This document shows positions 1 to 35,997 of a DNA stretch of 35,997 bases, piece by piece. Location: the IMG/VR virus record IMGVR_UViG_3300008107_000410, positions 1 through 35,997 of that record; one strand, 5' to 3'. A program made the translations under genes and the position numbers. The stretch is from a virus. How positions within the stretch are numbered: the stretch's first letter is position 1; the number at the start of each line of letters is the position of its first letter. The notes below the pieces were generated by a model. It did not search any database, was not told where the DNA came from, and was given only the letters and a program-made list of their open reading frames with translations.

Positions 1-316
1 AGCTTTCATTAGCAGTAATAATAACAGGAGTTCCACTAACAACTTGTAAATTTACATTATCATAAACTACCGACAAAATAACAGTTGCTTCAAGAATAGT
101 ATTACTAACAGCTTCAAAAATTTTAGTGCCATTAAAAATATCAAGATTAGCTCCATCATTAACAACGGCAAGCCCAGTAATATTTATTTTACAATAAGTA
201 TCAAGTGCAATAAGATGGTTACCTTCTATTTGTAAAGTTAAAACATTACCTTCGGTTTTATATCTTACCACCGCTCCATTAATAACTCTATTATTTGTAA
301 GTGTTGTAGATAACAT
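1..316 (-). CDS. Hypothetical phage protein, cut off by the window edge
   Basis: The frame opens at the ATG at 316-314 and stays open for 105 codons to the left edge, so the C-terminus is missing. It begins MLSTTLTNNRVINGAVVRYK and is rich in beta-prone stretches (V, I, T, N), like many small tail-fibre-linked phage proteins. I do not recognise a family. It lies 2 bp after the stop of the preceding minus-strand gene and is therefore the last visible gene of the virion operon, just past the tail fibre. A small structural or fibre-accessory role is inferred from position only. Confidence 0.6.
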   Translation of the reverse strand, partial: MLSTTLTNNRVINGAVVRYKTEGNVLTLQIEGNHLIALDTYCKINITGLAVVNDGANLDIFNGTKIFEAVSNTILEATVILSVVYDNVNLQVVSGTPVIITANES

Positions 317-318
317 AT

Positions 319-759
319 TTAATAATTTACAATAATTTTTTTAATATCATCAATGGTTTTAGCATTTTCTACTGCTTTGTTCTGTTGAGCTTCGGTAAAA
401 TAAATTTTACCTCTTTGATTTTTTATTGCATTTGCTAATTCTATCATTTGCTGTTTGGTCATATTAATTGGGTTTCCGTCAATATCTAACCATATAGTAT
501 TTTCATCTAACAAAATAGAGCCCATAATATTGCTACTAGCTATTTCACTTGCGACAAAATATTTATTCATATAAAAAACAGGCTCATATAACTTTATGTC
601 TTTTACTTGTTTTATTTCGGCAAGTTTTAATGTTTTGGCTTTTTCAAAATAATATTCTTTTTGCTCTTCTGTATTTGCTACTTTTGCTTCATAATCGGCA
701 AAAATTATATCACTTTCAAAAAATACTTTTTTATTGTCTATAATATTATAATAAATCAT
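319..759 (-). CDS. Tail-fibre-associated protein, DUF4376-like C-terminus
   Basis: 146 aa. I chose the ATG at 759 over an upstream in-frame start because AGGAG (769-765) sits 5 nt before it, one of very few clear Shine-Dalgarno sequences in the window. The C-terminal ~50 residues (DIDGNPINMTKQQMIELANA, then AVENAKTIDDIKKI) resemble the DUF4376-type helical domain found in phage proteins encoded directly after tail fibres. The stop of the fibre gene lies 1 bp upstream of this ATG, so the RBS is inside the fibre gene and translation may be coupled. A fibre assembly or fibre-associated role is inferred from position and domain resemblance; no catalytic motif is seen. Confidence 0.6.
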   Translation of the reverse strand: MIYYNIIDNKKVFFESDIIFADYEAKVANTEEQKEYYFEKAKTLKLAEIKQVKDIKLYEPVFYMNKYFVASEIASSNIMGSILLDENTIWLDIDGNPINMTKQQMIELANAIKNQRGKIYFTEAQQNKAVENAKTIDDIKKIIVNY

Positions 760-760
760 T

Positions 761-1768
761 TTAACTCCTAATTTTAATTGCTTTAATAATCCCAGTTTGG
801 TTTGAAACTCCACCTACTATATTAAAATTTTTCCAATAAATTCTGCCGTCATTAGTATAAGCGAGACCATTATTTATTGCTGTAAAGCCGTTATTTGTGC
901 CGACAACAAGACAATCGTTTGAGATAGTCCCGTCTTGCTCATTACCATAGACGGCAAAATCAGAAAAACCTGTTGTAGTTAATGATATTGATAGCTTAAC
1001 ATCAAATTCCAAAAACTCTGTTGTATTTATAATTAAAGCATTGCCACTTCCAGCAGTTGAGCTAACAAATACTATTTGTTGACTTGCGCCTAAGACAAGT
1101 TTTTTATCGTTTGCATCCCATCTTGAAAATGCAATTATATTAGATGAATTTGTGCGAATAAGAGCATAATCCATTATACCTAAGTTTGTGTAACCACTAG
1201 GAACGGTAGGTGATGTTGCAGATACACTAAACAAAATATCATAGGCACCGCTTGTATTATTTTGAATAACAAAAGTTCTATAAAAAGTGTTAGCTACTCT
1301 TGCCCCAGTATCTAATCCATTATTTGTATCACCAGCAGTCCAGCTACCAGTAGATTGTATTTTTTTCCTTATAGTTGGCAAATATATTTGAATTCCTGAG
1401 GAAGTGATAAAAGTTCCAGCTACGAATCCAATTGTGTCATTTGGATTTGTACCGTCGTTGACGACTTTAACTCGATTGTTTATATAAGATATGCCTTGGA
1501 TTGTGTTTGTGGCAGGATTGACATTTTCTACTTTAATAAAGTTAGTGCCATCATATCTAAAAGCAACATCCCTAGTAGTTAAAATATCACCAGTTACAAC
1601 ATCGGTTCCATCGGCTTTTTTAAGATTTTTGACACCAGCACTATTGACATTGATTGTTGAAGCTCCACTATTGGCATTGCCAGCACGAAAGCGAATAATC
1701 ATTCCGTTAAAATAACCTTCGCCAGCTCCACTTGAAACTGGTGACTTAAAAGGCGAAACTGGTGTCAA
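761..1768 (-). CDS. Tail fibre, distal part (frame-broken from its N-terminus)
   Basis: This frame runs 335 codons from a TTG at 1768; the first ATG is at 1702. Its N-terminal part (GMIIRFRAGNANSGASTINV, then KADGTDVVTGDILTTRDVAF) is the motif set typical of phage tail-fibre shaft domains, and the rest is a beta-rich tip. It should continue from the frame at 1765-1995: that protein ends ...AYVLTPVSPFN, this one begins (L/M)TPVSPFKSPVSSGAGEGYF, and deleting one copy of the 23-bp duplication at 1746-1791 joins them into one protein of about 400 aa. As it stands the distal fibre would need internal initiation or recoding. It probably forms the receptor-binding end of the tail. Confidence 0.75.
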   Translation of the reverse strand: MTPVSPFKSPVSSGAGEGYFNGMIIRFRAGNANSGASTINVNSAGVKNLKKADGTDVVTGDILTTRDVAFRYDGTNFIKVENVNPATNTIQGISYINNRVKVVNDGTNPNDTIGFVAGTFITSSGIQIYLPTIRKKIQSTGSWTAGDTNNGLDTGARVANTFYRTFVIQNNTSGAYDILFSVSATSPTVPSGYTNLGIMDYALIRTNSSNIIAFSRWDANDKKLVLGASQQIVFVSSTAGSGNALIINTTEFLEFDVKLSISLTTTGFSDFAVYGNEQDGTISNDCLVVGTNNGFTAINNGLAYTNDGRIYWKNFNIVGGVSNQTGIIKAIKIRS

Positions 1769-1791
1769 TTAAAAGGCGAAACTGGTGTCAA
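1746..1791. repeat. Perfect 23-bp tandem duplication in the tail fibre gene
   Basis: Two adjacent identical 23-bp copies occupy 1746-1768 and 1769-1791; a partial third match (GAAACTGGTG) precedes them at 1734-1743. On the minus strand each copy begins TTGACACCAG and ends CCTTTTAA. Because 23 is not a multiple of 3, the second copy shifts frame and creates a TGA stop at 1767-1765. Gain or loss of a copy by slippage would switch the full-length fibre on or off. Confidence 0.9.
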
Positions 1792-1995
1792 TACATAAGC
1801 ATTGGCAGTCCCTGAATCGGTAAAGAATTGACCGCCACTTGAATATCTTGCAGAACCAATACCAAGTTGTTCTAAATTAGAAGTAGATGGAGTTTGACCA
1901 GAGCTAATAACAAAATTATCAACATCGGCAAGCTGGTTCCATTCGCTAGCTCCTACTGTGTTGCCATCAATTTTTGATGTATTAAAATCAGACAT
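1765..1995 (-). CDS. Tail fibre, N-terminal part (truncated by tandem duplication)
   Basis: 76 aa, beginning MSDFNTSKIDGNTVGASEWN, from the ATG at 1995. The segment FTDSGTANAYVLTPVSPF is the usual junction between the baseplate-attachment part and the shaft of phage tail fibres. The frame ends at a TGA created by the second copy of the 23-bp repeat at 1746-1791. The gene follows the gp48-like baseplate gene by 17 bp. The truncated product alone would lack the receptor-binding region, so this phage copy may carry no functional fibre, or may vary it by phase. Confidence 0.75.
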   Translation of the reverse strand: MSDFNTSKIDGNTVGASEWNQLADVDNFVISSGQTPSTSNLEQLGIGSARYSSGGQFFTDSGTANAYVLTPVSPFN

Positions 1996-2012
1996 AGTGT
2001 TTTAAATTAGAA

Positions 2013-2618
2013 TTATAAAGCATTAGAATACCTAAAAAATAATTGAGTATTTGCTGGTTTAAGTTTATTAAACAAACAATCTAAAATTGCTGGTTGTTGA
2101 GATGTTAAAGTAAAAGGAAATGTTAAAGCAAAACCACTCGGCTTTATAGAGCTTGGTAATGTAATAACAATTGTAAATGGTGCAGAGGCTTCGCTAATTA
2201 ACAAAAAAGGCAATGTTAATGGGAATGTTGATGTTGACACTCCGTTAGATACTTCAATATTATAACCAAGAATAGATGCAACATTTTTAAATTGTTTTTC
2301 GGTTGTTGCATTGATACCAGCAAGTTTTAGCAAAACATTTAACCTTCTTTGTTCTATCGTTGAAGCTACTGGGATGCAATCATCAGGAATACCTACGAAC
2401 TGTTCCCACTCTTGAATTAATGCTGTTGTTTTTTGCGGATTATACTCGTCGGCAACTTCATTTATTTTACTTCTAAAATTTAACCACTCACTAGCCAAAC
2501 CTAGCAAAATTTTTCTTAATGTTGAGTCGTCCCTATTTTTAGCTTCGTGCAGGTTATCGTCTCTTAAATATTGTGCTAAAATATCGGCTTGCTGTGTTTG
2601 ACTTCTTTCTTTTAACAT
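2013..2618 (-). CDS. Baseplate protein, Mu gp48 / YmfQ (DUF2313) family
   Basis: 201 aa, near the usual length of the family. Visible features are an N-terminal helical part (QTQQADILAQYLRDDNLHEA), then LIQEWEQFVGIPDDCI, matching the family pattern in which a Trp/Glu-rich helix precedes IPDxCI, then RRLNVLLKLAGINATTEKQF and a C-terminal beta part. Its ATG overlaps the end of the baseplate J gene (position 2618), consistent with translational coupling. In Mu this protein sits in the baseplate next to gp47 and the fibre, and the order here (J, gp48, fibre) is the same. The assignment rests on motif and synteny. Confidence 0.8.
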   Translation of the reverse strand: MLKERSQTQQADILAQYLRDDNLHEAKNRDDSTLRKILLGLASEWLNFRSKINEVADEYNPQKTTALIQEWEQFVGIPDDCIPVASTIEQRRLNVLLKLAGINATTEKQFKNVASILGYNIEVSNGVSTSTFPLTLPFLLISEASAPFTIVITLPSSIKPSGFALTFPFTLTSQQPAILDCLFNKLKPANTQLFFRYSNAL

Positions 2619-3961
2619 TATGGATAAGTTATAGTTCCTAGGGTTGCTAATTGTGAATCGCTAACTGCTGTTGTGCTTGATGGTGCCGATAATGTAAAAG
2701 TTGGCGAGTTGCCGTCTTCATCAATAACACCATAAATCAAAGCATTAATTTCGTTTAATGCAATATCACCACCGACATTGATTGAGGGGCTTTTAAAATA
2801 ATCGGTAAGAGTTGTTGTGATTGCAGTTTTCATAGTCGCAGTATTAGGGCTTAATGTTGCGAATGTTATTGCAATTGGCACGGCAGTTGGTGCCGATACC
2901 ACAACATAATTATCAGGAGTGTTTGCAGGTTTAATTCCGTTATCAACATCAATAATTGCATTTTTAACAGCATTTACTTGTGAGGCTGTTGGGATTATGT
3001 TTGTATCATTATCACGAGTAAAGTAAATAGTTACATAACCAGCAGATGGTGTTGCAGTTTGAACCCAAACCCTAGTAATACCAGCAACTTTTTCTTTTAT
3101 AAAAACTGGTAGCCCAGAAGCTGTAAAAGGTGCGGTAAAGTTCGCACATCTTTCATTTAAGCGAGTTCTTAATTGGTCGTCAGTTTCGGCATCTAAACCA
3201 AGTGTTAAACCATCATAACTTAAATAGCAACTATCATTAACATCGACTATTGGGCTTATTAAAGTTAATTGAGAACCGCCAGCAGAGTTGCCATTTACCC
3301 CATAATCAAGGGCTTTTATATAAACGAATGCAGTTGTAAAGCTTGCAGTTATTGTGCCAGTGGCAGGGCTTGCAGGTGTTCCGCTTATTGTGTAGGTAAA
3401 TTGAGTGTTTGAAACAACATTAATTGTTGCAGTGATATTGTAGTCGCTTTGAGAAGCTCCAGCGATGGTAACAGATACACCAGTTGCTAAATTATGATTA
3501 GCGGTGGTTGTTGCTGTTGCAGTGCTTCCGCTTCTAGTTAATGTTGTTATGCCTATTGTTTGAGCTGATATTGTTGCACTTGCTTGTGTTTCATATTGTG
3601 TGCCATCGGCTTTTTGAATTGCAGTTGCATTAGGAATTGTTGTTGAAGCAGTCCCAGTAAAAACAGCATAACCTTCGGCTTTCACTGGATCCTTTCTAGT
3701 AATACCAAACCAAGAAGCCCATAATTCTAAATACTCGCCAGTTGCAGTTTGTGGGAATAATTGTTTTAAAACTTCTTTTACATTATCGTTATTCTCATCA
3801 AAACCAGCCGACATTGACTTAACCAAGCCAAGAGCAAAAGAATTTCTAATATTAGGATCTATTTGCTTTGATGTATCGAGCTGTCCTGCATTTACGGCAA
3901 GAATTAAGGCATTTGTAAGTCTTTCTTGAATTTGTGATATTGTTGAGAACTCAATTGCCAT
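2618..3961 (-). CDS. Baseplate J-like protein (Mu gp47 family) with inserted Ig-like domain
   Basis: 447 aa. The family signature is clear: VLKQLFPQTATGEYLELWAS near residue 70, GITRKDPVKAEG, then YVYIKALDYG-like strands, DDQLRTRLNERC and the C-terminal periplasmic-type domain with PANTPDNYVVVSAPTAVPI. Gp47-type proteins form the wedge of contractile-tail baseplates. About 70 residues (roughly 140-210: TLTRSGSTATATTTANHNLA to TPASPATGTI) form an inserted beta domain of a type common in phage virion proteins, and a related domain occurs in the protein at 11415-12482. It lies between gp46-like and gp48-like genes as in Mu. Confidence 0.88.
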   Translation of the reverse strand: MAIEFSTISQIQERLTNALILAVNAGQLDTSKQIDPNIRNSFALGLVKSMSAGFDENNDNVKEVLKQLFPQTATGEYLELWASWFGITRKDPVKAEGYAVFTGTASTTIPNATAIQKADGTQYETQASATISAQTIGITTLTRSGSTATATTTANHNLATGVSVTIAGASQSDYNITATINVVSNTQFTYTISGTPASPATGTITASFTTAFVYIKALDYGVNGNSAGGSQLTLISPIVDVNDSCYLSYDGLTLGLDAETDDQLRTRLNERCANFTAPFTASGLPVFIKEKVAGITRVWVQTATPSAGYVTIYFTRDNDTNIIPTASQVNAVKNAIIDVDNGIKPANTPDNYVVVSAPTAVPIAITFATLSPNTATMKTAITTTLTDYFKSPSINVGGDIALNEINALIYGVIDEDGNSPTFTLSAPSSTTAVSDSQLATLGTITYP

Positions 3962-4393
3962 TTATAAATTTAAAAAAAGATTATAATATTTACTGTTGAC
4001 TTGCAATTTATTTATTAAATCTACTTCAATACTAACTTTTGTATCTTGTTTAGTAGCTTTAACATTTGTTTTACTAATTATGCTATCGTCAATCATCCAT
4101 TTTAAGCCATCTTTTACTGATGTTTCAATCATTGTTAGATTAGATTGAGTTTGTTTGGCTTGTGTTGTATATAGCCACAATAAAGAGCCTACTTCATAGC
4201 CAGCAACACGATTAAAAGCATTGGTAAAATGCCCTCTTCTTAATGTTGGCTCGCTTACTTTATCGCTTCTTCTTTCACAAAAAACAGACATATAAAGGGC
4301 AGTGTCTAGGCTATCGGTTTTGGCAATATCGCCGTTTTCAATATCTAGATCCCAATAATCTTTTTTTTGTGTGAGTTTAAAATCTATTGCCAT
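3962..4393 (-). CDS. Baseplate wedge protein, Mu gp46 / GP46 family
   Basis: 143 aa, the normal length for this gp25-like family. Recognisable stretches are DYWDLDIENGDIAKTDSLDT at the N-terminus, the central SVFCERRSDKVSEPTLRRGH followed by a glycine-rich turn (VAGYEVGSLLWLY), and the C-terminal VEVDLINK-like strand. In Mu-like phages the lysozyme-like fold of gp46 joins the sheath end to the baseplate. It abuts the baseplate J gene (1 bp gap). Upstream lies the oppositely oriented gp45-like gene, so the two starts diverge across 4394-4457, and this downstream minus-strand group either reads through from gp44 or needs its own promoter. Confidence 0.82.
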   Translation of the reverse strand: MAIDFKLTQKKDYWDLDIENGDIAKTDSLDTALYMSVFCERRSDKVSEPTLRRGHFTNAFNRVAGYEVGSLLWLYTTQAKQTQSNLTMIETSVKDGLKWMIDDSIISKTNVKATKQDTKVSIEVDLINKLQVNSKYYNLFLNL

Positions 4394-4457
4394 TTTTATT
4401 TTAAAAGTTTATACTACTAAGATAAAATATTCTATTAAAATAGCATTAACAAAAACT

Positions 4458-4937
4458 ATGATTATTAAAGGCTATATCACAAAAACTGATGGCACTTATG
4501 CTACGGTTGTTTCAATGTATAACGAAGTCTACGACGATGTATTGTTGCTATATCCTTACGGCTCACAATCAAAAGTTAAGCCGACAGATACGGCACTTGT
4601 TTTATTGTTCGGTTGCAATGGCAGTAAAACAAATTTATTTGGCATACCTTACGAAGTGGCTACACAATCAATTCTCGAAGATGGTGATAGCGAAGTAAAA
4701 AATAGAGTTTCTAACAACGGCTTCAAAGCAGGAAGTAGCAAAAATACTATTGTAGGCGATACTGACTGCGACAAATCTTTTAATGCTTTATCTTACAAAG
4801 TAAATAATATTAAAGTTGTTGGCAGTCAACAAGCAACAATTAACAATCCTGCTGGCGGAACAATAGTAGATGCAGAATCAAGAACTGCAATTGCAAGTAT
4901 CATTACAGCTTTAAAAAATCACGGATTAATTGCTTAA
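4458..4937 (+). CDS. Baseplate spike, Mu gp45-like, in reversed orientation
   Basis: 159 aa from the ATG at 4458, which sits in AAAAACTATG, the start context of plus-strand genes in this genome; an earlier in-frame start at 4371 would overlap the divergent gp46-like gene and is rejected. The core VLLLYPYGSQSKVKPTDTAL, then a glycine-containing strand, FGIPYEVATQ and LEDGDSEVKNR with a downstream beta-rich part, matches the gp45 spike pattern (YG..S.P..G..., GE..., hydrophobic beta prism). The C-terminal AIASIITALKNHGLI is helical. It sits exactly between gp44-like and gp46-like genes, the Mu position for the spike, but on the opposite strand, overlapping the gp44 stop tail to tail by 4 bp. 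Transcription from the main operon would produce antisense RNA to it. Confidence 0.75.
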   Translation: MIIKGYITKTDGTYATVVSMYNEVYDDVLLLYPYGSQSKVKPTDTALVLLFGCNGSKTNLFGIPYEVATQSILEDGDSEVKNRVSNNGFKAGSSKNTIVGDTDCDKSFNALSYKVNNIKVVGSQQATINNPAGGTIVDAESRTAIASIITALKNHGLIA

Positions 4938-6010
4938 TAAACAATCAAGTCGTCGGCAAAACTATTACCTCTATTATTTATTTTGCCTACACTAAACGAA
5001 CCTTGCTCTACAATATCAAGATTAGTAAATGAACCTTGTAAGTTTTGATTAAATGTAACACCTTGTATTAAAAAAGTTCCCTGCACTTCCATATCATAAT
5101 CAATTATATCAACAAGAGTATTCGGTTGCCACAATGTATTATTGCTAGAATAAAAGCCAAGAGTAGTGCAAGTGTATCTTGAACCCTTGGCTCTTCTAAC
5201 TTGTATATTCCACTCGGCTAGGGCTTTTAATGATTTGCTTTCGCTTGCAGTATCCATTGTAAGTATTTTTCTTCTTGTTGTTCTAATTTGTGGGTCAGTT
5301 GCCTTGCCTTTTTGTGAAATACCTATCTTGCTGTGAGTTTTATTATTGCCTTGTGAATACACCTCAACAACATTAAACCTGTCTATTGTTGTTAATTTTA
5401 ACCTTGATGATAAAATGTTTGTGTCGGCTGTATAATTGTTAATTAACATATTTTTAACAACATCATTATCTTCACGAATAATGGTAAGATTGCCGTTTTT
5501 ATCTATTTTAAGCAATACTTGTAATTTTTTGGCATACTTATCTAAAAAATCAAAAATAGACTGCCCCTGCTCCGTCTTTATCGTTTCGTTTGCTTCTAAA
5601 TTTAAGATACCAACTTTATTAATTACTTCTATTGAGAAGCCGTTATCTTTTAAAACAAGATTAATAAGTCTTTCAAAATTTCTTTGATTATAAGATTTTT
5701 GTATAATGTCTGAGTCAATTATATCACCGCCAACATCTCGCCCTGATGCTGTTTTAGAATGTGAGCTTGGCGAAACTTCTTTGTCTAGCTCTTCAATAAA
5801 GCCAGTTATTAGCAATGTTTTATCAATAAAAACCTTTGCTTTTTGACCTAGCTTAATATCGTTAATAATCTTGCCTTGTTTGTTTTCTTTTACCGTTGTT
5901 GTAAATGAAAAAGAAGAGGAGAAGTTTTCTATTGCTGAATTAACGGCAATATCTGTAAAGCCTTCATATCTAACTCCGTCAACTTCAAGATAAATATTAT
6001 TGTTAAACAT
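4934..6010 (-). CDS. Baseplate hub protein, Mu gp44 (gpP-like) family
   Basis: 358 aa, the usual length. It begins with the family's N-terminal motif (NIYLEVDGVRYEGFTDIAVN), continues with FSFTTTVKENKQGKIINDIK, the hub segment IGDxx-like ASGRDVGGDIIDSDI and the long central barrel, and ends with the C-terminal QPNTLVDIIDYDMEVQGTFL. Gp44 of Mu is the baseplate hub equivalent to T4 gp27. Its ATG overlaps the end of the gp43-like gene by 8 bp. Its stop overlaps the stop of the inverted gp45-like gene. Confidence 0.85.
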   Translation of the reverse strand: MFNNNIYLEVDGVRYEGFTDIAVNSAIENFSSSFSFTTTVKENKQGKIINDIKLGQKAKVFIDKTLLITGFIEELDKEVSPSSHSKTASGRDVGGDIIDSDIIQKSYNQRNFERLINLVLKDNGFSIEVINKVGILNLEANETIKTEQGQSIFDFLDKYAKKLQVLLKIDKNGNLTIIREDNDVVKNMLINNYTADTNILSSRLKLTTIDRFNVVEVYSQGNNKTHSKIGISQKGKATDPQIRTTRRKILTMDTASESKSLKALAEWNIQVRRAKGSRYTCTTLGFYSSNNTLWQPNTLVDIIDYDMEVQGTFLIQGVTFNQNLQGSFTNLDIVEQGSFSVGKINNRGNSFADDLIVY

Positions 6011-7196
6011 TTGTTAAAATCTTTATGTTGCCTTGTATTTGCGAAGTATCGCCAAAATTATTTAACAATCTTATTGTTTCTTTTAATTCTAGCGAACCAT
6101 ATAATTTAAAAATAAGATTGTTTAAACTAATCGGATTAATAATATTATAACTAGCAACATTCGGCAAGCTAATTGCTAACTCAGAAAATATATTAGTAGC
6201 TTCAATTTTCATTTGTAGTAAAGCATCTCTTAAATTTTTATCAATAGTATCTGGCAATTGGTTAAAACCATTTTCTAAATCGGCAATTACTTGGTTTAAT
6301 TCTTGTAAATTATTATATTCTATATTAACCGAGGCATCGTAGGCAGTGGCCAGCACAGCAACATTAACAAAATTATTTAATTGATCTTGATTTGTTTTAA
6401 TATCTTTTTGAATTTGTGAGTTACCTACAATAGCTTGATCGCTTTCATTAAAGCCGAATAGTTTTTTAGTTGTATTAAATAAATCTTTTGAGTTTTTAAA
6501 GGCAACCCCTAGATTATCAAAAGCAGTTCGTAAGTTTGAGGCTAAAACTGCTGGAGCCTGCACTAGTTTATTAGCACTATTAACAATTTGGTTTAATGAT
6601 GTTATTGCATCGGCGAAGCTATCGCCAGCACCTTGAATTTGTTTAGCAATATTGTTTATTTTGTTTGCAGTTCTTTTTAATGTTTTAACTCCTGAATCAA
6701 ATTTTGCCTTGGCATTTTTTACCGACTTCCAGCCATTATCAAAAGCTTTTTCATTATCGCCAAGAATGTCTGATTTTAATTGTGCTAAAAAACCTTTGGT
6801 GGCAGTTATTTTAGTAGGTAAAACATTTTGAGAAGCTACTTCAAAATTTATTGTAAATTTAGTTATACCTAATTCTTTAACACTCTCGGCGAATGTATAG
6901 CCAACCACGACAACTTCTAAGTCGCCAAAAGAAGGGTGAACTAATGTGCCAACTCCTGCTTTGTCTAATTCTTTAATTAAATCGTCTCTTTCACTATAAC
7001 TTACATTATCATCGGTATAAACATTTAATGTAAATTTTTTTTCAAGACCGCCTAGATCCTCAACATATCTTTCGGTTTTGTTTGGGTATTCGTGGGTTTG
7101 TGTTTTTCTACCACCGCTTCCACTTGATTCTTGATAAAAGAAAAAAGCATCTCGAAATTGTCCGTCTGGTAATCTTGCTGTATTAAATATCGTCAT
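6003..7196 (-). CDS. Mu gp43-like protein (DNA circularisation N-terminus family)
   Basis: 397 aa. The first ~130 residues (LPDGQFRDAFFFYQESSGSG, then HEYPNKTERYVEDLGGLEKK, then VGTLVHPSFGDLEVVVVGYT) match the domain historically called the DNA circularisation protein N-terminus, which in Mu-like phages is a LysM/hub-associated tail protein. The rest is helical and coiled-coil-like (repeated N, K, L, Q). It follows the tape measure with a 1-bp overlap (ATG at 7196) and precedes the gp44-like gene, as in Mu. The circularisation name is historical; a baseplate-hub role is more likely. Confidence 0.85.
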   Translation of the reverse strand: MTIFNTARLPDGQFRDAFFFYQESSGSGGRKTQTHEYPNKTERYVEDLGGLEKKFTLNVYTDDNVSYSERDDLIKELDKAGVGTLVHPSFGDLEVVVVGYTFAESVKELGITKFTINFEVASQNVLPTKITATKGFLAQLKSDILGDNEKAFDNGWKSVKNAKAKFDSGVKTLKRTANKINNIAKQIQGAGDSFADAITSLNQIVNSANKLVQAPAVLASNLRTAFDNLGVAFKNSKDLFNTTKKLFGFNESDQAIVGNSQIQKDIKTNQDQLNNFVNVAVLATAYDASVNIEYNNLQELNQVIADLENGFNQLPDTIDKNLRDALLQMKIEATNIFSELAISLPNVASYNIINPISLNNLIFKLYGSLELKETIRLLNNFGDTSQIQGNIKILTNV

Positions 7197-8617
7197 TAGA
7201 ACCCCGCAAAAACTGAATTGACACCAACTGGTAAGAAGTTGTTAGGGCGAGGAGTAAAACCTGCACTAGAACCTTGTGGCAAGCCTTTAATATTAACATC
7301 TAATTGACCGCCTGCTGTCAATTGTTGTGGTTTATTAATTTGTGCTGGCTGGTTCATTTTTGGAGCTACCATTTCCGACAAATTATCAAGACCAATTTTT
7401 GGTGCTACTATTTTTGACAATTTATCAAGCCCAATAAAATCTAAAACAATAGAAGTATCGGCTCTAAACTGATTAATCAATCCCATTACCATTTTTAGTT
7501 TTTCGGCAACATAATCAAAAGCACTTGCAAATGTATTTACAAGAAAATCTTTAATTATTATCAAGTCGTCTTTTAATAAAAGGAAAGTAGCAATTAAACC
7601 AGCAACTGCAACACTTATTAAACCTATTGGACTTATAAGAAATAAAAGGGCAACAGCCAATCCTTTAACTGCAAAAACAAGAGAGCCAAAAATAATTACA
7701 AGTGGTGGAAGTATAGCAACTAATCCAGCAACAATTAAAATAAACTTTTGTGTTTGAGGGGTTAATTGCTGGAAGTATTGAATACCTTTAATTAAAACAC
7801 CTAAAAATTGAGTTGCATATGGTAATATTGCAATTCCTAATTGAATAGACAAATCTTTATAGGCAGAGCCTGCAATTCTCATTTGGTTTGCAAAACCAGT
7901 TTGAGTTCGCAAAAAATCTCCGTGTGAGTTTGCAGTCATTTTTACAACATAACTATATCGTTGCAAGACTTTTTCTGCCTGAGTTAAATCGCTCATTTTT
8001 TTTGCTATACCTTGTATTTTTAAAAACTGATTAAGATTTTCTTCTGTCATAACAACACCAAGTCTTTTTAAGCTCTCCGTTTCACCAGTAAAAATACCAG
8101 CAAGGGCAGTTTGCACTTCGCTAATATTTAAGTTTTTAAATGATGCTAAATCACCAGCTAAGCCTACTAAACTTGTTGACAATGTAGATGCTTTTTCTTG
8201 TGAAAGTCCCATTGATGTTGACATATCGCCGAATAAAGCCGCCATATCAAGGGCAGTGCCTTTATCAATACCAAAGTTTTTACCTGCTAATAATGAAAAT
8301 TCTTTCACAGTTTTTGAGGCTTCACCAAATGCAACATCTACCTTGTTTATTGATTCGCTATAATCCGATGCATCTTTTATAAATTTTGTAGCAAATAAAC
8401 TTATTGGCAAAGTTGCTTTTAAAAACATATCTTTACCAAATTGCATACTTTTAGTGCCAATTTTATCCAATTTATCTTTTAATTTATCAAGAGAGTTAGC
8501 CATTGATTGTGCCACTCTTTTTGTTGTAGTTGATACAGCTTCTAAACTTGATTGTATTTTTTTTAATTGAGGAGTTATGTTATCAATTAGATCGTATATA
8601 TATGAAACTTTAAACAT
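7196..8617 (-). CDS. Tail tape measure protein
   Basis: 473 aa, short for a contractile-tail tape measure, implying a tail near 70 nm if about 1.5 Angstrom per residue applies. The N-terminus (MFKVSYIYDLIDNITPQLKK) is the usual tape-measure start, followed by the TP901-type core with DYSESINKVDVAFGEASKTV, LALDMAALFGDMSTSMGLSQ-like helices and LASFKNLNISEVQTALAGIF. Around residues 290-350 are strongly hydrophobic helices (KFILIVAGLVAILPPLVIIF; AVALLFLISPIGLISVAVAG) that may enter the host membrane. It overlaps the upstream frameshift product by 8 bp and lies directly behind the tail chaperone pair. Confidence 0.9.
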   Translation of the reverse strand: MFKVSYIYDLIDNITPQLKKIQSSLEAVSTTTKRVAQSMANSLDKLKDKLDKIGTKSMQFGKDMFLKATLPISLFATKFIKDASDYSESINKVDVAFGEASKTVKEFSLLAGKNFGIDKGTALDMAALFGDMSTSMGLSQEKASTLSTSLVGLAGDLASFKNLNISEVQTALAGIFTGETESLKRLGVVMTEENLNQFLKIQGIAKKMSDLTQAEKVLQRYSYVVKMTANSHGDFLRTQTGFANQMRIAGSAYKDLSIQLGIAILPYATQFLGVLIKGIQYFQQLTPQTQKFILIVAGLVAILPPLVIIFGSLVFAVKGLAVALLFLISPIGLISVAVAGLIATFLLLKDDLIIIKDFLVNTFASAFDYVAEKLKMVMGLINQFRADTSIVLDFIGLDKLSKIVAPKIGLDNLSEMVAPKMNQPAQINKPQQLTAGGQLDVNIKGLPQGSSAGFTPRPNNFLPVGVNSVFAGF

Positions 8618-8801
8618 TTTTTTCTAATTGTTTGTTGATTTTTGCGGCTTCTTTTTGAAGTCTTAATATTTTTGTTATTGGCTGTAATTCGAGCCATTCA
8701 AAACTAGCCGAGCCTTTATAAAAATATCCAAGATTACAAATTATTGATTCAATCGAAACCTTGTTGTGAGTAAAGCCTCCTATTTTAAGGTCTTCATCCA
8801 C
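8610..8801 (-). CDS. Tail assembly chaperone, second frame (-1 frameshift extension)
   Basis: 63 codons counted from a GTG at 8801, with no RBS and no ATG, so independent translation is unlikely. It lies in the -1 frame relative to the chaperone at 8780-9241, and that gene's T_TTT_TTT site (8816-8810) lets a -1 slip enter this frame, giving ...KYLEVFFYCFVDEDLKIGGF... . The fusion would be about 210 aa, ending in a short helical domain (ITKILRLQKEAAKINKQLEK). This is the classic arrangement of G/GT-type chaperones just upstream of the tape measure gene. Confidence 0.78.
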   Translation of the reverse strand: MDEDLKIGGFTHNKVSIESIICNLGYFYKGSASFEWLELQPITKILRLQKEAAKINKQLEKNV

Positions 8802-9241
8802 GAAACAATAAAAAAAACCTCTAAATATTTAGCCAATAGCTCCTCAAAATCTTCATCGCTAATTTTTTCAATATCAAGAGAATTAAGAGGTTGTTTCATC
8901 TCTTCGTCTTTAAAAGCAACATTCAATAGTAAGTTTGCAAACAATTTAAAATAGCTAACAATGTCAAAATTAGGGCTTGCATATAAAATAGCCTTGATAG
9001 CCTTGGCATCCAAACCATTTTCATTTTCTATTTGTTCGCTTGCTTGTTGTTTTGATAAAGATTGTGTCATACCAAAAATAGCTTCTATAAACTTCTTTTT
9101 TAGCAACAAGGTTTTATCCTTATCTTTATAAGATGGTGCAGACAAATAGATTTTATCTAGATCAATAAAAGAATTTTTATCACCATCTTTAAATTGAACT
9201 TTGATAGAATTTTGTAAATCAAAAATAATTTTATCTTTCAT
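8780..9241 (-). CDS. Tail assembly chaperone (short form)
   Basis: 153 aa. I use the ATG at 9241 (MKDKIIFDLQNSIKVQFKDG) because the earlier start at 9280 lies inside the tube gene and adds an unlikely N-terminus. The protein is charged and helical, with SLSKQQASEQIENENGLDAK in the middle and DIEKISDEDFEELLAKYLEV near the end. I recognise it by position (tube gene 1 bp upstream, tape measure downstream), size and the frameshift site rather than by strong sequence motifs. It would coat the tape measure during tail polymerisation. The termination codon TAG (8782-8780) is read unless ribosomes slip at 8816-8810. Confidence 0.75.
   Translation of the reverse strand: MKDKIIFDLQNSIKVQFKDGDKNSFIDLDKIYLSAPSYKDKDKTLLLKKKFIEAIFGMTQSLSKQQASEQIENENGLDAKAIKAILYASPNFDIVSYFKLFANLLLNVAFKDEEMKQPLNSLDIEKISDEDFEELLAKYLEVFFIVSWMKTLK
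8810..8816 (-). other. -1 ribosomal slippery heptamer T_TTT_TTT
   Basis: On the minus strand the chaperone frame reads GAG GTT TTT TTT ATT. The eight-T run (8817-8810) contains T TTT TTT in the correct phase for -1 slippage. After a slip the next codons are TAT TGT TTC GTG GAT, entering the open frame that ends at 8610. The zero frame stops 10 codons later at 8782-8780, so both frames are open across the site. Confidence 0.8.
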
Positions 9242-9242
9242 A

Positions 9243-9587
9243 CTAAATTGCAGGATCGCCTTTAAACATATACTCAACAACTTCTAGATCTTCAATTTGT
9301 GGTAATTTTTCCATTACACAGCCTGAAAAATTTTGATTTCTAAACGAAATTGTGTTGTTGTCGCCATTATTATAAAAGCTTGTAAATAATTCGATATTTT
9401 CAGGGGTTGCTCTTACTGGGACACTAATAATGCTAATATTAGTCGAAACATCGCTAGTAATTAATTTTGAGCCATTAACTTGGCTAAAAACATTTCTTGT
9501 AATAGAGCCAGCTTCAATTTTAACTTTACCTTCATAAGCTATCGGTGTTCCGTTAATAACTAAATTGCCTTGTTGTAATATTGCCAT
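9243..9587 (-). CDS. Tail tube protein (Mu gpM-like)
   Basis: 114 aa, the normal length for a Mu-type tube protein. The start MAILQQGNLVINGTPIAYEG, the middle FSQVNGSKLITSDVSTNISI and VRATPENIELFTSFYNNGDN, followed by NTISFRNQNFSGCVMEKLP, fit the family: a single beta barrel that stacks as hexamers inside the sheath. It follows the sheath gene by 8 bp and precedes the chaperone by 1 bp, the fixed order sheath, tube, chaperone, tape measure. Confidence 0.85.
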   Translation of the reverse strand: MAILQQGNLVINGTPIAYEGKVKIEAGSITRNVFSQVNGSKLITSDVSTNISIISVPVRATPENIELFTSFYNNGDNNTISFRNQNFSGCVMEKLPQIEDLEVVEYMFKGDPAI

Positions 9588-9595
9588 AAATTTAT

Positions 9596-11152
9596 TTATT
9601 CAAAAGTTGGAGTAAAATTAACTATAAATTCTCTTACTTGTGTTATGATATTAGCAATCGATTCTGCTGTTATCTTGCCATCAATTAAGGTTATAACTAC
9701 TGATTGATCTAATGCATCAACAAAAGCTTTTAATTCGCTATCACCAGCTCTTAACAATACATAATTATTATTATTAGTTTTATAGCCTGATAATGCACCA
9801 TAATATTTTTTCATAAGGTTAATAAAACCTTCTTTATTTATCATAGCCCGCCCAGCTATCAATTCGCCAGTTGTTAATCGTCTACCAATTAAATCAGCTT
9901 TTAAATTGTTAAATACATATTCTCTAATAATAGTCAATGTATCAAAATAATTGACATATTTAAAAGTTTTATCGACTTGACCTTGTGCATCAGTTTTATA
10001 AGTAGTCATTGCTTCGTTAATAATGATACTTGTATTAGAAGGGTTGTTTCTTAATAAAGTTAAACCGCTATTTGCAAGCTCATCAGCTTCAACATCGCTA
10101 AAATCATTGCCACTTTCGATAATAGGTAAGCTATAAACAGGAGTTCCAGCATAAGGAACACCACCATAATAATTGCCACCGACTGTTTCACCATTAGTTG
10201 CGAAACTTGAAACATTCGCACCAACTGACAATCTTAATTCTCTAATACCAGCAAAGATTGATGCAATTACAAGTGGGTTTTCAATAATAGCTCCACCTTT
10301 TAATTTTGTTGCAGAGATTAGTTTATTAGAAATACCACAAAGTGTTTTTTGGTTTAAGCCATCTGCAAAAGTGTTTAGATTAGCATAAGTATCTACTTTA
10401 CAAAATACACCAAGTCCGTCAAGAATTTTATTATCTACATTAAATCTTGCTTCGGTAAATGTTGATAATGTAGAAGTGCCCCACTCGGCAGGATAAACAA
10501 TAGTTGTAAATCTTTTATCTACAATCGGATCGAATAATGAAGTTAAAACAGGGTTTGTTGCACCACTTGACATTGCGGTTATTGTTGCAGTTATGCCAGC
10601 AACAGAGCCATCAATAGCAAGAGAGATTGTGTTACCTTGTGTGCCATCATTTACAGCAGTTAATGCAACTGAACCAGTAGTATTTACAGCGGTTACAGGC
10701 GAATAAGTATTAGCAGTAATTGCAGTCTCTAATTTACCACCAATTACGGTTGCAGTATCGCCAACAGCAACAGCAATTTCGTATTTACCATTAATTTTTG
10801 AATCAATGTAAATAGTTAATGTGCCTACTGCGGTAGCAGTGCCTGAAAAAGCAATTGAGCCAGTTGCCGCAACACCAGAAGCATTATCGGTTAAACCAAT
10901 TGCAGAAACTTTTGGCTTAATTTTAGAAACCGATAAAGTATCAATTAAAGATCTTCCAGCTTTTGCAATTTGTGATTTTGCACCGAATAAATCGTTGAAT
11001 TCTTTTTTACTTAAAATACCTTCTTTAAGCTCACCGCTAGAAGCAGTGCCACTTATCATACAACCTACTAAAAGAATTGAGCGGTCGCCTGCATCTTTTG
11101 CGGTTAATGCTGATCTAATATTAGATGTTCCTCTTGGAAATGATTGTCCCAT
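9596..11152 (-). CDS. Tail sheath protein (Mu gpL-like)
   Basis: 518 aa. The N-terminal insertion-strand region is followed by SILLVGCMISGTASSGELKE, a surface-exposed beta domain (about residues 95-190: SIAFSGTATAVGTLTIYIDS to DGTQGNTISLAIDGS), then the conserved core with RFTTIVYPAEWGTSTL, ETVGGNYYGGVPYAGTPVYS, a segment with TLIREY-like strands (FDTLTIIREYVFNN) and the C-terminal VREFIVNFTPTF that interlocks sheath subunits. It shows that the tail is contractile. The ATG at 11152 overlaps the stop of the small upstream gene by one base. Confidence 0.92.
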   Translation of the reverse strand: MGQSFPRGTSNIRSALTAKDAGDRSILLVGCMISGTASSGELKEGILSKKEFNDLFGAKSQIAKAGRSLIDTLSVSKIKPKVSAIGLTDNASGVAATGSIAFSGTATAVGTLTIYIDSKINGKYEIAVAVGDTATVIGGKLETAITANTYSPVTAVNTTGSVALTAVNDGTQGNTISLAIDGSVAGITATITAMSSGATNPVLTSLFDPIVDKRFTTIVYPAEWGTSTLSTFTEARFNVDNKILDGLGVFCKVDTYANLNTFADGLNQKTLCGISNKLISATKLKGGAIIENPLVIASIFAGIRELRLSVGANVSSFATNGETVGGNYYGGVPYAGTPVYSLPIIESGNDFSDVEADELANSGLTLLRNNPSNTSIIINEAMTTYKTDAQGQVDKTFKYVNYFDTLTIIREYVFNNLKADLIGRRLTTGELIAGRAMINKEGFINLMKKYYGALSGYKTNNNNYVLLRAGDSELKAFVDALDQSVVITLIDGKITAESIANIITQVREFIVNFTPTFE

Positions 11153-11343
11153 TATTTACCTTTTTTTTGAGTTGATATAACTTGATTGATAACCTCAATG
11201 CAGTTATCAATAGCAGAATCTTTTAATCTATTTCGCCAAAATAAATCTGTTGGCACTCCGTCTTCATCGTTAATTTCAATGATGGTATCTTTTAGTAATT
11301 GACCCTGTGGAGTTCTTAAATTTTGGTTTAATTTTATTTGCAT
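11152..11343 (-). CDS. Small tail protein, DUF2635-like position
   Basis: 63 aa from the ATG at 11343 (MQIKLNQNLRTPQGQLLKDT); the longer TTG-type start gives an atypical lysine/tyrosine-rich leader and is not used. The pattern of charged residues with GVPTDLFWRNRLKDSAIDNC resembles the short proteins encoded directly before Mu-like sheath genes (DUF2635-type, with P..G..VP....WRRRL). Its function is unknown; position suggests tail assembly. About 70 bp separate it from the next upstream minus-strand gene, with no clear promoter. Confidence 0.65.
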   Translation of the reverse strand: MQIKLNQNLRTPQGQLLKDTIIEINDEDGVPTDLFWRNRLKDSAIDNCIEVINQVISTQKKGK

Positions 11344-11414
11344 AACAAAATAATTTTTAATATAGTTATATTGTTTATTTTTGTTAATTTTTTGCAAGGC
11401 AATAAACTATGATT

Positions 11415-12482
11415 TTATCTAGTATTTAAATCATAATCTAAACCTTGCTCTATAAATACACCTTCGACCCTTTGTAGTGGAACTCCCAAATCATAATCGG
11501 TAGTATCGCCAACTTGAATAAAGCCTTGAATTACAAAATCAAACCTATGTGTATAAGTAGCAGTTATATAATCGTCAGCTTCATCGCCTACATACTGGCA
11601 AGGTTGCATCTCTTCATCAGTTAGATCACTTTCAAAAATATAATTAGCTAGTGCTTTTAATATTGGTTTTAAATAGCCTTTGGCATTATCGGCAATATCG
11701 CCACCAAGAATTGATGTTGTTGCTGGTATAACTATATAAATACTAAAACTTTGCTGTGTCGAGTTCCAGTAGTCTTCATTTGTTCTTTTGGCAGTTGATG
11801 AGTCACCGACAACTGTATCGTTTCTATAAGCTTGGTTTTGCCCCATAACAACATAAAGCCAAGTTTCTAAAACTCCGCCTAATCCTGCTGTATAAAACTC
11901 TTGTATTCTTTGAGGTGTTGCAGAATGTGCTATTCTAGTTGCTGTGCTTACTTTTATTGTGCCTTGTGCTGGCGATTGCATTGCACCAGTTGTTGTATAG
12001 CTAAACGAAGTATCTGTTATTTTAGTTATTTGTTTATAGCCATTATATCCGTCGTAATCATCAAGCAATAAAAAACCACCATTGACATTGGTAGGGTTGC
12101 CACTTACTTTAAATGTAAAAATTAATTTACTTGGCACACTTACAAGCTCCCAAGTTCCATTAAATCCAACCGCTCCTGAGATTTCAATGCTAATTGGCAA
12201 GATTTGTGGAGCGAATAAAGACGGATCGCTTAATTTATGATCTGTCAATGCTGTTGCCGTGGCAATACCATTAGAAAAACTTATTGTGCTTAATGCAATA
12301 GGTTCTTTTGCACCTTTAATAGTTACATAATAGCCAGTTAGTAAATTGTGATTTGTTGCCGTCGTGCAAGTTATTGTAGAACCTGCCCTTGTTAATGATG
12401 AGGCATTAATAATACTTGAAAAATCATTTGTATATTTTGGCAAAATATCTTTTAGCCTATTAACAACTTGAATACCTTTCAT
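11415..12482 (-). CDS. Tail terminator-like protein with large inserted beta domain
   Basis: 355 aa. The ends look like a tail terminator or completion protein: N-terminal MKGIQVVNRLKDILPKYTND and, after the insertion, TPQRIQEFYTAGLGGVLETW, TQQSFSIYIVIPATT, YLKPILKALANYIFESDLTD and a C-terminal THRFDFVIQGFIQVGDTTDY. Between residues ~28 and 165 lies a beta-rich insertion starting LTRAGSTITCTTATNHNLLT and ending ITDTSFSYTTTGAMQSPAQG, the same domain type as in the baseplate J protein at 2618-3961. It overlaps the gp10-like gene by 4 bp. A terminator role is inferred from position before the sheath and from the C-terminal part. Confidence 0.65.
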   Translation of the reverse strand: MKGIQVVNRLKDILPKYTNDFSSIINASSLTRAGSTITCTTATNHNLLTGYYVTIKGAKEPIALSTISFSNGIATATALTDHKLSDPSLFAPQILPISIEISGAVGFNGTWELVSVPSKLIFTFKVSGNPTNVNGGFLLLDDYDGYNGYKQITKITDTSFSYTTTGAMQSPAQGTIKVSTATRIAHSATPQRIQEFYTAGLGGVLETWLYVVMGQNQAYRNDTVVGDSSTAKRTNEDYWNSTQQSFSIYIVIPATTSILGGDIADNAKGYLKPILKALANYIFESDLTDEEMQPCQYVGDEADDYITATYTHRFDFVIQGFIQVGDTTDYDLGVPLQRVEGVFIEQGLDYDLNTR

Positions 12483-12955
12483 TTTTTGCCCCCTAGCACT
12501 TGTTTTAATTTAATATCAATATTTCTTTTAATCTTATCTTTATTTTTCATAACAGTTCTTTTAAACGGCTCTCTTGCTTCCATTTTTGATGTTCCCTCTT
12601 CTAAAAATTTTGCATACTCTGGTGCATTTTCGTTTGCTCCAAACTCTAACTCCCTGTTGCCTCGAACAGCAAAATCGACTGACTTTCTAAATTTACCAGT
12701 TATTACCGCTGGTGTTTCGCTTGGTGCCGAAGCTGTGTGTAGTTTAGGTTTTTTTAATTTACTGCCACCAATTCCTTTATATACTTTATAACCTTTACCA
12801 CTTTTTGCTTGTTTCATATCTTTATTTAGATCTACAACCAATTCTTTACCTGATATATAGAAACCTTGGCGAATTGCTTTTGTTAATTCGACTGGCAGTT
12901 CGTAAAGAAACTTTAATGTTTTTTGATTTTGCGAACCTTCTTTTACTTTTATCAT
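12479..12955 (-). CDS. HK97 gp10-like / tail completion protein
   Basis: 158 aa. The core (VDLNKDMKQAKSGKGYKVYK, then PSETPAVITGKFRKSVDFAV, then PEYAKFLEEGTSKMEAREPF) is the characteristic gp10-type pattern of YAxxLExGT followed by A.PF and a basic helical end. Proteins of this class sit at the head-tail junction. Neighbours overlap by 4 bp at both ends, which indicates tight translational coupling in the connector cluster. Confidence 0.83.
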   Translation of the reverse strand: MIKVKEGSQNQKTLKFLYELPVELTKAIRQGFYISGKELVVDLNKDMKQAKSGKGYKVYKGIGGSKLKKPKLHTASAPSETPAVITGKFRKSVDFAVRGNRELEFGANENAPEYAKFLEEGTSKMEAREPFKRTVMKNKDKIKRNIDIKLKQVLGGKK

Positions 12956-13344
12956 CTTTTATTAGCATTGATTGTTTTATCGCCTTTTTCAATACTTCTT
13001 AATCTAATAATTTTATCGTCAATATCAATATTATCGGTATTTACAATCTTGTAATAAATATTTTGATACTCAATCCATAATTGTTTATCTAATGGTATTG
13101 ATGAGTTGTAGCGAACATAAAAATCAGTGTTAATCCCTTTTTCAATATTAACTCCATCTATAAATTCTCTTGCTGTGTTTGTTTTTACCATCGCCCAAAC
13201 TGTTGCTATTGTTGTAAAGCCAACTGTTGCCGAACTGTTAGGGGCATTGTTTGGAATAATTGCAGTGGTTAGAATTTTAATTCTTTTATCAAAATCACTA
13301 GTGCAAATCTTCTTTACATTTTTCTTTATTGATTGGCATTTCAT
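12952..13344 (-). CDS. Head closure / head-tail joining protein (SPP1 gp16-like)
   Basis: 130 aa. It contains DFDKRIKILTTAIIPNNAPN near the start (the family's D.R..I... motif), FTTIATVWAMVKTNTAREFI in the middle (the W A.V motif) and YNSSIPLDKQLWIEYQNIYY toward the end. These are the hallmarks of the small beta-barrel stopper that closes the portal channel. It lies between the gp6-like adaptor and the gp10-like gene, the standard order. The ATG overlaps the upstream TGA. Confidence 0.8.
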   Translation of the reverse strand: MKCQSIKKNVKKICTSDFDKRIKILTTAIIPNNAPNSSATVGFTTIATVWAMVKTNTAREFIDGVNIEKGINTDFYVRYNSSIPLDKQLWIEYQNIYYKIVNTDNIDIDDKIIRLRSIEKGDKTINANKR

Positions 13345-13904
13345 AAAAAGAATTTTTGTGGTATAATGTAGGGGTAGAATAAAGACTTAAAAAGAGAGTT
13401 GTTTTCAATTACACAATCGCCTGAGTTTTCGTAAAGGTAGGCACAAACACTTAAACAAGCTTGCTTGATAGCTTCTGGTCTGTTAGGGTAATCGGCTTTA
13501 AATGTAATTATAACTGCTTGCTTACGATCGTAAGTGCTAGGGAATTGTTTATCTTTTTTTATGTAAATTGATGAATAATACTGGTCGTCAGTAAAATAAT
13601 AATCATTAGAACTTAATGTTTGTAGTGTGTTATCAATATCATAATATTGTATTGATGTGATCGATTTTAGTTTGCTTCTTTTAACTTCTATTCCGTTGCA
13701 TTGTGGGAATGTATCAAGATATAACTTAAATTCTTTTTCGACAAATTCTCTACCAGTTATATTCTCGCCGATTTGTCTAGATACTTTGATAAATGGTGTC
13801 AAAATATTATCAAAATCAGTGCCGTCAATTCGCAAAAATGTTTTTATCTCGGCAAGTGTCAAAACTTCTGTTGTGGCATCTGTTAATAATACTATGGATT
13901 GCAT
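13341..13904 (-). CDS. Head-tail connector adaptor, gp6-like
   Basis: 187 aa, typical length. The N-terminal VLTLAEIKTFLRIDGTDFDN followed by LTPFIKVSRQIGENITGREF is the diagnostic start of HK97 gp6-like adaptors, which form a ring beneath the portal. The centre is beta-rich (VKRSKLKSITSIQYYDIDNT) and the C-terminal helix is IKQACLSVCAYLYENSGDCV. It overlaps the upstream gene by 13 bp and the head-closure gene by 4 bp. Confidence 0.87.
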   Translation of the reverse strand: MQSIVLLTDATTEVLTLAEIKTFLRIDGTDFDNILTPFIKVSRQIGENITGREFVEKEFKLYLDTFPQCNGIEVKRSKLKSITSIQYYDIDNTLQTLSSNDYYFTDDQYYSSIYIKKDKQFPSTYDRKQAVIITFKADYPNRPEAIKQACLSVCAYLYENSGDCVIENNSLFKSLFYPYIIPQKFFL

Positions 13905-14233
13905 ATAATTTTTATTTTTCTTTCACCTGCTTCGGCAGAACTTGAAACTAAACGAATAAAATTAAAAGGGTTATCGTAATTACTTTCAATTTCAATAAAT
14001 TTGTTAGATGCTACTTTAATTTCTTTTGCAGTTCCTGAGCTTGAGCCATATAATTGATAAAAAGTAATGTTATCAAGTGAACCTTCGACAAACAATTTAA
14101 CGCCAGTAAAAGCACTTGGTATTAATACACCAATTAAATGAGTTCCGCCAAGTTCGTAAGCAGTGGAGGTTGTGCTACCATTTGGTATTACTAATTCTAC
14201 AAATTCTCTTGTGTTTTGAAAATTACTCGGCAT
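13892..14233 (-). CDS. Hypothetical virion protein in the connector cluster
   Basis: 113 aa, beta-rich: FVELVIPNGSTTSTAYELGG, GVLIPSAFTGVKLFVEGSLD, then KEIKVASNKFIEIESNYDNP and NFIRLVSSSAEAGERKIKII. Proteins with this look (an extra beta sandwich with a final RL.SG....R.I pattern) are common between capsid and connector genes and may decorate the head or tail, but I cannot name a family. It overlaps the upstream gene by 11 bp and the gp6-like gene by 13 bp. Confidence 0.7.
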   Translation of the reverse strand: MPSNFQNTREFVELVIPNGSTTSTAYELGGTHLIGVLIPSAFTGVKLFVEGSLDNITFYQLYGSSSGTAKEIKVASNKFIEIESNYDNPFNFIRLVSSSAEAGERKIKIICNP

Positions 14234-14450
14234 TTTTATTTATTTTTTTTGTTTTAAATTGTTTATTTTCTAAATTGTCAATTGCCTTATCTTCGTATTC
14301 GTCAATAGCTAATTCACCCCAGCCCTCTTTTAAAAATACTTCGGCTAATTCGTCGTAAATATCGTAAATCTCACCTTGTAAATACTCAAAACATTGAGTG
14401 CCAGTTTGATTTTTTGAAGCTACGGTGGTTTTTAAAACTTTAATTTCCAT
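14223..14450 (-). CDS. Small hypothetical protein in the head gene cluster
   Basis: 75 aa from the ATG at 14450 (MEIKVLKTTVASKNQTGTQC); the in-frame TTG at 14459 is the only alternative. It is acidic in the middle (YDIYDELAEVFLKEGWGELA), resembling the short proteins of many phages whose GE.YD....A..L...G pattern precedes the gp6-like adaptor. It is the first gene after the terminator at 14474-14495, so it depends on read-through or a local promoter that I cannot see. Confidence 0.65.
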   Translation of the reverse strand: MEIKVLKTTVASKNQTGTQCFEYLQGEIYDIYDELAEVFLKEGWGELAIDEYEDKAIDNLENKQFKTKKINKNAE

Positions 14451-14468
14451 ATTAAACAATTTAATTAA

Positions 14469-14495
14469 TAAAAAGAGGGGCTTTTACACCCCTCT
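14469..14495 (-). terminator. Rho-independent terminator behind the capsid and head protein genes
   Basis: Read on the minus strand, AGAGGGG (14495-14489), an 8-nt loop TGTAAAAG, then CCCCTCT (14480-14474) form a perfect 7-bp stem, with GC pairs at the loop end and the T-rich run TTTTTATT after it. It lies 8 bp past the stop of the head protein gene. It would cut most transcripts after the capsid and head protein, lowering expression of connector and tail genes. Confidence 0.82.
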
Positions 14496-14502
14496 AATTA
14501 AT

Positions 14503-14904
14503 TTATGCAACTGGTTTAGATTTTGGGTTTCCAAGAATAACAGAAGCACCAGCAGTTAAGCCAGTTGTTACACCTGTTGAAACAAAAGATAATTTTTGAT
14601 ATCTTTTAGTTCCAATGTATCCAAATCTTGAACGAGAATGAGCAGTTGAAAGAGCGGCATCAGCCTCTAATCCAACTAAGTCCTCATCGGCAACAGATCC
14701 GCTATAAGAACCTGAAACATCACTTTCTTGTAAAAGTGGGGTTATAGTTCCGTCGGTTCTTGCACCAGTCATGCATTCATATGTTACTGATTCGTAACCT
14801 TGTGTGTCAACCTCAACACCACTAGTTGTGGTGTTGGTTGTAATTGAAGCAATATTTAAAGCATTTACTATTCTAATATTGTTTTTTAGGTCTCTACTAG
14901 CCAT
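14503..14904 (-). CDS. Head protein encoded after the capsid, probable decoration protein
   Basis: 133 aa. The sequence VEVDTQGYESVTYECMTGAR, followed by LQESDVSGSYSGSVADEDLV and SRFGYIGTKRYQKLSFVSTG, follows the pattern of small phage virion proteins placed right after the major capsid gene (E.SD..G....V...DL.G, then GY.G.KRY). It has an unusually strong RBS (AGGAG at 14917-14913, 8 nt before the ATG) and a terminator directly behind it, which suggests high copy number. A head-decoration role is inferred from position and expression signals. Confidence 0.72.
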   Translation of the reverse strand: MASRDLKNNIRIVNALNIASITTNTTTSGVEVDTQGYESVTYECMTGARTDGTITPLLQESDVSGSYSGSVADEDLVGLEADAALSTAHSRSRFGYIGTKRYQKLSFVSTGVTTGLTAGASVILGNPKSKPVA

Positions 14905-14912
14905 ATTATTTT

Positions 14913-14917
14913 CTCCT
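14913..14917 (-). promoter_or_regulatory. Strong Shine-Dalgarno AGGAG
   Basis: AGGAG inside AAAAGGAGAAAATAATATG sits 8 nt before the ATG at 14904. Most genes in this window lack such a sequence, so it marks this head gene as strongly translated and shows that the host ribosome is expected to recognise Shine-Dalgarno sequences. Confidence 0.75.
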
Positions 14918-14931
14918 TTTTAAATTAATTA

Positions 14932-16113
14932 TTATGCTGAAACTTTAAGCTTTCTCAAGCCTTCAGTTAAAACAACCTGTCCGCCAGTTCTTTTATAAAC
15001 AATAAATCGTCTTTTGCCTATAATTGCCTGAGTGTATGGATCTTCAATTAATTCAAAATTGACATTATCTACAATGTAATAACATTTACGATAATCGCCA
15101 AGAATAATTGGGAAAGTTCCAGCTCCTACATTCGGCATATCATTAGCCAAAACATAAGGCAAACCAGCGATAGTGTTTGGCATATCACGGCTACCAAGGC
15201 TAGGAACGAATAAATATTGACCGTATGTATCTTTTAATGTTCTAATATGAGAATTAAGAGTTTTACGGTTTAACATCCAAGTTAAATTATAGCCTGTTGG
15301 GATTTCGCCTTGTATTGCATAAAGAGAATCACCAGTTAAAGCCGTTGCACTTCCTGTGTTAGTTTCGCCAATTCCTGAAGCCGATAATAATCCCAATGGT
15401 TTATTAACACCGTTTCCGCTAATAAAAGCTGCACCTTCTAGTCTTGCCATATCTTCGGCAATATCGCTAGTGATTTCATTTCTCATATTAAAAGCAGAAT
15501 CATTCAATAATTCAAAAGAAATATCAGTATAAACCATCAATTTTTCAGCTTTGATAGTGTCTTTTCCGTAAGTTGAATTAGATTGAGTTGAAGTTTGAGC
15601 TTCTCCTACCCATCCACCAGCAACTAAACCAGTTCTTTTTGGAAAACTAATTTCTCCTCCTTTACTGTCACCAATGGTAATAACTCTGGCAACCGAACGA
15701 ACTGGTGAAACCTCGGTAATTTTTTTAATGATTTCATTTGCATATTCGGCAGGAGCTAAATAACCGCCTTCAGTATTATCGCCTTGGCGAAGAAATTTAA
15801 CCTCAGGATTGACTGACATTTTTACAGCACCTTTAATTAAAAGCTCTTCAAAAGATTTATACTCTTGAGTTTTGGCTTGCTTCTCATCTCCACCTAAACC
15901 TCTTTTAAGATCGGCTTCAATTGAATTAAGTCTATTTTCTAATTCTTCGGTTCTGTTAGCTTTTTCTTGAATTTCTTTTAATTTAGCTTGATTTTTTGCT
16001 TCTTGCAAATCAAGTAAAGAGTTAATTTTGGCTTCTTGCTCAGGAGATAATCTTTTAGTTTCATCCCTTAGTGCATTTAAAGCCTCCATATGTTTTTGTT
16101 CAAAATCTGACAT
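14932..16113 (-). CDS. Major capsid protein, HK97 fold with N-terminal scaffold (delta) domain
   Basis: 393 aa. The first ~110 residues are a charged coiled coil (ETKRLSPEQEAKINSLLDLQ, EENRLNSIEADLKRG-like), the delta scaffold domain normally removed by the protease. The capsid part starts near RQGDNTEGGYLAPAEYANEI and continues with VSPVRSVARVITIGDSKGGE, GWVGEAQTSTQSNS, YTDISFELLNDSAFNMRNEI and a C-terminal IIGKRRFIVYKRTGGQVVLT. All are HK97-family hallmarks. The prohead protease is 5 bp upstream, as expected. Confidence 0.94.
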   Translation of the reverse strand: MSDFEQKHMEALNALRDETKRLSPEQEAKINSLLDLQEAKNQAKLKEIQEKANRTEELENRLNSIEADLKRGLGGDEKQAKTQEYKSFEELLIKGAVKMSVNPEVKFLRQGDNTEGGYLAPAEYANEIIKKITEVSPVRSVARVITIGDSKGGEISFPKRTGLVAGGWVGEAQTSTQSNSTYGKDTIKAEKLMVYTDISFELLNDSAFNMRNEITSDIAEDMARLEGAAFISGNGVNKPLGLLSASGIGETNTGSATALTGDSLYAIQGEIPTGYNLTWMLNRKTLNSHIRTLKDTYGQYLFVPSLGSRDMPNTIAGLPYVLANDMPNVGAGTFPIILGDYRKCYYIVDNVNFELIEDPYTQAIIGKRRFIVYKRTGGQVVLTEGLRKLKVSA

Positions 16114-16118
16114 ATTGT

Positions 16119-16787
16119 TTATTTTTTTAAATTATTTATAAAATTGTTTAAATCTGTAATGATTTTTTGTTTTGTTGCATCAGCATCTCGCTGATTATCT
16201 TGGCTAGCATCTCGCTGGCTTGAGAATTCTTTTATTTTACTTATTAGTGTTTTAGCTTCCGTGTTTGAAAAGCCGTTATCTTTTAATGTTTGCTCAATGT
16301 CCCTTAATGTTTCAAACGATTTAAAGCCAGTTACTAGGGCTCGTGAGTTCATTGCTTTTGTTACTAACGATACCTCAAACAAATCAATTTCTTTTAATAA
16401 TCTAATACCATCTTTTGCCATATCATAATTTTTAGTAAAAAAACCAATTGACATTTCTTTTATAGATCCAACTTTCATTTGTGGAATAATCCGCCCAGAT
16501 ACCAAAGTATCATCTTTTGGCAAATTGCCTTTAATAAACAATCCCTTATCATCCTCATATAATTGCACCGATACTCCAATAACTTCGCTCATTTGGTGTT
16601 GCCATAAAATAGGCACTTGTGAATTTTTAGCTAACGAATTAGAAAAAGCACCACGAATAACGACATCATCGCCGTGATCTATGTTATTAAAAGTTGATGC
16701 ATAACCTTCAAAAGTAAAAATATTATTTTCTTCGGCGGTTGCCTTTACTTCAAACGGAAATGATTTTATTTCTTTTTCTATTTTCAC
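16119..16787 (-). CDS. Prohead (HK97-type) maturation protease
   Basis: 222 aa. It contains FTFEGYASTFNNIDHGDDVV, the catalytic His region VPILWQHQMSEVIGV (His near 64) and the Ser region VGSIKEMSIGFFTKN (Ser near 113), the pattern of the U35/herpes-type serine protease that cleaves the capsid delta domain. The C-terminal part holds two back-to-back near-identical segments (FSSQRDASQDNQRDADATKQ) in a low-complexity tail. It is the first minus-strand gene left of a divergent junction with the plus-strand gene at 16876. Confidence 0.9.
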   Translation of the reverse strand: MKIEKEIKSFPFEVKATAEENNIFTFEGYASTFNNIDHGDDVVIRGAFSNSLAKNSQVPILWQHQMSEVIGVSVQLYEDDKGLFIKGNLPKDDTLVSGRIIPQMKVGSIKEMSIGFFTKNYDMAKDGIRLLKEIDLFEVSLVTKAMNSRALVTGFKSFETLRDIEQTLKDNGFSNTEAKTLISKIKEFSSQRDASQDNQRDADATKQKIITDLNNFINNLKK

Positions 16788-16809
16788 AATTAAAAAATGT
16801 TAATTTGTA

Positions 16810-16838
16810 TTGACAATAATATTGTATATCTTTAAATT
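16810..16838 (+). promoter_or_regulatory. Promoter for the orphan plus-strand gene
   Basis: TTGACA (16810-16815), a 17-bp spacer and TAAATT (16833-16838) lie 38 bp before the ATG at 16876. The -35 box matches the early promoters; the -10 box is a weaker variant. A 7-bp inverted repeat (TTTAAAT 16831-16837 and ATTTAAA 16852-16858) overlaps the -10 and could be an operator. Confidence 0.6.
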
Positions 16839-16875
16839 TATATTGTTTTATATTTAAAAATCATTATAAAAAACT

Positions 16876-17163
16876 ATGAATATTAACATTAATATTAAAT
16901 TTAACGGCTCTTATTTATTTTTTAGATGGGTTTTGCAACACTATAAAAAGCAATTACCTTATAATGGCGAGGTTAAGCAGTTTGCGATTGAAAACAATTA
17001 CTGCCCTAAGATATGCGACCAGTGGAGGAATTATGGAGTTGGTTATAGAGTTTGGAATTTGCTATATAAAGACTTAATTATTAGTTTTTTGATGGGTAAA
17101 ATAGATAATGCAAATATTTATGAGCTTGAAAAAAAATTTTTAGGCTTAAAACAAAAAAAATAA
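16876..17163 (+). CDS. Orphan hypothetical protein inserted in the head module
   Basis: 95 aa (MNININIKFNGSYLFFRWVL...), with basic and aromatic residues and the central segment VKQFAIENNYCPKICDQWRN. I recognise no family; the middle could form a small helix-turn-helix-like bundle, but this is weak. It is transcribed against all its neighbours from its own TTGACA promoter, ends 1 bp before the stop of the MuF-like gene, and starts in the AAAAAACTATG context of early genes. This is the layout of a moron: an independently expressed gene inserted into a structural operon. Confidence 0.65.
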   Translation: MNININIKFNGSYLFFRWVLQHYKKQLPYNGEVKQFAIENNYCPKICDQWRNYGVGYRVWNLLYKDLIISFLMGKIDNANIYELEKKFLGLKQKK

Positions 17164-17164
17164 T

Positions 17165-18325
17165 TTACTTATCTTTATATTTTTCCCATATATTAGTAGA
17201 CCAAGTCCTTCCTGCATCGGAACCCCATAAGTCCCAAGCAATCCGCCAAGTTGTAGGTTCGCCATCCCTAAACTCGTAATGAGTTGAGCGATAATTGCCG
17301 TGCCTAGAAAAAAAAGAATACATCCTTTTGACTGTTGTTAAAGTTAAATTCTCTCTATTTTTTAATTGATTAGCTCTTGCAACTCCAACAGCTGTTCCAC
17401 CCCTGCCATATTTTTGCCTCCATTCTAAGGCTCTTGCTCCTGCTGTTGCCATCGCTTCGGTAGGTTTGAAAGTTTCAGTTGCTTTTGCTTCAAAAGATTT
17501 TTTGCCAAACTTATTAGAATAATCGGCAATACAACGACAGCCAATTGACTCCTCGGCTGGCAAGTTAGGATCTCTTGGGAATTTTGCACTACTGCCACCA
17601 ACTAAAAAATTATCATTAACATTGACTTGTTGAAAATCAGCTTGTGCATGTGTTATTCTAGTTCTTTTATCAAGCAAAGCGACCCAAGTTTTAAGCACTT
17701 CAATTGGCTTGCCGTCAACTTCTAATTGTGCTTCATCAATAAGCTCGCCCTCTTCTTGCCTAGTCCAGCTTTCGGTTAAACCAACAACTTGTGAGGCGAT
17801 TAATTGAGTTCTTGCTTCGCTTTTATCAAGTAAGTTTATTTTAATATTTCTTGCAATAATAATCCACTCAGGCAAAGCCTTTTGATTGTTAAACTTAATC
17901 TCTTCTTGTGATATTGCTAACAATATTTCTTTTGCATTTGTTTCGGTTATATATTTTGCTTGCCTTTCACTTTCATTGGCAATAAAGAATGTAGCGGACT
18001 CTTGGAATTGTGTATTGACTTCTTTTAATTTTTCTTTTACTTTTGGATCTGTAATCTCTTTTGTTTCAAAATCAATGCCAAAGTTTAAGCCTTTTTGTTG
18101 CAAGTCTTCTCGTAAAGTAAAACCAAACTCTTTTATTGTTTTTCGCATTATATCCCTGACCTCTTTTAAAAACTCTGGGTAATAATTATTTGCCAACTCA
18201 CTAGAATTTATATTGCCATTTTTACGATAAATACTTTCGGCATCATTTGCCATATTTTTAAATATAGCCTTGATTTTAGGTATAGAATTAGCTTCTAACT
18301 TTCTTTTGCGAACATCAATTTCCAT
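17165..18325 (-). CDS. MuF-like head morphogenesis protein with extra C-terminal domain
   Basis: 386 aa. The middle part (SWTRQEEGELIDEAQLEVDG, TWVALLDKRTRITHAQADFQ, then DPNLPAEESIGCRCIADYSN) is the Mu gpF/SPP1 gp7 minor head domain with its T.D..TR..H...DGQ and CRC motifs. The last ~105 residues (KPTEAMATAGARALEWRQKY, GRGGTAVGVARANQLKNREN, VKRMYSFFSRHGNYRST, IAWDLWGSDAGRTWSTN) form a second domain seen in phage head proteins and proteases, where its role is unknown. The start overlaps the portal stop by 11 bp. It likely enters the head with the portal. Confidence 0.86.
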   Translation of the reverse strand: MEIDVRKRKLEANSIPKIKAIFKNMANDAESIYRKNGNINSSELANNYYPEFLKEVRDIMRKTIKEFGFTLREDLQQKGLNFGIDFETKEITDPKVKEKLKEVNTQFQESATFFIANESERQAKYITETNAKEILLAISQEEIKFNNQKALPEWIIIARNIKINLLDKSEARTQLIASQVVGLTESWTRQEEGELIDEAQLEVDGKPIEVLKTWVALLDKRTRITHAQADFQQVNVNDNFLVGGSSAKFPRDPNLPAEESIGCRCIADYSNKFGKKSFEAKATETFKPTEAMATAGARALEWRQKYGRGGTAVGVARANQLKNRENLTLTTVKRMYSFFSRHGNYRSTHYEFRDGEPTTWRIAWDLWGSDAGRTWSTNIWEKYKDK

Positions 18326-19676
18326 AGTATTCTTTTGCTTTTAATTCTATATACTCATCACTATAAAATCTGCCACCATCTTGTTTTTGTTGAGATTTCA
18401 TTATTTTAATAAACTCGCTTTTTGCCATAGGCTCGTCTCTATTGTCTTCAGTGTTTATATCTTGACCTACTGGCACTAGATTAGCTGGTTTGTATATAGC
18501 ATCACCACCGCTTATTGCTTCATATCCAATCATTGCTCTAATTTCATTATCACTTAATACACCAGTTTGGCTGGCTATCTTTGCATTTTCAAACTTTCTT
18601 GTTTCAAGGGCCTCAATTGCCGATTCATCAAAATAATATTCTAACTCTTCGGTTCCAGCATATCTTGTAAGTAATTTTGCAGATAAAAATTTTAATAATC
18701 TTTTAAGGACTGGTATTACAGCATTATCATAATAAGCATATTTAGAAGCATCCATATTAGAAAATGTCATACTCTCGGAGCTAATCATTGGCAAAGGTAT
18801 TTTTAAAGCATTGTAAATCGCCTCCGTTACCGATTGTTTTAGTTTTGGGAAGTCCATATCTTTTATTGATAACGATAATTGCTTCCAGTCAAAATCACCG
18901 CCTAAGAAAGCCATTTCGCCAGCATTTCGTGAGCCTGATAATTTTTCTTTCATTAAATCTTTTATTCTATCAATTTGTTCAGGCTGTAATTCGTTTGTGC
19001 CTTTATGGGTTAATATCCCACTTGGTCTTGCACCATTTTTAAGTAAAGAATAGTTGTGAATTGATGCAGTTACAAATTGTGCTATTTCTAATTGACAGCC
19101 AACAAAAGCACTACAACCAACTAAATTTGTTGATGAGAATTTTGGGTTAAAAGCTCGTAAATGTATTAATTCATTTCGTTTTGCATCAATAAATCTTTTT
19201 TTAGCATCTCTTGTATATGTTGTAGAGTTAATAGCAGTTGACAAGGTATATTCGCCCATATATCCATCATTACCAGCTAAGATTGTTATATCTGTTGGTT
19301 TAATATTATTTATCTCAATTGGTAGTGTTTCGCCTATTATGTTAATATAAGCATTACCAGTTAGTAAATAATAACTTGCAATCTCTTTAATAAATAGTTG
19401 GGGGTCAGTAAAGGGGTTAGGGTTTTTAAGAATATCAAGGGCTTTGTGTTTATAAATAAAGTCGCCAGTTTTTTTATTCTTTAAAACAATATCAATTGAG
19501 CTTATCGAATCAGTTATTAGATTAGTTGCGGTAAATACAGGGCAAGCATCATAAAAATAGTTAATAAAGGCACTAGCATTATTATTGGAACTATATTCTT
19601 GATTAAGAAAGTTAAATGCAAACCAGTCTTGCATTCGATAGCTTTTTTTCTCTTGTTTTTTTTTAAAGAATAACAT
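18315..19676 (-). CDS. Portal protein, HK97 family
   Basis: 453 aa. It contains FTATNLITDSISSIDIVLKN, a family-typical LLLTGNAYI-like stretch (ASYYLLTGNAYINIIGETLP), RNELIHLRAFNPKFSSTNLV, and the channel helix region followed by PLPMISSESMTFSNMDASKY, which matches the P...... S..T.SN.E pattern of HK97 portals. It forms the dodecameric ring through which DNA enters. The start ATG at 19676 is the only one compatible with the N-terminal lysine-rich leader. It follows the large terminase after 68 bp of AT-rich DNA. Confidence 0.92.
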   Translation of the reverse strand: MLFFKKKQEKKSYRMQDWFAFNFLNQEYSSNNNASAFINYFYDACPVFTATNLITDSISSIDIVLKNKKTGDFIYKHKALDILKNPNPFTDPQLFIKEIASYYLLTGNAYINIIGETLPIEINNIKPTDITILAGNDGYMGEYTLSTAINSTTYTRDAKKRFIDAKRNELIHLRAFNPKFSSTNLVGCSAFVGCQLEIAQFVTASIHNYSLLKNGARPSGILTHKGTNELQPEQIDRIKDLMKEKLSGSRNAGEMAFLGGDFDWKQLSLSIKDMDFPKLKQSVTEAIYNALKIPLPMISSESMTFSNMDASKYAYYDNAVIPVLKRLLKFLSAKLLTRYAGTEELEYYFDESAIEALETRKFENAKIASQTGVLSDNEIRAMIGYEAISGGDAIYKPANLVPVGQDINTEDNRDEPMAKSEFIKIMKSQQKQDGGRFYSDEYIELKAKEYYGN

Positions 19677-19744
19677 TTTGATAAAATATTTTTTTAAATA
19701 AAAATTAGTTTTTTTTTATAAAAAGTCATTAAAAAAAACTATGA

Positions 19745-21199
19745 TTAAAAGGCATAAAACTCTTTTTTAACAAATAATGCAATTTTACAAGCATCAATTA
19801 AAGTGTCAACAAAATCATCGTTGGCAGATTGATTAAAAGATAACAACTCCTCAATAATATCGTTAAAATTTTCTATGCAATTATTTAAAATAACATTGGG
19901 ATCGCTAGAATTTAAGCAAGGTATTATATTATTAGCTCGCATAACTTTATCACCATCTCTTGGCAGTGTTTGTTTAATCATTGCCTCACTAGGCACTGGC
20001 AAGCCATCCTTTCGGTATTGTTGCAATAAGTAAGTTCCGTGTGCTTTGTCTTCAATCCATATGTATCTAAAACCATATTGTATTTTTGGCATAATCCAAG
20101 GTCTTATCCAACTATCAATCTCTACCGAATTTATTTTTTTTCTTTTAATATCTATTAGATACAATTTTTTATTTAGAACTCCCCAGTAGCTAAAACAAGT
20201 AAAATCATTATGTTGTTTGTCTTTATAAGCCAAGTCGGCAGTAATAAAGGTGTATTCGTATTTAGATGGCAAGTTATTGGTAAATATGAAACAATCTCTT
20301 TTAAATAGGGCACCGCTTGACAAAATAGGGCTTTGTTGATATTGTGATAAAAACATAAACTCATTTTTTTGCAACTCTTGGAGGCGGTCTTGTGTATATT
20401 GCGAAGGTAATTGACACACTCCGTCGACTACAAGGGGCATTTTAAGTAGCTCGAATTTATACTTATCTAATAAAAAGCCTGACATATCTTCAAGATGCAA
20501 TCTTTGTTGTATATTAACAATAGGCACTTCGCTATCATTAAGCCTACTTAATAAAGTCTCTTCAAAATATGTTTTAACCTTGTTTCGGCGAACCTGCGAA
20601 TAAATGTCGGATGGTTTCGAAGCATCATCTATAATTAAACATCCTGAAAACTCTTTTGCTCCCCTAATGCCTGAACCGAACCCGGTAATTTGCCCACCAA
20701 TAGATGAAAACAACACAACTCCACCATCGGCGGTTGTTATTTTTCTACTTGAAAAAGTAGGCTTGCCAGTCTCTTCTTGTATATAAGATTGCCAAAACTC
20801 ATCAATAGGCTGAACTTCTTGTGCCTCTTCTTTTATACCATTATCATACATAGCTAAATAAACTGGGTTTGTTAGAATATTTGCCAAATCTCTTGATATA
20901 TCGTTTAATAGGGCTTGCGAATAACTAGTATAAATAAAATTAGCCTTGGGGTTTGTGGCTAGTGTATAGGCTATAAAGTATCTAGCCACTGTTGTTTTTG
21001 CCGATCTAGGGCAGATATTAATATTTAATCTTTTATGCTTTAAATCATAGACATCTTGAAAGGCTTGCAATAATTTAGGGTGCAAGGGTTCTTTTATAAA
21101 CTTTCTAGTTTCTATTAATCTAAACATATACAAAAACCAAGTTTCAAAACCTTTTTTATGCAATAACTGCCCGAAATATTGAGGGTTTTTAATCTGCAT
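19745..21199 (-). CDS. terL: Large terminase subunit (TerL)
   Basis: 484 aa. The ATPase part shows a deviant Walker A, NICPRSAKTT (about residues 61-70, in place of the usual PRxGKS/T), and Walker B CLIIDDASKP (about 187-196). The nuclease part shows FITADLAYKDKQHNDFTCFS with the first acidic residue near 322, then KLYLIDIKRKKI. The protein cleaves concatemeric DNA and pumps it into the head. It overlaps the small terminase by 11 bp. The Ala in place of Gly in the P-loop (SAKT) is unusual but fits known phage variation. Confidence 0.92.
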   Translation of the reverse strand: MQIKNPQYFGQLLHKKGFETWFLYMFRLIETRKFIKEPLHPKLLQAFQDVYDLKHKRLNINICPRSAKTTVARYFIAYTLATNPKANFIYTSYSQALLNDISRDLANILTNPVYLAMYDNGIKEEAQEVQPIDEFWQSYIQEETGKPTFSSRKITTADGGVVLFSSIGGQITGFGSGIRGAKEFSGCLIIDDASKPSDIYSQVRRNKVKTYFEETLLSRLNDSEVPIVNIQQRLHLEDMSGFLLDKYKFELLKMPLVVDGVCQLPSQYTQDRLQELQKNEFMFLSQYQQSPILSSGALFKRDCFIFTNNLPSKYEYTFITADLAYKDKQHNDFTCFSYWGVLNKKLYLIDIKRKKINSVEIDSWIRPWIMPKIQYGFRYIWIEDKAHGTYLLQQYRKDGLPVPSEAMIKQTLPRDGDKVMRANNIIPCLNSSDPNVILNNCIENFNDIIEELLSFNQSANDDFVDTLIDACKIALFVKKEFYAF

Positions 21200-21857
21200 C
21201 TTCTATAATTTTATTTATATGCTGTTCGTATGCTTCTTTCTCTTCTTTTTCAATATAAACCACTTTTGACTTAATCTCGCCAGTGTGTTCGGTTTCGGTT
21301 TTTAAACTAAACTCATCTTTACATTTTCTTTCAAGCCAAAATTTAACACTAGCCATATCGCCATTCTTTATCGCTTCTACTAGCTTCATTTTAGCTTCAA
21401 TATCAATCATTTTCTTTAATTGCTCCTTCCTGTCGCCAAAGGAAGGGTTCTTCTTGATGTAGTCATAAAAAACATCTCTAGAAATATTTGCAAAGATGCA
21501 AGCCTGCAAGTCAGTAAAACCTTGACAAAAAGCCAGCTCTAATTTCTCCAATGTCTCAGGTGTCATTAATGTAGGTCTTCCAAGTGGCTTTTTTTCTTTT
21601 ATAATAATTCTTTTTGGTTTATTTTTTACCTTTTCAATCTTTTTTCTACTAATGATTTTTCTGCATTTAATAGCAAATGTTGGCTTTCTTATTCCGTGAT
21701 TTGTGAATGTGCCGTGTGTTATACCTACTATGTTACAAGCTTCGGTTATTGTCTTTCCCTCTTCTAGTGCATTATAAAAGATTTGTTCTTTTTCTTCTGT
21801 CAAAGCTATTAAGTGTTTATTAGCTTCTTTCATATCGACTATTTTTCTTTTTGGCAT
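21189..21857 (-). CDS. terS: Small terminase subunit (TerS), two helix-turn-helix regions
   Basis: 222 aa. An N-terminal HTH (EGKTITEACNIVGITHGTFT, about 34-53) is followed by a basic linker (KNKPKRIIIKEKKPLGRPTL) and a second HTH (FCQGFTDLQACIFANISRDV), then KMKLVEAIKNGDMASVKFWL and ERKCKDEFS, the family-typical C-terminal helix that contacts the large subunit. It binds the packaging start site, likely in the GC-rich islet about 95 bp upstream (21952-21975). It is the first gene of the minus-strand virion operon. Confidence 0.86.
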   Translation of the reverse strand: MPKRKIVDMKEANKHLIALTEEKEQIFYNALEEGKTITEACNIVGITHGTFTNHGIRKPTFAIKCRKIISRKKIEKVKNKPKRIIIKEKKPLGRPTLMTPETLEKLELAFCQGFTDLQACIFANISRDVFYDYIKKNPSFGDRKEQLKKMIDIEAKMKLVEAIKNGDMASVKFWLERKCKDEFSLKTETEHTGEIKSKVVYIEKEEKEAYEQHINKIIEDAD

Positions 21858-21880
21858 ATTATTTTAAGTTTTTTTTAAAT

Positions 21881-21909
21881 TAAATTAATGTTTTTTTTTA
21901 ATTTGTCAA
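21881..21909 (-). promoter_or_regulatory. Weak candidate promoter for the virion operon
   Basis: On the minus strand TTGACA (21909-21904) is followed 16-17 bp later by TAATTT or AATTTA (around 21887-21881), 24 bp before the terS ATG. The -35 is perfect but the -10 is poor, which would fit a late promoter needing an activator. No other candidate is seen upstream of terS. Confidence 0.35.
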
Positions 21910-21951
21910 GAGTTTTTTAAAATATTCTATTTTTTTGCTTAAAAAAATGCT

Positions 21952-21975
21952 ACCCCCTCCGCCGAGCGGATCCCC
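21952..21975. other. GC-rich islet beside terS, candidate cos/pac site
   Basis: 24 bp of 79% GC (CCCCCTCC then GCCGAGCGGATCCCC) stand in otherwise extremely AT-rich DNA. TCCGC (21958-21962), a CGA loop and GCGGA (21966-21970) form a short inverted repeat. It lies between the terS promoter region and the first early promoter. Terminase recognition sites are often found here, and nothing else in the window has this composition. No gene is visible in 21858-22133. Confidence 0.4.
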
Positions 21976-22010
21976 TATTTTATTGAGTTTTTGCCATTTT
22001 GCAATTTTTT

Positions 22011-22042
22011 AAAAAAAAGTTAAAAAAATATCACTTTTTTTT
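22011..22042. repeat. A-tract/T-tract inverted repeat upstream of the first early promoter
   Basis: AAAAAAAAGT (22011-22020) and ACTTTTTTTT (22033-22042) are perfect inverted repeats separated by 12 bp. Repeated A-tracts in this stretch should bend the DNA. It could be an operator, an UP element or part of an origin; the sequence alone does not decide. Confidence 0.5.
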
Positions 22043-22052
22043 AAAAAAAGAC

Positions 22053-22081
22053 TTGACAATTGTTTCATTTTACTTTAAAAT
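22053..22081 (+). promoter_or_regulatory. Early promoter 1
   Basis: TTGACA (22053-22058), a 17-bp spacer, TAAAAT (22076-22081). An A7 tract precedes the -35. It drives the first early gene at 22134. The expected start of transcription falls at 22087-22088, right at the following hairpin. Confidence 0.82.
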
Positions 22082-22085
22082 TATC

Positions 22086-22111
22086 TTAACAAAATAATTT
22101 TATTTTGTTAA
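22086..22111 (+). ncRNA. Predicted 5'-end hairpin of early transcript 1
   Basis: TTAACAAAATAA (22086-22097), two bases, TTATTTTGTTAA (22100-22111) form a perfect 12-bp inverted repeat, starting 5 nt after the -10 box. A stem of about 10 bp with a 6-nt loop is expected. No T-run follows, so it is not a terminator. Confidence 0.65.
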
Positions 22112-22133
22112 ATTAACTTAAATAAAAAACTAT

Positions 22134-22466
22134 ATGAAAGATAAAACAACCGAAACACTTTTTACTAAAGAATTTCTTGATAACCTTGAATTTTTAATAG
22201 AAAATTGGGATGTTGTAGAAAGTTATGAACAAAGTATTAAATTAATTTATTATTATGATCCTCTACACGGCACCAAGTGTGACAGAGAATTAGAGCAATT
22301 AGCTGAAAAATATGAGGATCTTGTACCAGAACTAGAACGACAAATTAGCGATCATTTTAATATTAATTTTAAACATTTAGAAGAGTTTACACATCATTAT
22401 AGAAATATGAATCTTGAATATGTAGATCTAGAAGCAGAATTAATCGAATATTTGCAAGATTATTAA
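22134..22466 (+). CDS. Very acidic hypothetical protein, first early gene
   Basis: 110 aa with about 27 Asp/Glu against 10 Lys/Arg (net near -17). I recognise no family. The acidity is spread along the chain (CDRELEQLAEKYEDLVPELE; NLEYVDLEAELIEYLQDY), which together with its place as the first gene behind early promoter 1 suggests a DNA-mimic or host-enzyme inhibitor; this is inference only. It starts in AAAAAACTATATG without a Shine-Dalgarno sequence and precedes the methyltransferase gene by 60 bp. Confidence 0.72.
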   Translation: MKDKTTETLFTKEFLDNLEFLIENWDVVESYEQSIKLIYYYDPLHGTKCDRELEQLAEKYEDLVPELERQISDHFNINFKHLEEFTHHYRNMNLEYVDLEAELIEYLQDY

Positions 22467-22470
22467 ATTA

Positions 22471-22500
22471 ACCCCCATCACACCACGAAACAAACCCATT
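22471..22500 (+). repeat. C/A-rich, G-poor intergenic tract (divergent copy)
   Basis: ACCCCCATCACACCACGAAA followed by CAAACCCATT follows the stop of the acidic gene. It resembles the tracts at 24066 and 24441 in composition (C and A, almost no G) rather than base for base. Candidate unstructured Rho-loading or ribosome-standby RNA. Confidence 0.45.
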
Positions 22501-22526
22501 TTAACAACTAACAAGCAAAAAATTAT

Positions 22527-24065
22527 ATGAAAAATTTATTAGATACAATCAAAGAAAATAACCAAGATTTTGAGTTCTACCCAACTACTCAAAAGATGGT
22601 AAATATAATTGCTAACAATATAGGCGAAAGATTATTGACCAAGGGGCGGTTCTTAGATATAGGGGCAGGTAATGGTAATTTTTTTACTAAATTGGCAAAT
22701 TGTGTTGATACTAGCTATTTAGATAAATTTGCAATTGAAAAAAGCCAAATTTTAATAAACCAAATGCCCAGTGATATTGCAATTATAGGGGCAGATTTTC
22801 ATCAGCAAACCTTGATTGACAAAAATTTTGATTGTATATTTTGCAACCCACCATATAGCGAGTTTAAAACTTGGATGCAAAAAATTATAACCGAAACAAA
22901 TTGCAATAATGTTATAATGATAGTGCCAGATAGATGGCAAAAAGACGATGATTTATTAAAATTAATTAAAAAAAGGGATTTTGATTTTCAAATTATCGGT
23001 AATGAAAGTTTTTTAGATGCAGAAAGATCGGCAAGAGCTAATGTTGACATTGTTTATTTTTTTAGATACAAAATTGAAAAAGAAAAATATTATAGAGATA
23101 ACGGAAGAGGTAAAGTAATTGAGCGATCTTTTGTTGATTTTTTTAATGAAAACTTCGCCGACTTATCACAACCAGCAAAAAAGCCCGAAGAGCTAAAAGA
23201 CCAAGTTAAAAATGAACTTGTGGCCGGAAATAATCTAATTGAAAAAATGGTTACCTTGTATAACATAGAATTTAATAATTTATTAGATAGCTTTAAAAGT
23301 TTATCAAAAATTGATGATGCAAGCCTAAAAAATATTGGCATTAATAAAACACAATTGATGATCTCTTTACATGAGCAAATTGATAAATTAAAAAATAAAT
23401 ATTGGCTTCATTTAATACATAATTTAAAAGAATTAGAAACTAGATTGATATTTAGTTTTAAAGAAAAATTATTAAAATCTATTACTCACACTATCGGCAA
23501 CATTGATTTTAACGAAAATAATTGTTATGCTGTTTTAATATGGATTATTAAAAATGCTAATCAATCATTTAACGAGCAATTATTATTTATGTTTGATTTA
23601 TGCATTGAGCCTCATAATGTCAAAAAATACAAATCTAATAAAATGGTTTTTGATACCGAGGAGAGAAACTGGGGATCAAAAGAATTAAAATTTAAAAATA
23701 AAAAAGATGTTAATAAAATTATTTTGGATTATAGAATTATAACCGAAGAGGGATTTTATGATGTGGGATCGAGATATTATAGTTATAATAATGTTACCAA
23801 TGATATCATTAGTTGCTGGGAAGTTATTTGCTATAACTTGCTAGGACATAAAAATTTTGGTGATATTAAATTCTTTAAAAATAGAAATGTGCATTTAAAA
23901 TTTAATATAGAATTTTCAAAAGCTTTCAATATACAGGCAAGCCTTTTAAAAGGTTGGATTAAAGATAAAAGAGAGGCGGTGCAGGAGTTTGAGAATATCA
24001 AAGAAAATGATTTAAATTTTAATTATTTTCAATTTTCTAATAATAAACAAATTTTATTAGATTAA
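22527..24065 (+). CDS. Adenine-specific DNA methyltransferase with DUF4942-type C-terminus
   Basis: 512 aa. The methyltransferase part carries motif I RFLDIGAGNGNFF (about 41-53) for S-adenosylmethionine and the catalytic NPPY motif in DCIFCNPPYSEF (NPPY near 107-110), which marks N6-adenine (or N4-cytosine) methylation. The C-terminal ~270 residues end in a segment with KFFKNRNVHLKFN (compare YKNGN.HL.F) and FNIQASLLKGWIKDKREAVQ, as in phage DUF4942 proteins. It starts 60 bp after the acidic gene. Likely role: protection of phage DNA from host restriction, or control of replication and packaging. Confidence 0.85.
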   Translation: MKNLLDTIKENNQDFEFYPTTQKMVNIIANNIGERLLTKGRFLDIGAGNGNFFTKLANCVDTSYLDKFAIEKSQILINQMPSDIAIIGADFHQQTLIDKNFDCIFCNPPYSEFKTWMQKIITETNCNNVIMIVPDRWQKDDDLLKLIKKRDFDFQIIGNESFLDAERSARANVDIVYFFRYKIEKEKYYRDNGRGKVIERSFVDFFNENFADLSQPAKKPEELKDQVKNELVAGNNLIEKMVTLYNIEFNNLLDSFKSLSKIDDASLKNIGINKTQLMISLHEQIDKLKNKYWLHLIHNLKELETRLIFSFKEKLLKSITHTIGNIDFNENNCYAVLIWIIKNANQSFNEQLLFMFDLCIEPHNVKKYKSNKMVFDTEERNWGSKELKFKNKKDVNKIILDYRIITEEGFYDVGSRYYSYNNVTNDIISCWEVICYNLLGHKNFGDIKFFKNRNVHLKFNIEFSKAFNIQASLLKGWIKDKREAVQEFENIKENDLNFNYFQFSNNKQILLD

Positions 24066-24084
24066 TAATCACCACCTCACCACA
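24066..24084 (+). repeat. C/A-rich intergenic repeat, copy A
   Basis: TAATCACCACCTCACCACA is identical to the copy at 24441-24459. It directly follows the methyltransferase stop codon. The following bases (AACAAACCTA) are also near-identical between copies. C-rich and G-poor RNA is the composition of a Rho-utilisation site. Confidence 0.75.
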
Positions 24085-24124
24085 AACAAACCTAAACTTT
24101 TTTAAAAAAACTTTAAAAAAACAC

Positions 24125-24152
24125 TTGACTAATAAAATTAATTTATTAAAAT
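24125..24152 (+). promoter_or_regulatory. Early promoter 2
   Basis: TTGACT (24125-24130), a 16-bp spacer, TAAAAT (24147-24152), preceded by T6A7 and A7 tracts. It lies behind the methyltransferase and drives the small genes from 24212. Confidence 0.75.
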
Positions 24153-24156
24153 ATAC

Positions 24157-24191
24157 ATAACAAAATTAAAAATGTATTTTGATTTTGTTAT
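24157..24191 (+). ncRNA. Predicted 5'-end hairpin of early transcript 2
   Basis: ATAACAAAAT (24157-24166) and ATTTTGTTAT (24182-24191) form a perfect 10-bp stem around a 15-nt loop that can pair further (AAAAT/ATTTT). It starts 5 nt after the -10 box. The ACAAAAT stem sequence resembles that of hairpin 1. Confidence 0.62.
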
Positions 24192-24211
24192 TAACTTAAA
24201 TAAAAAACTAT

Positions 24212-24439
24212 ATGAAAAAAGAAATTAAAAATTTTTTAAAAGAAAAAAAGGCAGTAAAAATTAATTTTTATTATGATAATTTTGAGAATAATAATGGTTA
24301 TGGTCGCAACTCTTCGCAATGGAAAACCAAAGCCTGCCCTGATTTGTTTGTAAATTTTAAAATAAATAATAAAGATTATAAAGATTTAGAAATTTTATCT
24401 TTTGATGATTTTAAAAATAATTTTGAAGATTTAATTTAG
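24212..24439 (+). CDS. Small hypothetical protein
   Basis: 75 aa (MKKEIKNFLKEKKAVKINFY...), with an N-terminal lysine-rich helix, a central NNNGYGRNSSQWKTKACPDL and an acidic C-terminus (DYKDLEILSFDDFKNNFEDL). No family is recognised. It is the first gene behind early promoter 2, with the leader AACTTAAATAAAAAACTATATG and no Shine-Dalgarno sequence. Confidence 0.6.
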   Translation: MKKEIKNFLKEKKAVKINFYYDNFENNNGYGRNSSQWKTKACPDLFVNFKINNKDYKDLEILSFDDFKNNFEDLI

Positions 24440-24440
24440 C

Positions 24441-24459
24441 TAATCACCACCTCACCACA
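24441..24459 (+). repeat. C/A-rich intergenic repeat, copy B
   Basis: TAATCACCACCTCACCACA, exact copy of 24066-24084, again starting right after a stop codon (the gene ending at 24439). The two copies are separated by one gene plus a promoter cassette, so the whole intergenic cassette may have been duplicated or moved. Confidence 0.75.
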
Positions 24460-24500
24460 CACAAACCTATTTAATAACAATTAACTTAAATAAAACATAT

Positions 24501-24701
24501 ATGAAACTATCTCCCTCACACAAAAGACAACAAACCTTGAAAGTATTTTTTGCCTATTGTTGCGAAACTTATAAAAGGAAGCTTAAAGGCGATGATAAGC
24601 TATTGCAACAAGTTTATAATATTATTGCTAAAATGCACGGCGAGGGTTATATGGAGTTATTTTATGGCAAAATAATTAAACTAATTTACAAAAAATTATA
24701 A
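24501..24701 (+). CDS. Small basic hypothetical protein
   Basis: 66 aa, lysine-rich (MKLSPSHKRQQTLKVFFAYC...), predicted mostly helical, with a CC pair in FAYCCETYKRKL. I recognise no family. It starts behind AACTTAAATAAAACATATATG and is followed 4 bp later by the next gene, so the two are probably co-transcribed. Confidence 0.58.
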   Translation: MKLSPSHKRQQTLKVFFAYCCETYKRKLKGDDKLLQQVYNIIAKMHGEGYMELFYGKIIKLIYKKL

Positions 24702-24705
24702 ATAT

Positions 24706-24999
24706 ATGAATATTATATACAAAGCAACCGTTATTGATAATCTTTATATCAACCAAGAAAGCCGAGATTTTATTGACAAAATGAAGGTAGATGGTTATAA
24801 ATATATAATTTTGTCAAGAAACCAAGATTATTTTGAGTTGGAATTTATGCTGGCAAATGAAACTTATGATGGCATAAAAAATACACTAATTACTAAAAGA
24901 GATAAATATTATTATAATTTATTTGATGAATTTTTAGGTCTATATTATCACGGAAAACATTTTTACCCTAACAATCAACCTGCTTTTAAAAAAAATTAA
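24706..24999 (+). CDS. Hypothetical protein
   Basis: 97 aa, tyrosine-rich (MNIIYKATVIDNLYINQESR..., YKYIILSRNQDYFELEFMLA), with alternating strands and helices and no catalytic motif visible. It lies 4 bp after the previous small gene and 11 bp before the lipoprotein-like gene. The start context is AAATATATG. No function is proposed. Confidence 0.6.
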   Translation: MNIIYKATVIDNLYINQESRDFIDKMKVDGYKYIILSRNQDYFELEFMLANETYDGIKNTLITKRDKYYYNLFDEFLGLYYHGKHFYPNNQPAFKKN

Positions 25000-25010
25000 T
25001 AAATAATTAT

Positions 25011-25307
25011 ATGCAAAAAATAAAAACCTACTTTAATAAAAATAACTTTTCTTTTGAAACTCTTTTTTATAGCGAGTATTCAGGCACATTTACCAAAAAA
25101 AAGCATAAAACTTTAAATAAACTGGTTAAATTTAGCGGTTTTATAACACTTTTTTTAATTATAGCCACTTTATTTTTATTGAGTTCTTGCAAGGAAGAGC
25201 AAATAGAGCCTATTAAAGATGTAGGATCTTCTGTAATTGAAGTTTATAGACAAGATACTAGTAACTTGAAAATGTTTATTTTTAAACAACAAAAATTATT
25301 TAATTAA
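25011..25307 (+). CDS. Candidate lipoprotein
   Basis: 98 aa. After ~40 charged residues comes a hydrophobic segment (FSGFITLFLIIATLFLLSSC) ending in LSSC, which fits the lipobox pattern [LVI][ASTVI][GAS]C, followed by KEEQIEPIKDVGS. Lipid attachment at the Cys would place the short C-terminus in the periplasm. The long pre-signal N-terminus is atypical, but no internal ATG explains it. Small early phage lipoproteins often block superinfection or modify the envelope; that role is inferred. The gene ends 5 bp before a pentapeptide-repeat gene. Confidence 0.6.
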   Translation: MQKIKTYFNKNNFSFETLFYSEYSGTFTKKKHKTLNKLVKFSGFITLFLIIATLFLLSSCKEEQIEPIKDVGSSVIEVYRQDTSNLKMFIFKQQKLFN

Positions 25308-25312
25308 AAACT

Positions 25313-25575
25313 ATGAAAAACAATAAAGATTTTAGTAATCAAAACTTGCAAAATAAAGATTTTAGCGGACAAGATTTAAGCGGAGCTGATTTTAGCGGTG
25401 CTAATTTAAGAGGTGCTGATTTTAGAGGTGCTAATTTAAAAGATGCTAATTTTGAAGGTGCTATTTTACACGGAGCTAATTTTGAAGGTGCTATTTTAAT
25501 AGGTGCTATTTTAGCGGAGCTGATTTTAGAGGGGCTAATTTTAGGTATGCTGATTTAATTGACACAATTCAATAG
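25313..25575 (+). pseudogene. Pentapeptide-repeat protein with a -1 frame break
   Basis: In the start frame, 81 codons end at 25558. Residues 6-65 are clean A(D/N)(L/F)xG repeats (DLSGADFSGANLRGADFRGA), then the sequence turns into AILIGAILAELILEGLILGM. From about 25512 the other frame continues the repeats perfectly as SGADFRGANFRYADLIDTIQ and stops at 25575. One missing base in GGTGCTATTTTAGC (expected GGTGCTAATTTTAGC) explains it. The full protein would be a right-handed beta helix of about 87 aa. Such proteins can mimic DNA, but no specific role is supported. Confidence 0.7.
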
Positions 25576-25592
25576 ATAAAATTTATAAATAT

Positions 25593-25952
25593 ATGAAATA
25601 CGAGCAAAATTTAAAAAAAGTATTATTAACTACCGATTTAATTTATAATAAATTAACAAATAAAAATTTAATAAAAACCATTGAAGATTATAGCATTAAT
25701 TTAAAAAGTAAATTACCTGATGAAGACGGCTTTGCGGAAGTGGTGACTGATTTGTTAGAAAAATGCATAAGTTTAAAAGATATTCCCTTAACAAAATTTT
25801 TTGAGCTTACTAAAAATATTTACCAAGAAGGCAATTTTATTTTTGATACAGCAACAAATCAAGCTATATGCGAAATTGAAGGCAAAACTTGGGAGGAGAT
25901 TGATTATGTAGCAAAATTTACTATAATTAAAAATATTATTGAAAATACTTGA
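25593..25952 (+). CDS. Hypothetical protein
   Basis: 119 aa, helical (MKYEQNLKKVLLTTDLIYNK...; FAEVVTDLLEKCISLKDIPL). No family is recognised. It ends 3 bp after the start of the next promoter (TTGACA at 25949 overlaps the stop), which shows how tightly early operons are packed. The start lies in ATAAATATATG. Confidence 0.62.
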   Translation: MKYEQNLKKVLLTTDLIYNKLTNKNLIKTIEDYSINLKSKLPDEDGFAEVVTDLLEKCISLKDIPLTKFFELTKNIYQEGNFIFDTATNQAICEIEGKTWEEIDYVAKFTIIKNIIENT

Positions 25953-25977
25953 CAATTATTTTTTAATAACTTAAAAT
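25949..25977 (+). promoter_or_regulatory. Early promoter 3
   Basis: TTGACA (25949-25954), a 17-bp spacer, TAAAAT (25972-25977). The spacer is nearly identical to that of the promoter at 31754. It overlaps the stop codon of the previous gene. Confidence 0.82.
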
Positions 25978-25983
25978 TATAAA

Positions 25984-26011
25984 GACGGCAATTTTTAATC
26001 CCCTTGCCGTC
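25984..26011 (+). ncRNA. Predicted 5'-end hairpin of early transcript 3 (conserved loop)
   Basis: GACGGCAA (25984-25991), loop TTTTTAATCCCC, TTGCCGTC (26004-26011). It is a perfect 8-bp stem starting 7 nt after the -10 box, exactly where transcription should begin. The same 12-nt loop caps a different stem at 27160-27191. Confidence 0.78.
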
Positions 26012-26037
26012 AACTTAATAACTTAAATAAAAATTAT

Positions 26038-26244
26038 ATGACAAACGAAACGAAACATTATCTTTTTATTACCAAAATGCCAAACAGAAAAAAATATGGG
26101 ATGTATATAGTTATGAAAAATGATTATGTAAAAGAATATGTGCATTTGGCTTCTTTTAAAAATGAAGATTGTATGTTAAAATTTACAAAAATAATATCAA
26201 CAATTGATAAAATACATTTTGAAGAACCTATAATTAAAACTTAA
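26038..26244 (+). CDS. Small hypothetical protein
   Basis: 68 aa (MTNETKHYLFITKMPNRKKY...), with beta strands followed by a short helix. No family is seen. It is the first gene behind early promoter 3 and hairpin 3, with the leader AACTTAAATAAAAATTATATG. The next gene follows after 13 bp. Confidence 0.58.
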   Translation: MTNETKHYLFITKMPNRKKYGMYIVMKNDYVKEYVHLASFKNEDCMLKFTKIISTIDKIHFEEPIIKT

Positions 26245-26257
26245 AATAAAAAATTAT

Positions 26258-26512
26258 ATGACAAATACAACAATTAAAGCATTTACCTTTTCAGATTATT
26301 TAAAGGAATTTGAAGGTAATTTTAAACCCATTGGTAATTCCGTAAGTAGTTTATTGCTAATCACTGGGCTAGAATTGTCCGAAAAAACTTTGCAAAAAAT
26401 AGTAAATGAAATGGAGTATTTATCAATAAATACTGCAATGACAAATTATTTAAACTTACATAAAGCAATAAAAAATATTTTGGGAGTTGATTTATTAGCT
26501 TTCAATCATTAA
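26258..26512 (+). CDS. Small hypothetical protein
   Basis: 84 aa (MTNTTIKAFTFSDYLKEFEG...), mostly helical, with a SVSSLLLITGLELSEKTLQK segment. No family is recognised. It is in the same run as the gene at 26038 and is followed 11 bp later by the frame-broken YopX-like gene. The start context is AAAATTATATG. Confidence 0.58.
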   Translation: MTNTTIKAFTFSDYLKEFEGNFKPIGNSVSSLLLITGLELSEKTLQKIVNEMEYLSINTAMTNYLNLHKAIKNILGVDLLAFNH

Positions 26513-26523
26513 TAAAAAAACAT

Positions 26524-26746
26524 ATGAAAAAAGATTTAAAAAAAATAATAAAATTTAGAGCTTGGGATAGCTCAACAAAAACAATGATGAGCCACGAGCA
26601 AGTTTTGAGGCATTTTCACGGATGCTATGAAATAGGTTTTGATCCATTCCAAGATGAGCAGATTGACTTTTACAGTTACTCCTGATTTTACAGTAAGAAC
26701 CGATAATATCGCAAAAATAATTGGCAACATTTTTGAAGAAAAATAA
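26524..26746 (+). pseudogene. YopX-like protein broken by a frameshift
   Basis: From the ATG at 26524 the first frame reads MKKDLKKIIKFRAWDSSTKT and stops after 53 aa at 26685; IKFRAWD near the start is the hallmark of phage YopX proteins. The next frame then continues PDFTVRTDNIAKIIGNIFEE to a stop at 26746, and IGNIFEE matches the family's IGNIYEN ending. The two halves meet near 26680 (YSYS / PDF). The centre is also shorter than usual. YopX function is unknown; this copy is probably inactive or recoded. Confidence 0.6.
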
Positions 26747-26747
26747 T

Positions 26748-27137
26748 ATGACAAAATTAACTAGAAAAAAAATAGAAAAAATTTTAAAAAATGGCAAGGC
26801 TTTTGAAAAAAATTCTAATTTTAAAAATCTTGATTTGTCATGTTTTGATTTTAGCGGTTATAACCTTGAAAATTTTGATTTTGAGGGTGCCAATTTGTAT
26901 TATACAAAATTTACAAATTGCAATTTAAAGAATGCTAATTTTAAAGATTGCGATTTAGTTGGGACTTGTTTTGTGTCGGCTAATTTACGAGGGGCTAATT
27001 TTAACCATTACGACGAAACTATTATAAATGCACGAGTTGATTTTAACTATGCTAATTTACGAGGAGCTATATTTAATAAAAACGATAATTCTAATGCTTG
27101 TTATAACAAGACTTATGGTAAAAGCTTGACAACTTAA
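26748..27137 (+). CDS. Pentapeptide-repeat protein
   Basis: 129 aa from the ATG at 26748; the earlier in-frame ATG at 26721 lies inside the YopX-like remnant. After a lysine-rich N-terminus come pentapeptide repeats: NLDLSCFDFSGYNLENFDFE, GANLYYTKFTNCNLKNANFK, DCDLVGTCFVSANLRGANFN and YANLRGAIFNK. These build a right-handed beta helix whose surface can mimic DNA or bind a partner. It has a broken relative at 25313. It is the last gene before early promoter 4. Confidence 0.78.
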   Translation: MTKLTRKKIEKILKNGKAFEKNSNFKNLDLSCFDFSGYNLENFDFEGANLYYTKFTNCNLKNANFKDCDLVGTCFVSANLRGANFNHYDETIINARVDFNYANLRGAIFNKNDNSNACYNKTYGKSLTT

Positions 27138-27154
27138 AATCAAACAATTAAAAT
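27126..27154 (+). promoter_or_regulatory. Early promoter 4
   Basis: TTGACA (27126-27131), a 17-bp spacer, TAAAAT (27149-27154). It overlaps the 3' end of the pentapeptide gene and drives the leader ORF and the replisome-organizer-like gene. Confidence 0.78.
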
Positions 27155-27159
27155 TAACC

Positions 27160-27191
27160 TTGGCAGACTTTTTTAATCCCCAGTCTGCCAA
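27160..27191 (+). ncRNA. Predicted 5'-end hairpin of early transcript 4 (conserved loop)
   Basis: TTGGCAGACT (27160-27169), loop TTTTTAATCCCC (27170-27181), AGTCTGCCAA (27182-27191). It is a perfect 10-bp stem starting 6 nt after the -10 box. The loop equals that of hairpin 3 while the stem differs but stays paired. Confidence 0.8.
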
Positions 27192-27194
27192 ACA

Positions 27195-27201
27195 AAAGGA
27201 G
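27195..27201 (+). promoter_or_regulatory. Strong Shine-Dalgarno AAAGGAG after hairpin 4
   Basis: AAAGGAG lies 3 bases past the hairpin and 5 nt before the ATG at 27207. It is the only clear Shine-Dalgarno sequence noticed in the early region. Confidence 0.7.
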
Positions 27202-27206
27202 CAGTA

Positions 27207-27311
27207 ATGCAAAAAATACAGGAAACAATGCTAATAACAGAGATTGATTTTGCTGATAATCTTATAAAATTAATACAGGATACTCAAAATGACCGACCAA
27301 ACAACAAATAA
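27207..27311 (+). CDS. 34-aa leader ORF overlapping the replication gene
   Basis: MQKIQETMLITEIDFADNLI to a stop at 27311, 34 aa, with a textbook Shine-Dalgarno sequence. It overlaps the ATG of the next gene (27289) by 23 bp in another frame, so ribosomes that finish it could re-start on that gene (translational coupling). It may be a leader peptide or a small functional protein; no family is seen. Confidence 0.55.
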   Translation: MQKIQETMLITEIDFADNLIKLIQDTQNDRPNNK

Positions 27312-28056
27312 GTCTTTTTTACTTTACAAAGACAGCTTATCAATTCTTAAACAACTCACTGACGAAGAGGCTGGCAAGTTATTTAAAGCTATTTACGAAT
27401 ATCAAACAAATAATATTTTACCGCAAGATAGATTGATTACTATTATTTTTGAAACATTTTTAAACCAGTTTAAAAGAGACGATCAAAAGTATCAAAATGT
27501 TATTGAGCGAAACAAAAATAATATTGCCAAAAGGTGGAATAAAATTGATACCAAAAATACCAGTGGTAAAATTGGAATACCAAAAGATACCAAAAATACC
27601 GATAGTGATAGTGATAGTGTTACAGATAAAGATAAAGATATAAATATATCTATATCTAATAAACCTAATAAAGAAATACATGTCGGTTTTGAAAATGATT
27701 TTCAAGAATTATGGCAACACTATACACCAGTAGTTGTAAGCAATGGTAATTTTACAAATAAAGGTTGCAAACAAACTGCTTTAAATTCTTATAAAAAGGC
27801 AAGAGCTAAATTCTCGCATCAAAAAATAATGGATTGTTTAGAATTATACTTGAAAGAGTGCCAAAAGAATAACCGCTTTACTAAAAATGTAGCCACTTGG
27901 ATTAATCAAGCAATGCAAGATGGTTTTAAAACTCACGAAGTTGTGCTAATCAATGCAGAACCGCCGAAACAAGTTTTTTTAACTAAACAACAACAATTGG
28001 AACTTAGACAAAAAGAGCAAGAGGAACGTTTGGCAAAAATTTATAACAACCAGTAA
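27289..28056 (+). CDS. Replisome-organizer-like protein (DUF6291-type N-terminus)
   Basis: 255 aa. The N-terminal ~85 residues (SFLLYKDSLSILKQLTDEEA, GKLFKAIYEYQTNN, FLNQFKRDDQKYQNVIERNK, NNIAKRWNK) fit the small domain at the start of many phage replication proteins. A low-complexity linker (TDSDSDSVTDKDKDINISIS) follows, then a C-terminal part (FQELWQHYTPVVVSNGNFTN, GCKQTALNSYKKARAKF, FTKNVATWINQAMQDG) as in DnaD-like or organizer proteins. It probably loads replication proteins at the phage origin. It has no usable Shine-Dalgarno sequence of its own and starts inside the leader ORF. Confidence 0.72.
   Translation: MTDQTTNKSFLLYKDSLSILKQLTDEEAGKLFKAIYEYQTNNILPQDRLITIIFETFLNQFKRDDQKYQNVIERNKNNIAKRWNKIDTKNTSGKIGIPKDTKNTDSDSDSVTDKDKDINISISNKPNKEIHVGFENDFQELWQHYTPVVVSNGNFTNKGCKQTALNSYKKARAKFSHQKIMDCLELYLKECQKNNRFTKNVATWINQAMQDGFKTHEVVLINAEPPKQVFLTKQQQLELRQKEQEERLAKIYNNQ
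27595..27660 (+). repeat. Short tandem repeats encoding the DSDSDS/DKDKD linker
   Basis: GATAGT repeated three times, GATAAA repeated, then TATATC-type units, directly after two near-copies of a GATACCAAAAATACC unit. It encodes the flexible charged linker of the replication protein. Units of 6 bp keep frame, so length can vary without breaking the gene. Confidence 0.7.
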
Positions 28057-28057
28057 T

Positions 28058-28537
28058 ATGAAAATTTTAGAATTTAAAGTTTTTAAACAAAACTACAACT
28101 TGATAAAAGATAATTTTTTTGCAAGCAAAGAAGAGTCTGATGTTAAAATTATGATGATTTATGAAGCACTAGCCGATAAATTGACTAATAAAATGTTTCA
28201 AGAGCACACTAGCTATATCATACTTAATACAACCACCGAAGAGTGGAATGATGCTTATGGTTATCAAGGTTGCCCTGCTGTTGCCGACTGGTTAAAATCT
28301 TTTTTGCCAAAGAAAATTGAAAAAAGTAAATATGAAATTTGTAAAATTAGCGGAGCTAGATTGGTAACTCATTATCTTGACTTCCCTAATGATTATTTAC
28401 AAGAAATTAAAAACCATCAAAAAAGGTTGCAACTAAATAGCGAAAAAAAACAATTAGAGGGGCAACAAGCAACACAAAATCAAAAAAACATACAAACATA
28501 CATTAAGGCTATTAATACTAACTTAAAATCAAAATAA
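28058..28537 (+). CDS. Hypothetical protein coupled to the replication gene
   Basis: 159 aa (MKILEFKVFKQNYNLIKDNF...), with EEWNDAYGYQGCPAVADWLK in the middle and a glutamine/lysine-rich helical C-terminus (NHQKRLQLNSEKKQLEGQQA). It starts 1 bp after the stop of the replication gene. Position suggests a replication role such as a helicase loader partner, but no motif supports one. Confidence 0.65.
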   Translation: MKILEFKVFKQNYNLIKDNFFASKEESDVKIMMIYEALADKLTNKMFQEHTSYIILNTTTEEWNDAYGYQGCPAVADWLKSFLPKKIEKSKYEICKISGARLVTHYLDFPNDYLQEIKNHQKRLQLNSEKKQLEGQQATQNQKNIQTYIKAINTNLKSK

Positions 28538-28538
28538 T

Positions 28539-28736
28539 ATGATAAATTTTAATGATCCTATTTTTCGCAACAATGATTATGGTAATAATTATCATTCTTC
28601 TAATTTAATTTTGTATTTTTTTTCTATTGTTATTTTAATTTTGTGTGTAATTGCAAGTTTTACTATAAGTCAACACATCCAAAAACAACAATATAAAAAT
28701 AAAAGAAAAGAAATTATAAAAACAATTAATCAATAA
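28539..28736 (+). CDS. Small single-span membrane protein
   Basis: 65 aa with one transmembrane segment (LILYFFSIVILILCVIASFT), a short asparagine-rich N-terminus and a basic C-terminal tail (QKQQYKNKRKEIIKTINQ), which predicts the tail in the cytoplasm. It starts 1 bp after the previous stop, in AAAATAATATG. No function is recognised. Confidence 0.6.
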   Translation: MINFNDPIFRNNDYGNNYHSSNLILYFFSIVILILCVIASFTISQHIQKQQYKNKRKEIIKTINQ

Positions 28737-28748
28737 AATCAAAATAAT

Positions 28749-29249
28749 ATGCAAAATAACTCAGTTAAAATAATAAAAGTAAAAAAATGGTTTTTTAGCT
28801 CTACAAATAAAATTTTAATACAAGCACTTGACGATTGCGAGGCTATATTTGGTGTAGTTGATGATAATGATTGTCTTTTATATAAAGAAATTCATCGAAT
28901 ACAAAAAAATCATGTAAAATATTACAATGATGCAAAAAATCATTTTTTTATTGAAACAGCCAAAAAAGAAAAATGGTTTGGTTGGCACGATAGCCGATCA
29001 GATTATGGCTTTTGTGGTTTTATGCGAACAAATTTATTGCATCAAGTGGTTATTTTAAATAAACTTGGCAATTCTATTAATGTTCCAGTTAATCATAGTT
29101 GCTTTATGTTTTTATTTAAAAGCGATTGGTTTCAAAATTCGGTTCTGCAAAATGGTTTTATTAGTTTTCAATTATACCCGAAATGGTGCTTGGAGGTTAT
29201 AAAAACTAAAAATTATTATCAACCAAAACAATTTTACGAAAAATTATGA
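28749..29249 (+). CDS. Hypothetical protein
   Basis: 166 aa, aromatic-rich (KKWFFSSTNKILIQALDDCE; WFGWHDSRSDYGFCGFMRTN). No catalytic motif that I can place. It overlaps the following gene by 4 bp (ATGA) and lies 12 bp after the membrane protein. Its sequence gives no secretion signal, so it is probably cytoplasmic. Confidence 0.62.
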   Translation: MQNNSVKIIKVKKWFFSSTNKILIQALDDCEAIFGVVDDNDCLLYKEIHRIQKNHVKYYNDAKNHFFIETAKKEKWFGWHDSRSDYGFCGFMRTNLLHQVVILNKLGNSINVPVNHSCFMFLFKSDWFQNSVLQNGFISFQLYPKWCLEVIKTKNYYQPKQFYEKL

Positions 29250-29434
29250 AATACCTTATAAAATCTTATTTAATCTTGCTAATTATATCTTTTGAAACAA
29301 TGTTGTGTTTTGCTTTTACATTTAACAGCACGGCAATGTTTGTGGCGGTAATATTTATCTTTAATGTTTTTTTAATCATTACATATCTTGGCTGTGATTT
29401 AACCATTAATGAAAAAAAAGATCTTGACAATTAA
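29246..29434 (+). CDS. Small two-span membrane protein
   Basis: 62 aa with two hydrophobic segments (SYLILLIISFETMLCFAFTF and MFVAVIFIFNVFLIITYLG) and a short acidic-basic tail. The start overlaps the stop of the previous gene. The following promoter overlaps its 3' end. Function unknown; holin-like size and topology are possible, but the early location argues against a holin. Confidence 0.58.
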   Translation: MKYLIKSYLILLIISFETMLCFAFTFNSTAMFVAVIFIFNVFLIITYLGCDLTINEKKDLDN

Positions 29435-29451
29435 AAATAACTAATTAAAAT
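29424..29451 (+). promoter_or_regulatory. Early promoter 5
   Basis: TTGACA (29424-29429), a 16-bp spacer, TAAAAT (29446-29451). It overlaps the end of the membrane protein gene and drives the first DUF4116 gene. Confidence 0.75.
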
Positions 29452-29455
29452 TTAA

Positions 29456-29504
29456 TTGCCGTTTGCCTATTTACGAATAGATTTGAAAATTAACCAAACG
29501 GCAA
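29456..29504 (+). ncRNA. Predicted 5'-end two-tier hairpin of early transcript 5
   Basis: TTGCCGTTTG (29456-29465) and CAAACGGCAA (29495-29504) form a perfect 10-bp stem. The 29-nt loop holds a second stem, CTATT (29467-29471) TACG AATAG (29476-29480). It starts 5 nt after the -10 box. Its TTGCCG/CGGCAA stem resembles that of hairpin 3. Confidence 0.75.
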
Positions 29505-29528
29505 CTTAACAACTTAAAATAAAAACAT

Positions 29529-29885
29529 ATGACAGAATATACAAACAAAAATCAATTTATTAACGTTTTAAAAAAATTTCAACATAGCTTTACTTTTCGA
29601 TTTGTAAGTCCAGAGTTGAAAAAAAATCGTGAATTTGTCTTGGAAGTGTTAAAAATAAATGGTTTGGTTTTAGAATATGTAAGCCCTGAGTTTCAAGCAG
29701 ATCCCGAGTTGGTTTTGGAAGCAGTTAAGCAAAATGGTGATGCTTTTGAATTTGCAAGCCAAAAATTAAAAGAAAATCGTGAGTTTGTTTTGGAAGCGAT
29801 GGATATAAATTGGAAGGTTTTAAAATATACAAGCGAAGAGTTGCGAATTGCAATTGACGGATTTTTCAAAATTTTTTTAAAATAA
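29529..29885 (+). CDS. DUF4116 repeat protein 1
   Basis: 118 aa. It contains repeats of the DUF4116 type, each roughly 22-24 residues: REFVLEVLKINGLVLEYVSP, ELVLEAVKQNGDAFEFASQK and REFVLEAMDINWKVLKYTSE. The pattern is E-V-L-x-A-hydrophobic ... NG..L.Y.S..L. Repeats of this type form helical solenoids, probably for protein binding. Paralogues lie at 31842 and 33863. Start ATG in AAAAACATATG behind the leader ACTTAAAATAAAA. Confidence 0.75.
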   Translation: MTEYTNKNQFINVLKKFQHSFTFRFVSPELKKNREFVLEVLKINGLVLEYVSPEFQADPELVLEAVKQNGDAFEFASQKLKENREFVLEAMDINWKVLKYTSEELRIAIDGFFKIFLK

Positions 29886-29891
29886 AAACAT

Positions 29892-30083
29892 ATGAAAAAT
29901 ACAACAAAACTTATACAGCCATTATCAAAAAAAATTCAGGAGCAATTAAAAATTGTTGCCGAAGATAAATATAGAATTTATCAAGAATTATCAAAAAATG
30001 AAAAAACAATTCCCAGTAATTTAATTAAACCTATTGCAATTAGTAAAGTTAGCAATTACGAAGATATTTGTTTTTGGCTTTAA
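29892..30083 (+). CDS. Small hypothetical protein
   Basis: 63 aa, helical and lysine-rich (MKNTTKLIQPLSKKIQEQLK...). No family is seen. It lies 6 bp after DUF4116 protein 1 and is followed 31 bp later by the 243-aa unknown gene, so it is probably in the same transcript. Confidence 0.55.
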   Translation: MKNTTKLIQPLSKKIQEQLKIVAEDKYRIYQELSKNEKTIPSNLIKPIAISKVSNYEDICFWL

Positions 30084-30114
30084 TAATTACCAACAACTAA
30101 AAATAAAAAAACAT

Positions 30115-30846
30115 ATGAAAGAACAAAATTATAATTTAAACAATCTTGGCAATACTTTTTATCTTTTTAAAAGAGACGATGAAAAAATGATTGATGATAT
30201 AAAAAAATTTGCATTAAAATACAGAAATAAAGTAGAAAGCGATTTAGGTTTAGATAATACACAAGCTGGTTTTATGCAACAAATTTTAAATAAAAAGATT
30301 TGGGCGGATAAAACATATACTTATAATCAAAATAAAAATAAAAACACTCCTAGAAACTTTTTAGATTTTTTTTTGAGTTGGGGAGCTTTGCCAAAAGATA
30401 AAAGTTTAAATGAAAAATTGATTGCAAAATTTTTAGAAAGCTCTAATCGAATTCCTGAAAATTTAGATGTTTATTTTATTGTAACCAGAGCACAACTTAA
30501 AGATTTACTGGGAGGTCGCTGTTTGGTTGGTGAAATAAAAAAAGAAATGAAACGAGAGCCATTGTCAATCGATATTTTTGATTTAAAAGACAAGTATCAA
30601 TCTAATAAAATTAACGACGAACAATATAAGTATTTTCAAAAAATGGAGCAAAATTTGTTTAGTTTAATAGTTCACGAGGAGTTTTTTAAAACAATTATCA
30701 ATAATTCTGTTGGCAAAAAAAATGAAACAGAATTTTTTATTATGAAAGATTTAATCAAGAATTCTTTAAGAACAAACAAAAATAACCACTTCGGCAACCA
30801 TAATGGTTTTAAGCAAGATTTATGGAAAAATAACAAATTTTTTTAA
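30115..30846 (+). CDS. Hypothetical protein
   Basis: 243 aa from the ATG at 30115 (MKEQNYNLNNLGNTFYLFKR); the earlier start at 30034 overlaps the previous gene and is rejected. Segments such as LDVYFIVTRAQLKDLLGGRC and FLDFFLSWGALPKDKSL show no match I can name. The C-terminus is asparagine-rich (NNHFGNHNGFKQDLWKNN). It ends directly at the A-tract of early promoter 6. Confidence 0.65.
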   Translation: MKEQNYNLNNLGNTFYLFKRDDEKMIDDIKKFALKYRNKVESDLGLDNTQAGFMQQILNKKIWADKTYTYNQNKNKNTPRNFLDFFLSWGALPKDKSLNEKLIAKFLESSNRIPENLDVYFIVTRAQLKDLLGGRCLVGEIKKEMKREPLSIDIFDLKDKYQSNKINDEQYKYFQKMEQNLFSLIVHEEFFKTIINNSVGKKNETEFFIMKDLIKNSLRTNKNNHFGNHNGFKQDLWKNNKFF

Positions 30847-30854
30847 AAAAAAAC

Positions 30855-30883
30855 TTGACAATTTTTTTTGAATAGATTAAAAT
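30855..30883 (+). promoter_or_regulatory. Early promoter 6
   Basis: TTGACA (30855-30860), a 17-bp spacer, TAAAAT (30878-30883), preceded by an A9 tract. It drives recT. Confidence 0.82.
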
Positions 30884-30887
30884 TATA

Positions 30888-30906
30888 TTAGCTAAATTTT
30901 AGCTAA
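30888..30906 (+). ncRNA. Predicted 5'-end hairpin of early transcript 6
   Basis: TTAGCTAAA (30888-30896), one base, TTTAGCTAA (30898-30906): a perfect inverted repeat starting 5 nt after the -10 box. TTAGCTAA is itself palindromic, so it could equally be a protein-binding operator. Confidence 0.55.
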
Positions 30907-30930
30907 ATTAACAATTTAAAATTTAAATAT

Positions 30931-31734
30931 ATGAAAATAGAAAATGAAATAAAAAATACAGAAAGTGTAGAAAATACAGAAAGTGTAGAAAATACAGAAA
31001 TTCAATCAAAACAACTTAAACCTGCTGAAAAAATTACGGCACTTTTAAAAGACAAATTACAAGAATTTTTAGGTCAAGATACAAACAGATATGTAAAATC
31101 TGTAATGTCAGAAATTTTAAAACAAAATTTAACAGATTGCACTCCGTTGTCAATTTTTCAGTCAGTAAAACAAGCAGTAGATTTGGGATTGGAAATTGAT
31201 AATAGACAACATGCTCACTTGATTCAAAGAGGAAGAGATTGCACTTTTATGATCGGTTATCGTGGTTTTATTTACTCAATTAAAAAACATATTCCAAGTG
31301 CTAATATAGTAGTTAATTTAGTAAAAGACGGAGATTTATTTTCTATAAAAAAAATAGGAGATCAAGATCAATTTATTCACGAAATAAAAAATCCTTTTGC
31401 TAGTAAAGATAAAATAATTGGTGGTTATTGTTATATATCATATAACAACGAAGGAAGGGAAATTGCAAAAATTGAAACACTTTCCATTGAAGAAATTAAC
31501 AAAATTAGAAGTGTCGCAAAAACAAAAAATATATGGGATGCTTGGTTTGAAGAGAAAGCAAAAGTTGCCTGTATTCGCAGAGGTTGTAAAATTTTATTTG
31601 CTGGATTAAATAATGGAATAATAAATAAAATTATTGAAATTAATGACGAAGAATTTGATTTTGAAGAAAAAAAACCTAAAAAAGAAAATAAATTATCAAA
31701 AATTTTTATACCATTAAAAGCGCCAGTTGAGTAA
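30931..31734 (+). CDS. recT: RecT family single-strand annealing protein
   Basis: 267 aa. The core LTDCTPLSIFQSVKQAVDLG, then IDNRQHAHLIQRG, CTFMIGYRGFIYSIKKH and DAWFEEKAKVACIRRGCKIL are RecT hallmarks (P.S...A...A..LGL..., the Q/GYRG strand, the MA.KTA.RR.C-like helix). It anneals ssDNA during replication-coupled recombination, paired here with the exonuclease at 32362. The N-terminus holds an in-frame tandem repeat (NTESVE x2, 18-bp units at 30955-30990). A lysine-rich C-terminus follows the core. It is the only gene behind promoter 6. Confidence 0.9.
   Translation: MKIENEIKNTESVENTESVENTEIQSKQLKPAEKITALLKDKLQEFLGQDTNRYVKSVMSEILKQNLTDCTPLSIFQSVKQAVDLGLEIDNRQHAHLIQRGRDCTFMIGYRGFIYSIKKHIPSANIVVNLVKDGDLFSIKKIGDQDQFIHEIKNPFASKDKIIGGYCYISYNNEGREIAKIETLSIEEINKIRSVAKTKNIWDAWFEEKAKVACIRRGCKILFAGLNNGIINKIIEINDEEFDFEEKKPKKENKLSKIFIPLKAPVE
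30955..30999 (+). repeat. 18-bp tandem repeat in recT
   Basis: AATACAGAAAGTGTAGAA occurs at 30955-30972 and 30973-30990, followed by half a copy. It encodes NTESVE repeats in the disordered N-terminus and keeps frame when copy number changes. Confidence 0.8.
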
Positions 31735-31753
31735 AATATTTTTAAAAAAATAC

Positions 31754-31782
31754 TTGACAATTATTTTTTAATAATTTAAAAT
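31754..31782 (+). promoter_or_regulatory. Early promoter 7 (no hairpin)
   Basis: TTGACA (31754-31759), a 17-bp spacer, TAAAAT (31777-31782), preceded by T5A7. The spacer is almost the same as in promoter 3. No inverted repeat is seen after it; instead a C/A-rich G-free leader (ACACCACAAACACACCAC) follows. Confidence 0.82.
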
Positions 31783-31841
31783 TATTACACCACAAACACA
31801 CCACAAAAAAAACTCAATTAACAACTAAAAATAAAAAAAAT

Positions 31842-32330
31842 ATGAAAATAACAGATAAAAACGAAATATTAGAAAAAGTAAAACGATGTGCTTGTAGTTT
31901 CGAAAATGCTAGCGAGGACTTGCGAGATGATATGGAATTTGTAAAAGAGGTACTCAAAATAGATGGTAGCGCTTTAAGGTATGTTAGTGATAGATTACGA
32001 GATAATGAAGAGATTGTAAAACTTGCAGTTAAGACAAATGGTTGGGCTTTACAATCTGTTGGTGAGAAGTTTAAAAATAATCGTGAAATAGTTTGGGAAG
32101 CGGTAAAGACATGTGGCGAGGCTTTACAATTTACTGGTGAGAAGTTTAAAAATGATATAGAATTAGTCTTGGAAGCAGTTTGGCAAAATGGTAAGGCTTT
32201 ACAATATGCTGGTGAGGAGTTCCGAAAAGATATAAAAGCAATGAAGAAAGCACTTCTTTATTTGAAAATACAAACACTTTGCGGACAATTGAGAAAGCAA
32301 GAATATGAGGTAAATGTTAAGGGTTATTAA
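31842..32330 (+). CDS. DUF4116 repeat protein 2
   Basis: 162 aa with about five DUF4116 repeats: MEFVKEVLKIDGSALRYVSD, EIVKLAVKTNGWALQSVGEK, EIVWEAVKTCGEALQFTGEK and ELVLEAVWQNGKALQYAGEE. Repeats are more regular than in protein 1 (29529) and carry the LRDN/FKN spacer. It lies behind promoter 7 and before the exonuclease gene, so it is expressed with the recombination module. A scaffold or adaptor role is inferred. Confidence 0.75.
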   Translation: MKITDKNEILEKVKRCACSFENASEDLRDDMEFVKEVLKIDGSALRYVSDRLRDNEEIVKLAVKTNGWALQSVGEKFKNNREIVWEAVKTCGEALQFTGEKFKNDIELVLEAVWQNGKALQYAGEEFRKDIKAMKKALLYLKIQTLCGQLRKQEYEVNVKGY

Positions 32331-32361
32331 CAAAAATTATTTAACTAAAAATTTAAAAAAT

Positions 32362-33390
32362 ATGAAAGAAAACTTTTTTACAAATAGACAAGGGGCAATT
32401 GGAGCTTCACAAATAGCAGGATTAGTTCATTACTACTCCGATAAATTGCTTGCTAAAAATATTATTAGCCAAGAAACTTACAATGAAATTAAGAAAATGG
32501 AGGAGGTTTCTGTTAATGTTTGGAAGCAAGAAATGTCCGACATAAAATACATTGAAAGCCCGTGGAGTATCAAAGAAAAAATAAAACTAACCGCCGAAGA
32601 GTTAGAATTATTAAGTAAAAAAACAAGCAATAATAACACCAAGCGAGGTAATGAATTAGAGCGACCAGTTTTTGATAAATTTTTACAGCATTCGAAAAAT
32701 CGGAATAATAATTGCAAAGAAGTCGCAGGTTATGATAAAAAAGCTAGCAAGCAATACAAAAATTTTAAGGCAATTGCAACTATTGATTTTTTAGTTACTG
32801 TTGACGAAATTTCTGTTCCTATTTACGATTTTGAAACTAATTCGCCTATAACCGATACGACTGATTCTGTTGCATTAAATAAAGAATACATTGTCGAAAT
32901 TAAAACTAAAAATACAAGTTTAGATGCAGTTGGCAACCCAGTAAAAGAAAAGATTAATTGGATAAGCTATAAATTGCAAGTAGCTATGCAAATGGCTTTA
33001 CATAAGATTGATAATGCAGTTATTGTATTACAACAAGTGGCAACAAGGGATAAAGAACACGATATGAGTGCCGAGCTAGATATTGAAGCTATGATTATTG
33101 ATTGCGAAGAAGACAAAGAATTGATTGTTGCCGTTGAAAAAGTTTTAAAGTATTTTGATGCAGATTTTAACAATGATTTTAAGCCACAACCTGAACTTAA
33201 AAAAGATGTTGAGTTATTAGAATTTTTAGCTAGAAAGGAACTTATAATGGACTTGCCAAGCGAATTAAACAACGATATAGCCGAAATGAGCCAGTTAGAA
33301 GCTAATTATAATAGATACTGCGAATTAAAAGATAAAGTAGAAAAAACATTAAAAACTATTGCAACCGAAAATCAAAGATCTGTCATTTAA
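32362..33390 (+). CDS. YqaJ-type viral recombination exonuclease
   Basis: 342 aa from the ATG at 32362; the start at 32314 overlaps the previous gene. It shows the family's order: GAIGASQIAGLV (about 11-22), KRGNELERPVF (about 94-104, acidic residue near 98), ATIDFLV (Asp near 142), EYIVEIKTKN (Glu near 179, Lys 181) and SYKLQVAMQMALHK (Gln 206, 210). These are the E, D, ExK and Q residues of lambda-exo/YqaJ 5'-3' exonucleases. It makes ssDNA for RecT. The C-terminal ~80 residues are helical. Confidence 0.85.
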   Translation: MKENFFTNRQGAIGASQIAGLVHYYSDKLLAKNIISQETYNEIKKMEEVSVNVWKQEMSDIKYIESPWSIKEKIKLTAEELELLSKKTSNNNTKRGNELERPVFDKFLQHSKNRNNNCKEVAGYDKKASKQYKNFKAIATIDFLVTVDEISVPIYDFETNSPITDTTDSVALNKEYIVEIKTKNTSLDAVGNPVKEKINWISYKLQVAMQMALHKIDNAVIVLQQVATRDKEHDMSAELDIEAMIIDCEEDKELIVAVEKVLKYFDADFNNDFKPQPELKKDVELLEFLARKELIMDLPSELNNDIAEMSQLEANYNRYCELKDKVEKTLKTIATENQRSVI

Positions 33391-33397
33391 TGTGCAA

Positions 33398-33538
33398 ATG
33401 ACACTTCCTACAAAATGGAGTGCCGATGATATAGTTAAAAAACAAAATGCTACTAAACAAGATTATGAAGCTAGTTTATTACTTGCCGAAGGCAGTGTCA
33501 AAACAAAATCAATGTTTAAATTAATTAAAAGCAAATAG
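33398..33538 (+). CDS. Small hypothetical protein
   Basis: 46 aa (MTLPTKWSADDIVKKQNATK...). It starts 7 bp after the exonuclease stop and ends 1 bp before the next ATG at 33540, so it fills the gap exactly and is likely a real gene. No family is recognised. A short helical protein is suggested. Confidence 0.5.
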   Translation: MTLPTKWSADDIVKKQNATKQDYEASLLLAEGSVKTKSMFKLIKSK

Positions 33539-33539
33539 T

Positions 33540-33860
33540 ATGAAAGAACAAACAATAATAAATACTACAAAAACCACTTTAATTGTCGAAGAAACTAAAT
33601 ATAATGTTATAATTAATACAGAAACTTTTTTTGTTTCTATATTAAAAGATATTTTTAGTATTTTTATGCTTTTATCTGCATTATGGTTTAATTATAATTT
33701 TCTTGGCAATAGTTATATTATGATATTTATAATAATTTTAATGCTTTTTGGTTATAGTGCCAAACTGGTTTTTATTTTTTTAAAAAGTGACAAATATTTT
33801 TTTAATGTATCTTATGATAATATAGAAAAAATAAAAAAAATACTTAAACAACAACAATAA
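33540..33860 (+). CDS. Two-span membrane protein
   Basis: 106 aa with two transmembrane segments (VSILKDIFSIFMLLSALWF and YIMIFIIILMLFGYSAKLVF) and a lysine-rich C-terminal tail. No family is recognised. It lies 1 bp after the 46-aa gene and 2 bp before the third DUF4116 gene, in the same transcript as the exonuclease. Confidence 0.6.
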   Translation: MKEQTIINTTKTTLIVEETKYNVIINTETFFVSILKDIFSIFMLLSALWFNYNFLGNSYIMIFIIILMLFGYSAKLVFIFLKSDKYFFNVSYDNIEKIKKILKQQQ

Positions 33861-33862
33861 CT

Positions 33863-34348
33863 ATGAAAAAACAAGAGCCAATCACAACTGAAAAAACAAG
33901 AGCCAATCACATAATAAATAAAGAAAAAATATTAGAATTTTTAAAAAAAAATAATGTAAAAAAATGGGTGGCAGAATATCTTACTCCTGAAATGTTAGAT
34001 GATAGAAATTTTGTTTTAGAACTTGTAAGAATTGATGGTGGTATTTTAAAATATGTTAGTTCTAAGTTGCGAGACGATTATGAAATAGTTGTAGAGGCAA
34101 TCAAACAATCTGTTTTAGGTTCTCCTTTTGAATTTGCAAGCCCTAGGTTGCAAGAAAACAAAGAGATTGTTTTAATGGCAAGCAACAAAAGTTACACAAA
34201 TTTAAAATATGCAAGCCCTGTGTTAAAAGCAGATATAGAATTTATTAAAGAGGCGATGAAACAAGATTTTAATTGCTTAACTTATGCTGAACCTAGACTA
34301 AGAAAACAAATAATGGATGATTTTTTTTTAACAATTAACCAACAATAA
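33863..34348 (+). CDS. DUF4116 repeat protein 3
   Basis: 161 aa. DUF4116-type units: RNFVLELVRIDGGILKYVSS, EIVVEAIKQSVLGSPFEFAS, EIVLMASNKSYTNLKYASPV and EFIKEAMKQDFNCLTYAEPR. Unit lengths vary more than in paralogue 2. The N-terminus holds a directly repeated 12-residue-like stretch (KKQEPITTEKTRANH). Start context AATAACTATG. It is part of the small-gene run after the exonuclease. Confidence 0.72.
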   Translation: MKKQEPITTEKTRANHIINKEKILEFLKKNNVKKWVAEYLTPEMLDDRNFVLELVRIDGGILKYVSSKLRDDYEIVVEAIKQSVLGSPFEFASPRLQENKEIVLMASNKSYTNLKYASPVLKADIEFIKEAMKQDFNCLTYAEPRLRKQIMDDFFLTINQQ

Positions 34349-34350
34349 TT

Positions 34351-34545
34351 ATGAAAAAACAATTACTAATCACAACCGATTTACAAAGCGAAGATCTTTA
34401 TAAAGATTTAACAAATTATGCAAAAGAAAACGAACGATCTTTTGCTTTTATTGTAAGAAAAGCTTTGGAAGAGTTTTTAAATAAAGAAAAAAAAGAACCT
34501 CATTCTTTAAATTGGGAACCGACAGAAAAAAAATCTAAAATTTAA
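34351..34545 (+). CDS. Ribbon-helix-helix (CopG/Arc-like) DNA-binding protein
   Basis: 64 aa. A short strand (QLLITTDL) is followed by a helix (SEDLYKDLTNYAKENER) and then SFAFIVRKALEEFLNKEK, matching the RHH pattern of L...A...G.S....IR.AL..FL. The last 20 residues are charged and disordered. Two subunits would bind a short inverted repeat in DNA. It is the only recognisable sequence-specific regulator besides the terminase HTHs, so it is a candidate repressor or activator of the hairpin-headed early promoters; this link is inferred. Confidence 0.68.
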   Translation: MKKQLLITTDLQSEDLYKDLTNYAKENERSFAFIVRKALEEFLNKEKKEPHSLNWEPTEKKSKI

Positions 34546-34567
34546 TAAATTAAAAAAATAATTAAAT

Positions 34568-34615
34568 ATGATAACAGAAAAAAGACTTTCTTTTTTAAAA
34601 ATTAACCAAGAATAA
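34568..34615 (+). pseudogene. Truncated copy of the gene at 34875
   Basis: MITEKRLSFLKINQE, 15 codons. The first residues repeat the start of the protein at 34875 (MITEKKLRFLEEQ), and the DNA ATGATAACAGAAAAAA is shared. It stops 2 bp before the next ATG. Probably a remnant of gene duplication. Confidence 0.5.
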
Positions 34616-34617
34616 CT

Positions 34618-34863
34618 ATGAAAAATATTGATTTTGAAAACTTTTCAAGAATGTTTGCTGAGGCAGTATTTGTAATATTAATAATATCTATTTTGGGATG
34701 GTTAGTATATATTATACAAGAAAATTTAGAAGAACCTAAATGCGATATTGTTAAAAGGGCGGAATTTATGGAAAAATGCATGCAAACGAAAGTTCCGTTA
34801 GAAGACAAAATTAAATTAATCATGGAATGTCGATTTACTTCTAAAATATACTGTAATAAATAA
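34618..34863 (+). CDS. Single-span membrane protein
   Basis: 81 aa with one transmembrane segment (AEAVFVILIISILGWLVYII) after a short N-terminus, then a cysteine-containing C-terminal domain (CDIVKRAEFMEKC, MECRFTSKIYC) that could form disulphides if periplasmic. No family is recognised. It lies 11 bp before the gene at 34875. Confidence 0.6.
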   Translation: MKNIDFENFSRMFAEAVFVILIISILGWLVYIIQENLEEPKCDIVKRAEFMEKCMQTKVPLEDKIKLIMECRFTSKIYCNK

Positions 34864-34874
34864 TAACTAAAACT

Positions 34875-35066
34875 ATGATAACAGAAAAAAAACTTCGCTT
34901 TTTAGAAGAGCAAGCAACTATCTCAACAGATTTTGCCGAGCTAACAACATTTTTAGAAATTGAAAAATACTACCCTGAGATTGAAACAACCGAAGATAGG
35001 GAGAGAATTAGAAATTTGGCTAAAAAAAGAGTGCAAGAATTATCAAAAATCAAAAATGTAAAATAA
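34875..35066 (+). CDS. Small hypothetical protein
   Basis: 63 aa, charged and helical (MITEKKLRFLEEQATISTDF..., REERIRNLAKKR-like). A truncated copy of its 5' end is at 34568-34615. Its stop overlaps the ATG of the next gene by one base. No family is recognised. Confidence 0.58.
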   Translation: MITEKKLRFLEEQATISTDFAELTTFLEIEKYYPEIETTEDRERIRNLAKKRVQELSKIKNVK

Positions 35067-35215
35067 TGAAATTTATTGATGGATTACAATTAACTTTTAT
35101 AATTTTAAAACTAACAAAAGTTATTAATTGGAGTTGGTGGTTAGTTTTATTGCCAATGAATATAATAATATTACTTATGATAATTTTATTTTTAATTACA
35201 ACTTTTTTAAAATAA
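35066..35215 (+). CDS. Transmembrane Fragile-X-F-like small phage protein
   Basis: 49 aa. MKFIDGLQLTFIILKLTKVI followed by NWSWWLVLLPMNIIILLMII matches the pattern of the small phage membrane proteins carrying the historical name transmembrane Fragile-X-F (L...FI.LKL...I.WSWWWVL.P). Two hydrophobic helices flank a Trp-rich turn. Its start overlaps the previous stop and its TAA overlaps the next ATG (TAATG at 35213-35217), so it is tightly coupled. Function unknown. Confidence 0.72.
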   Translation: MKFIDGLQLTFIILKLTKVINWSWWLVLLPMNIIILLMIILFLITTFLK

Positions 35216-35835
35216 TGTATATAAACGACAGAAGGCTTCGATTAATTTTGTTTGCACCTTTATTTTTTAAAGATGTAATAACCCAAGGATCTGTGCAAGA
35301 AGATAGCCCAGATTTAACCAGTGAAGCAAAAGAAATTGTAAAAAATCAAGTAGATACTATTAATAACTCTATTAATTTTGCCGATAAATTTTTTATCGAT
35401 ACAAGACAAAAATATGATGTTGATAAAAAAAGATTTTTTAAGCAAGTAATTAATGTAAATAAAATTATTAGAAAATGCTATAATTTATATTACAATAAAC
35501 AAACAAAAGAATGTCAAACTACAAAAGTAGTAACTGCCGTTGTTTTTGCTTTTTATCAATTGTTTTATGATATATGCGAGCACGATGGTTTTAATTTTTA
35601 TGTTGATGAGAATAATGAGTATATTATCACAAATAAACAATATGAGTTTTTAAAGCCATATGCAAACATTATTAAAACTAATTTTATTGAACCACTGGCG
35701 ACATTAGGAGTTAATACATTAGAATATACCACTGCACAAGCTTTGAGTAAAGGTAAAAAATTTAATGAAGAAAAGTTTTACAAACAATGTGAAAGTAATG
35801 TTAAAACAATCATTAATTTATTAAAAAATATTTAA
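35215..35835 (+). CDS. Hypothetical protein
   Basis: 206 aa from the ATG at 35215; the longer frame from a TTG at 35128 overlaps the small membrane gene and is rejected. It is helical, with IRKCYNLYYNKQTKECQTTK and YEFLKPYANIIKTNFIEPLA. No catalytic motif is seen. The stop is followed directly by the A-tract of early promoter 8. Confidence 0.62.
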   Translation: MYINDRRLRLILFAPLFFKDVITQGSVQEDSPDLTSEAKEIVKNQVDTINNSINFADKFFIDTRQKYDVDKKRFFKQVINVNKIIRKCYNLYYNKQTKECQTTKVVTAVVFAFYQLFYDICEHDGFNFYVDENNEYIITNKQYEFLKPYANIIKTNFIEPLATLGVNTLEYTTAQALSKGKKFNEEKFYKQCESNVKTIINLLKNI

Positions 35836-35843
35836 AAAAACTA

Positions 35844-35871
35844 TTGACATATAGTTTTAATGGTTTAAAAT
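35844..35871 (+). promoter_or_regulatory. Early promoter 8, before thyX (no hairpin)
   Basis: TTGACA (35844-35849), a 16-bp spacer, TAAAAT (35866-35871), preceded by an A7 tract. The leader TTAACAACTTAAAATAAAA leads to the thyX ATG. No inverted repeat follows it. Confidence 0.78.
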
Positions 35872-35901
35872 TATTACATTAACAACTTAAAATAAAATAA
35901 T

Positions 35902-35997
35902 ATGACAAACTTACAAAAATATCACCAAACAATAAAAGTAGAATTATTTGATCATATGAGTAGCGATCAAAAAATAGCTGACTGTGCAAGAGTATCT
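35902..35997 (+). CDS. thyX: Flavin-dependent thymidylate synthase ThyX, N-terminus only
   Basis: 32 codons to the window edge. KVELFDHMSSDQKIADCARV matches the conserved ThyX start (VEL.DHMGSD..V..AARVS). ThyX makes dTMP from dUMP with FADH2 and methylene-tetrahydrofolate, supplying thymidine nucleotides for AT-rich phage DNA. It has its own promoter (35844). Gly is replaced by Ser in the DHMGSD motif, a small deviation. Confidence 0.85.
   Translation, partial: MTNLQKYHQTIKVELFDHMSSDQKIADCARVS

Follow-up and report, generated by a model that had tools for sequence, protein, structure and literature searches.

Promoter-proximal hairpins carry one conserved loop on unrelated stems in a clade of tailed phages

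Why would a phage keep one loop sequence unchanged on hairpins whose stems have nothing in common? The question is raised by a 35,997-nt virus record of an uncultivated tailed phage, which was analysed over its whole length and is called the window below. Up to ~21.9 kb the minus strand encodes terminase, portal, head and capsid proteins, and from 22.1 kb onward the plus strand carries the early genes. An original prediction, made from the sequence, placed two hairpins with one loop and differing stems among these early genes and read them as a structured RNA with a functional loop. Here we describe the exact form and the setting of the two hairpins, their copies in related phages and the leaders of the whole clade, and we weigh what the stems and the loop may each be doing.

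Results

Both hairpins are present exactly where they had been placed, at 25984-26011 (hairpin 1) and 27160-27191 (hairpin 2) on the plus strand. Read from the sequence, hairpin 1 is GACGGCAA-TTTTTAATCCCC-TTGCCGTC and hairpin 2 is TTGGCAGACT-TTTTTAATCCCC-AGTCTGCCAA; the stems, of 8 and 10 bp, are perfect and unrelated in sequence, and the 12-nt loops (25992-26003 and 27170-27181) are identical. The loop 12-mer occurs exactly twice in the window with no third site at up to one mismatch, and its count alone is only mildly unusual, 12 of 100 shuffles having reached two matches when one mismatch was allowed. Unlike this count, the combination of a stem with a shared loop is rare: perfect stems of at least 8 bp that contain 3 or more G/C and enclose 8-14 nt of loop occur at three sites in the window, hairpins 1 and 2 among them, and none of 20 simulated windows held two such hairpins with a common loop. 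RNA folding of each hairpin alone gave −12.0 kcal/mol (z = −4.6) for hairpin 1 and −15.6 kcal/mol (z = −3.1) for hairpin 2. The rarity that had been claimed for CCCC was overstated, the plus strand of the window having CCCC 22 times and GGGG 21 times; it is AATCCCC that is confined to the two hairpins. No covariance model of Rfam 15 matched the window at the gathering score, and in E-value mode the best sub-threshold match scored 17.8 bits against a cut-off of 56. We rejected a reading of the hairpins as intrinsic terminators, as neither stem has a T-run behind it and neither was picked by a terminator scan, which covered loops of up to 8 nt.

Each hairpin is preceded by a TTGACA-N17-TAAAAT promoter found by a consensus scan (25949-25977 for hairpin 1, with 11 of 12 matches, and 27126-27154 for hairpin 2) and begins 5-6 nt past the end of its -10 hexamer. 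Since transcription from sigma-70 promoters is expected to start ~5-6 nt past this hexamer, the spacing makes both hairpins appear to begin at about +1 of the mRNA. Hairpin promoters of the N4 type were considered and rejected, as the promoters are of the sigma-70 type with the hairpins downstream of them, and as no ORF of the window exceeds 518 aa, which is too short to encode a virion RNA polymerase. Behind hairpin 1, a 26-nt leader (26012-26037), A/U-rich, unstructured and without a Shine-Dalgarno sequence, leads to a gene of 68 aa (26038-26244) that has no PHROG or Pfam family. The leader of hairpin 2 is short (15 nt, 27192-27206) and contains AAAGGAG, the sole clear Shine-Dalgarno sequence among the 28 early genes listed (window 22053-35902, plus strand); the other 27 have none that is clear, and their leaders follow a stereotyped A/U-rich pattern, for example TTAACTTAAATAAAAACTATATG. 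This scarcity suggests that translation in the host starts mostly without pairing to a Shine-Dalgarno sequence. The operon of hairpin 2 is headed by a small ORF of 34 aa (27207-27311), of which relatives have longer, variable versions, and continues with a DUF6291 protein gene (27289-28056; Pfam PF19808, E 1.7e-18), a probable replication-initiation gene.

When IMG/VR was scanned for the promoter plus the loop, the same hairpins turned up in three close relatives, L003, L006 and L007; L012 and L032 came from protein searches and L107 from looser patterns, so that the expectation of further copies behind TTGACA promoters was borne out. Hairpin 1 is identical in the window, L003 and L007, and its promoter is kept as well. 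Hairpin 2 differs slightly among its orthologues: in L003 the loop is shorter by one T, in L012 the loop has C for T and one pair is broken, and in L107 there is one G-U pair and the loop has C for T plus one extra T. L032 provided hairpin 3, TTGTGTAGGCA-TTCAATCCCC-TGCCTACACAA, which has a third unrelated stem and sits before a DUF4116 gene, ~65 nt past its -10 box. In L032 the leader at 3855-3965 (minus strand) has three stable hairpins in a row (−31.7 kcal/mol, z −6.9), of which the CCCC-loop hairpin is the last, and it may be a larger structured RNA.

A covariance model recovered the same copy set at E <=6e-5 and gave no further match above chance in the clade, although both the model and the alignment used for counting were built from these same copies. 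Its matches in L154, L155 and L034 were weak (E 1.1-3.8) and were rejected. When IMG/VR was scanned with a looser promoter-plus-AATCCCC pattern, nearly all matches listed were chance matches with no stem around the loop; the true new copies among them were L107 and, only with a relaxed -35, the record of L012, and L160, L167 and L169 were inspected and rejected as copies. The promoter-plus-AATCCCC pattern matched nowhere in the GTDB genomes, and a scan of the same genomes with a terminase profile, from whose alignment one row was dropped for a stop codon, found no relative and thus identified no host. A blastn search of both leaders against phages and plasmids returned weak AT-rich chance matches only.

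What follows the hairpins changes more than the hairpins do. Hairpin 1 and its promoter stand before three different genes in the window, L003 and L007, with the same gene upstream, and hairpin 2 is nearly unchanged in L107 despite downstream genes of another family, where a DUF1376 gene and, behind it, an IstB/DnaC-like ATPase take the place of DUF6291. On these gene arrangements, the hairpin element outlives its neighbouring genes.

Among the copies, the weak model matches being excluded from the counts, seven of the eight stem pairs show two-sided changes, against 1.5 in shuffles; 98% of the pair cells are paired in the true copies, and sliding the partner abolishes the signal. The original prediction had staked itself on copies in relatives with covarying stems, and such copies exist, with the third stem in L032 and the two-sided changes at seven of eight pairs. 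The covariation lies between three paralogous hairpin families, so that the number of independent stems is in effect three. From one orthologue to the next the stems scarcely vary, the differences being one G-U change and one broken pair, with no compensatory change; the idea that both stem halves changed together around a fixed loop thus holds between the three families and does not extend to the orthologues. That the stems of hairpin 2 hardly vary between orthologues may mean that the stem sequence is also important. The loop follows another pattern. Its length ranges from 10 to 13 nt and its 5' half varies (T4-5, T/C), while the AATCCCC core is invariant in 7 distinct copies on three unrelated stems. 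An RNA thermometer and self-pairing of the loop in a kissing-loop interaction were both considered and rejected: UUAA is the one self-complementary stretch, and the UUCAAUCCCC variants no longer have it.

Shared ancestry might account for the constant loop if one leader was copied and its stems were later rebuilt, the hairpins merely protecting the mRNA and the loop being unread. All known copies do belong to one group of related phages, and the clade has many hairpins that are not specific in their loops, but the 7-nt core stays unchanged across three unrelated stems when the spacer and the leader outside the hairpin differ too, and the variation in the 5' half of the loop argues that the core is selectively held. 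We regard shared ancestry as an unlikely explanation. The pattern of conservation bears also on a DNA-level element, in which the inverted repeat would serve as an operator, a single-strand replication origin or a recombination site. Inverted repeats near promoters are often operators, and hairpin 2 lies ahead of a probable replication operon, but unrelated arms around a conserved asymmetric centre are the opposite of a protein-bound palindrome, the arm spacing differs between copies along with the loop length, and the orientation is always sense, between promoter and start codon. Of all the readings weighed here we give this one the least credence.

To place the two hairpins in their wider setting, which was absent from the original prediction, a survey took all TTGACA/TA(A/T)AAT promoters of the clade. 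Of the 35 intergenic promoters that the clade has, 25 are directly followed by a significant hairpin, as against 9 of 66 in other viruses (Fisher p 8e-9, the true p being weaker because the clade promoters include orthologues, which are not independent, and the comparison set having been gathered with a pattern that contains AATCCCC). Measured over 21 hairpins, the stem begins at a median of 6 nt past the -10 box (0-8, with one exception at 65) and ends at a median of 23 nt ahead of the ATG (15-29); the stretch from stem to ATG is predicted to be unpaired behind hairpin 1, and its start region to be weakly paired behind hairpin 2. Besides hairpins 1 and 2, the plus strand of the window has start-of-transcript hairpins at 22086-22111 (TTAACAAAATA/TATTTTGTTAA, with another loop), at 29456-29504 (TTGCCGTTTG/CAAACGGCAA, with a long loop, before a DUF4116 gene and kept in L003 and L012) and at 30888-30906 (TTAGCTAA/TTAGCTAA, before recT), while three promoters of the window have no hairpin or a weak one. 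As judged from promoter positions and predicted folds, promoters in this clade of phages as a rule have a hairpin of their own at the transcript start. The hairpins are real and conserved, and more general than had been reported. If such a hairpin is a rule of the clade, the job of the stem is probably generic and only the loop is special to the AATCCCC copies.

Some of these leaders have features of their own. The stem ATCAAG/CTTGAT recurs with differing loops of 4-6 nt (L107 6615-9000, L015 464 and L032 7316), and in these sequences a kept stem with a changing loop is the mirror image of the CCCC class; stems that recur with loops and spacings of various length are what would be expected of RNA hairpins. 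The long loop of the hairpin at 29456-29504 is conserved in the window, L003 and L012, contains CTATTTACGAATAG and possibly represents a second loop class. At 31754-31840 of the window lies a promoter without a hairpin; its transcript start has a direct repeat instead, ACACCACAAACACACCACAAA, which is conserved unchanged in L011 and L012.

Discussion

We propose that the hairpins are 5'-terminal mRNA stem-loops in which the stem protects the mRNA, and that the loop of a subset docks a shared trans partner; we give this reading a probability of about one half. The sigma-70-type promoters would fire so that the RNA begins in or beside the first stem bases, and the stem would then hide the 5' end from pyrophosphohydrolase and 5'-end-dependent ribonucleases, making the message longer-lived. 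The ~23 unstructured A/U-rich nt after the stem would keep the start codon open for ribosomes that initiate mostly independently of Shine-Dalgarno sequences. Protection of this kind would need pairing alone, leaving the stems freely replaceable. In the subset formed by hairpins 1 and 2 and by hairpin 3 in L032, the apical loop UUYAAUCCCC is held constant, most likely because it docks one partner that reads single strands and would co-regulate the operons; this partner may be an RNA of the host, or an RNA-binding protein of either phage or host.

RppH and RNase E require single-stranded 5' ends, which explains how 5' structures stabilise messages (reviewed in PMC3997798). Stems of free sequence at +1, followed by an open leader of constant length, fit such 5'-end blocking. 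The stem-loops of ompA and papA in E. coli and of aprE in Bacillus likewise have a stem at or near the 5' end and then a single-stranded ribosome-binding region (PMC3997798), and by their anatomy the phage hairpins would work like those of ompA and papA, with stabilisation presumed. The difference is one of scale and design, as those stem-loops belong to single genes, whereas here nearly the whole early promoter set is equipped, with different stems and with a subset that has a fixed loop. Single stabilising 5' hairpins are thus already known, and what would be new is a different hairpin on most early messages of one phage lineage; we found no description of this leader design among the open-licence papers searched. 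If the reading is right, such hairpins, set at a near-constant distance from the start codon, would amount to a design, spread over the genome, by which RNA survives inside infected cells, and the leaders would supply natural interchangeable parts.

Protection of the 5' end leaves two things to be accounted for. A pure 5'-cap role does not explain hairpin 3 of L032 at its distance from the putative -10 box, and it leaves the constant loop unexplained, for which a trans partner reading AAUCCCC is the best explanation. The AATCCCC-loop subset, which heads a putative replication operon and accessory genes, probably binds such a shared partner, as far as the sequences tell. Of the original idea of a structured RNA with a functional loop, the structured element and its conserved loop stand, and a loop partner was not found: the search that had been proposed for one came back, within the window, with GGGGATT only as the reverse complement of hairpins 1 and 2. 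The partner may be a protein or an RNA.

An RNA partner would act by base pairing: AAUCCCC would pair either with a host RNA that has GGGGAUU or with the ribosome, and translation or decay would be switched in this way. Precedents exist in Staphylococcus, where RNAIII, RsaE and the icaR 3' UTR have a single-stranded UCCCC that can pair with G-rich sites, including ribosome-binding sites (PMC3868564), and C-rich leaders can raise translation in vitro, as proposed via pairing with 16S rRNA (PMC3310771). Here, by contrast, the motif is part of mRNA leaders, and the window yielded no G-rich partner for it. The rRNA of E. coli contains GGGGAU, not GGGGAUU, and the 27 of 28 early genes listed that have no clear Shine-Dalgarno sequence would not offer the G-rich target that such pairing uses. 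We consider a base-pairing target improbable.

The position of the hairpins, close to promoters and ahead of early operons, would also suit an antitermination element of early transcripts, loaded at early operon starts as HK022 put RNA or lambda nut/boxB are. Elements of the lambda type have a fixed loop on a changeable stem near early promoters, and the phage hairpins share this logic; they differ in that the loop is much longer, boxA is missing (the window has 4 boxA-like matches against 7.1 expected, none near either hairpin) and no N-like or other antiterminator gene was recognised among the proteins scanned, which were part of the set and include many early proteins without a family. In HK022 an RNA structure likewise lies close behind the phage early promoters, with putL just downstream of its own, but put is ~70 nt long and forms two stem-loops of conserved sequence (PMC9378689), as compared with one hairpin of 28-33 nt here (28-32 nt in each window leader). 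Antitermination seems to us very improbable.

For a kept loop on changing stems, the closest phage precedent is the gp43 operator of T4 and RB69, a leader hairpin before a replication gene in which the loop is kept between relatives and the distal stem differs (PMC3014915). That operator overlaps the ribosome-binding site, serves one gene and has a stem top that is also conserved, whereas the hairpins described here have loops of 10-13 nt and unrelated stems and serve several operons. An operator of the gp43 type is bound by the phage DNA polymerase that it regulates, and no DNA polymerase family was recognised among the proteins scanned.

Going one step further, we offer as a tentative possibility, on the doubtful side, that an undescribed RNA-binding protein or RNA recognises its targets by the AAUCCCC loop, a code grafted on clade-wide protective hairpins with interchangeable stems, and that this RNA regulon would co-regulate replication and accessory operons after infection. 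Unrelated stems with one fixed loop make a compact and testable motif of 7 invariant bases, and through its partner a new RNA-binding factor, of the phage or of the host, could come to light.

Some other genes of these phages deserve a brief description. DUF4116 repeat proteins are encoded by several separate early genes, at 29529-29885, 31842-32330 and 33863-34348 in the window and at 3363-3854 in L032, one DUF4116 gene of L032 being the gene behind hairpin 3. Pentapeptide-repeat-like ORFs occur in the window at 25313-25558 and 26721-27137, and the former seems, from its sequence, to be frame-shifted at its end (ADFSGANLRGADF.. to ..LILEGLILGMLI).
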